A stretch of 34,564 bases of DNA, taken from IMG/VR virus record IMGVR_UViG_3300009702_000057, positions 1 through 34,564 of that record; one strand, 5' to 3'. The notes under the pieces were generated by a model, which was given only the letters and a program-made list of their open reading frames with translations, searched no databases and was not told the origin of the DNA. Both the position numbers and the translations under genes were made by a program. How positions within the stretch are numbered: the first letter of the stretch is position 1; the number at the start of each line of letters is the position of its first letter. Below are positions 1 to 34,564 of this stretch, in pieces. This stretch comes from a virus.

Positions 1-25
1 CAGGAAAGTTGCAGCGGGGCTAGAT

Positions 26-54
26 AAAAAAATGCCCCTCCCCGCCCGTGGGGC
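26..54 (-). terminator. Possible Rho-independent terminator on the minus strand
   Basis: Read on the minus strand, a GCCCC/GGGGC stem (34-38 paired with 50-54, loop of 11) is followed by AT and then seven T residues (26-32). The stem is short but GC-only and the T tract is clear. If the contig ends join, this would lie in the leader upstream of the late minus-strand operon, where it could act as an attenuator or insulate the operon. Confidence 0.4.
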
Positions 55-173
55 CGCCATGGGCTGGCGGTCGGCCGGGGGCCGCCATACCCCATACATG
101 GTCAGTGCCCGCGTGGCGCGCCCTGGCGGCCGTCACGAGGGCGCCAGGGGCCGGTCGCCCGCCGCTTGCGGCT

Positions 174-208
174 GGGCCGGGGCCGGCCGGCCATTTGCGA
201 GAGTCCAC
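174..208. repeat. Left outermost arm of the inverted repeat system
   Basis: A GGCCGG-rich block (174-192) is followed by TTTGCGAGAGTCCAC (194-208). The reverse complement of the latter matches GTGAACACTCGCAAA at 671-685 in 13 of 15 positions, and a GGCCGG-rich block also follows the right copy at 695-710. The two arms therefore form an imperfect inverted repeat about 480 bases apart, concentric with the inner arrays. Confidence 0.6.
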
Positions 209-243
209 TTGGTTCGCCACGTGGCACCTCGGGCCACCTGGCG

Positions 244-301
244 CCACTACCAGACCACTAGCATACCACTACCAGACCACTACCAGACCACTAGCATACC
301 A
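244..301 (-). repeat. Left outer array: five 11-bp iteron-like units
   Basis: On the plus strand the 11-bp units CCACTACCAGA, CCACTAGCATA, CCACTACCAGA, CCACTACCAGA and CCACTAGCATA run without spacing from 244 to 298. Read on the minus strand and re-phased (301 down to 247) they become TGGTATGCTAG/TGGTCTGGTAG, the same family as the units of the right outer array at 608-662. The 11-bp period is close to one helical turn, so a bound protein would sit on one face of the DNA. Confidence 0.85.
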
Positions 302-337
302 GTGTTTCGCTGACCCCGCCATTTTCGCATTTTCGCC

Positions 338-410
338 TCTCGCAAACCTAGTAAACCTAGTAAATTCTAGTAAACTCTCGCAAACTCTCGCAAACTCTAG
401 TAAACCTAGG
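338..410 (-). repeat. Left inner array of 9-10 bp units
   Basis: Seven tandem units of the form TCT(A/C)G(T/C)AAAC run from 338 to 405 (units start at 338, 348, 357, 366, 376, 386 and 396), with a trailing CTAGG. Two unit types alternate, TCTCGCAAAC and (T)CTAGTAAAC. In reverse complement the units read GAGTTTACTA or GAGTTTGCGA, which resemble the CAGTTCACTA units of the right inner array. Confidence 0.8.
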
Positions 411-425
411 TGTTTTCAGGAACAA

Positions 426-480
426 GATATATTCTATATATATTATTTTTTTTTTTTTTTTTTTTTTAGAATAATAATAG
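426..480. other. AT-rich core with a 22-T run, possible DNA unwinding element
   Basis: This stretch is almost purely A/T in an otherwise GC-rich region: alternating TATATATA, then 22 consecutive T (446-467), then AGAATAATAATAG. Its centre (about 455) coincides with the midpoint of the flanking inverted repeat arrays (454.5 for the outer pair, 449 for the inner pair). An easily melted core flanked by iterons suits an origin. The exact T count may be affected by sequencing error. Confidence 0.6.
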
Positions 481-560
481 AGTACATCTAGAGTACGCCA
501 GGATACACCAGGCTACACCTCAGTTCACTAGGTTTCGTCTCAGTTCACTAGGTTTCACCT
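481..560 (+). repeat. Right inner array of phased 10-bp units
   Basis: Eight consecutive decamers (481, 491, 501, 511, 521, 531, 541 and 551) share a loose GGNTNCACCT/CAGTTCACTA pattern. The 16-bp block beginning CAGTTCACTAGGTTTC occurs at 521 and again at 541. The units match the reverse complement of the left inner array (GAGTTTACTA against CAGTTCACTA, 8 of 10), so the two inner arrays are inverted relative to each other. Confidence 0.7.
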
Positions 561-607
561 AGGGCGACGCCAGGACGATGCCCTCAGAAGGACACACAGG
601 GAAACAT

Positions 608-662
608 TGGTCTACTAGTGGTCTACTAGTGGTTCACTAATGGTCTGCTAGTGGTCTGTTCG
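608..662 (+). repeat. Right outer array: five 11-bp iteron-like units
   Basis: Five 11-bp units run without spacing: TGGTCTACTAG (608), TGGTCTACTAG (619), TGGTTCACTAA (630), TGGTCTGCTAG (641) and TGGTCTGTTCG (652, most degenerate). The unit count and period equal those of the left outer array, in opposite orientation. Confidence 0.85.
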
Positions 663-670
663 CGCACGAG

Positions 671-710
671 GTGAACACTCGCAAACCAGATGAACCGGCC
701 GGGCCGGCCG
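671..710. repeat. Right outermost arm of the inverted repeat system
   Basis: GTGAACACTCGCAAA (671-685) followed by CCGGCCGGGCCGGCCG (695-710) mirrors the block at 174-208, with 13 of 15 matches in the first element and the same GGCCGG-rich flank. Confidence 0.6.
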
Positions 711-791
711 AGCCGCCCACACCACCGAGAACAAATCGTGAACATAGGGCACCCCCCGCCTAACCCATTGATCTACAACGATTATTCGCCC

Positions 792-819
792 TTGACATGC
801 CCCCGCCGCCTGCTATACT
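792..819 (+). promoter_or_regulatory. Sigma70-type early promoter
   Basis: A perfect -35 box TTGACA (792-797) is separated by 16 bp from the -10 box TATACT (814-819), which is preceded by TGC (extended -10). It lies about 50 bases before the first gene and is the only strong promoter I see for the whole plus-strand early operon. It implies use of host RNA polymerase. Confidence 0.8.
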
Positions 820-871
820 GCCCTCACCGGCCAGCCCCACGCCGCTGGCTACCTAACGAAAGGTCTTAGCA

Positions 872-1249
872 ATGTCTACCATCCTCAGTGTCCAGATAGA
901 CTTGTCGCCGCGCCAAGCCCTCATTGCTTGGAGCGCCATGAAAGAGTTTCTGGCAGATAACGGCCCCAACTGTCGCGGTATCACAAACGGTCTTACCACC
1001 CCTGAGGACGCCACACCGCCACGCCAGTTGCCTACCAGCGCCTACGGCTGGATTATGATCAGGCAGAATATAGCAGCCGTAGGCTACTGTGAGCGCAACG
1101 GCTGGTATCTCTATCTTAATGTAGATGCCAGCCTACGGCCCCGGCACGACAACGCTATCCGCGAGATACTACACCGCCTAGGTGGCGTAGCCTGGATCGA
1201 CCAAGCCAAGATTCGCCTTCCAGTAGAGGAGCGCCCATTCTATGCCTAG
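872..1249 (+). CDS. Hypothetical early protein, 125 aa
   Basis: This is the first gene of the plus-strand operon, read directly from the promoter at 792-819. The ATG at 872 follows a GAAAGG ribosome binding site at about 859-864. I do not recognise the family. The product is a mixed alpha/beta-looking soluble protein with no membrane segment, and the C-terminal half (residues about 55-110) looks the most compact. It ends in TAG with an in-frame TAA three codons later, and its last 8 bases overlap the next gene, indicating translational coupling. First genes of phage early operons often act on the host, but nothing in the sequence shows that here. Confidence 0.75.
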   Translation: MSTILSVQIDLSPRQALIAWSAMKEFLADNGPNCRGITNGLTTPEDATPPRQLPTSAYGWIMIRQNIAAVGYCERNGWYLYLNVDASLRPRHDNAIREILHRLGGVAWIDQAKIRLPVEERPFYA

Positions 1250-1991
1250 CAACACTAACACCCCTAAGATCGACGCGCTATATCGGCGGATAGCCGCACT
1301 GCGCCAGCTTACCGAAGAGAACGGCGCAACCGTTGCCGAGGCTCTACTAGCGGCCGAGCGTATCGCGGACATGCTGGCACGCTATGACCTGGATATGTCC
1401 CAGGTCGATCTACGCGCCGGCGCCGGCACCGCCGAGCCCTACGCCACGCGCGAGTATGACCTAGGCGCTCGCCGCAAGCCCTCCATCATTGGCGCCATCA
1501 ATGCCATCGCCGCCTACACTGGCACCCGGGCTTGGTACAGCGCCGGCTATGGTGAGACTTACCGCGTCTACTACTTCGGCCAGCCCGCCCACACGATGTT
1601 TGCGGAGTACCTGCTATCTACCCTCCAGGACGCCATCCGCCGCGAGTGGCAGGATTTCCGGCTCTTCGAGCCAGCCGCGGGCCGCGCCGCCCGCTACGAT
1701 TTCGAGCTAGCAATGGTTCGTACCGTAGCCAAGCGCCTGCGCGACCTAGTCGCCGAGCGCCGCGCGCATGATGCCACTGGGCACGGCCTAATCCTACAGG
1801 ACAAGCTACAGACCGAGTTTAACAAGCTTGGCCTACGGCTACACGTTGCCCACAAAACGAGTCGTGGTATCTACAACCGCGAAGCTGGCGCGGCGGGCCG
1901 AGACGCTGGCGACCGCTTCACAGTCGGAAGGCCGGTGACCAAGCAAGGCTCGGGACTTCGTGCCTTGTCCTACAAGAACCGTGACGTGTAG
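1242..1991 (+). CDS. DUF2786-like protein, 249 aa
   Basis: Residues about 8-60 resemble the DUF2786 domain: a short Leu/Ala-rich helix pair with the pattern A-ER-I-A-MLARYDLDMSQVD, close to the family's typical ending on a helix followed by a Y-G/D-L-D segment. The rest (residues about 75-250) is a longer basic, helix-rich region with several Arg-Ala stretches that I cannot assign. DUF2786 proteins occur in phages and bacteria and have no established role. The start at 1242 overlaps the previous gene by 8 bases. The gene ends in TAG at 1989-1991; the frame stays open from there into the next gene (2037), but that gene has its own ribosome binding site, so a separate protein is more likely than a fusion. 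Confidence 0.75.
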   Translation: MPSNTNTPKIDALYRRIAALRQLTEENGATVAEALLAAERIADMLARYDLDMSQVDLRAGAGTAEPYATREYDLGARRKPSIIGAINAIAAYTGTRAWYSAGYGETYRVYYFGQPAHTMFAEYLLSTLQDAIRREWQDFRLFEPAAGRAARYDFELAMVRTVAKRLRDLVAERRAHDATGHGLILQDKLQTEFNKLGLRLHVAHKTSRGIYNREAGAAGRDAGDRFTVGRPVTKQGSGLRALSYKNRDV

Positions 1992-2036
1992 GCGCCGGCG
2001 CCGGTGCCAACGCCACCACTTAGAAAGGTACCAACC

Positions 2037-2432
2037 ATGACTATCTCCGCTCAGACAATCCACGAGATGTATGACGTAAGCCTGCACGGCATCGTCACTT
2101 CCCCTGGCAAGTTTGAAGGTGAACCCTGGTGGGTCGCCAGCATGTGGTACGAGCTTTCCCGCTGGGAAGATGACCGTATCTACGCCGAAGCCAACGGAAC
2201 AGTCTTCACGGTCTGTAAGATAGACAGCGAGCTACTCGCCGCCTACCCTGGTATCCAAGCTTGGCAAGGCTTGCCCCCACGGCCAGCCCGCCCGCCCGCC
2301 GACGAGCCCACCTATATAGTACTGTGGGAAGACAACCAAGGTTTCGTAACCGCCGTGGAGCTTACCACCGAGCAACTCGACAAGCTCCGCAACAAGTGCA
2401 AGTGCTCCGCACGCCCAAGCCTATCTCTCTGA
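2037..2432 (+). CDS. Hypothetical protein, 131 aa, paralog of the gene at 2759
   Basis: The start at ATG 2037 is chosen over the in-frame ATG at 2004 because AGAAAGG at 2022-2028 sits at the right distance. The family is not recognised. Residues 10-18 (EMYDVSLHG) and a C-terminal VLWEDNQGFV motif recur in the gene at 2759 as EHYNVSLEG and VLYEDNNGFV, so the two are probably diverged duplicates. A Pro/Arg-rich linker lies at about residues 80-92. Two stable hairpins follow the stop codon (2445-2487). Confidence 0.7.
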   Translation: MTISAQTIHEMYDVSLHGIVTSPGKFEGEPWWVASMWYELSRWEDDRIYAEANGTVFTVCKIDSELLAAYPGIQAWQGLPPRPARPPADEPTYIVLWEDNQGFVTAVELTTEQLDKLRNKCKCSARPSLSL

Positions 2433-2444
2433 CCTTCACCCGAG

Positions 2445-2487
2445 GGCGCCAGCTAGGCGCCTTCCAGTGAGGGCCGCGAGGCGGCCC
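2445..2487 (+). other. Two intergenic hairpins
   Basis: GGCGCC-AGCTA-GGCGCC (2445-2461) and GGGCCGC-GAG-GCGGCCC (2471-2487, perfect 7-bp stem with a 3-base loop) sit between two genes. No T tract follows, so this is not a classical intrinsic terminator. It could be an RNA stability or processing element. Confidence 0.45.
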
Positions 2488-2507
2488 CGAGCAAGGGACA
2501 TAGAGCA

Positions 2508-2714
2508 ATGATCTACACCATGCAACATCCCAACGATGCCAACGAGAAGATCATACTTGGCTTGCCGCAGGAGCTTTTAGGGATTTTAGAATATCATCGC
2601 AAGTATCTAATCTGGACTGACCGATGCGGTCACTTCATGCTATGCAAGATCGTTCCGGCACCTTCCTATATCGAGACCAATAAAGAGGAACTAATCACGG
2701 CAAGCGTTCCTTGA
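2508..2714 (+). CDS. Hypothetical protein, 68 aa
   Basis: A small acidic-to-neutral protein of unknown family. The upstream site AAGGGA (2494-2499) is a modest ribosome binding site for ATG 2508. Its C-terminus, EELITASVP, is nearly the same as EEFITAGVPD at the end of the gene at 2759, and FMLCKI resembles FTVCKI in the gene at 2037. The three neighbouring genes therefore look like a small diverged family. Confidence 0.65.
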   Translation: MIYTMQHPNDANEKIILGLPQELLGILEYHRKYLIWTDRCGHFMLCKIVPAPSYIETNKEELITASVP

Positions 2715-2758
2715 CGAGCTAGGGAGAGAGAGAACCAACTTAGAAAGGAACTCATGAC

Positions 2759-2992
2759 ATGGACAAATTCCGTGCAGAAGTCGAAGAACATTACAATGTC
2801 AGTCTAGAAGGCCAAGCCATTGCCATAATCAAGTCTTCACTAGATCTTTTCACAGTGGCTCCAGAACTAAGAAGCCTCCTATCAAGAGACGAAGCTTCAG
2901 CACTCGTTCTCTACGAAGATAACAACGGCTTTGTCAACTCCGACATTTTAGGTAATATAGAAGAGTTCATCACTGCAGGCGTTCCCGACTAA
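2759..2992 (+). CDS. Hypothetical protein, 77 aa, paralog of the gene at 2037
   Basis: ATG 2759 is preceded by AGAAAGGA. Another ATG at 2754 lies in a different frame that stops quickly, so 2759 is the start. The acidic protein carries EHYNVSLEG near the N-terminus and VLYEDNNGFV near residues 50-60, both shared with the gene at 2037, and its last residues match those of the gene at 2508. Function unknown. Confidence 0.7.
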   Translation: MDKFRAEVEEHYNVSLEGQAIAIIKSSLDLFTVAPELRSLLSRDEASALVLYEDNNGFVNSDILGNIEEFITAGVPD

Positions 2993-3019
2993 CCGGAGAG
3001 AAGGAAGGGAGACAAAGTG

Positions 3020-3727
3020 ATGTCCTACCAAATCACCCCTGCCGATATCCAGGCCGCTGCCCGTGCAGGGGCCTGCGGCGTAGCCCTAGACCATCTCAGA
3101 ACGGGCAGTTGGACAATCGACGAGCTATGCAACAAGCATCCTGCTTGGGCACTCTGGGCAATAGCTAACATGCCCGGCGCAGCAGAGATCATCGGAACGG
3201 AGCGCATCGTTGCCTGCACCACAGTAGTGCCTCTTGAAGGTATAATCTGTGCCCGGGATTATCTGACAGCAGAACAGCTAGATGCGTGTGCCGCGAAGGC
3301 GCCTGGCACAGCATTATATCTTATCGCGTCTAGACTAACAAAAGCCCGGCTAGACGCATGTGCTGCCGCAGCGCCGACGTCTGCTTTACTCTACGCTAGA
3401 AAATACCTAACACCCGCCAGGGAAGCCTGGTGCCACGAGCAGCTCCACCCCCAGCAGAAGGAAGCTCCTCTCATGAACATCAACACAATAGAGGACTTCC
3501 GCCGGGCACTCGCCTCCGGCCCGTCGTTCTTTCCTGGTGGCTACGCCAAAGTGTTCTTCTTCCACGACGGAGCCCCTGTTTGCTATCACTGCGCCAAAGC
3601 TGAACAGAGCTTGATCGAGGACGCGATAAAGGACCAAACCGGCGACTGGCAGGTGATCGCTTGCGAAAGCGCCGAACTGCACGAGACAGCTCCTGTTTGC
3701 AGTGAGTGTGAACAGGAAATCCGTTAA
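3020..3727 (+). CDS. Helical-repeat protein fused to a C-terminal zinc-finger-like phage module, 235 aa
   Basis: The start is ATG 3020 (GTG 3017 is in frame immediately before), after GGAAGGGAG. Residues about 10-145 are built of helical repeats of roughly 22 residues with a recurrent LT-x2-x-LDACAA-x-AP pattern (for example LTAEQLDACAAKAPGTAL followed by LTKARLDACAAAAPTSAL). From residue 152 the protein changes to a compact module with CYHC and, near the end, CSEC, a likely four-cysteine metal site. Proteins resembling this second module occur alone in other phages as I recall. An internal ATG at 3473 has its own AGAAGGAAG site, so the second module may also be made separately (84 aa). Function unknown. 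Confidence 0.7.
   Translation: MSYQITPADIQAAARAGACGVALDHLRTGSWTIDELCNKHPAWALWAIANMPGAAEIIGTERIVACTTVVPLEGIICARDYLTAEQLDACAAKAPGTALYLIASRLTKARLDACAAAAPTSALLYARKYLTPAREAWCHEQLHPQQKEAPLMNINTIEDFRRALASGPSFFPGGYAKVFFFHDGAPVCYHCAKAEQSLIEDAIKDQTGDWQVIACESAELHETAPVCSECEQEIR
3456..3475 (+). promoter_or_regulatory. Internal ribosome binding site and start inside the preceding gene
   Basis: AGAAGGAAG (3456-3464) lies 8 bases before an in-frame ATG at 3473. The start matches the boundary between the helical-repeat part and the Cys-rich part, so a separate 84-aa protein ending at 3727 is plausible. Confidence 0.5.
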
Positions 3728-3743
3728 GAAAGGAGCCCACGCA

Positions 3744-3935
3744 ATGCCTAGACCTATCCTGCGACCCCACACCAGCCCTAGGCAACTTTTCAACAGCTCC
3801 CGCTCGCTAGAGCGCCACTACCAAATAGGAACCCAGGCGTACCAAACCAAGATAGAGGCAGATCTACAGGAGACAGAGGATTACCTTCAATATCTGTACT
3901 CCCACAATCTATCCATCGAGCGGGCGCCCGACTAA
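3744..3935 (+). CDS. Hypothetical protein, 63 aa
   Basis: ATG 3744 follows a strong AAAGGAG at 3729-3735. The upstream in-frame start at 3702 would overlap the previous gene and has no such site. The protein has a basic, Pro/Arg-containing N-terminus followed by an acidic helix (residues about 25-55). Family unknown. Confidence 0.6.
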   Translation: MPRPILRPHTSPRQLFNSSRSLERHYQIGTQAYQTKIEADLQETEDYLQYLYSHNLSIERAPD

Positions 3936-3986
3936 CAGCAGCCCCCCACCACCCCCACCATCCACCTGCTAACAAAGGAGCGAAAG

Positions 3987-4274
3987 ATGCGCGAGGGAAC
4001 CTATAGCACTAAGATCGAGATTTGTGTAGAAGGAGAATGCAACGACCATGACATACTCGTATCTTACGAATACGAGCCAGCCGAGCGGGAGCTATCGCCC
4101 TCGCTAGCGTCTAGCGGCCGACCTGGCCATGGGCACAGCATTTCCATCTACCTTGTAGAGTTAGAGCGGGGCAACGGCAAGTACGTTAGCCTACCGCTCT
4201 GTCTCATCCCGAAGAACGCCATGCTGACCTGGATCGACGCCATCGAGGCCGAGCTCCTGTCCGAGACCCCGTAG
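3987..4274 (+). CDS. Hypothetical protein, 95 aa
   Basis: A strong AAAGGAG lies at 3974-3980 before ATG 3987. The N-terminal half looks like beta strands (a KIEICVEGEC segment then a SYEYEPAERE segment) and the C-terminal half ends in an acidic helix. No family is recognised. It ends in TAG. The 51-base gap before it is C-rich with no clear signal. Confidence 0.65.
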   Translation: MREGTYSTKIEICVEGECNDHDILVSYEYEPAERELSPSLASSGRPGHGHSISIYLVELERGNGKYVSLPLCLIPKNAMLTWIDAIEAELLSETP

Positions 4275-4293
4275 ACAACCAAAGGAGCTAGCT

Positions 4294-4590
4294 ATGTCCA
4301 TCTCTTTCTCGAGCTTCATGGCAGAGCGACAGCGCAAGATACTGTCCGGCCCCCCGCCGGACCTTCAGCGCCGCGCTCATTGGCTTGCCACCAACTACCC
4401 GGAAGTAATCGAACACCAGTCGCGGCTATATGCCGAGGCCAACGCCGCGGACCCGTTCGCCTACCGGCGAGCACGTACCTATTTCCACGTCGGCATCGCC
4501 ACTCCCGAGGACTACCAAGCCGACAAGTACACAGAGGATGTCGAGGGACGGCTCGTGACATCCTTTCGTAACCAGAAAGTTCCATGCTAA
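4294..4590 (+). CDS. Hypothetical protein, 98 aa
   Basis: ATG 4294 follows AAAGGAG (4280-4286). Soluble, Arg- and Tyr-rich, mainly helical by appearance. Family not recognised. An imperfect hairpin (4592-4610) sits directly after the stop. Confidence 0.6.
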   Translation: MSISFSSFMAERQRKILSGPPPDLQRRAHWLATNYPEVIEHQSRLYAEANAADPFAYRRARTYFHVGIATPEDYQADKYTEDVEGRLVTSFRNQKVPC

Positions 4591-4591
4591 C

Positions 4592-4610
4592 TTGCCGTCG
4601 CCTTCGGCAA
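4592..4610 (+). other. Small intergenic hairpin
   Basis: TTGCCG (4592-4597) pairs with CGGCAA (4605-4610) over a 7-base loop, directly after the stop of the gene at 4294. No T tract follows. Confidence 0.35.
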
Positions 4611-4632
4611 CCTTAGACAAGGAGACACCAAA

Positions 4633-5079
4633 ATGTCAACGACCTGCGATACTTCCCTCGACAGACTAGTCCAGAGTCTGCGCGCCGCCGCCGACTTCCT
4701 CCAACAGCACCCCGGCCTTGGCGTACGGAAGTCTGAGCTAGACATCAGCTTCTACAGCTTCGGTGAGCCGGAAACCCTCGACCTTGCCAAGCGCATCGCC
4801 AAAGAGCTTGGCACGTTTCGGAAAGAAGAAAGCGACACCCTTCTAGTGCTCACCAAGAATCTCGGCGTGGTCAAGCTGCGGTTTGTCTTCGGCCGCGAGA
4901 ATATTTGTCTCCGGGAACAGGTCGGAACGCGCACGATACCAGCCGCGCCTGCGCGACCAGCGAGCAAGGTGCCCGTGTATAAGTATCACTGCCCGCCGCT
5001 TCTCACTCCTGCGACACCTTCCACCACGGGACCATCGGTCCCGGTGCAGCCGGCGGAGCCCAGCGGTGAAAGTAGCTAA
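4633..5079 (+). CDS. Hypothetical phage protein, 148 aa
   Basis: ATG 4633 follows AAGGAG (4619-4624). Residues about 10-85 look like a helix-strand fold, followed by a segment around LREQVGTRTIPAAP that resembles a C-terminal pattern in hypothetical proteins of other phages (Cys/Arg, then V-G-T, then a Pro/Ala stretch, then a short aromatic-Cys motif, here KYHCPPLL). I know of no function for that group. The Pro/Ser-rich tail is probably disordered. The last 14 bases overlap the next gene. Confidence 0.65.
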   Translation: MSTTCDTSLDRLVQSLRAAADFLQQHPGLGVRKSELDISFYSFGEPETLDLAKRIAKELGTFRKEESDTLLVLTKNLGVVKLRFVFGRENICLREQVGTRTIPAAPARPASKVPVYKYHCPPLLTPATPSTTGPSVPVQPAEPSGESS

Positions 5080-5422
5080 CTTCAACCCTATCCTGATCGA
5101 GCTACTGGTCAAGGCCGGGAATGGCGAAGTGATAGAGCATCAACTGCCCGCTTTGAAGGATGTCTATCATATTCGCCACCGGCTTTACTCTCTCCGCAAA
5201 GCAATGCGCGCTGAGAACCATCCGCTGGCGGATGCGGCGCAACAGACTACCGTCAAGGTTATAAAATCGCCGCCCACTCTCCGCTTGGAGCCAGCAGACT
5301 TCAGCTTTGCTAGCTTACTAGAAAGCCAAGGCTTTGCCAGCCCGCCCTCGGCGGCGAGCCCTGCGAGCGGAGACGCCACCCTGGCAGACATCATAGGAGA
5401 CACCACAGATGACACAGACTGA
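5066..5422 (+). CDS. Hypothetical protein, 118 aa (GTG start)
   Basis: I place the start at GTG 5066, just after GGCGGAG (5052-5058). This gives a 14-base overlap with the gene before; starts further upstream would lie deep inside that gene. The N-terminal 50 residues are a basic, Leu-rich helical domain that could contact nucleic acid; the C-terminal half is Ser/Ala/Pro-rich and acidic at its end. Family unknown. It overlaps the next gene by 14 bases. Confidence 0.6.
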   Translation: MKVANFNPILIELLVKAGNGEVIEHQLPALKDVYHIRHRLYSLRKAMRAENHPLADAAQQTTVKVIKSPPTLRLEPADFSFASLLESQGFASPPSAASPASGDATLADIIGDTTDDTD

Positions 5423-5720
5423 CACGGCTTCGTCGCCGGCGACTGAGCTAGAGCAAATCCTAGCTATGACTCCCGAGGACCGGCTTGCCGAGATCGAGAA
5501 GCTGGCTAGCTTCGGTCTAGAAATCGAGGACGACGCGCTACGTCGCTTGATCCGGCTAATCCGCACAGAGCGAGAGACACGAGAGGCGCCAAAGGCTAAA
5601 CGCGCTACCAGCAAGAAAACTACCCGCCGCCAAGCAGCCGCTCAGGCGGAAGCCGATTTCGATGCTTTCCTAGCGGCTACCACAGGCGGGGCCGGCGGCC
5701 CCACCACAGAGGAAGACTAA
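5409..5720 (+). CDS. Hypothetical acidic/basic helical protein, 103 aa
   Basis: AGGAGA lies before ATG 5409. An acidic helical segment (residues about 12-55) is followed by a Lys/Arg/Thr-rich stretch (about 58-78) and an Ala/Gly tail. The pattern resembles a small DNA-binding or recombination accessory protein, but no family is recognised. It lies 2 bases before the nuclease gene, so they are probably co-translated. Confidence 0.6.
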   Translation: MTQTDTASSPATELEQILAMTPEDRLAEIEKLASFGLEIEDDALRRLIRLIRTERETREAPKAKRATSKKTTRRQAAAQAEADFDAFLAATTGGAGGPTTEED

Positions 5721-5722
5721 TT

Positions 5723-6682
5723 ATGTCTATACAGCCCTCAGATGATACAGGGCCGAAGGCCGGGCCGAAGGCCACCTGGCCGGCTTCCCTAGGAAGCCAC
5801 GGAGCCGCCGCCACTGATTGTGCGCAGAAGTTCTTCTTCTCCCACTGCGAGCACCTAGAAACCCCCGGCGTGTCCATAGACCTACACTGTGGCAGCGTCG
5901 TATCTACTGCGCTGGAAGCAGCACGCCGAGAGCCACACCACGACCAGAAACAGTTAGCAGCAGCACGCCAAGCTATCGCTAGCTGGGATAATTACCGCAC
6001 TTTCTCCAACGAGACCAAAGATCTCACAAACACTGTCTCTGCTATCCTCGCCTACCTAGATTACTACTCCCCGGACCCTGTGCAGGTATATGAGAGCCGC
6101 ACTGGACCCGCGGTAGAATACACATTCGCCATCCCCCTTCCCGTCCTGTCGCCTGTCACGGGCGAACCTATACTATACGTCGGCCGGATGGACTGGCTAG
6201 GCTTCGACACGCGCACCCGAGAACTCTGTGTAGTGGACGAGAAGACCACTGGCCGGTCTTTCAGCCCCAAGTGGCTTAATTCATTTCGGATGCGCGGGCA
6301 GTTGTTAGGCTACCTATGGGCTGTCCGCCAATATGGGCTCCCAGTGACTTGTGTGCTGATCCGAGGTATCTGTATCCAGAAGACAAAGATCAGCTTCCAG
6401 GAAGTCCGCCTACACTTCCCTGAGTAGCAGATTGATGACTGGTTTCAGAACCTATGCCGGAAGCTCGAACGCATGAAGATGTTCTGGAAGACCGGCCAGT
6501 GGCCTCGATCCTACGGTGACCTATGCACCACCTACGGCGGTTGCCCCTATCTCGATCTATGCACCATCTCCGACCCGACCCGCTACTATCCTCTCTACAC
6601 GCGGAAGCCGCTTAATCATCTAGATGCTAGGGCAGCAGCCGCACCAGCCACAAGGGGAGCGCCAGCCAATGCCACTGCTTAG
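5723..6682 (+). CDS. Cas4/RecB-like PD-(D/E)XK nuclease interrupted by an in-frame amber codon
   Basis: The reading frame from ATG 5723 stops at TAG 6425-6427 (234 aa) but continues open in the same frame to 6682, giving 319 residues if the TAG is read through. The first part has the RecB-type nuclease motifs: RMDWLG, the DEK of VVDEKTTG, and QLLGY (QxxxY). An N-terminal Cys33 (TDCAQKFFF) and three cysteines after the TAG (268, 274 and 280, C-x5-C-x5-C) match the Fe-S cluster layout of Cas4/AddB-type exonucleases. The TAG therefore separates the catalytic core from three of four cluster ligands. Possible explanations are readthrough, a true nonsense mutation, or a sequence error. The neighbouring Sak4-like and SSB-like genes suggest a recombination exonuclease. 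Confidence 0.8.
6425..6427 (+). other. In-frame TAG codon inside the nuclease gene
   Basis: The context is CCT GAG TAG CAG ATT. A C directly after TAG is generally a weaker termination context, and the protein downstream (W240, then the Cys motif) clearly belongs to the same family. Confidence 0.8.
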
Positions 6683-6752
6683 CCTTCCTTTCTTCCCCAT
6701 CCTGATGTTCTACTACCTATATCTATACTGGAAGCAAAACCGTGACAAATGA
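6669..6752 (+). CDS. 27-aa single-span membrane peptide
   Basis: ATG 6669 lies after AAGGGGAG (6652-6659) within the end of the nuclease frame and runs to TGA 6750-6752. The peptide has a short N-terminus, a continuous hydrophobic and aromatic stretch (residues about 3-21, including LMFYYLYLYW) and a charged tail KQNRDK, like a tiny inner-membrane protein. It overlaps the nuclease 3' end by 14 bases and the next gene by 11. Small phage membrane peptides can affect host membranes or lysis timing; no role can be shown here. Confidence 0.5.
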   Translation: MPLLSLPFFPILMFYYLYLYWKQNRDK

Positions 6753-7011
6753 TCCCCCGGGCTCGCGCCCGCAGCCGCCTGCCGCGCGGGCCACGCCGTC
6801 CGCCCGCGAGATAGAACAGATGCTTCATGAGTTTCTGCTTTTCCTCGATGGTGTCCGTAGAGATATAACTGCTATCACCACTATCCTATTCAATGCCTAT
6901 AATACATCGAACTCTCTGATGGGTGGTTTAGGTTCCTATGACCGCGCCGACTTGCACGTGCGACTAGAGGAACTGCTGCGTAGAGTGCAGAGATACAATG
7001 GCCTCAAATAG
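6742..7011 (+). CDS. Small helical protein, 89 aa, first of a tandem paralog pair
   Basis: GTG 6742 follows TGGAAG. A Pro/Ala-rich N-terminus (residues 1-20) is followed by a helical domain with EIEQMLHEFLLFLDGVRRD and a C-terminal LLRRVQRYN. The next gene has the same length (89 aa), the same order of segments and the matching EVERVLREFLACF and LLWRVQRYN, so these are tandem duplicates. The C-terminal RYN codons (AGATACAAT) contain the start of the next gene, giving a 14-base overlap. Function unknown. Confidence 0.7.
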   Translation: MTNDPPGSRPQPPAARATPSAREIEQMLHEFLLFLDGVRRDITAITTILFNAYNTSNSLMGGLGSYDRADLHVRLEELLRRVQRYNGLK

Positions 7012-7267
7012 CACGCCGACGCCGACGCCGCCGAGCGGCAGCGGCCCACCGTCTTTCCAAGAGGTAGAAAGGGTACTACGGGAGTTCCTTGCCTGCTTCT
7101 ATCAAATGGAGAAAGCCATAGACCAAGCTGCAAATGCTATGTGCACTCTCGACAACTACCCTGCGGCGTGGGATGACGTCCTAAACTACAGAGAGATGTC
7201 GGAAGTGGAAGAAACTGTGAAAGACCTACTATGGAGGGTACAGAGATACAATGACACACACCGATAA
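6998..7267 (+). CDS. Small helical protein, 89 aa, second of a tandem paralog pair
   Basis: ATG 6998 lies inside the 3' end of its paralog. The product has a Pro/Thr/Ser-rich N-terminus and then the helical domain shared with the previous gene. It ends with the same AGATACAATG arrangement, which again contains the start of the next gene (7251, 17-base overlap). The duplication therefore copied the overlap arrangement as well as the coding part. The ribosome binding site is weak (translation probably coupled). Function unknown. Confidence 0.7.
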   Translation: MASNSTPTPTPPSGSGPPSFQEVERVLREFLACFYQMEKAIDQAANAMCTLDNYPAAWDDVLNYREMSEVEETVKDLLWRVQRYNDTHR

Positions 7268-7457
7268 GTCTCCCAGACAGTGGTTCTACATCGACACCGG
7301 CTATGCTTGCGGCGGCGTGTCCGTCTATGCCGGCCGTGTCATCCACGCCGCACCCATCTTTCGTTGGATGGAAGGCCAGTGCTGGAATAGAGTACGGCAG
7401 TGGCACAAGATACTGGAAATCCAGGAGATACTCCACCTCCCCCCCAGATCCCTCTAA
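7251..7457 (+). CDS. Small phage protein, 68 aa, of the 'DTGYACGG' type
   Basis: GGAGGG lies at about 7233-7238 before ATG 7251. The core, FYIDTGYACGGVSVYAGRV followed by APIFRWMEGQ, resembles a small protein found in many phage genomes, usually near replication genes, whose function is not established as far as I know. The aromatic, strand-rich pattern suggests a compact beta fold. Confidence 0.65.
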   Translation: MTHTDKSPRQWFYIDTGYACGGVSVYAGRVIHAAPIFRWMEGQCWNRVRQWHKILEIQEILHLPPRSL

Positions 7458-7477
7458 GCAGCCAAGGGAGCCTCACG

Positions 7478-7750
7478 ATGGCTAAGGAATACTTCGTAAT
7501 CCCTTTGAAAGCTGCGGACAGCGGCGCCGAGGACGATCTCTTACAGCTCTACCACCAACTAGTAGCTCTCAGAAAACATGTAGAGAAGATAATGCAGAGA
7601 CAGACTTTCAGACAAAACATCTTACTTAATCACCTGGTCACTATAAGTCTTGTCTTACTCCACGATCTCATATTCCTCGCTCATCAACTCAGTCAGGATC
7701 ACGCCAAGCTCACAGCGCCCACGCCACAGACAGACAGTGAAAGGAGCTAG
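7478..7750 (+). CDS. Hypothetical protein with an amphipathic or membrane helix, 90 aa
   Basis: ATG 7478 follows a strong AAGGGAG (7464-7470); in-frame starts further upstream lie inside the previous gene. Residues about 22-40 form a charged helix and about 46-68 a long Leu/Ile/His-rich helix (LVTISLVLLHDLIFL) that could be membrane-associated or a coiled-coil interface. Family unknown. It ends 4 bases before the Sak4-like gene. Confidence 0.6.
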   Translation: MAKEYFVIPLKAADSGAEDDLLQLYHQLVALRKHVEKIMQRQTFRQNILLNHLVTISLVLLHDLIFLAHQLSQDHAKLTAPTPQTDSERS

Positions 7751-7754
7751 CCAG

Positions 7755-8600
7755 ATGCTCAAAGGAACCAAAACTCTCCTAATCGGCCCGCCGGGGTCGG
7801 GCAAAACTACCAGCCTTGTAACCTTCTGCAAGGCCGGCCTCGATCTTTTCTGCCTAATCACCGACCCTGGCGGCGAGGAATCCCTAATCGACGCAGCCCG
7901 GCTATACGACATCCCAATGTCTAAGCTCCACTGGCACACTATCTCTATCGGGGTGTCGGATTGGGACGCGCTAGATCGGCTCGCACAGAATCTCTCCACC
8001 CATTCTTACGAAGGTCTGAAGAAGCTGAAAAGCCCCAATCTCGCCCATCCCGATACCTACACCCATATGCGGCTCCTGCTACAGCAGCTTAAGAACTTCG
8101 AGGATGAGAACACCGGTAAGGAGTTCGGCCCTGTCGGCGCTTTCGGACCCGACAGGGCACTAGTCTTCGACAGCCTGTCATCTCTGAACACACTAATCTA
8201 TCAGTTGCATATCGGCGAGCGCCCATCTTCCCACGAAGGTGAATACGGCGTCGTTATGGACTACGAGCGCCGCTTCATCGAAAGCATCACAGGCAGTCTA
8301 GCGTGTTTCGTCGTGCTCACCGCTCACATGGAACGCATCTATGTCAGCGAGGCGCAGGCTCATCTCAAACTCCCCCTATTCCTTGGCAAGAAACTGGCGC
8401 CCGTCCTACCCTACCTATTCTCTGACGTAATAGTAGCAGTGAAGAAAGGAGGCAAGTTCAGTTGGTCCACAGCGGAAGCTGACATGGACCTAAAGGGAAG
8501 AGCCCTCCCAATCCAGTCTGGGCTCACTCCGTCCTTCGAGCAGGTAGTAGATACCTGGCGTACCCGTAACCAAGCTGTAGGAGTACCAACGAATGACTGA
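7755..8600 (+). CDS. Sak4-like RecA-fold ATPase, 281 aa
   Basis: ATG 7755 follows AAAGGAG. The Walker A motif GPPGSGKT is at residues 11-18 and a Walker B-like strand ALVFDS ends at Asp139. The spacing and the SSL-N-L segment after Walker B fit the phage AAA_24/Sak4 group of RecA-like recombinases, which assist single-strand annealing. In many phages such a protein sits beside an exonuclease and an SSB, as here (nuclease upstream, SSB-like gene directly downstream with an 8-base overlap). It probably acts in recombination-dependent replication or repair of phage DNA in the cytoplasm. Family assignment is by motif only. Confidence 0.8.
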   Translation: MLKGTKTLLIGPPGSGKTTSLVTFCKAGLDLFCLITDPGGEESLIDAARLYDIPMSKLHWHTISIGVSDWDALDRLAQNLSTHSYEGLKKLKSPNLAHPDTYTHMRLLLQQLKNFEDENTGKEFGPVGAFGPDRALVFDSLSSLNTLIYQLHIGERPSSHEGEYGVVMDYERRFIESITGSLACFVVLTAHMERIYVSEAQAHLKLPLFLGKKLAPVLPYLFSDVIVAVKKGGKFSWSTAEADMDLKGRALPIQSGLTPSFEQVVDTWRTRNQAVGVPTND

Positions 8601-9048
8601 CACCTTCAATCCCGACACCTTCCTCGATACTGATGTGAAGGCTGACTTCTCCGATAAGTATGTCCCGATCCCTCCTGGTCGTTACATCGCCACGATCGAC
8701 GAGGCTCCTCCGATTGTCAGGATGACTAAGGATGGGCCAGTGGTGAACATCAAGTTCGTCATCGACGACCCGGAGCTTACCGAGCGCCTGAACATTCGCA
8801 ACCCTTCCGCCGTGATGTCTATCTGGCCCGATCTGGAGTCTGACGGCAGTCTGTCGGTGGGCGTGAATAAGAATGTGAAGCTCGGTCGGCTGCGTGCTGC
8901 CTTGGGGCAGAACGATGCGAAGCGTGCCTGGAACTGGAACCATCTTCGCGGCGCCGGTCCTGTCCTGGTCGATGTGTACTCGCAGACCTCGGACAAGGAT
9001 CCTGGCATGGTGTATAATAAGGTCAACCGCGCCTATCCTGTCTCCTAA
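8593..9048 (+). CDS. SSB-like protein (DUF669 type), 151 aa
   Basis: ATG 8593 overlaps the Sak4-like gene by 8 bases, after GGAG. The pattern PIPPGRYIATIDEA, followed by a strand pair VVNIKFVIDD and later VLVDVYSQTSDKD, resembles the DUF669 group of phage proteins thought to bind single-stranded DNA and often encoded next to Sak4 or RecT-type genes. Codon use is distinctive: Lys is always AAG and there are no CTA, ATA or AGA codons, whereas neighbours use them often. That suggests high expression. A strong hairpin with a weak T tract follows at 9127-9145. Confidence 0.65.
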   Translation: MTDTFNPDTFLDTDVKADFSDKYVPIPPGRYIATIDEAPPIVRMTKDGPVVNIKFVIDDPELTERLNIRNPSAVMSIWPDLESDGSLSVGVNKNVKLGRLRAALGQNDAKRAWNWNHLRGAGPVLVDVYSQTSDKDPGMVYNKVNRAYPVS

Positions 9049-9126
9049 CCACCACGCCAGCATCACGTCAGCATCGCATAGTCTGTAAGCTGTAAGCTCT
9101 CAAGCTCTCAGGCTCTACTTGGGGTG

Positions 9127-9157
9127 GGGTGGCCAATGGCCACCCTACTCTGTCTTT
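9127..9157 (+). terminator. Probable intrinsic terminator or mRNA-stabilising hairpin
   Basis: GGGTGGCC-AAT-GGCCACCC (9127-9145) is a perfect 8-bp stem with a 3-base loop, followed by a T/C-rich tract (TACTCTGTCTTT). It stands in the 169-base gap after the SSB-like gene; the rest of that gap has only short AAGCTCTCA-type repeats (about 9086-9115). Confidence 0.5.
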
Positions 9158-9217
9158 ACTAGCCTCCGCCCTAGCGGCGACGCCGCCCAGGCGGGGTGAT
9201 GAAAGGAAGCAAAGCAT

Positions 9218-9490
9218 ATGGAACCACAGCAGAGTACGAGTAAAGCTGCCTCGCCGCGGGCGGTACGTCGCCGAAGCCACCGTCGGTGGCACTATAATCC
9301 TAAAACCCGGATACAAACCTACGCCTCACCCTCCGGCCACGTGTTCACTATAAAAAGAGAGAACGGTACTATGACTGGCCTTTACTACACTCTCTGGCTG
9401 GCCGGGAGGTGCATTGACCACGGGACAGGCGTGTCTCCCTTAAAGTGGAAGGCAGAGCACTACGAGACTCTCATAAAGCAGTCACAATGA
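9218..9490 (+). CDS. Hypothetical basic protein, 90 aa
   Basis: ATG 9218 follows AAAGGAAG (9202-9209). An Arg/Ser/His-rich N-terminus (residues about 8-30) is followed by a domain with VFTIKRENGTMTGLYYTLWLAG. Family unknown. It ends in an ATGA overlap with the glycosylase gene, which supports this frame over the alternatives in the region. It may be a small nucleic-acid-binding protein, by charge only. Confidence 0.55.
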   Translation: MEPQQSTSKAASPRAVRRRSHRRWHYNPKTRIQTYASPSGHVFTIKRENGTMTGLYYTLWLAGRCIDHGTGVSPLKWKAEHYETLIKQSQ

Positions 9491-10107
9491 GAGAAACCTT
9501 CTTCGGCACACGCGGGAACCGCAACGCCAGCATAGCTATCATCGGAGAGGCTTGGGGAGCGCAGGAAGCCGAGCAACAGCAGCCCTTTGTCGGGCCGAGC
9601 GGCAATCTACTAGATCAGCTTCTGGGGCAAGCCGGCATCGACACCACAGACTGTTTTTTCACCAATCTGGCTGCCACGCAGCCCGCTGGCAATAAGATGT
9701 CCACCCTTTTCAACACAACGAGTCCTATCTTCCGAGGTCTCCAGCCTAATGAGTTCCTAGTCAACGAGTTGCAGCGTCTAGAGACGCAGCTAGCCTTGGT
9801 AAAGCCCCGCGTGATAATTGGCTTGGGTAACTATCCACTTTGGTATTTCCAGCCCTCGGCCGTGAGTATTACAAAGAAAGATGGAGTGCTGGTGCCCTCG
9901 GGCATTGGGAAGTGGCGTGGCAGCCAGCTACAAACCAACACCGGCTTGCCCTTCCTGCCCACCTACCATCCTGCCGCCACATTCCGCAACCCAGCTTTCC
10001 GCCCCCTTATCCTGCATGACTTCCGCTCCCGCGTCCCACAGATGCTAGACCGCGATGCCAAGCAGGCGCCCATCTACCAGTATCTCATCAATCCCAACCT
10101 ACCGTAG
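9487..10107 (+). CDS. Uracil-DNA glycosylase superfamily protein, 206 aa
   Basis: The start ATG 9487 overlaps the previous stop (ATGA). Motif 1 reads GEAWGAQE (residues 20-27), followed by QPFVGPSGNLLDQLL (32-46), TN at 59-60, and the second active-site motif in LPTYHPAAT (His161-Pro162). This is the layout of family 4-like UDGs, but Trp replaces the usual Pro in motif 1 and the four Fe-S cysteines of classical family 4 are absent, so the subfamily is uncertain. UDGs remove uracil from DNA. The stop TAG (10105-10107) is followed at once, in the same frame, by the DNA polymerase start, so the two may be coupled or partly fused. N-terminal UDG-like domains on phage polymerases are known, as I recall, in SPO1-like phages. 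Confidence 0.75.
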   Translation: MRETFFGTRGNRNASIAIIGEAWGAQEAEQQQPFVGPSGNLLDQLLGQAGIDTTDCFFTNLAATQPAGNKMSTLFNTTSPIFRGLQPNEFLVNELQRLETQLALVKPRVIIGLGNYPLWYFQPSAVSITKKDGVLVPSGIGKWRGSQLQTNTGLPFLPTYHPAATFRNPAFRPLILHDFRSRVPQMLDRDAKQAPIYQYLINPNLP

Positions 10108-11889
10108 GTGTTGCAGTTCCTCAGTAAGCTGCCAGCGGAGATATGTGTAGACCTCGAAACTTCCAAAACCTACCACATCACTGCCTGCGGCATAGGCGCG
10201 CCGGACTGCCCCACCATCCTCTGCATCCCATTCACCAGAAGTGGGCAGTATTCTTACTGGTCGGAAGACGAAGAGTTCCAAATAGTCCGAGCCCTTCGCG
10301 ACACCTTGTCTATGCGCAGCGTGATAGGCCAGAATTTCCTATACGACGCTCAGGTGCTGCATCGGTGGTGGGGTATCCATCCCCGTATATCCTGGGACAC
10401 CATGGTTGCACATCATCTATGTTGGCCCGGCGAAGGCGGCCAGGGTATTGAAAGTAAAAGCCTAGGCTTTCTATCCTCCCTCTACCGCCGCCACCACGTC
10501 TTCTGGAAAGACGAGCGTCACACCTCCCACCAGCAAACTTTCTGGCAATACAACTGTAAGGATGTGGAAGCCACGATGGAGATCGCGGAGGCGCAGCATA
10601 GCCTAATCAGCAAGCTAGACCTACAGCCTCAGTCGGAGTTCCAGATGTGGCAAGTCCGGCTGGCTCTCCAGATGCTGCTCCGTGGTATCCGTGTCTCCGC
10701 CGCCGCGAAAGCACGAGCCACCGCCGAGCTAGAGAGCAAGATCAAGCAGACGCAGGCTTGGCTGAGTAGCATCATACCACAGTCAGAGGTCAGGACAAAA
10801 AGCAAGGCCGCGTGGTATGACAGTCCTAAGCAAACCAAAGACATCTTCACTTCCTTGCTACAGCGTCGCGGCCGGCTGCGATCTCTTACAGGCTCGGGGA
10901 AAGATGTGCTGCCAAAGGTAGCCGCCGCCCTACCCTGGGCGCACCGCCTGATCGAGCAGCTTCTGTTCTATCGTAGTCTCCACGTCTACTACTCTACATT
11001 CGCCACGGCGCGGGTTGGCCGCGACGGGCGCATACACTCCAAATTCAATCCTGCGGGGACGAAAACTTTACGTTGGTCCAGCCGTAAGACCGACTTTGGG
11101 CTAGGTATGAACCTACAGAACATCCCCCGCGCCGACGACACGCGTTTTCCTTCCATCCGTAGCTTCTTCATCCCCGACGACGGCTACTTACTCATCTCCG
11201 CGGATTTGCAGGGCGCCGACGCTCAGGTACTAGCTTGGGATGCCGGGGACACCGATCTGATGCAGGATTTTGCGGAGGGCAAAGCTATCCACGTGGAGAA
11301 CTGCCGTAAGATGTTCCCTCGTGAGACGCGAGGCTTGTCCGACCCGCAGATCAAGGCGCTGCCTCTCTACCACCAGACTAAGCAAGCAATCCACGCCACT
11401 GACTACGGTGTGCAGGCTGAAACGCTGTCGCGGGAGGTCGGCTGGAGCTATGCTTTCGCCTCCCGCTTTATCCAGGAATGGCTTTCTCTCCACCCGGCCA
11501 TCCATCAGTGGCACCGCCGGATACAAAATGATCTTGCTACGCGGGGCTACATCCAAAACCAGCTTGGCTATCGTTGCACCTTCACAGGCTGGAATATTAT
11601 GTCTAAAGCCTTCTCTTGGATCCCCCAGTCTACTGTCGCACTGGTAACTTTCAAAGGCGCGCAGCAACTACTTGCCCACTATCCCTTGTGTCAAATCCTT
11701 CTACAACTCCACGACGAACTCATCTTCCAAATCCCCCTTTCGCTGCGCACTGAACTCCCGCAGATACAGAAGTGTCTACACTTCCCCATCCCTTACCCGC
11801 GCCCGTTGACTATCCCCTGGACTACCCGAGTAAGTGAGAAGTCTTGGGGTGAGATGATACCTGTAGAGGAGTACGACTATGCCAGCTAA
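10108..11889 (+). CDS. Family A DNA polymerase with 3'-5' exonuclease, 593 aa
   Basis: Exonuclease motifs: DLE with Asp15 and Glu17, GQNFLYD ending at Asp80, and YNCKD (Tyr148-Asp152). Polymerase motifs: the RWSS...NLQNIP region (322-340), motif A ISADLQGADAQ (Asp366), motif B K426 to Y433-G434 (KQAIHATDYG), motif C QLHDELIF (His535-Asp536-Glu537). There is no 5' nuclease domain, as is usual for phage enzymes. The start is GTG 10108, followed by TTG. There is no convincing ribosome binding site and no gap after the preceding TAG, so translation probably depends on the upstream gene. This is the replicative polymerase. Confidence 0.9.
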   Translation: MLQFLSKLPAEICVDLETSKTYHITACGIGAPDCPTILCIPFTRSGQYSYWSEDEEFQIVRALRDTLSMRSVIGQNFLYDAQVLHRWWGIHPRISWDTMVAHHLCWPGEGGQGIESKSLGFLSSLYRRHHVFWKDERHTSHQQTFWQYNCKDVEATMEIAEAQHSLISKLDLQPQSEFQMWQVRLALQMLLRGIRVSAAAKARATAELESKIKQTQAWLSSIIPQSEVRTKSKAAWYDSPKQTKDIFTSLLQRRGRLRSLTGSGKDVLPKVAAALPWAHRLIEQLLFYRSLHVYYSTFATARVGRDGRIHSKFNPAGTKTLRWSSRKTDFGLGMNLQNIPRADDTRFPSIRSFFIPDDGYLLISADLQGADAQVLAWDAGDTDLMQDFAEGKAIHVENCRKMFPRETRGLSDPQIKALPLYHQTKQAIHATDYGVQAETLSREVGWSYAFASRFIQEWLSLHPAIHQWHRRIQNDLATRGYIQNQLGYRCTFTGWNIMSKAFSWIPQSTVALVTFKGAQQLLAHYPLCQILLQLHDELIFQIPLSLRTELPQIQKCLHFPIPYPRPLTIPWTTRVSEKSWGEMIPVEEYDYAS

Positions 11890-12058
11890 CTCCCCCCCAC
11901 GTGCTTACCACCGTCCTAAGTCGGACCGGCGCGGCGAGGAAAGGGTCAGGCAGTGTCTCCGCTGCCACAAGACTTTCCTCAGCACCCACAAAGGCAATCG
12001 GCTCTGCCTCCCCTGTCGCCGACAGGATGATGCACGGCGTAGCAGCATGGACGCTTGA
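11879..12058 (+). CDS. Zinc-ribbon protein, 59 aa
   Basis: GAGGAG (11866-11871) precedes ATG 11879, overlapping the polymerase 3' end by 11 bases. Cysteines at 26, 29, 43 and 46 form two CxxC knuckles (QCLRCHKTF and RLCLPCRR) in a strongly basic protein, typical of small phage zinc-ribbon proteins that probably bind nucleic acid. It ends in TGA at 12056-12058, 2 bases before the next start. Confidence 0.75.
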   Translation: MPANSPPRAYHRPKSDRRGEERVRQCLRCHKTFLSTHKGNRLCLPCRRQDDARRSSMDA

Positions 12059-12060
12059 CA

Positions 12061-12393
12061 ATGATCTACCTTGCCTCCCCTTTCTCCGACGCAGAGCCAG
12101 ACCTGAAGCCTTACCGCTATAAAGCGGCGCTGCTCTACGTCTCTCAGGAAACACTGCGCGGCCGCGTCATATTCTCCCCGATAGTTTACTACAAGCTGGT
12201 CGAAGACCTATGGCCGGAGCCGCTGCCCTCCAAGGAATGGCTTAGGATCGACATGTCTATCCTCAAGCGATGCGACGTGATGGAAGTCTTATGCTTGCCC
12301 GGTTGGGAGAATAGCAAAGGAATCAAAAAAGAACTCCAGTACGCGGAGATGCTTCAAATTCCTGTCCATCAAGTAGCTGCCCCCATTTTCTAG
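12061..12393 (+). CDS. DUF1937 family protein, 110 aa
   Basis: I start at ATG 12061 (a TTG at 12055 is in frame). The N-terminus MIYLASPFSD, then IFSPIVYYK, then RCDVMEVLCLPGWENSKGI and a C-terminal helix-strand match the DUF1937 pattern, a group related in fold to nucleoside 2-deoxyribosyltransferases. Its activity in phages is unknown; nucleotide metabolism or signalling is possible. The gene ends in TAG. The 55-base gap after it contains no evident signal. Confidence 0.75.
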   Translation: MIYLASPFSDAEPDLKPYRYKAALLYVSQETLRGRVIFSPIVYYKLVEDLWPEPLPSKEWLRIDMSILKRCDVMEVLCLPGWENSKGIKKELQYAEMLQIPVHQVAAPIF

Positions 12394-12448
12394 TCCGAGC
12401 CCTGTCGTGCCGGAGGGTAGATTTTAGCAGGATTGGCTTAAAGGCTAC

Positions 12449-13604
12449 ATGGATTTCACCTCTTTCAGTGAAGCCCCTGATATCTTCCACTTCTGGACGT
12501 GTATCTCCGTACTCGTCGGCGCCGCCCGCCGCAATGTCTTCATAGACCAGTTCCATTTCAAATGGACGCCGAATTTCTACATCGTATTCGTAGGCCCGCC
12601 CGGCGTTGTAACCAAATCCACCACTATCCGTATCGGCACCCGCATCCTCCGCGCCGTTCCGCATATCAAATTCGGTCCCCAGAGTATGACCTGGCAAGGT
12701 CTCATGACTGGTCTAAGCGAAGCTCTAGTCGGGCAGAAAGACCCTGAAGGCAACATCCGTAAAGTCAGTTGCATCACCTGTACAGTCTCAGAACTCGGTA
12801 CATTCCTGCGCCCCGCCGACACGGAGCTAACTTCCTTCCTAATCGACCTATGGGACGGAGCCGAGGGCGTATGGACCCGGCATCTTAAAAACGAGGAATA
12901 CGTGTTGGAAAATCCCTGGATCAACCTGATCGGAGCTACCACACCGAGCTGGCTTAAATCAAACTTCCCCGACAGCTTGATAGGCGGCGGGCTGACAGCC
13001 CGAGTGATCTTCATCTTCGCGGATAAGAAACGGAAAAGCGTGGCCTACCCCGGCTTAGAAATCGACCGGGACGCCTATAAAGCGAAGCAGCGGACGCTTG
13101 TGTCCGATCTTAAGATCATCGCTCAGCTACAAGGGGAGTTCAAATTCACCGCGGAGGCGCGAGAATGGGGCCACCACTGGTACGACACTCTGCTCGATAC
13201 AGTGCCGAAGGACCGGGAAGCCACCTGGCAAGATGACTTCTGTTACCGCAAGCAAACCCACCTACACAAGCTAGCTATGGTCCTCTCTCTCGCGCAGAAA
13301 AATGAGTTGATACTGGAGCTAGAGAACCTCCAGCTAGCTGATAAGCTCCTAGCTAGTCGAGAAGGATATGCACAAGGTTTTCAAATCAATCACCCAGCCT
13401 ACCTCGTCGAAGAATATGGAAAATCTGCTAGCTTTCCTTCATATCTTCCACGAGCTCCCATATGTAAAACTCTACCGCCATGCGATGTTGTCGATGAACC
13501 CGAAAGACTTCCAAGAGGCAGTGGACTCAGCAATCCATGCCCAGTTTCTCCGTGTGGAGAAGCGAGGAAAGGAAGTCTTCTTCGTAGAAAGGAGACGAGG
13601 ATGA
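12449..13604 (+). CDS. DUF3987-like ATPase, apparently frameshifted (about 384 aa if joined)
   Basis: ATG 12449 has AAAGG close upstream. Walker A-like GPPGVVTKST lies at residues 49-58, followed by the TVSELGTFL segment, LIDLWDGAEGVWT, and NPWINLIGATTPSWL with GGGLTARVIFIF, all typical of DUF3987-like phage ATPases related to primase-helicases. The frame that starts at 12449 stays open to 14071, but after about 13355 its sequence turns into Pro/Ser/Arg-rich shadow sequence. A +1 frame (open from 13353 to TGA 13604) instead carries the expected winged-helix end: EKDMHKVFKSI, LLAFLHIF, and VEKRGKEVFFVERR. A +1 shift or a one-base error at about 13355-13367 joins them. The start may also be upstream: in-frame codons giving QDWLKGY precede the ATG but are preceded by TAG 12425. 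Confidence 0.7.
13353..13370 (+). other. Apparent +1 frameshift site in the DUF3987-like ATPase
   Basis: The upstream frame reads up to AGT-CGA (13355-13360); the downstream frame reads GAG AAG GAT ATG CAC AAG from 13359. The last stop in the downstream frame is TAG 13350-13352, so the shift must lie after it. No classical slippery site is evident. Confidence 0.6.
13588..13594 (+). promoter_or_regulatory. Ribosome binding site that defines the next gene
   Basis: AAAGGAG (13588-13594) lies 6 bases before ATG 13601. It shows that the Myb/SANT-like part of the long open frame is a separate gene and not the C-terminus of the ATPase. Confidence 0.7.
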
Positions 13605-14071
13605 CGGCAGGCAAAGCCAGCTGGTCGCCAGCCGAGGACAAAGAGTTGTGCAGGTTGGTGTCAGAGGGTCTTAACTTCGCAGAAATCGCGGGCATCATCA
13701 ACCGTACCCGGCGGCAAATAGAATACAGGTGGAAGCGATTGGAGGAAGGCTTACAGAGCGGTGTGGAGGAAATAAAACTAACCGCTCCCGAGTTCATCGA
13801 AACGCTGCTGCTGCCGCGGCCGCCCCACACCATTCTATACTTGGTAGGAAACCTCGCCTTGGCAAGGCAGGCCAAGTCTACGGCAGGGAAGCAGATAGAC
13901 CAACTAGGGGAGCTGGTCTACCACGCCTACCAGCGAGGCATTGGCACGCCCCTGCAGCGGCGGACCAGCTCCCCTGTATCTAAGGAGTACCTATTCCTTG
14001 TCCGAGCTGTGCTGGACCAGCCTCAGTTTGACTTCCTACAGGCCCAAAAGCAGTATCTTGCAAATCAATAA
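13601..14071 (+). CDS. Myb/SANT-like DNA-binding protein, 156 aa
   Basis: ATG 13601 makes an ATGA overlap with the stop of the corrected ATPase frame (TGA 13602-13604). Residues about 7-46 have the SANT/Myb-like pattern W-x2-AED-x-EL-x2-LV-x-EG, then a short helix ending EIAGIINRT, then RRQIEYRWKRL, with Trp9 and Trp41 in the expected places: a helix-turn-helix that probably binds DNA. The C-terminal 100 residues are not recognised. This is the last gene of the early operon and its end overlaps the late operon's last gene on the other strand by 92 bases. It could be a regulator, but its target cannot be seen. Confidence 0.65.
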   Translation: MTAGKASWSPAEDKELCRLVSEGLNFAEIAGIINRTRRQIEYRWKRLEEGLQSGVEEIKLTAPEFIETLLLPRPPHTILYLVGNLALARQAKSTAGKQIDQLGELVYHAYQRGIGTPLQRRTSSPVSKEYLFLVRAVLDQPQFDFLQAQKQYLANQ

Positions 14072-16919
14072 AGCCCTTCGCGAGCAAGAAGGAATGCAAA
14101 GTCTTGATCATCTGCCACTTTTGCTGGGCTGTCTTAGGTTTAGATAGCAGGTCCAACATAGCTTGCTTGTCGTCGATAGCTGCTAGCAGCAGATCTTTCC
14201 TGCTCTGCAAAGGCACCTTTCTGACTATAAGACGGAAGAAGCGAGAGACCGCCCCGGCAGCCACCAGCGTCTGGCCGCCGAGCGCCCTACCTATATCTGT
14301 ACCAAGCCGCGCGCCGGCAAGCTGAGCCATGAGATTAGTTATCATACTAACCGAGTCACTGACATCTAGCGTATCAGTCAGACCGAAGGTTTTAGTATCC
14401 TCCACAACCCGTTCCATCAACGCCCGCATCCGATCCAACTCCACAGTCGTAGCCAACCCTGTCCGCTTCAAAACCTCCGCGACAGAAATACCGCCGGGCT
14501 GAGTTTTGTCGAACATACTGGACAGGTATTTCTCCGCGGAGAAGTTCTGCACGTCGCCGGCGCGTAAAAAAACACTGTCGAAGATCGCCCTCCGCAAACC
14601 CCGGACTGCTTCCTCGCCGCCGCGGCGATTAGCCACTGTGCGCAGGCGCTTGATGTCCGTAAACGGCGACGGTCCACGCAATGCCCGATCCACCACGACT
14701 GTAGGATTCTCCACTCCCGCCACCTTCGCAATAATAGACCTCTCAAGCTCTGCCTGCTTAGCTTCCACCCTGCTTGTAAGCCCGTCAAACAGCTTCTGAG
14801 CCTTCACCGCTGAAGTCAAGTCTTTCCTCACCTGCATTGGCATCGCGCCGATGATACCAGCGAAATCCTTCCTGAAGCGGCGCAATCTATTCACACTGAA
14901 CAGCCCTGTGTTTGGATCAATAATCTTGCTGGAAGCAAACAGCCGGAAGAAGGTCTCTTGGATTGTAAACAAATCTTCCCCGGCTTGCGTCGCCCGGTTT
15001 ATAGCTTCCTGGTTGCCAGTAGTCTTAGCCACCTGCAAACCGAACGTCGCCACGTCATTAAGCTGCTTCACCCGTAGCATACCTACGTCCCGCCCCGGCG
15101 AGAAGGCCCGGGTAAGTAGTAGCTCCGGCGGGATAGCGGCGCCGCCCGAGGGTAGCTTGGACACACCAAACTTAGCAAACGAGCGGGTGAATACATCAGA
15201 GATAGCTGTAGTAAGCGCGCGAGCGGCGCTGGACTGCGGGTTGTTGAGGCTTTTCTCCAAATCCCGCTCCACTGACTTACCCAGGAAGGTCAAAGCACTG
15301 GCCAATCTAGCTTTCCCTTTACTAGCAGCCGCCCGTGCATCCTCGAACAAGCTGGTACGCAGGTTAAATAGATCGCGGGCGGTGGTCGTAGGATCGCCCA
15401 GCACTGCCTCGCCGGTATTAGCTTTCTGTAGCTGCCGCTCCGTAAGCAGCCCTATAAATTTCTCTACATCTTTAATCGCAGGCGGGAGGGTTTCCCCAGT
15501 GAAGAAACGTGTATTGCCTAGCATCCCAAAGGCAGCTATGGTGTTGGTAATTGTTCTAGTATCCTCCTTAGGAACCTTCGCATATAGCTGCCCTTCCACC
15601 TTCCGGGCGTCCCGCAGCGTCTGCTCTGCAATTTGCTGTTCCTGTGCGCTGAGAGCCGCCCGAGCTCGGCTGATACCAATGTCAGTCTTATTAAGCGTAA
15701 ACTGTCCTCGGAGCGCTCGCACCTCGGCCCGCGCTGCGTTCAGCTTATTCATCAAGGCGGACTCCAGCACAGCTTTCCGTATCTCAGCCGAGGCAGCCTT
15801 CGCCACCGACCGCGGGCTAACCCCATCCTCGATATCTCTGGCAATAGCAAGTGCCTTGTTAGCATCCTGTTCGATACTCTGCGCCTGTCCTTTGGCAAAA
15901 TTCTCATCCACTCGGACCAAAGATGAAACTATCTGCCTGAATGTCCGACTGCCTGTCACATGCACAGGTGTCCCAGGGAGCCCACGCTTGATAGCATCAG
16001 CTAGCTTCGCTGTCACTACCGCGGGATCCTCGCCGTTCTCAATAAAAGCCTTCTCAAGCCGCTTTGCAGTATCCGCTGCCACACCCGCTGGCCGGAGTTT
16101 ACTGAACAAGCTGAGGCCGTACTTAGATGCAAACTCTGCCGCTTTCACAGGAACGGCTCCAATAGCAGGGCTGGCGACCACCGCTCCTAGTTGCAACAGC
16201 TTATTATCAGGAGCCACAGTCGTAGCGCCGCCCAGTGCTGCTGCAGCCAGCGCCGACGCCTTAATATCTAGCGCCGCGGTGAGCTTCGGGTGCACCCGCG
16301 CACTTTCCACTGCCTGATTGAATGTCTTAGCTAGGAATTTCGACCCTAGCAGCTTCTCGAAAGTCTGCACCCCCGCCTTGGCGGCGGCGCCCGGCAGGAA
16401 AGCAAACGGCACCGCGCTAGTGAATAGCTCAGTGCCAGCGAACAAGCCGCGCAATTTAGGTGAGATGTCCTCGGCGCGGGGCACCTGCAACTCTCGTCGC
16501 AGGAACTCCGCTACAGGTAGCGTAGCCGCTCCTGCCGCCGCTCCTAAAGCCACAGCAGCCGGACCCGTTAGAGATGTAAGTAGTGCTGTCGTAACACCCA
16601 CTCCGACTGGCAAGTTATCTAGGATACCTGACAGAACGGCCTCTCCTGCCACTTTGAAGGGATTTTCCTCGATACTGCCCGGCACTCGACTATTAAGTTC
16701 GTCGAGCGTGAAACTGCTCTTAGGCTGCACCGTGGCGGGGACGCGGCTTTCGATAGTCTGCGAGCTAGCACCTAGCAGTGTCGGATCGGCAACCGTAGGA
16801 AATGGCGTGGCAGGCATCGCTGGTGCAGCTGGCACCGCTGCCGCCGGCGGAGGAGCCGTAGCAGAGCTTAGATTCTTGGTTCTTCTATTCAGTTCTTCTA
16901 AACTAAACTTACTGGCCAT
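13980..16919 (-). CDS. Large internal virion (ejection) protein, 979 aa
   Basis: This is the last and longest gene of the late operon. The Ala/Leu-rich, mainly helical protein has two similar N-terminal segments (FSLEELNRR at about 5-13 and FTLDELNSR at about 72-80), a hydrophobic region (about 95-135, with GVGVTTALL and AAVALGAAAGAATL) and long coiled helices after residue 330. This fits the large internal proteins that podoviruses eject to form a channel across the host envelope; the class is inferred from composition and position. The start ATG 16919 follows the previous TAG with no gap, in the same frame, and has only a weak ribosome binding site. The 3' end overlaps the early operon. Confidence 0.65.
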   Translation of the reverse strand: MASKFSLEELNRRTKNLSSATAPPPAAAVPAAPAMPATPFPTVADPTLLGASSQTIESRVPATVQPKSSFTLDELNSRVPGSIEENPFKVAGEAVLSGILDNLPVGVGVTTALLTSLTGPAAVALGAAAGAATLPVAEFLRRELQVPRAEDISPKLRGLFAGTELFTSAVPFAFLPGAAAKAGVQTFEKLLGSKFLAKTFNQAVESARVHPKLTAALDIKASALAAAALGGATTVAPDNKLLQLGAVVASPAIGAVPVKAAEFASKYGLSLFSKLRPAGVAADTAKRLEKAFIENGEDPAVVTAKLADAIKRGLPGTPVHVTGSRTFRQIVSSLVRVDENFAKGQAQSIEQDANKALAIARDIEDGVSPRSVAKAASAEIRKAVLESALMNKLNAARAEVRALRGQFTLNKTDIGISRARAALSAQEQQIAEQTLRDARKVEGQLYAKVPKEDTRTITNTIAAFGMLGNTRFFTGETLPPAIKDVEKFIGLLTERQLQKANTGEAVLGDPTTTARDLFNLRTSLFEDARAAASKGKARLASALTFLGKSVERDLEKSLNNPQSSAARALTTAISDVFTRSFAKFGVSKLPSGGAAIPPELLLTRAFSPGRDVGMLRVKQLNDVATFGLQVAKTTGNQEAINRATQAGEDLFTIQETFFRLFASSKIIDPNTGLFSVNRLRRFRKDFAGIIGAMPMQVRKDLTSAVKAQKLFDGLTSRVEAKQAELERSIIAKVAGVENPTVVVDRALRGPSPFTDIKRLRTVANRRGGEEAVRGLRRAIFDSVFLRAGDVQNFSAEKYLSSMFDKTQPGGISVAEVLKRTGLATTVELDRMRALMERVVEDTKTFGLTDTLDVSDSVSMITNLMAQLAGARLGTDIGRALGGQTLVAAGAVSRFFRLIVRKVPLQSRKDLLLAAIDDKQAMLDLLSKPKTAQQKWQMIKTLHSFLLAKGFIDLQDTAFGPVGSQTEAGPAQLGQGIGTP

Positions 16920-18089
16920 CTACCCATTAAACCCCAACTGGTCCAGGCGCTGCTGGAACGCGCTTTTCGCCTCTGGCGACAGGCTATCTATCAAATCGGG
17001 GAACTTATTAGCGTTAGCCTTGAATACTTGCACGTCCTCTGGAGTGAATCGACTGATCTGTTCTGCTGTAAGCTTGTCAGTGAACCCCGTGCCATTGAGT
17101 GCAGTTTGAATGTCTGTCAGTAAGCTCTGAGCTCTTAGCAGCTTCCCTACCAATTTATCCTTCGTAGCTCCCGTTTGTGTCACCGGCAACTGCTGCTGGA
17201 TATTATTAATAACTTGCTCTGTCAGCCCACGTAGCGACCGGAAGTCAGCTACCGCCTCGGTGACGTTTGTATAAGGAGAGTTGGGTGTAGGAAGCAATTG
17301 ATTTAGCTGTTCCTGACTTATAATACCCCTGGTACCAAACTCATTAACAGGCCGCACCAGGACGTTCTTAGCGTTTATTCCAAAAGCTATCAAAGCCTGC
17401 ACATCTCGTATCTGTTTGGCATCTGCGGGCGGTCCGCCGAAAAGCTCGGAAGTCTTATTTGCAAGATCAAAAGAGAAAGCACCACCTCCGGTGACACTCT
17501 CTAAGTCAAGACCCTGAGGTATAACAGTTCCTTTAACAGCTTGCCCCAGCGGAGCCGGCACGCCAGCCGCTCCCTGTGCAGCAGCTAGCTTCCCTTGCGA
17601 CACAGCCAAGTTAGCAGCGGAGATCATATCTGCGAACCGCTGCTGCTTCAAAGCGTTCTCTCGGTCGATAGCAGCTTGCTCTAGTTTTCTTCGCTGCTCA
17701 TCTTGCTGCTGCTGCAAGACAGCTTGCTGGCCGCCTGCAGCCGCGCCCGCTGCCAGAGCACCGCCCAATCCCCGATTATTAAGCAGCGCAATCGCCGCTG
17801 CCGCTATTGCAGCCTGCACGTCTGGCCGTTCCAGCAAGTTAGGAGACTGAGGTTGTACAGGAATAGGCTGTATACCAGGGGTGAAATTGGGGACTACTAC
17901 CTGTCCTCCGGCCGGAGCTTCCGGCGCAGGCGCGGGCGCAGCTGCTACTGGTACAGTAGGAGCGGCCGGCACGGCCGGGGCTGGCGCCGCTGCAAACTGC
18001 CCAATACTTGCAGCGTTCAAAGCCGATGGATTGATGTCGATGCTAGGGACAATAGGCACAGATCTCCTAGTCGTGGTAGGTGGCGGCAT
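16920..18089 (-). CDS. Ala/Pro-rich virion protein, 389 aa
   Basis: AAAGGAG precedes ATG 18089. The N-terminal 90 residues are Pro/Ala/Val-rich and probably disordered, then comes an Ala/Gly helix pair (about 90-120), a Gln/Arg coiled coil (about 125-160) and a C-terminal helical domain (about 230-389). No family is recognised. Its place among the structural genes and its composition suggest an internal virion protein working with the 979-aa protein that follows it with zero gap. Confidence 0.55.
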   Translation of the reverse strand: MPPPTTTRRSVPIVPSIDINPSALNAASIGQFAAAPAPAVPAAPTVPVAAAPAPAPEAPAGGQVVVPNFTPGIQPIPVQPQSPNLLERPDVQAAIAAAAIALLNNRGLGGALAAGAAAGGQQAVLQQQQDEQRRKLEQAAIDRENALKQQRFADMISAANLAVSQGKLAAAQGAAGVPAPLGQAVKGTVIPQGLDLESVTGGGAFSFDLANKTSELFGGPPADAKQIRDVQALIAFGINAKNVLVRPVNEFGTRGIISQEQLNQLLPTPNSPYTNVTEAVADFRSLRGLTEQVINNIQQQLPVTQTGATKDKLVGKLLRAQSLLTDIQTALNGTGFTDKLTAEQISRFTPEDVQVFKANANKFPDLIDSLSPEAKSAFQQRLDQLGFNG

Positions 18090-18127
18090 TATATCTCCTT
18101 TCCTAGGCGCCAGCGCCCCGACGCCCG

Positions 18128-19723
18128 CTACAGTTTGACCGTGAAGGGTTTAGCTCTGCCTGAGATAAGACTACCAAGAGGCGAAAGGCCCGCTGCCGCC
18201 GGAGCCGTGCCACGGCCAAGCAATCCAAGCAACACATTGATGTCCTGGATATTCGTCGGTCGGCTTCCTGGCAATGACACACCTCGCGGTGGAGAGAAGG
18301 TTGGCTCAGAGAGCAAGTTAGAGATGGAACCTAGCGCCTGTAGGATAGTACTCCGCGTGTTGATGTCCTCTGCCCGTCGCGTCGCCGCCTTGGCTGCCGC
18401 TGTAGCTTTCTTGGCTGCCGCCTCGGCTTTACTTCCCGCCGGTCTGTTAGGTTTCGGCGGCGGCGGTGGTGGCGGAGCCTGTCGTATAGGACTAACCGCT
18501 GCACCCTGATCGGTCGGCGAGGGTGGACTACCTTTCCCCAGTGCTATATTAAGAACCGCAAGTACCTGATCATCATTCCCTCCGGCACGTCGTAGCGCCT
18601 GTATCTGGTTATTTATCTCATTCTGCCTCTCTGGGGGAAGCAGCTTTAGCGCCTGCGTGGATGCAACAATAGCCTGATTGAGAGCTATACGTCTATTAGC
18701 CTCTCCTACGCCAGCGGGAGTCAAGTTAGCTGTAGGCTCTGGCGCGGCCGGGGCTGGCGCTGCAGGAGCGGCTGGGATAAAACCACGCTGTGGCGCAGCT
18801 TCATTACTTACCGTTGGTACTGCTAGTGGTTGTGTGATAGGCGTAAGATTGCCCTGGCCTCGCTGTGGAGAGGCTTCCGTACTCTGGGTTGGAGGTACCG
18901 CTAGTGGCACTGGAATAGAGGTAAGGTTACCAGGGCCTTGCTGCGTCGCAGCCTCGGTGCTCTGATTTTGCGGTGTTTGTGGGAGTAGGCTGGGGATAGG
19001 TGCTGTTAGACTTGGGACAACTACGGTAGGAGCTAGCTGTGCAGGCGCTGTCTGTGTGACAGGAGCTGGCTGTACGGGTGCTACCACGGCTGTCGGGGGC
19101 GCAGGAAGCTGTCCTGGAGCAACTGGGGCTCCCGGCGCCAACTGCACACCTGTACTAGCTCCCAGTGGGGGAGTTTCAGGTAGAGCCTGAGACGCTATCT
19201 CTGGCTTCGGCGGCGGTGGTGGCGGAGCTAGCGCTGCATCAAGCTGCTGTTGTCGCCGCAGCCCCGCCAAGATTTTCACTGGATTAAGACCCACTAGTAG
19301 CTGCTGGCTCACCACTTTCTTCTTCTGATCCAGCGTAGCTACGCCCTTGAGCATATTATTAAAAGCATCCTGGGATAGATTATTCTCCTGCCCGAGCAAT
19401 GCCTGTCGAAGGATAGGATCCTTTAGAAGGTTTACAATCTCAGCCAGGGCTTTCGTTTCCGGTGTCTCAACACTGCCTGTTCCCGGCAGATTGGCTACAA
19501 ACCTTCCCACCTGAGCTATATCCACCCCATCAGCCGCGAGACTCTGGATGATCTGCTGTTTCTGCGCCGCACTGAGAGACTTTTTCAGCCCAACCTTAAC
19601 CCCAGCTGTAAGAAAGCCTGGAAATATCTTGGCCACAGCCCTCCGGACTGTCCTGCTTTTCTTGATAGCTCTCAGGACCGCATCAAAAGCCGCGATCTGT
19701 CCCGTGTTAGCTTGCTGTGCCAT
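18128..19723 (-). CDS. Pro-rich virion protein with internal repeats, 531 aa
   Basis: I start at ATG 19723 (GTG 19726 lies just before) after GGAGG. An N-terminal helical domain (residues about 5-165) has a basic segment KKSRTVRRAVAK. Then comes a long Pro/Ala/Gln linker with polyproline APPPPPP at about 166 and again later, and a tandem repeat of about 26 residues with QSTEA-x2-QxGxGNLT. The C-terminus is an Ala/Lys coiled region and a final helical segment. Probably a flexible internal or tail-associated structural protein; no family recognised. The TAG stop precedes the next gene by 38 bases. Confidence 0.55.
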   Translation of the reverse strand: MAQQANTGQIAAFDAVLRAIKKSRTVRRAVAKIFPGFLTAGVKVGLKKSLSAAQKQQIIQSLAADGVDIAQVGRFVANLPGTGSVETPETKALAEIVNLLKDPILRQALLGQENNLSQDAFNNMLKGVATLDQKKKVVSQQLLVGLNPVKILAGLRRQQQLDAALAPPPPPPKPEIASQALPETPPLGASTGVQLAPGAPVAPGQLPAPPTAVVAPVQPAPVTQTAPAQLAPTVVVPSLTAPIPSLLPQTPQNQSTEAATQQGPGNLTSIPVPLAVPPTQSTEASPQRGQGNLTPITQPLAVPTVSNEAAPQRGFIPAAPAAPAPAAPEPTANLTPAGVGEANRRIALNQAIVASTQALKLLPPERQNEINNQIQALRRAGGNDDQVLAVLNIALGKGSPPSPTDQGAAVSPIRQAPPPPPPPKPNRPAGSKAEAAAKKATAAAKAATRRAEDINTRSTILQALGSISNLLSEPTFSPPRGVSLPGSRPTNIQDINVLLGLLGRGTAPAAAGLSPLGSLISGRAKPFTVKL

Positions 19724-19737
19724 CACTGCACCTCCGG

Positions 19738-20601
19738 CTACGCCGCTATAGCGGAAAGGATAGAACCGATAACACTACCTCCAAAACCTTCCGCGCCACC
19801 GATGCCCAACGGCACCGAGCCAAGCAGCCCCAGCCCGGCGACTGTCGAGAGTGGAGAGGCCGAGCTAGAAGTATCACTCCTAGTATTCGAGACGCCGCCG
19901 GGGAACCCAAACGCCACATTAGCCGCCGCCTGAGCCGGACTGAAAGCAAGCAACTGCTGCTGGCCGAACCTCTGTGCCAACTCCAACAACTGCTGTGTCT
20001 GCAACTGCCTAGCCTGCTGGCCCACCGACGACAATAGCTGCGTCGGCAACAAGGAAGACTGGAGCACACTGGGTGCAAAAGCCAGTCCTCGCGTCGCTTG
20101 CTGGAGAGCGTTCTGGAAGTTGGCGTTAACCAAGTTCGCACTTGTATCTCCAACCTGGCGCAGCAAGTCCCTGGTAGCCAAGCCCTCTAACACTCTGCCC
20201 CGGCTACCACCTGCCTGCCCAGCCAGCCCTTCGCTCAGCCTGATGTTAGGTAGCACTTTCTGCGTGAAAGTCTCCGTGAGAGGCCGGATCGCTGCGTCGA
20301 TGCTTCCCTGCAAGCCGGGATTTGCCTCGGGCGACAGCGCCGGGCCGAACAGGAAGTTCTGGAAATTTAACGCATTGCCAATCGAAGGTGTGACACCGGC
20401 CGCCGTGGCCGCAGCTGCTTGCTGTCCCGCTGTCTCGAAAGGATTAAAACCGGGGATGGTAGAGAATGGAAACTGCTGTAGCGGCGTCTGTCCGAACTTG
20501 GTAAGAATCGGCGTGATAGGATTCAAGATCGCTTGCTGTTCTGGCGTCAGTTGTTGCACAGTCCGTGTAGTACCGCCGCCGGATCCACCACCTAGACTCA
20601 T
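19738..20601 (-). CDS. Phage virion structural protein, 287 aa
   Basis: After a Gly-rich N-terminus the protein is Gln/Ala/Leu-rich and helical. The segment KVLPNIRLSEGLAGQAGGSR (about 116-135), followed by GLATRDLL, resembles a conserved motif in structural proteins encoded in podovirus tail/internal protein clusters. The Ala/Gly-rich hydrophobic tail (about 255-287) could interact with membrane. The start codon shares one base with the previous stop (TAATG). Role inferred from context. Confidence 0.6.
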   Translation of the reverse strand: MSLGGGSGGGTTRTVQQLTPEQQAILNPITPILTKFGQTPLQQFPFSTIPGFNPFETAGQQAAAATAAGVTPSIGNALNFQNFLFGPALSPEANPGLQGSIDAAIRPLTETFTQKVLPNIRLSEGLAGQAGGSRGRVLEGLATRDLLRQVGDTSANLVNANFQNALQQATRGLAFAPSVLQSSLLPTQLLSSVGQQARQLQTQQLLELAQRFGQQQLLAFSPAQAAANVAFGFPGGVSNTRSDTSSSASPLSTVAGLGLLGSVPLGIGGAEGFGGSVIGSILSAIAA

Positions 20602-21413
20602 TATCTACCTCCCCCAAAAGCAGCTCGGCCTACAGGCTCACCGAAGGGTGCCAACCCAGTTGCCCGTCCCTGCGCATCCACGGTAACCACCTTAAGTTGT
20701 CGGCCATTCACTGTTACAATATCTCCTATCCGATGTGCAGACAGCGGCGCCGGTTGCACCGCCGCGGGTGTCTGGCCTGTGATACCTGCCAGGTTCTGCT
20801 GGATAGTAGGCTGTATGGAGGCTATCACTTGGGACGACAGAGCGGGCGACGGGGCCAGAAGATCAGCCAGTTTCTTGACTTTGTTGGTCTGGGCAAGCTG
20901 GGGCGAGACAGTAGGTACTGGCGCCGCCTGCGCCGCTGCCTGCGGCTGCGGCTGGATAGGAGGCGGAGCTGCGGTAAGTTGTGTCAGTGGGGAAGGAAGC
21001 GCAGCCTGCGGCACTTGCACAGGAATACGAAGCGGAGCCGGCGCCGACACTGGCGGCTGTACGGTACCCGCAGGTGCTCGCAATACCTGTTTCTGCTGCA
21101 CCACTGGCACCTGTCCCGTAGACTTCACGGCCACGCTTCCGCCTGGCAACGTACTCTCTGGGTTAAGACGGACTGGCCCTAGCAACAAATCCTTAAAGCT
21201 GCCACCGCCCAATCCTATACCATTCTCACGCAAGATAGCCGACAGGACATCCTGCGGTGCCAAACCCCCACCTAGGAACTGATTTCCCACCACCCCGCCC
21301 GGCTGCGGCGCGAAGGTAAGCGGTAGCGTGCTGCCGAAGCCAGGCACAGCTTGTTGCCGTAGCAACGTGTCCAGCGCCGTAGCAAGCAACGAATTATTCT
21401 GAGGCACGAACAA
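20601..21413 (-). CDS. Pro/Gln-rich virion protein, 270 aa
   Basis: ATG 21413 follows an AGGAG-type site. The N-terminal half carries a helix and a Gly/Leu-rich segment (APQDVLSAILRENGI), then a Pro/Gln/Ala linker (about 110-185), and the C-terminus has a small beta domain with HRIGDIVTVNGRQLKVVTV (about 230-250), SH3-like in appearance. No family recognised. It lies between the GNAT-like gene and the structural gene at 19738, so a tail or internal virion role is likely. Confidence 0.5.
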   Translation of the reverse strand: MFVPQNNSLLATALDTLLRQQAVPGFGSTLPLTFAPQPGGVVGNQFLGGGLAPQDVLSAILRENGIGLGGGSFKDLLLGPVRLNPESTLPGGSVAVKSTGQVPVVQQKQVLRAPAGTVQPPVSAPAPLRIPVQVPQAALPSPLTQLTAAPPPIQPQPQAAAQAAPVPTVSPQLAQTNKVKKLADLLAPSPALSSQVIASIQPTIQQNLAGITGQTPAAVQPAPLSAHRIGDIVTVNGRQLKVVTVDAQGRATGLAPFGEPVGRAAFGGGR

Positions 21414-21443
21414 TCTCCTCTCTCCGCTTCGGGCAGATTCCAG

Positions 21444-21914
21444 TTAGTGTATCCTAATATCTGTCACAGATTTCTCCACAATAATCCGTTCTTGAGTGTA
21501 GCCTAGCGGTCGCAGCTTTCGTATCCATCCTCTCCGCCCCGTCACCATCGCCGACGACACACCTAAGTTTACCGCCCACACCTCTAGATAGCTAAGGAAA
21601 CACTCTAGATACTTATCCAGCTCGCTGCCGCAAATCCAAACAATGGACAACACCCGCTTCTTAGGATACTCGATAATCTCCGTCAGAAAGACAGTAATAA
21701 TCACACCTTCGTTGATGACTATCCAACACTGAAACTTACCCTGTGTAATATCTTTATAAAGCTGCTCCACCGTGGTGTAATCTTCCCAATACTTCTTCCC
21801 CTCCATAACAACCGGGCGTATATAATCCCAGATTTCAGACACCTGATTGGGAGGCACTCCGATCAGGTGATAGTCGGGATCAAAGTTTAACCCAAGTTCC
21901 GCCTGTTCTACCAT
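21444..21914 (-). CDS. GNAT-like acetyltransferase-fold protein, 156 aa
   Basis: The pattern of an alpha/beta segment with CWIVINEGVIITVFLTEII, a helix around LECFLSYLEVWAVNLG, then GRRGWIRKLRPLGYTQERI near the C-terminus (the GR-GW-x-L-GY type ending) is that of the GNAT-fold proteins often found in podovirus structural clusters, such as internal core proteins related to T7 gp13. The acetyl-CoA loop is not obvious, so enzymatic activity is doubtful. The start (AGGAG upstream) overlaps the previous gene by 35 bases. Confidence 0.65.
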   Translation of the reverse strand: MVEQAELGLNFDPDYHLIGVPPNQVSEIWDYIRPVVMEGKKYWEDYTTVEQLYKDITQGKFQCWIVINEGVIITVFLTEIIEYPKKRVLSIVWICGSELDKYLECFLSYLEVWAVNLGVSSAMVTGRRGWIRKLRPLGYTQERIIVEKSVTDIRIH

Positions 21915-22122
21915 AGAAGCCCGCTCCTGCCCCAGGGTTGAAATCTGTGCCGTCCGCCAAGATAATCATCCCATCACGGGGTCGAGACGGTGCTCGGTGT
22001 AAAGTGCGTAACTGGATCGCATCCACGCCACTTAGACTGGCCGCGATGGTACTGAGCTCCTGCTGTAGATAGCCTGGCAAATCCTCCACCCTGTTGGGCG
22101 TCGGCCGCGGGTTATAGCTCAC
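21880..22122 (-). CDS. Small virion-associated protein, 80 aa (GTG start)
   Basis: GTG 22122 overlaps the nozzle gene by 11 bases. The C-terminal half, RPRDGMIILADGTDFNPG followed by GAGFYGRTGGTWVKL, matches a short beta motif common in phage structural genes (D-G-x3-ADGT-x-W/F-NPG-x-G-x-GxY-x-W). The N-terminal half is a short helix. Function not established. Confidence 0.65.
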   Translation of the reverse strand: MSYNPRPTPNRVEDLPGYLQQELSTIAASLSGVDAIQLRTLHRAPSRPRDGMIILADGTDFNPGAGAGFYGRTGGTWVKL

Positions 22123-23713
22123 CTAGAAGCTCCATCTCTAGATCATAGCCTTCCAAATCCCAAGCCACATCTGTCGCAGAGCTAAATCTGATAGCCAGCA
22201 GCCTACCGGTCGCCTTCGCATCTACAAATTTCTGTGTAGCAGGATCAAAACTTTTCACCTCGCCCCACGCTATAGGTAATGTGATGTCTTCCTGAGCCCC
22301 CACTTGTACCTGCACTGGACCACCGACCATACGAGGCCACACCCGATGCAATAGCTTCCTTCTCCGCAGAGAGGTAATAGGTTGCCCGCCGCTCTGCCCC
22401 GGCACTATCGTATGGCCCACACGCTCCAACAACACATTCATATCGGCGCCGTCGTTCTGATTGCCCTGATCCAGATGTTGGAATTTGCTTGCTACAGGAT
22501 CACACAGTAGCATATCTTGTTGCTGAGGATTGAACGACCTGGTGTTCCAGAGGAGTTTCTGTTCATCCCAAGTCCCTGTCACCCCATCCCATGTCAGAGC
22601 CGCGGTCAGATCCACGAGACCGAAACCTATGAAAGCTGCGTTCTGTAGCTCACGCACACCTAAGGTATTGTCGATGTAATTCCACACGATGGCAAGTGTG
22701 GGCCGGCTAGCTCCATTCTCAGGAAAGCAGAATAAGGCTTCATCTCTCCGTCCGTTGATGGTGGCGTAGCTCCGCCGGAAGTATGTCGTATCCAGGTTAG
22801 AGTTAAGAAACTTCCTCATCCGCTTGTCAAGTATACTAACCCCCGATCGCCCATCGTTGATAATGATGTCATCGCCGGTAGCCAGGAAATGCACCGGCGC
22901 CCGGCCCGCCTTCGCCGGCACCGTCACCACACTCCGCTGGCCTAAGATGCCCGTAGCTGTAAAGATGTCGAACTGCCGCCAGATAAAGGCACTTCGATCC
23001 AACTGCATCCCGTGTGTGCTGCTATCCTTATAGATTACAAAGATGTCACCTAGCGCCTCTCCGTCCTGGATAATACCGGCGTTCGTGTCGGTCAGCTCAA
23101 ACTGACCTGCATCTTGCGTTGCATCCAGCACATCCCAAGTAGCGGGCAAAGTGCCGGGGTCCGCGGATGTACTCCACCAAACCATATGTGGTCTTTCCGT
23201 CCCATTATCAATAATATTCATAGCGATCAAGAAGTTCTTAAAAGGTTTGACTATCTTAGCAGTCACTCCCGGCGGCCATGCTGGCAAGTCCACCAACCGC
23301 TGCGTGACATCAACAGGGTTCCAAGCCTGCGGCACGTCCACACCGTTATTAACAACCGGGATGCCACCCAGAATACCCCCGCTCCAGTAGTTATCTATCG
23401 CTCCAGTGTAGTCCACATCCGAGCCCGCAGTCTGTCGTGTTAGGTTCGTATGCACCCCACCTATCACCGTATAGCCTTTGGTAAGGCTGAAATACAGCCA
23501 ATAATTCCCGCTCGCTGTCTGTACCGGCATCGCCCACTCAGGCCCCACCGGGGGCGTCGAAAACACCTCCACATTACCCAGGAACTTGCTAGCCTTATCA
23601 CTGCCGAACCGAACATTACGGCCGTCCGTCCAGGCTCCCGGTGGCAACAAATGCGCGGGCAGGTCTTTCACAATCCCAAACTTAGCCACGGAGTTGATAA
23701 TTGCCCTGCCCAC
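22112..23713 (-). CDS. Tail nozzle / stabilisation protein, 533 aa (P22 gp10 / T7 gp12-like)
   Basis: GTG 23713 follows GTAGGAGCAGACA, where the AGGAG overlaps the previous gene's stop. The N-terminal HLLPPGAWTDGRNVRF is the hallmark opening of podovirus tail hub proteins, followed by many short beta-strand repeats consistent with a propeller, for example NFLIAMNI, GDIFVIYKDSS, HFLATGDDIIIND and RRDEALFCF. Proteins of this group form the lower tube of the short tail below the adaptor. The length is in the usual range of 450-800 residues. Confidence 0.8.
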   Translation of the reverse strand: MGRAIINSVAKFGIVKDLPAHLLPPGAWTDGRNVRFGSDKASKFLGNVEVFSTPPVGPEWAMPVQTASGNYWLYFSLTKGYTVIGGVHTNLTRQTAGSDVDYTGAIDNYWSGGILGGIPVVNNGVDVPQAWNPVDVTQRLVDLPAWPPGVTAKIVKPFKNFLIAMNIIDNGTERPHMVWWSTSADPGTLPATWDVLDATQDAGQFELTDTNAGIIQDGEALGDIFVIYKDSSTHGMQLDRSAFIWRQFDIFTATGILGQRSVVTVPAKAGRAPVHFLATGDDIIINDGRSGVSILDKRMRKFLNSNLDTTYFRRSYATINGRRDEALFCFPENGASRPTLAIVWNYIDNTLGVRELQNAAFIGFGLVDLTAALTWDGVTGTWDEQKLLWNTRSFNPQQQDMLLCDPVASKFQHLDQGNQNDGADMNVLLERVGHTIVPGQSGGQPITSLRRRKLLHRVWPRMVGGPVQVQVGAQEDITLPIAWGEVKSFDPATQKFVDAKATGRLLAIRFSSATDVAWDLEGYDLEMELLGEL

Positions 23714-23722
23714 TGTCTGCTC

Positions 23723-23956
23723 CTACCTCACCCTCAGTTTGTCCCGAAGCTGCAAGTAATCATTAATCATCGTCTTGATAGCCGAGCACTTCCCACCCAC
23801 CTCGTTGACTTTACAACTTCTCAGCGGCTGGCTTCGCAACTCCTCTAACACACGCTCCTGGAAGGGCGGGGAGTACGCTGTCAGCAAACTCTCATCGCTA
23901 GAAGGAATGGCGGCGCAACCGCTGCTCAACATCGCTGTCAAGAGGCCGAGGTACAT
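23723..23956 (-). CDS. Rz1-like outer-membrane spanin lipoprotein, 77 aa
   Basis: I start at ATG 23956 because it places a short hydrophobic signal (MYLGLLTAMLSSGC) at the N-terminus with Cys14 as the likely lipidation site; the box LSSGC is slightly off the consensus. An in-frame GTG at 24037 would add 27 residues and bury the signal. The gene begins inside the Rz-like gene in another frame and runs past it, the classic Rz/Rz1 overlap. With Rz it would disrupt the outer membrane at lysis. It has additional cysteines (RSCKVNEVGGKC) that could form disulfides. Confidence 0.7.
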   Translation of the reverse strand: MYLGLLTAMLSSGCAAIPSSDESLLTAYSPPFQERVLEELRSQPLRSCKVNEVGGKCSAIKTMINDYLQLRDKLRVR

Positions 23957-24086
23957 AAGACTGTTGCCGCGACCGCCTGGCTTCCCTTGCCACTTCTTTT
24001 CGTCTCTCACGGCTTTTCCCCAACAAGTATGCCACACCCACGATTACACCTACAGCCACCACACTGACTACAATTTCTACCAACAT
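23898..24086 (-). CDS. Rz-like inner-membrane spanin, 62 aa
   Basis: The N-terminal transmembrane helix (residues about 3-22, VEIVVSVVAVGVIVGVAYLL) is followed by a short, strongly charged periplasmic part (SRERRKEVAREARRSRQ). It is shorter than most Rz proteins (about 150 aa). It overlaps the 63-aa gene upstream by ATGA and contains the start of the Rz1-like gene. The TAG stop is backed by a TGA two codons later. Confidence 0.65.
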   Translation of the reverse strand: MLVEIVVSVVAVGVIVGVAYLLGKSRERRKEVAREARRSRQQSYVPRPLDSDVEQRLRRHSF

Positions 24087-24277
24087 CAGGCATCCATATT
24101 CTTATTCTTACCAAAGTTACCTGCCAGGAAGTTCAACACTTTCAGCACCACATTGATAATCCTGTCATCTGCCTTCGTCGGCGTGATGGCCGTAATGGCC
24201 GTTGCGGCTGTCACAACTGCCGTGATGGCTGTAAGCCACTCCGGCAAGTGCGCTACCCACGAGTACAACCAACTCAT
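24086..24277 (-). CDS. Small membrane protein of the lysis cassette, holin candidate, 63 aa
   Basis: A Trp-containing N-terminus ([15 protein letters not shown]) leads into an Ala/Thr/Ile-rich hydrophobic segment (about 16-32), then a Pro-Thr-Lys turn and an amphipathic helix ending in a basic tail. Small proteins of this build occur beside spanin genes in other phages and are sometimes called holin-like. Placed directly between endolysin and Rz. Confidence 0.6.
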
Positions 24278-24295
24278 CTCTGCTCTCCTGCGCCT

Positions 24296-24309
24296 GGGCG
24301 CTAGCGCCC
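24296..24309 (-). other. Perfect 14-bp palindrome after the endolysin gene
   Basis: GGGCGCTAGCGCCC sits directly after the endolysin stop, before the next small membrane gene. It could form a short hairpin in the late transcript. There is no T tract. Confidence 0.35.
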
Positions 24310-24762
24310 CTACTGATTTTTAGCCAAGAACTGTTTCACTGTCCCACGACCACGATAGGTATTCCAATATTGCTTCCAATACTGAGCTTGTGCCAACATA
24401 TCATCTGGATCAGGTAGTGGTGCTCTCACACGCAAGTAGTGTATCCGAGCAAATGCCACGCTGAGGAACAGGTTGCCCACTAGCTGTTTGTGCCGCTGCG
24501 GCCAAGCTCCTCCCAACATCTCCACTTTACTTTTCAACATCTGGCGGCGCGGCCGCTCTAGCCACTTACAGTGAGAGTAGAAAGTCCGAGGCTCCATCTG
24601 GAAAAGACCTAACGCTGGCCCGCGGATCTGCGCGATATACTTCAGCCCCCCACTCTCATGCACGGCTGTATGAAGCAGCAACTTACAGGCTGCCGCCGAA
24701 TACAGGTCCAGAAAAGTCAGGACCGGCATCAGGATACTGTCTCTAAACTGGTCTCGGTCCAT
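24310..24762 (-). CDS. Endolysin of the lytic transglycosylase/lysozyme type, 150 aa
   Basis: I start at ATG 24762, preceded by GAGGGG at a good distance; the in-frame ATGs at 24789 and 24780 lie further upstream. Residues 32-39 TAVHESGG with Glu36 as the probable catalytic acid, followed by [11 protein letters not shown] (the G-x-FQ motif after the active-site Glu), fit a transglycosylase-like fold. There is no signal peptide, so export needs a holin. It degrades host peptidoglycan. Confidence 0.75.
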
Positions 24763-24970
24763 AGGGAGCCCCTCTTGCATAGAGTTCATCTATCTTCTTA
24801 TTCAGGCGGTCTAGCCGTATCTCAAACAACTTCTCCAGGCGCTCTATATCTCTGCATGTACTATGAACTTTATACACAACCTGACCATAGCTAAAACCCA
24901 GCCCCACCAAGACGACAACTGCGGCCAGCGGCACGAAGATAGAGTGTATATCTCCCCACATCATTCCCAT
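24743..24970 (-). CDS. Membrane protein with coiled-coil tail, holin candidate, 75 aa
   Basis: The N-terminus MGMMWGDIHSIF is followed by a hydrophobic span (residues about 12-30, PLAAVVVLVGLGFSYG) and a charged coiled coil (about 38-65, RDIERLEKLFEIRLDRLNKKI). The start could be any of the clustered ATGs (24970, 24964 or 24961), all after GGGGAGGG. It overlaps the endolysin gene by 20 bases. Being directly upstream of the endolysin it is a good holin candidate. Confidence 0.55.
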   Translation of the reverse strand: MGMMWGDIHSIFVPLAAVVVLVGLGFSYGQVVYKVHSTCRDIERLEKLFEIRLDRLNKKIDELYARGAPYGPRPV

Positions 24971-25482
24971 CCCTCCCCGTCGTTGAAGGGAAAGGTACTG
25001 CTGGGAATTACCTGCTGCAACTCTGCCTTTGTATGGAGGGCGGCCAGCTTTGCTCTGGCCCGTACCCGAGCAAACTGATGTAGAGCCCGCACCCTATCCA
25101 TATCAAGCGAGCCAACGCCATTCGGCAACAGTCGCAGCACGGCAAACACTGCTCGCAGCGTAGCTTCGTCCTCGATCTCACCAACCATCGCCTGAATACG
25201 CTTCAAACCTTCCTGCTCGAACTCCCGCGCCAGCTTGTCTCGCACCTCAGCTACATCGAGACCTTCTAATTCATTGTTTAGAATGAAGCCGCGGCTGTCT
25301 ATCATGCTGGTATGCTCGCTGCCGGGCTCCCCGGCGCGTGTCAGCGGCCACCTTATATCGGAAGGCTCCCCCTGCACTGCAAGCCATGCTGCACCCAGAG
25401 GCATCTGGACACTATCGGCATCCTGGTCACTAGTAACACCTAAAATCCGGCCCGTGCCCGGCATGTAGAGTATCTTAGCCAT
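24961..25482 (-). CDS. Hypothetical structural-region protein, 173 aa
   Basis: ATG 25482 directly follows the TAG of the tail-fibre-like gene (zero gap, same frame) but has its own GGAGG. The N-terminal part looks beta-rich (AKILYMPGTGRILGVTS), the C-terminal part helical. Family not recognised. Its position after a fibre-like gene suggests an accessory such as a fibre chaperone, which is inference only. Confidence 0.55.
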   Translation of the reverse strand: MAKILYMPGTGRILGVTSDQDADSVQMPLGAAWLAVQGEPSDIRWPLTRAGEPGSEHTSMIDSRGFILNNELEGLDVAEVRDKLAREFEQEGLKRIQAMVGEIEDEATLRAVFAVLRLLPNGVGSLDMDRVRALHQFARVRARAKLAALHTKAELQQVIPSSTFPFNDGEGWE

Positions 25483-26379
25483 CTAAACCCTCCATATCCG
25501 CAGCATGCTCTGCTTAAATATAGTAATCCCTCCCGGGTCCGCCACATTCTGTGCCCACTGCAACTGTAGATTACCCTCAGTACTCCCGTTGATAACGACT
25601 CCCTCTAATCTCACACTCCGTCCAGTAGGATTGATACCCATACTGATTGCCCCTCCACTTGTAGTAATAATTGACCCTGGCACTATAGTATCTGACACAC
25701 CAATGTTAATAGACCCAGAGACTGCCCACCGCAAAGTTGCGCCTGCCGGCACTGTGAAAGCAAACTTGACGTCTGCGGCAGACGGCCCACTGAAACCAAT
25801 AATGGCGTCAAAGTGATAAATCTTACTTGCAACAAGTGGGATAAACAGTTGAGCATCATCGCGTAAGACCGTAGAATTAGAAAGAAACTGATCGCTTGAC
25901 GTTGTTTTGATAAAAGTATGCGGCAAGCCAAATCGAGCCAGGATTCTCCAAGTGCCTGCAGTCCAAATAAGCTGGAGTCCCTCAAAAAGTTGGCTAATAG
26001 TCGCATTAGCAAGACCATCAATAGTCTGCCCCGAGCTACCTATCACTGTTATTACATTTATATCATTAGACACCAGTACGAAACTGACTGAGAAGCCCTC
26101 GAAGACGCTGCTAGCGAGAGGCAGTGTGACAGTGAAATCCCCACTCGTGCTATCCAGCAAGAACAGCGTATTCTCATCCGCCGCCGTGACCGTGAAAGCG
26201 GAAGTCTTCACCGCACTGACAGCAGAAAACCTAACAGCCCGATTGACTCCGGGGAATGTATTCTTCAGTACGTTCTTGATAAGCCGCAGATGATCGTCGC
26301 CCTGATTTACTGGATCCGTGGCGCTGACAGGGTTGCTACCTACCAGATCGGTAATATAGGTGCCAGTCTCCAGTCCCAT
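25483..26379 (-). CDS. Tail fibre/appendage-like protein, 298 aa
   Basis: The N-terminus ITDLVGSNPVSATDPVNQGD followed by DHLRLIKNVLKNTFPGVN is a widespread virion-attachment segment at the start of phage tail proteins. The remainder is beta-rich and Ser/Thr/Asn/Gly-rich, with repeats of short strands and a C-terminal domain ending LQWAQN...SMLRIWRV, suitable for a trimeric fibre or receptor-binding tip. Short for a complete host-range fibre, so it may be an adaptor or small spike. Confidence 0.7.
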   Translation of the reverse strand: MGLETGTYITDLVGSNPVSATDPVNQGDDHLRLIKNVLKNTFPGVNRAVRFSAVSAVKTSAFTVTAADENTLFLLDSTSGDFTVTLPLASSVFEGFSVSFVLVSNDINVITVIGSSGQTIDGLANATISQLFEGLQLIWTAGTWRILARFGLPHTFIKTTSSDQFLSNSTVLRDDAQLFIPLVASKIYHFDAIIGFSGPSAADVKFAFTVPAGATLRWAVSGSINIGVSDTIVPGSIITTSGGAISMGINPTGRSVRLEGVVINGSTEGNLQLQWAQNVADPGGITIFKQSMLRIWRV

Positions 26380-26397
26380 TGCCCGCCAGCCTCTCTC

Positions 26398-27024
26398 TCA
26401 GTCCCTGCCACCCATTACGAACCGGAAATTATCCATCCGTCGCGACTGCATCAATCTAAGCTGACGACGTTGTAACACGATGTCCTGAGAGAAGATAGCC
26501 AAGGCATCCTTATCTCGCACCGCAGCCGCGATGTCACGCCCCGCTTCCGCTATCAAAAGCCCAGGGATATATTTAAGCCACTTGTTCTCCACCCCGCTAG
26601 ACGGTATGCTGTCGGCTGCCATGTAGATAAACTTCAGTGTGTATACTGCGTCAGGCGTGGGGAAGATACGGAAGTCGGATACATCCAGTGCATACGCCCG
26701 CGGCTCGCCGCTTCCCGGCCATAGAGCCCGCAAGTTATCCACGTCATTCTTTTCCAACTCTCGATAAGGATTATCAGTGGTAGCATCATAGAGATACAAG
26801 GCTTCATCCTCGGCCTCTCGAAGGAAATCCGCCGGCAACGGCACAGTCTCCTGCCCACTGACAGTACTCAGCGTAGTAAGAGGGGAGCGAAGGAACCAAG
26901 GTAACTCTGGCTCCTGCTCCAGTCTAGCCTGCGCATCCCGCACCGAGAAGCCAATCTCCGTGTCAAGATCAGTGCGGAAGCCAAGTCTCTGTTTTATCCG
27001 GGATTGTGCCTCACTTAGGATCAT
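26398..27024 (-). CDS. Head-tail adaptor protein, 208 aa
   Basis: The helix-rich N-terminus (LSEAQSRIKQRLGFRTDLD, then RDAQARLEQEPELPWFL) and the segments PLPADFLREAEDEALYLYD and YTLKFIYMAADSIPS match adaptor/tail tubular A-like proteins of podoviruses (T7 gp11 / P22 gp4 functional class). It links portal and nozzle. It overlaps the previous gene by ATGA. Confidence 0.7.
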   Translation of the reverse strand: MILSEAQSRIKQRLGFRTDLDTEIGFSVRDAQARLEQEPELPWFLRSPLTTLSTVSGQETVPLPADFLREAEDEALYLYDATTDNPYRELEKNDVDNLRALWPGSGEPRAYALDVSDFRIFPTPDAVYTLKFIYMAADSIPSSGVENKWLKYIPGLLIAEAGRDIAAAVRDKDALAIFSQDIVLQRRQLRLMQSRRMDNFRFVMGGRD

Positions 27025-27290
27025 CAGCCTTCGTCCTTGTCCATGTCCTCTGACAGCTTTGTGAACATATTCGGCTTCGCAGACGACACTCGTGTCTTTT
27101 TTACTTCTAGCAGGAAACTGGCTAGGGCCGGGCCGGCCTTCTTATCTTCTGGAAATCTAAATCGCTGCGCTTCCTTAGCAGAAGTAAGTTTCAAGATAGT
27201 TCCTTCCATAACCACAGATACAGTCTGATCCAGCTTTAGCTTCTTTACAGTCTTCGCAGGTATTTCAACCTGCACGGTGCGAGGTGACAT
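27024..27290 (-). CDS. Small protein with an AbrB-like N-terminal pattern, 88 aa
   Basis: I choose ATG 27290, with GGGAG 8 bases upstream; the first ATG (27308) has its AGGAG too close. The N-terminus TVQVEIPAKTVKKLKLDQTVSVV resembles in layout the swapped-hairpin AbrB-type DNA-binding domain. Because it lies between capsid and adaptor genes, a structural role such as head decoration or completion is at least as likely. The C-terminal half is Lys/Ser-rich. Not a firm family assignment. Confidence 0.5.
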   Translation of the reverse strand: MSPRTVQVEIPAKTVKKLKLDQTVSVVMEGTILKLTSAKEAQRFRFPEDKKAGPALASFLLEVKKTRVSSAKPNMFTKLSEDMDKDEG

Positions 27291-27329
27291 CACGGCATCT
27301 CCCGGCATCTCCTAACACTAGCTGTGCTG

Positions 27330-28571
27330 TTAGTTACCGAACCCACCAATATAGCCGTTGGTCAGACCACCGAAATCTACCTCAAGCCCCGCCTCAGTAA
27401 TCCACTGGCCGCGTACCAAGTCCTCGCCTTTAGTCTGGATGTTGTCCACAAACTTAGTATCCCGTCCCACCATCGGCCTGTACTTCAAGGAACCGAAATC
27501 CAACACAAACATAGAGTTGGTATACAGGCTGTGCCGGTTCATCAAAGGATGGGTCTTGATAAACAGCCGTCCCTGTGGCAGGACATACTCCATAAAATTA
27601 ACCCCAAACGCACTAGCTTTCTCTGCCACATTCACATTGATAGCCGACTGCCCCGAAGCTGCCGCGATCTTCTTATTCAACGCATTCAGAGCCCCATTCC
27701 CCGCGAACACAATCCGCTCGTCGCCGGCCGAAGTGTCAAAGTCAAACACAGGCGAAGCCGCATCGAGGAAATCGTTCAAGGTCCAGCCAGCGCCCAGGAT
27801 AGTCGTGGTAGCCGCCCCGATGAAAGTGCGAAGACCGCCCATAGTCCTGACAGGGTTGCCCCCCGCTCCCGGCAGCTCGCTTTTCTGACCAAACAGCAGG
27901 GAAAGCTCCAAACTCTGTGCGTGCTTAAACATCCCACGCTTCCGCTCGTTAGCCAGCACATCACCAGTCCTCAGCCGAGTCTTAGCAGCCGTTCCCGTGA
28001 CTTCGTAGCTAGTCTTGATGATCTGAGTGAAGTTACTATATTTGATCGGGTTGCGCGACGCAGAGTTAGCTTCGGACGTGCCTTCCTCAAACGCCGGACC
28101 GATACGGAGCAAGTAAGCATTATCAGCGATCGCCGCCGCGGTCGTACCTGCCGCCCCACGGGTCACCACGAATGTCGTATCATTAGTAACAGACACAACC
28201 CGGACCACCTCGGGCGTGAAACCTACCACATCCGTAGCCGGCTCCACCATCAACAGATCGCCCGTCGTGAGATGCGTTGCAGTACCGTAAGCAAGCCCCG
28301 GCGACGTCACACTCGGATCGAGACTATCCACCACCACTGTAGTAGCAACACTGGTCAGCGCCCCGTTAACCTGAACCCGGAAAAGATCGTTAGGCTCATC
28401 CCACCACGAGAACTCAGGATCATCAGTCGTGGCCTTCGCCACTCTCGCCATCAAGGCGAAGATAGGCGCAGTACCATTAGGATTGCGGAAAAGGATCAGC
28501 TCCCGGAAGTTCTTAGGACGCTCGTCAGTAGCAAAGTTGCCAGTACCTCGAAGACCTGCGATAGCCGACAT
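27330..28571 (-). CDS. Major capsid protein, 413 aa (SU10/DUF5309-like)
   Basis: A strong AAAGGA site precedes ATG 28571. The N-terminal part carries the acidic-aromatic segment FSWWDEPNDLFRVQV, then a small beta insertion (about 75-160), then NPIKYSNFTQIIKTSYEVTG and a long helical segment (ANERKRGMFKHAQSLELSLL), GGLRTFIGA, and a C-terminal strand region with GRLFIKTHPLMN. This order is that of SU10-like capsid proteins with the HK97 fold. It shares codon preferences with the SSB-like gene (fewer CTA and ATA), consistent with high expression. A likely promoter lies upstream at about 28650-28658. Confidence 0.8.
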   Translation of the reverse strand: MSAIAGLRGTGNFATDERPKNFRELILFRNPNGTAPIFALMARVAKATTDDPEFSWWDEPNDLFRVQVNGALTSVATTVVVDSLDPSVTSPGLAYGTATHLTTGDLLMVEPATDVVGFTPEVVRVVSVTNDTTFVVTRGAAGTTAAAIADNAYLLRIGPAFEEGTSEANSASRNPIKYSNFTQIIKTSYEVTGTAAKTRLRTGDVLANERKRGMFKHAQSLELSLLFGQKSELPGAGGNPVRTMGGLRTFIGAATTTILGAGWTLNDFLDAASPVFDFDTSAGDERIVFAGNGALNALNKKIAAASGQSAINVNVAEKASAFGVNFMEYVLPQGRLFIKTHPLMNRHSLYTNSMFVLDFGSLKYRPMVGRDTKFVDNIQTKGEDLVRGQWITEAGLEVDFGGLTNGYIGGFGN

Positions 28572-28649
28572 TCGTTAGTCCTTTCCAATCTTGGGCAGTG
28601 GTGGAAGCCCAATGCGGCGCACCGCATCGCATCGAGCCTGACAAACCTT

Positions 28650-28678
28650 AATATAGCACATGGCACATCTACAAATAG
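28650..28678 (-). promoter_or_regulatory. Possible promoter for the capsid gene
   Basis: On the minus strand an extended -10 box TGC-TATATT (28658-28650) lies about 80 bases before the capsid start. The -35 region (TATTTG or TTGTAG around 28670-28678) is poor. An extended -10 also occurs in the early promoter. The 149-base gap otherwise holds a tandem repeat and a TTGGGC/GCCCAA hairpin (about 28597-28618). Confidence 0.4.
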
Positions 28679-28690
28679 CTGATAGCTGAT

Positions 28691-28722
28691 AGCCCGCCAG
28701 CCTGCTAGCCCGCCAGCCTGCT
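28691..28722 (-). repeat. Tandem 16-bp direct repeat after the scaffold gene
   Basis: AGCCCGCCAGCCTGCT occurs twice without spacing (28691-28706 and 28707-28722), next to a doubled AGCTGAT. The repeat touches the scaffold stop codon (CTA on the plus strand at 28721-28723). Confidence 0.7.
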
Positions 28723-29596
28723 AGCCAGCTTCGTCTCTCTCCATACTCTCAAACAGCGCAGTGAAGGGGTTGGTAGGCGGAGCGGTAGCCGCGCCGGGAG
28801 CCGCACCAGCCCGCGACGGCTGGAAAGGAACGACCTCGTGCGCAGGCTGAGCCGCCACTTCGCCGCCGGGCTGCAATCTCAAAGCTACCATGGCCTGAGC
28901 ACCCACATCCCGGATAAAGTCGTCAGTGGAGGCTTGAGGATATAGCTGTCGATAGGCTTGACCTGCCCGCATCACCACTTCCGAATATTGCTGATCCTTC
29001 AACTGTGGCCAGGTCTTATAAAACTGATCCTCTGCCGCGCTCTGTATTGTCTTCTGTTGCATGGTATTATCAATAATGCCAGGCAGCAACGCCGATACAT
29101 AGCCTAGCGTCCCCGTGATAGCGTCCATACACACACGGGCCATAAGCTGTGGGATGATGGAGTTGTCACCTTCGTCCAACGCTGTCTGGGCTTCCTCGCT
29201 TAGAGCATAGTGCTGCGTCGCGAGGTTCTGTTCTACCTGCGATCGCCACTCTGTGTACTGGGCGTTTAGTTCCTCCGGCGTTGGCTGCGGCGGCTGCGCG
29301 GGCAGCGCCGCTGGCTCAGCTGTCAAAGGCGGAGAGGACGGTTCCTGGACTTGCCCCTCTGGAGCCTTCGGCTCAACATCAGGACTTTCCTCGCCCGCGA
29401 CCGCTGCCCGGTCAGCCACAGGCTCAGTGTCTGGAACCGTCCTCTCTTGGGAAGGTGTAGCGGACCGCTCAACTACACCCTCCGTCTCAGAGCCGGCTTC
29501 GCCCTCGGCGCCACCCTCGGCAGCCAACTCTGCGTCTAGAAACTCCTCGATAACTCCGTCGTCCTCGCCGGGCACGGCATCGTCATCCTGCGCCAT
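28721..29596 (-). CDS. Scaffolding-like protein, 291 aa
   Basis: I start at ATG 29596 after GGAGGGAG; the in-frame ATG 29620 lies upstream of that site. The first half is extremely acidic and Ala/Glu/Pro-rich (many EEFLDAE, AEGEAGSETEG segments), and the second half is Gln-rich and helical (YTEWRSQVEQNL, KTWPQLKDQQYSEVV). An acidic, Gln-rich protein encoded just before the capsid gene is the typical scaffold. No protease is seen. Confidence 0.7.
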   Translation of the reverse strand: MAQDDDAVPGEDDGVIEEFLDAELAAEGGAEGEAGSETEGVVERSATPSQERTVPDTEPVADRAAVAGEESPDVEPKAPEGQVQEPSSPPLTAEPAALPAQPPQPTPEELNAQYTEWRSQVEQNLATQHYALSEEAQTALDEGDNSIIPQLMARVCMDAITGTLGYVSALLPGIIDNTMQQKTIQSAAEDQFYKTWPQLKDQQYSEVVMRAGQAYRQLYPQASTDDFIRDVGAQAMVALRLQPGGEVAAQPAHEVVPFQPSRAGAAPGAATAPPTNPFTALFESMERDEAG

Positions 29597-29888
29597 CGTC
29601 TCGATCTCCCTCCAATTCAATAAAGACCTCCGCCTGTTCCCGTAGGTGGGTCGGAAGCCTTAAAATGTCCATGTAGGCCGACAGCCTACCTTTATCATAC
29701 TCGATATTGAATATAGAAGTGATGTTATCCAACGGAAGTGTGAGGTGCAGCTTCCCATGCTCGATACGCAGGCTGATAATCCTACAGAGTTCTTTCCATC
29801 CCTCAGTCTTCTCCAACCCAGACATAAGATCGCGAGTACGCCGTGCCTCCGCGAGACTACTGATTGAGGGGGAGCTACTGTCCAACAT
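29583..29888 (-). CDS. Hypothetical protein between portal and scaffold, 101 aa
   Basis: The start ATG 29888 overlaps the portal end by 14 bases and the stop overlaps the scaffold start by 14 bases, so all three are coupled. The product is soluble with a charged helix (SLAEARRTRDLMSGLEKTEG) near the N-terminus and an acidic C-terminal helix. No family recognised. Its conserved position suggests a head assembly role. Confidence 0.6.
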   Translation of the reverse strand: MLDSSSPSISSLAEARRTRDLMSGLEKTEGWKELCRIISLRIEHGKLHLTLPLDNITSIFNIEYDKGRLSAYMDILRLPTHLREQAEVFIELEGDRDDGAG

Positions 29889-31815
29889 TTCCTACTCCCC
29901 CCGCGGCTGCCGCTGCGCCGGCAGGCGGCTGGGGCGGCAGTATGCCCTGCATCGGGATGATGTTGCCTGCCTGCTGCTGCGCCTGCACTTGCTGATCGGG
30001 CACCATCTGCACTTTGAATTGCTGGATATTCTTCAAGCCGGCAAGTTGTGCCACCCAGGAGAAAATCTTTCCCACGTCGTACTGTTGCAACACAGCGGGG
30101 AACTGCGCTGCCGACGCCAACAACTCTTTCCACAACCCCGCCATCGCAAACCGATCAACCGGCAACGTCCCATCCACAGGCACGAAATCATAGAAACCCT
30201 GGATTGTCTCTGCGTTCACATCTATAAACTGCGGACCAGCCTGCGTCGCCAGATCCCCCACCAGCCGGAACTTCTTCTCCAAGTCGTAGTACTGCTGGGA
30301 GTTTTGCACCAACATCTGTGCCAGCGGAGCCCAACCCAGCGCCGAGAAATACTCTGCTTCCGTCTTAAGTCGGTTGATACCGAAGGTCGAGGACGTCCTG
30401 ATCTCCGTAGCTGTCTTACGGCCTGTAACATTCAGCGCGCCCATAAGCTGATCGCTGATACCTACCGCGCGCTGTCCGACCTGCAACATCACCCCAAGGT
30501 CTCTCAGATGCGTCTGTGTCACATCCACCACGGGCAACTGCACCACGGACCCCCGTAGGTCGGTGCCGTAGGCTTCCGCCTTCGCTCGCACAATACCACC
30601 TGCCATCCCTTCCATCAAATCTTTCATCACCACCCGCGATGGGTCCACTATAAATTGATTATTAAGCGTCTTTCTCACATTATACATATGGCTATTGATT
30701 AGCCAGTCCATCGTGCGCTGCACCGGATCCAAGATCTCGGAGATACCACGATTGACCAAAGCGTAGCCTTCGACCTCGAACTCCAACACCTGGAAGGGGA
30801 ACTTGTTATGAAAAGCCCCGAGCGGCTGTGCGCCGAGTACCACCTGGAAGTCCGAGGTTGTCGTGAACACCCACTTCTCGGGAAAGTCGCTCCGCCCCAG
30901 CTTCCACTTCGACGGGATCAGTTCAATAGTCATCTCATAGATACTCACCACGTCCGACGCTTTAGTCTGCGCCATATCGAGCCCGCTGAAAAGGGCGGAG
31001 CTGTCGGCCAAGTCAAGCTGGCTGGAGCCGGGCACTCTCTGCATTGCGCCCCCTCCCCGCGTGTGCCGCCTGGCTTCCTCGATATTGACAAAGAATCCCT
31101 GGTCCGCTCTCTTAACCAGTGTATTCCAACTAAGCTCATTGTAGACGGCTACAAACTCGCCGTCCTGAAACCTATTCACGGGCACACGAGGGTCTGGGAA
31201 GAAATCATACGGCCGCACGTTATACAGCCGGTTGCCAACATAGCCCGTGACGCGGCGGCTCCGCTTCTTCTTTCGGGTGCGCCCTGTAGGCACCATTCCC
31301 ACGATAAGCTGCGGCTCCTCCACGATCTCCGACACAATGCTTTCCTCGCGGTCCCAGTAATTCCCCACAATACCCACACCGTACTTACCCACATCTAGCA
31401 GCCAAACATACAGCACCGGCAGAAGGCCACCTACCTGTAGCTGGTAGTCAATCAGGGCTTCGATCGCCTGGGTCTGTTGCTCGCTCTCTCCGTGCCGGCC
31501 CGTGTACTGGAATACCGGGCTCCGACCGAGGAACACAGTAGTCCAGTAAGTGTGGGCAGTCATCAACATCCCGAAGCTGTAGGGCAGTACGATAGTGGTG
31601 TACTGAGGCTTGCCCTCATTCTCTCGGGCCTGCCGGCGCTTCGCGTCGATGTCACGTTCCTTTAGATAGGCGAGTGTCTTTTCCTCGGCGCGCGACCACG
31701 CGAGATGCCGTGCTTGGAAGCGGTTCTTACTAAACAACACTCGGTCCCGCGTCTCCGCCAGTATCTTCTTACTCAGCTCCGAGCCGGGCTTGATGTCTAG
31801 TGTAAGACTTGGCAT
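29875..31815 (-). CDS. Portal protein, 646 aa
   Basis: GAGGAG precedes ATG 31815. The protein has the order typical of large podovirus portals (P22/SU10-like): a helical N-terminus (to about residue 110), a central region with GKYGVGIVGNYWDRE, then YNVRPYDFFPDP (wing), a segment GISEILDPVQRTMDWLINSH (clip/stem area), the DPSRVVM segment, and a C-terminal Gln/Ala/Pro-rich barrel tail. Length 646 is within the usual range. It lies directly after TerL. The portal is the DNA channel of the head. Confidence 0.85.
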   Translation of the reverse strand: MPSLTLDIKPGSELSKKILAETRDRVLFSKNRFQARHLAWSRAEEKTLAYLKERDIDAKRRQARENEGKPQYTTIVLPYSFGMLMTAHTYWTTVFLGRSPVFQYTGRHGESEQQTQAIEALIDYQLQVGGLLPVLYVWLLDVGKYGVGIVGNYWDREESIVSEIVEEPQLIVGMVPTGRTRKKKRSRRVTGYVGNRLYNVRPYDFFPDPRVPVNRFQDGEFVAVYNELSWNTLVKRADQGFFVNIEEARRHTRGGGAMQRVPGSSQLDLADSSALFSGLDMAQTKASDVVSIYEMTIELIPSKWKLGRSDFPEKWVFTTTSDFQVVLGAQPLGAFHNKFPFQVLEFEVEGYALVNRGISEILDPVQRTMDWLINSHMYNVRKTLNNQFIVDPSRVVMKDLMEGMAGGIVRAKAEAYGTDLRGSVVQLPVVDVTQTHLRDLGVMLQVGQRAVGISDQLMGALNVTGRKTATEIRTSSTFGINRLKTEAEYFSALGWAPLAQMLVQNSQQYYDLEKKFRLVGDLATQAGPQFIDVNAETIQGFYDFVPVDGTLPVDRFAMAGLWKELLASAAQFPAVLQQYDVGKIFSWVAQLAGLKNIQQFKVQMVPDQQVQAQQQAGNIIPMQGILPPQPPAGAAAAAGGVGNVGQ

Positions 31816-31843
31816 AGTATGCTCCTCGCCGCGCGCCGGCGCC

Positions 31844-33403
31844 CTACGGGGCCGCTCTAACCGGCGCCAGGGCCGGAATGTCTCGTTCCTGCAACATCAC
31901 GCTCATGTTTAAGTCTCCGTCCAGATCGACGGCTGGCCGCTTGCTAAGCTCCGACACAGCAATTGCCACTGCCTCGATCAGATCGTCATGCGACACCTCC
32001 GGGTAGGAATTAAACTGAGATATGAAGTCAGCATGATCCCGCTTTACATACAGATGCCCCGTCGCAGCCGGCCCGCTGAGACCATCTATGATCCTATCAT
32101 ACTTTTTCCTGCGGTCCCGGAACTCCGACACGACGAAGTATTGCCGCTGATGGTTCATCGCCTTGCGGAGTAGCCATAGCAAAGTCTGCTGGTAGGCTAC
32201 TGTCTCGACGAAGATGCGGCGGGGTCGCCAGCGTAGTGCCAGCTGGAAGAACTCCATCACGGTCCACTCGGGGTCGTGGCCGCGCCGCACCGAGTAGTCG
32301 AGCAAATAGAAATCGCCTCGGTGCCGGCCCACCACCGCGAAAGCCTCGTAATCCTTCCCTTTCATACCCTTGGCTATCTGCCGATCACTGGGCGGCGGCA
32401 CCGGGTCGATACTCATCACCACGTCTAGCGCCGCTCGATCCGGCAACAACTCATAGTAACAAAGCCACTTCGGGTCGAACGCCGAGCTTTCCTTCGATAC
32501 CAGCCGGCACTCCATCTCTCGCAGCCAGATAGATAGCTGGTTACGGTCGAGGAAGAATTGTTTCTTCTCTCGCAGTGTAGCATCGGACCATCTGTCGGGC
32601 CAGATAGAGCGTTGCAAGCGCAGCGGAGCGTCTGCCGTGTCAGCGGTCCAGCATGGGAACACCTTGGACTGCCACTCCTGATCGCTGAGTGCCAGCGTGC
32701 TTGCATCCTCGCGATCCAGTGGTGTCTGAAGCATCACCAACTTGGCATCCGGCGCCTCACTTGCCGGTGCCAACGACTGTGCGAGCGCGCCGTAGATAAG
32801 AGCCGAAATCTTCTGCCGTTGCTCTGCCGTCGCGCAGTTCTCCTCATTTAGCGCATCGTCGATTATTATAAGATCTGGTCGGAAGTCATCCTGGTTGATA
32901 CCACGGATGCTCCCTGTGATCCCTGCCGCCATGATCCAGACCGGATAGTTGTCGGTACCTTGCCAAATCTCCGCTTCCGTATCCTGCCATTTCTTCCCCG
33001 GGCGCAAATTAAAAACGGACTGGAACAACTTATTAAACTCTACCGCACGGCGGAGCCACTTCACAGAGGTAACTGCCTGCGACTCACTCTTAGAAATATA
33101 AAGAATGGTATGCGCCAAGCCGTAGGCTATCCGCTTCGCGGTATACATACGGAGCAAGGATGTCTTACTCCCACCGCGGAACACCTGGATGTTGACCAGA
33201 CGACTAGTACTCTCCAACAGATCCCAAATCTGATTGTGGAACAGTGGCGTGCGCTGCCGTGTGGTGCGAGGGAAGAAAGTGGTACAGAAGAGTTCGTTGT
33301 CTAGAGCACAGAGTTCTATCAACTCCTGGACAGACACCTTCGCCTGCGGCGGCTCTGCTGCCGGCTCCGCCGTATCATTGGTGATGGCAAATGTCTGTTC
33401 CAC
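31844..33403 (-). CDS. Terminase large subunit, 519 aa
   Basis: GTG 33403 after GGAGAG. ATPase part: Walker A-like FRGGSKTS (residues 75-82), Walker B LIIIDDA (178-184). Nuclease part: Asp333 (MSIDP), Glu400 (RIFVE) and Asp473-474 (SHDDLIEA), the three acidic positions of the RNase H-like TerL nuclease. It packages DNA through the portal. No classical small terminase is recognised, unless the 91-aa gene just upstream serves that role. Confidence 0.9.
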   Translation of the reverse strand: MEQTFAITNDTAEPAAEPPQAKVSVQELIELCALDNELFCTTFFPRTTRQRTPLFHNQIWDLLESTSRLVNIQVFRGGSKTSLLRMYTAKRIAYGLAHTILYISKSESQAVTSVKWLRRAVEFNKLFQSVFNLRPGKKWQDTEAEIWQGTDNYPVWIMAAGITGSIRGINQDDFRPDLIIIDDALNEENCATAEQRQKISALIYGALAQSLAPASEAPDAKLVMLQTPLDREDASTLALSDQEWQSKVFPCWTADTADAPLRLQRSIWPDRWSDATLREKKQFFLDRNQLSIWLREMECRLVSKESSAFDPKWLCYYELLPDRAALDVVMSIDPVPPPSDRQIAKGMKGKDYEAFAVVGRHRGDFYLLDYSVRRGHDPEWTVMEFFQLALRWRPRRIFVETVAYQQTLLWLLRKAMNHQRQYFVVSEFRDRRKKYDRIIDGLSGPAATGHLYVKRDHADFISQFNSYPEVSHDDLIEAVAIAVSELSKRPAVDLDGDLNMSVMLQERDIPALAPVRAAP

Positions 33404-33439
33404 AGTCTCGATCTCTCCAGGCGCGGCGCAGGGTGCCAG

Positions 33440-33715
33440 CTACTTGCGGCGCTTCCGCAGCTTCGCCAGCGTCTCCGCCAAGACAGCGCGACGCCGCGTG
33501 GTGGCGTTCTTGCTGTGACGCAACTCCTCCAGATCAGCGTGAGAGAGCTTCTGTCCGTCCTTAATCAAGCCCTCTCGCTTGGCAGTGGCTCGCAGTGCGC
33601 CGGGCTTCTTGATAGCCCCTGCAATGAAGTTCTTAGTGGCTGGGCGGCTGCGCCGGCTCTTACCTTTGGTAAAGGCGCCACGCTCGTTCCGCATCAACAC
33701 TTTAATACTTGGCAT
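33440..33715 (-). CDS. Small very basic protein upstream of TerL, 91 aa
   Basis: AAGGAGGAG precedes ATG 33715. The protein is rich in Lys and Arg with KSRRSRPATKNF, then AIKKPGALRATAKREGLIKD, and ends in a helix with many basic residues. The PGALRA type core is seen in other small phage head or DNA-associated proteins. It could be a DNA-binding virion protein or stand in for the small terminase; neither is shown. TAG stop, then 36 bases to the TerL start, in the same frame. Confidence 0.6.
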   Translation of the reverse strand: MPSIKVLMRNERGAFTKGKSRRSRPATKNFIAGAIKKPGALRATAKREGLIKDGQKLSHADLEELRHSKNATTRRRAVLAETLAKLRKRRK

Positions 33716-33737
33716 CTCTCACTCCTCCTTGTGGGCC

Positions 33738-33754
33738 GGCGGCTGACAGCCGCC
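33738..33754 (-). other. Intergenic hairpin in the late operon
   Basis: GGCGGCT-GAC-AGCCGCC is a perfect 7-bp stem with a 3-base loop, between the gene at 33758 and the ribosome binding site of the gene at 33715. No T tract. Confidence 0.4.
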
Positions 33755-33757
33755 TTG

Positions 33758-34036
33758 CTACCTCTCTATAACACGCAAAGTAAATGATCTCTCATCGATC
33801 CGTCCATCTGAGGTCACTATCTGATTGGCAATGGTGTAACTATTCCCTGCAACGCCACCTGCCAATACCACGGCAGTGGTGGTGTCATTCTCAATGGCCT
33901 CGGTGCTCTTGGTGATCGCCGTGGGCACGGTCCATGTCGAGTTCGTAATCACGCCAATGCCTGCCAGCCAAGCCGACCAGTCGATCCGCCACGGCAGTGC
34001 GGCCGCTGGATCCTTAATCGCGAGGCCCAGGCTCAT
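33758..34036 (-). CDS. Small beta-rich virion protein, 92 aa
   Basis: The opening KDPAAALPWRIDWSAWLAG followed by ITNSTWTVP, then VVLAGGVAGNSYTIANQI and a C-terminal strand with SDGRIDERSFTLRVIER, is a layout found in small phage structural proteins, which look Ig-like or fibre-associated. It lies 1 base from the repeat protein upstream. Exact role not known. Confidence 0.65.
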   Translation of the reverse strand: MSLGLAIKDPAAALPWRIDWSAWLAGIGVITNSTWTVPTAITKSTEAIENDTTTAVVLAGGVAGNSYTIANQIVTSDGRIDERSFTLRVIER

Positions 34037-34037
34037 A

Positions 34038-34564
34038 TCACGTCACCTTGAAAGTGCGGGGCTCGGCCGTGACAGTGAAAGTCCGGGGTTCGGCGCTGAC
34101 TGAGAATACTTGCCCAGCTTCGCCGATGGCTGCGACGACACCACTGATAGGTGTGAGGGCAAAGGCCGTATCGGCTTCGCTGACAAGCCCGAGCGTGCGC
34201 AGCTTAGTTGCCAACAATCCGAAGGCGCTATCGGTCTCAATGGCCTGTCCGAGTAGTACCGTCCCGCCGTGGACCACCACCAGTGGGAAGCTGATGTCCG
34301 TCTCCACGGCTTGCCCGAGGCTGCGCAGCTTGCTCTCTGTCAGAGCCTGCGCAACATCAACCTCTATCGCCTGTCCGAGCCCGCGCAACTTCGCTGGCAG
34401 CACACTAAAGGTGGTGTCGGCCTCGGCGGCCAGCCCAAGGCCGCGTAGTTTCGCAGGACTGAGAGGCTGCGCCGTATCGGCCTCGCTCACCAGCCCGAGC
34501 GGGACGGTGAAGGGGCCACCGGCCGCCGGCACGAAGAACTGCCCCATGTCATACTGGGGCCGCA
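34038..34564 (-). CDS. Beta-repeat fibre-like protein, probably cut by the window end (at least 175 aa)
   Basis: The frame is open up to the window edge. ATG 34547 is the first Met but has no ribosome binding site and the codons before it (PQYDMGQFF) look coding, so the true start is probably beyond 34564. Six repeats of about 20-25 residues follow the pattern LG-x-A/V-x-E-x-DTA-x-x-L-x3-KLRG, and the C-terminus has EPRTFTVTAEPRTFKVT. The regular short repeats suggest an elongated beta structure, as in phage fibres or decoration proteins. Function not shown. Confidence 0.65.
   Translation of the reverse strand, partial: RPQYDMGQFFVPAAGGPFTVPLGLVSEADTAQPLSPAKLRGLGLAAEADTTFSVLPAKLRGLGQAIEVDVAQALTESKLRSLGQAVETDISFPLVVVHGGTVLLGQAIETDSAFGLLATKLRTLGLVSEADTAFALTPISGVVAAIGEAGQVFSVSAEPRTFTVTAEPRTFKVT

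Follow-up and report, generated by a model that had tools for sequence, protein, structure and literature searches.

What is the function of a set of short repeats that face one another across a homopolymeric T run, close to one end of a virus record of 34,564 bp (the whole of which we refer to as the window)? A first-pass annotation had described three concentric layers of inverted repeats at this locus and put forward a replication origin of unusual type as one reading; on rechecking the sequence, its coordinates and all three layers proved to be correct. We found no description of such a mirrored-array architecture in the literature (open-licence papers), nor, in the literature searched, an origin or initiation mechanism for podophages that encode DUF3987 and PolA.

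Results

Genome organisation and the setting of the arrays

Rightward early/replication genes run from approximately 872 to 14071, and leftward structural genes, including those for terminase, portal and major head protein, from 34547 to 13980, such that the arrays lie in the gap where the early and late blocks diverge, if the ends of the contig are joined. The early block holds an exonuclease, Sak4, UDG plus family A polymerase, and DUF3987:

792 to 819, plus strand: sigma-70-like early promoter (TTGACA-16-TATACT, extended -10, 11/12 matches), outside the arrays
5723 to 6427, plus strand: exonuclease, replication module
7650 to 8600, plus strand: Sak4-like ATPase, replication module
9445 to 11889, plus strand: UDG-like domain and family A DNA polymerase, split here, one gene in most relatives
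12449 to 13604, plus strand: gene for DUF3987, a predicted replication helicase and candidate loader/initiator; frame change near 13340-13360, winged-helix part in the +1 frame

The UDG-like domain and the family A polymerase at 9445-11889 occupy adjacent open reading frames (a stop, then GTG); relatives such as Mel-JY34 have a single longer polymerase gene, of the UDG-PolA fusion family. Small tandem repeats are also found outside the array, at 28686-28730 and 34049-34100 (CTGCTAGCCCGCCAGC; 27-bp unit). Rfam and tRNA scans were negative. No DnaA-box clusters were found, which fits a phage-encoded initiator. Genes beside the array are generally not conserved among relatives, and a DUF7168 protein adjoining it was set aside as a clue, having no relatives in viral contigs.

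Architecture of the arrays

Two tiers of 9-11 bp repeats occupy positions 190-690, the left arm inverted with respect to the right, with a run of 22 T residues between them:

194 to 217, minus strand: outermost repeat, left (TTTGCGAGAG..., core as in the inner left units); inverted match to 662-685; CTCTCGCAAA exact on the minus strand
247 to 301, minus strand: outer left iteron array, five 11-bp units TGGTMTGSTAG
338 to 410, minus strand: inner left iteron array, 9-10 bp units GTTTACTAG / GTTTGCGAG
422 to 480, no strand: AT-rich core, candidate DNA unwinding element, the window's most AT-rich 60 bp
446 to 467, no strand: T22 run, A22 on the late-gene strand
481 to 560, plus strand: inner right iteron array, about 10-bp units GTTCACTAG, GTTTCACCTAG, TACACCAGG
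608 to 662, plus strand: outer right iteron array, five 11-bp units TGGTCTRCTAG
662 to 685, plus strand: outermost repeat, right, inverted match to 194-217

Tandem Repeats Finder reports these tracts at 244-301 (period 11, score 88), 344-409 (period 10, score 76), 519-556 (period 20, score 76) and 608-657 (period 11, score 72). The outer left array, on the minus strand, comprises five 11-mers, three of which fit TGGTCTRSTAG exactly and two of which depart from it at one position; the outer right array has five plus-strand slots, of which three are exact, with two mismatches to the 11-mer consensus at 652-662 and three at 630-640 (TGGTTCACTAA). The equal unit numbers (five against five) claimed in the first-pass annotation stand as a count, but the right outer array is the more degenerate.

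The outer arms are an inverted repeat of each other (62 nt, 81%, BLAST E 3e-11), as are the inner units on the left and right (AAACCTAGTAAAC / GTTCACTAGGTTT, 92%), and the outermost pair is 79% complementary over 24 nt. To score this arrangement we used a mirror statistic that combines same-strand 7-mer repeats within each half with inverted repeats across the centre, the statistic, its thresholds and the arm limits all being set by the present analysis; it gives 106 at the window array, and no other site of the genome exceeds 33. It is blind to low-complexity units, as in Vibrio phage VS-ABTNL-3, which scores at background whilst the layout is visible by eye. Inner and outer units also resemble one another (GGTCTACTAG, GGTTTACTAG, GGTTTGCGAG, GTTCACTAG), a point absent from the earlier description, and may be variants of one motif, forming a single long array with two spacings (11 and 9-10 bp).

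The 60-mer starting at 422 is 92% AT, the maximum for the genome (best elsewhere, 72%). The locus has the multiple short direct repeats, the helical phase (11 and 9-10 bp) and the adjoining AT-rich element of an iteron origin, together with the arrangement of ORB-DUE-ORB origins, in which inverted elements flank the AT-rich element on both sides.

Conservation of layout in diverged relatives

The window has no DNA similarity to named phages. Distant kin can be recognised through terminase and polymerase (Microcystis phage Mel-JY34, Vibrio phage VS-ABTNL-3 and MW202489), and a terminase alignment search gave 80 IMG/VR loci, up to 62% identical. As relatives were gathered via terminase or DUF3987, the frequencies given below hold for those groups.

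Far from being missing or unordered in relatives, an outcome that the first-pass annotation had named as counting against its reading, the layout is kept at the same genomic place as the letters of the repeats change. Many relatives with terminases 35-62% identical have it, each with repeats of its own: upstream of the terminase these are GCAAT in locus L072, CCTA/TAGG in L091, TTTCCCCTA in L048, TGTACGTA in L085 and GCGTCCC in L088. A conserved 11-mer sequence was rejected, since an exact-pattern search of IMG/VR for the 11-mer pair returned chance or unrelated matches only; it is the layout that is conserved, and not the sequence.

The common plan consists of mirrored arms whose units recur roughly once per helical turn, in most cases with an A/T run of 8-25 between them. 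It is set in the divergent region, 2.2-4.7 kb upstream of the terminase (8.2 kb in L091), and the isolated phage Mel-JY34 follows it too. In the de-replicated set, an A/T run of 9-22 lies near the centre of every site whose mirror score exceeds 29, apart from L028, where an A10 run sits just beyond the 100-bp search range; at background sites the longest such run is usually 2-6. Scores for L080 (A23), L088 (A10) and L058 are near the threshold, with arrays visible by eye. We also started from the A/T runs themselves, taking all those of at least 8 within the expected region: for 27 of 31 genomes, the position of the run ranks in the top 1% for mirror symmetry.

On average, a left arm shares about 25 7-mer pairs with its own inverted right arm, versus 2.3 with the arms of other phages, and no match of left to right arm in direct orientation was seen, L055 excepted. 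Pooled over 19 arrays, the repeat period peaks at 10 bp (z 10.9), with a second peak at 20. In L092 and L094, DUF3987 is present, but the array is not detectable and the usual position lacks an A/T run of 8.

Of the 23 genomes in which AT content was checked, none has a core outside the top 0.14% of 50-bp stretches ranked by AT content. The late-gene strand bears the A run in 26 of 31 genomes; in the other five (L048, L043, L078, VS-ABTNL-3 and the Desulfofustis phage) the run is on the opposite strand, so that symmetric arms enclose a core that is usually polar.

Amongst GenBank phages, 26 have relatives of DUF3987. The top mirror site lies in or beside an intergenic gap in Caulobacter phage Kuura (GGGCAGTNNN repeats, A12), the Desulfofustis phage (A17 core), the P. 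aeruginosa phage PaP2 (Fredfastierviridae), Polaromonas phage Tiera and vir526 (assigned to Methanomicrobiales), and overlaps a small annotated open reading frame in MW202554; the cores of PaP2, Tiera, MW202554 and vir526 are AT-rich without a run of 8. An array was not seen in the partial record of EBPR podovirus 3. In Tiera (L193), at around 43925-44072, a segment of roughly 70 bp is present in tandem duplicate beside the array.

The array accompanies the replication module

Seven proteins of MW202489 match the window, all from the replication module (those encoded at 5723-6427, 6473-6682, 7650-8600 and 8593-9048, plus UDG, PolA and DUF3987), and none of its virion proteins do; its array (A9) is 2.85 kb upstream of an unrelated terminase, with the circle closed. 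Likewise, vir526 has only UDG, PolA and DUF3987 in common with the window, and has a mirror score of 82. Conversely, no mirror site was found in Pseudanabaena phage Pam5 or MW202444. The terminases of these two share 44-45% identity with the MW202489 terminase, and neither phage is in the DUF3987 list of GenBank phages. All contigs of at least 39 kb that were searched encode DUF3987; with the longer contigs amongst the terminase relatives all carrying it, these two phages of the MW202489 terminase type were used for the converse test instead.

Two swaps and two controls favour an array that goes with the replication module (PolA, Sak4, exonuclease, DUF3987) and not with the virion module, and hence a function in replication over one in packaging. 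MW202489 (L009, 1-40250) is itself a natural chimera, in which the replication module of this group is combined with an unrelated virion module.

A predicted MCM-like helicase with a winged helix

In the window, the 540-aa DUF3987 open reading frame is a two-frame chimera: the conserved C-terminal part is in the +1 frame, with a Myb-like frame after it (13604-14071), and the frame change near 13340-13360 is either real or an assembly error. The Myb-like domain (Pfam, 12449-14071) was rejected as the iteron binder, as it belongs to a separate frame joined by the frame change, and relatives are without it.

A model of a relative's DUF3987 protein (pLDDT 83, pTM 0.77) gave MCM helicases as the best solved matches in Foldseek (E 1e-9), at a moderate TM of 0.4-0.5, and DUF3987 proteins and phage helicases/primases in a viral structure library; by sequence, there was no match of DUF3987 to a solved MCM. 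In the model the C-terminal segment 333-393 (helix-helix-helix-beta hairpin) is, by inspection, a winged helix, and DUF3987 is predicted to combine an MCM-like AAA+ fold with this element; an earlier prediction had DUF3987 domains acting as mobile-element helicases (PMC5862659). Repeat sequence does not co-vary with the winged-helix region of DUF3987 (Mantel p 0.54).

Strand asymmetry

For early (plus) and late (minus) genes alike, the plus strand has an excess of C at 4-fold sites, at about -0.3 each; the asymmetry drops to zero only in 33440-34547. One asymmetry thus spans almost the whole genome, with no GC-skew flip at the window array, and amongst relatives the skew is mixed, with a clear bidirectional pattern in none. 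Being uniform in the window and mixed in relatives, GC skew was dropped as an origin locator. This check, proposed in the first-pass annotation, points to no other origin but gives no sign flip at the array either; a symmetric bidirectional origin is left unsupported by it, and a unidirectional one is compatible. Taken with the conserved polarity of the A run, the lack of a flip suggests that one direction of replication dominates.

Discussion

The architecture of the array, its position, its conservation despite turnover of sequence, and its linkage to the replication module are established here. We consider it likely that the array serves as the phage replication origin, of a phage-specific iteron type with a mirror-symmetric design; the earlier reading as an origin of unusual type gains support, chiefly from the relatives, with ‘origin’ itself being what we infer from sequence.

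We propose a model for how such an origin might work. A phage DNA-binding protein would occupy the 9-11 bp units, one per helical turn and all from the same side of the helix, the polarity of one arm being the reverse of that of the other. The facing nucleoprotein arrays might then strain, and subsequently open, the AT-rich core with its A/T run, onto which phage DUF3987 could be loaded, possibly as two facing assemblies, with phage PolA coming next.

Such an arrangement has parallels in systems that are better understood. At archaeal origins, elements of opposite polarity flank an AT-rich element and are thought to load two MCM helicases symmetrically (PMC6742236); the inverted sites around an AT-rich element are a close geometrical parallel to this ORB/miniORB-DUE layout, and the window likewise encodes a predicted MCM-like helicase. 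In contrast to archaeal ORBs, the window belongs to a phage whose host is probably bacterial, and its units are many more in number, shorter (9-11 bp) and in helical phase; their sequence varies from phage to phage, around an A-run core of mostly conserved polarity. Amongst the window proteins scanned (Pfam/PHROGs) there was no match to Orc1/Cdc6, so that the array might be said to ‘work like’ an archaeal origin, rather than to be one.

Helically phased initiator repeats beside an AT-rich opening region are also a feature of lambda ori and of iteron plasmids such as P1, RK2 and R6K (PMC5043065). There, however, the iterons form one block (in lambda, four 19-bp palindromic sites inside the O gene), whereas in the window two facing arrays surround the core, in an intergenic position far from the candidate initiator gene.

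Virion ends that fall inside or beside the array in Kuura and, as their records suggest, in PaP2-like phages make packaging, or formation of the terminal repeat, the strongest alternative, albeit one that we think unlikely. The arrays would here bind the small terminase, or a complex that duplicates the terminal repeat, with the cut made beside the A run; small terminases are ring proteins, which could touch DNA about every 10 bp. The likeness would be to a T7-type terminal repeat/pac region. In Kuura, the left boundary of the 606-bp terminal repeat, at 43208, is inside the array and 56 bp from the A12 core (PMC9959647). For PaP2, PaMx33/35/41/43/46, Ph_15 and 119X, the first base of the record falls inside the array, at positions no more than a few bases apart; segment 1-379 of PaP2 is found again at the end of the TF17 and Neko records. 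The window and the contigs of several relatives also start near the array or within the A run, although contig starts can reflect assembly breaks in low-complexity DNA. The IMG/VR contigs that start within about 100 bp of the A run are L020, L022, L030, L057, L086, L063 and L051; these starts are either physical ends or assembly breaks.

Against a packaging site stands the company that the array keeps: unlike a pac region, it goes with the replication module and not with the terminase in MW202489 and vir526, where it is present alongside unrelated virion and terminase modules, and it is absent from two phages that have a related terminase and another replication module. Moreover, two facing arrays and the AT maximum of the genome exceed the needs of a cut site. 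Saying this, it is possible that packaging and origin functions coexist in a joint site.

A transcription hub, in which the repeats are operators for a phage regulator of divergent early and late promoters, seems to us improbable. The arrays do sit between divergent gene blocks, helically phased sites would suit a regulator, and there is a promoter-like match on the minus strand at 393-364, but some 100 bp separate the arrays from the strong early promoter (792-819), and in several relatives small genes intervene between array and terminase. We know of no operator design that has a universal AT maximum, a central A/T run and mirror polarity.

The parC site of plasmid R1 is built from 11-bp repeats, ten in all, with a block of five on each side of a short spacer, and the outer tier of the window is likewise two blocks of five 11-bp repeats; in parC, though, these are direct repeats around a promoter, with parM/parR adjoining, whereas those of the window are mirrored around an A run. 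A centromere-like partition site of this kind, serving an episomal state, is very improbable, given that known ParR sites are direct repeats and not mirrored, that no ParM-, ParR-, ParA- or TubZ-like proteins, and hence no par genes beside the array, were found amongst the window early proteins scanned against Pfam, and that the AT-maximum core would be left unexplained. The point in its favour, the report of an episomal state in a PaP2-like phage (one with 98.6% identity to PaP2, which persists as an episome; PMC13348215), implies autonomous replicons, for which a plasmid-like origin is needed in any case.

Returning to a replication origin, it is quite possible, although we would put this at somewhat less than even, that the array represents an undescribed class of origin, comprising mirror-symmetric, fast-evolving iterons and a polar A run, with an MCM-like DUF3987 loaded from both sides: an archaea-like logic in tailed phages, common to Fredfastierviridae-like podophages, a Methanomicrobiales-assigned virus, and chimeric phages with unrelated virions.

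The group includes PaP2/119X-like phages of P. aeruginosa as well as freshwater phages, and the array provides a precise and conserved origin candidate that is testable in laboratory phages. The apparent overlap of array and virion end in two groups likewise makes a link between initiation and the genome end testable. If the proposal is true, this would be a helicase-loading site that keeps its geometry whilst its sequence turns over completely, and a parallel, in tailed phages, to the symmetric loading origin of archaea.

Follow-up and report, generated by a model that had tools for sequence, protein, structure and literature searches.

The amber codon that interrupts a nuclease gene of this phage (TAG 6425–6427) is probably an ordinary working stop that arose by an unprogrammed change and is one of several lesions in the replication module. 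The gene would formerly have been continuous, as it is in all relatives, and further lesions are present in the same module: an amber codon between the UDG and exonuclease domains of a UDG-polymerase, a TAG at the start of the primase/helicase gene and a frameshift in the C-terminal part of the latter. These lesions, at 10105, 12425 and approximately 13360, come in addition to the one described in the initial annotation, which had offered readthrough, tRNA suppression, an inactivating mutation or a sequence error as explanations of the nuclease stop. Because neighbouring replication genes are broken too, generic damage or a sequence fault is indicated rather than a translation trick; the second amber, the TAG at an expected start and the frameshift thus favour the last two of these options. 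Special decoding of TAG 6425 is poorly supported and a special explanation is unneeded. The coordinates of the features are collected in Table 1.

The window, i.e. the whole stretch of DNA that was analysed, is a linear contig of 34,564 bases that constitutes the entire IMG/VR record. A phage collection searched with the contig yielded no close relatives, and the nuclease is approximately 30% identical to its nearest counterparts, which belong to Microcystis phage Mel-JY34 (PP438425), Vibrio phage VS-ABTNL-3 (MF497422), ctMlz233 (MW202489) and several IMG/VR contigs. In these three phages and in IMG/VR 3300005253_000341, as in the contig, the nuclease gene is followed by those of an AAA/Sak4-like protein, a UDG-PolA protein and a DUF3987 protein, and the shared gene order continues with late genes on the opposite strand. 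Unlike in the contig, the nuclease and primase genes of these relatives are unbroken, and UDG and polymerase are joined at the site of the contig's TAG. The contig also lacks the DNA methyltransferase that is present between Sak4 and Pol in Mel-JY34, VS-ABTNL-3 and ctMlz233; the gap between its Sak4-like and UDG-Pol genes (8600–9487) measures about 0.9 kb and is often 2–6 kb long in related loci. The comparison set comprised 160 viral and 10 genome loci fetched via capsid and primase alignments, and the whole contig was scanned for lesions against 21,858 stop-to-stop frames of relatives.

Table 1. Features of the contig that are discussed in the text, with their coordinates in the window.
Feature	Position	Strand	Remarks
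Nuclease, 5' part	5723..6427	+	234 aa, stopped by TAG 6425–6427; Cys33, E132, D157, K174, Q193, Y197
In-frame amber TAG	6425..6427	+	Y/W/H/F at this column in 47/54 relatives
Nuclease, 3' part	6428..6682	+	same frame, 84 codons; Cys268/274/280; stop TAG 6680–6682
UDG part of UDG-PolA fusion	9487..10107	+	Pfam UDG 3.3e-23; ends at TAG 10105–10107
3'-5' exonuclease and family-A DNA polymerase	10108..11889	+	UDG frame; Pfam DNA_pol_A 1.6e-32; profile E 5e-173
SD and TAG at primase/helicase start	12412..12427	+	GGAGGG from 12412, 7 nt, TAG 12425–12427, primase/helicase frame
DUF3987 primase/helicase, first-frame part	12428..13363	+	40–50% identity to relatives; fallback start ATG 12449
Primase/helicase, C-terminal part	13353..13604	+	+1 frame; stop TGA overlaps next ATG
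Myb-like domain gene	13601..14071	+	Pfam Myb_DNA-bind_6 1.8e-6; strong SD 5 nt before ATG 13601
Terminase large subunit TerL	31844..33403	−	intact; TAG end where 75/77 relatives end

The nuclease frame is open on both sides of the TAG, as had been noted initially, and runs on for 84 codons to the next stop; the motifs named at that time are all found, with Cys33, GRMDWLG (D157), DEKTT (K174) and QLLGY (Q193 to Y197) before the interruption and Cys268, Cys274 and Cys280 after it. Using a profile of the relatives only, built without the contig's own sequence, the upstream and downstream pieces match one family with E-values of 3e-59 and 1.9e-19, respectively, and are continuous in profile order (235 then 242), which upholds the proposal of one protein split by an amber codon ahead of Fe-S-type cysteines. 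An SD sequence, GAGGA, is located 8 nt 5' of ATG 5723. Residues E132, D157, K174, Q193, G196, Y197, C268, C274 and C280 are invariant across a 45-member alignment, 41 members of which match Pfam PF12705 (PDDEXK_1), and the contig sequence matches PHROG 1218 'exonuclease'. The predicted structure (mean pLDDT 90) matches AdnA (6ppu, E 5e-7), ACE1 (9iac, 2e-6), Cas4 (4ic1, 7e-6) and AddB (4cej, 1.5e-5); together with this fold match, the catalytic residue set of Cas4/AddB/AdnA-type nucleases is present (D157, K174, Q193 and Y197). Read through the TAG, the gene product is a PD-(D/E)XK nuclease with four conserved cysteines and a Cas4/AddB/AdnA-like fold. All four cysteines are in frame and conserved, the TAG parting Cys33 from the other three, and by analogy with AddB/Cas4-type enzymes they would hold an Fe-S cluster.

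The disposition of one N-terminal and three C-terminal cysteines is common to the contig frame, AdnA/AdnB, the nuclease domain of AddB, Cas4 and the Argonaute-associated Cas4 ACE1. In contrast to these proteins, the contig nuclease carries a TAG before its three C-terminal cysteines, and it is located in a phage replication operon and not beside CRISPR or RecBCD-type genes. It is also the most divergent of 46 sequences, with 6 of 36 family-invariant positions changed (rank 1) and the longest branch; this fits some loosening of constraint, without being proof of it. In the structural model, the TAG codon is the first residue of a 24-residue helix (234–257) leading to the three cysteines, so that the break is predicted to fall within the fold and not between domains. 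The 234-residue product would keep the catalytic motifs and, of the four conserved cysteines, only Cys33; with the closing helix and the other three cysteines lost, it is probably inactive. On the other hand, no catalytic residue or cysteine has been substituted on either side of the TAG, which is evidence against damage.

At the TAG column, a sense codon is present in 54 of the 54 relatives with an alignable nuclease, and all alignments run through the site. Taken with the downstream match given above, this contradicts the idea that the family normally ends at this position and that the downstream frame has no homologues. The initial annotation had expected a sense codon in related phages, with glutamine as the first candidate: the former is borne out and the latter is not, Gln being found once at a column otherwise occupied by Tyr (14), Trp (12), His (12), Phe (9) and others. 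As Tyr, Trp, His and Phe predominate among the relatives, an aromatic residue was probably ancestral. Leaky readthrough, by which the TAGs would be passed at a low rate to yield little full-length nuclease and UDG-polymerase, the stops damping the expression of replication genes, seems to us decidedly unlikely. It would agree with the conservation of the downstream frames, including the three invariant cysteines and the whole polymerase, and a study of bacterial genes has reported in-frame stops maintained by purifying selection, among which mobile elements are enriched (PMC7918605). The contig resembles those cases in having an isolated stop in an otherwise conserved frame of a mobile element. 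However, that study required stops to be shared by related genomes, and here no relative has a stop at the orthologous position (0/54 for the nuclease, 0/84 for the polymerase), a frameshift lies alongside, in the primase, which readthrough leaves unexplained, and a basal rate of readthrough would lengthen the 12 TAG-ended late genes as well. Structure 3' of the three TAGs is not unusually stable (z of −0.09, −0.62 and −1.27), which, with the absence of the TAG from relatives, also speaks against the option of programmed readthrough. Some low-level readthrough of the nuclease TAG is possible. It is very unlikely, in our estimate, that leaky ambers in the nuclease, the UDG-polymerase and the primase start form a replication brake, so that the enzymes are produced in small amounts or solely in hosts that decode TAG while the late TAGs hold firm; were the TAGs read through, such control of phage replication genes by amber codons would be novel.

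TAG works as a true stop in this phage, since it terminates 12 of the 22 late-strand genes and ends TerL at the family end point. The corresponding figure for core-gene ends of relatives is 81/578 (14%; P ~1e-5, the gene sets being different). This excess of TAG at late-gene ends (13980–34562, minus strand) is a separate observation for which no explanation was found. Efficient decoding of TAG would fuse late-gene neighbours at 16920, 23723, 25483 and 33440. Neither Rfam nor ARAGORN detects a tRNA in the contig, and a CUA suppressor tRNA was found neither in the contig, which is possibly incomplete, nor in 179 related loci; a tRNA gene occurs in just one of the latter and is not a suppressor, which shows that the related phages do not normally carry tRNAs. 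Suppression by a tRNA is thus disfavoured, both by the stops used by the late genes and TerL and by the tRNA content of the contig and its relatives.

The same data bear on the idea that TAG is a sense codon in the early genes, decoded by a tRNA of the phage or its host in the manner of code-15 phages, and render it extremely improbable. In its favour, all three stop lesions are TAG, and a tRNA could lie in the 6–14 kb or so by which the genome may be incomplete. Yet 54–58% of the single-base changes by which the early genes can acquire a stop produce TAG, so three TAGs are unsurprising (P 0.16–0.19 for all three), and the preferred residues differ among the three TAG columns (aromatic, E/Q/T/D and aromatic); the late terminators, the late-gene fusions and the scarcity of tRNAs described above argue against it further. 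In phages with reassigned TAG this codon lies in many genes, structural ones usually included, phAss-1 having TAG inside 41 ORFs and three suppressor tRNAs (PMC10607447), and suppressor tRNAs are present in about half of the phages predicted to use code 15 (PMC11210395). The contig is like the code-15 phages (crAss-like, Lak, phAss-1; TAG as Gln) in having in-frame TAG in core replication genes; unlike them, it uses TAG as its main terminator and has it inside only two or three genes, the structural genes being free. Internal TAG within homology is confined to 6425, 10105 and 12425, and global recoding of TAG was rejected in view of the TAG terminators and the few internal TAGs. A fourth internal TAG, at 16920, between parts of 389 and 979 aa and with an ATG directly after it, was rejected as no homologue spans the junction; the 389-aa part before it weakly matches a stand-alone 316-aa protein of relatives. 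Scoring all 1033 TAGs by codon usage had too little power to tell coding from non-coding ones.

Sense-strand stops within homology number only three, all of them TAG, at 6425 (54/54 alignments), 10105 (84/84) and 12425 (30/30). The UDG-polymerase frame is uninterrupted at the second site in all 84 aligned relatives, and in the contig polymerase none of the 29 invariant positions is oddly substituted and the branch is not accelerated against outgroups. At the third site, the SD at 12412 is stronger than 99% of positions (top 0.5%) and homology starts on either side of the TAG; as this TAG follows a strong SD by 7 nt and lies among the first codons of the primase/helicase gene, it may represent both an amber and the loss of a start codon. 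The frameshift of the same gene, at about 13350–13365, adjoins CTAGCTAG: the shifted frame matches the primase family with an E-value of 4.6e-16, the continuing frame has no match, and 10 relatives align across the frame change. Visual inspection of 13350–13365 revealed no motif for programmed frameshifting. The apparent 540-aa primase-Myb fusion is an artefact of the frameshift, because the Myb gene is a separate one, with a strong ribosome site of its own at ATG 13601. The lesion types are mixed (stops, a frameshift and a probable start loss), as generic damage predicts.

That the gene pieces are made separately by re-initiation and cooperate, i.e. a functional fission, is likewise hardly credible. 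The polymerase TAG does lie between domains with a GTG directly after it, splitting of the polymerase is common in the group (49 loci as against 33 whole), though at another site, and the primase has its fallback ATG 12449. Against this, GTG 10108 has no SD site (duplex energy +0.6 kcal/mol) and the SD of the nuclease restart codon ATG 6473 is weak, the nuclease break lies inside the fold (helix 234–257) with cysteines drawn from both pieces, and the relatives are all unsplit at these positions. For the primase, re-initiation is a weak possibility, and for the polymerase and the nuclease its prospects are poor.

The lesion bases rest on a single copy: no near-identical contig emerged from exact-pattern scans for the nuclease and frameshift sites, and a search with the single TerL protein gave no close viral contig. 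An erroneous consensus at the lesion positions, the phage genome being intact, is unlikely but deserves more weight than the translational explanations. Several unrelated lesion types occur in one contig and in none of the relatives, and the contig is a linear fragment shorter than most long relatives (40–49 kb), both of which would suit an assembly fault. However, three substitutions and an indel cluster in a 7-kb stretch of early genes, the 20 kb of late genes having none, and the frameshift adjoins CTAGCTAG and not a homopolymer. The ten late genes with homologues are free of lesions and all four lesions are in early genes (P ~0.02 if uniform), a distribution that points to real damage confined to the module more than to random error in the consensus. 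Among approximately 530 copies of eight core genes in relatives, none has a comparable internal stop or frameshift, the sole recurrent break being a mid-palm split of Pol, which is a gene arrangement. We therefore prefer to regard the lesions as probably present in a real genome, that of a defective or helped variant, and not merely in the assembled consensus.

Real damage of this kind would have arisen recently: the motifs on both sides of the nuclease TAG are kept and the polymerase has neither odd substitutions nor acceleration, so any loss must be very recent. Branch lengths gave a mixed outcome, being raised in the nuclease, the Sak4-like protein and the primase and not raised in the polymerase. 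If the lesions are real, the contig represents a phage whose replication module was damaged recently while its packaging and capsid genes stayed intact, and dependence on a helper or a standby gene set is implied. The case is a caution for recoding surveys, as the amber codon of a conserved phage gene resembled readthrough until the whole module was checked and further lesions came to light.

The following observations concern the composition of the contig and the polymerases of the group. Measured against the phages nearest to the contig by late genes, the early module (1–13980) is farther away than the late module (13980–34564; polymerase 2.0 vs. portal 0.67, contig against loci L015/L097), and this greater distance of the early genes suggests that the two modules differ in history. 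CTA is the top leucine codon in the early genes (75; 1–13980, plus strand) and not in the late ones (40/341), which is odd at 56% GC. The family-A polymerase is encoded by two ORFs in 49 related loci (L002, L013, L094–L172) and is whole in 33; the contig is whole at that point. The split point is fixed, right after an NLQN(I/L)P motif at profile position ~565, the N-part having a short acidic tail, the C-part starting with LPNIRK and the spacer ranging from −75 to 2888 nt. There is no sign of an intein in the 49 split loci, and a split polymerase has been reported for the OM43 phages MEP401 and MEP402 (PMC10580990).
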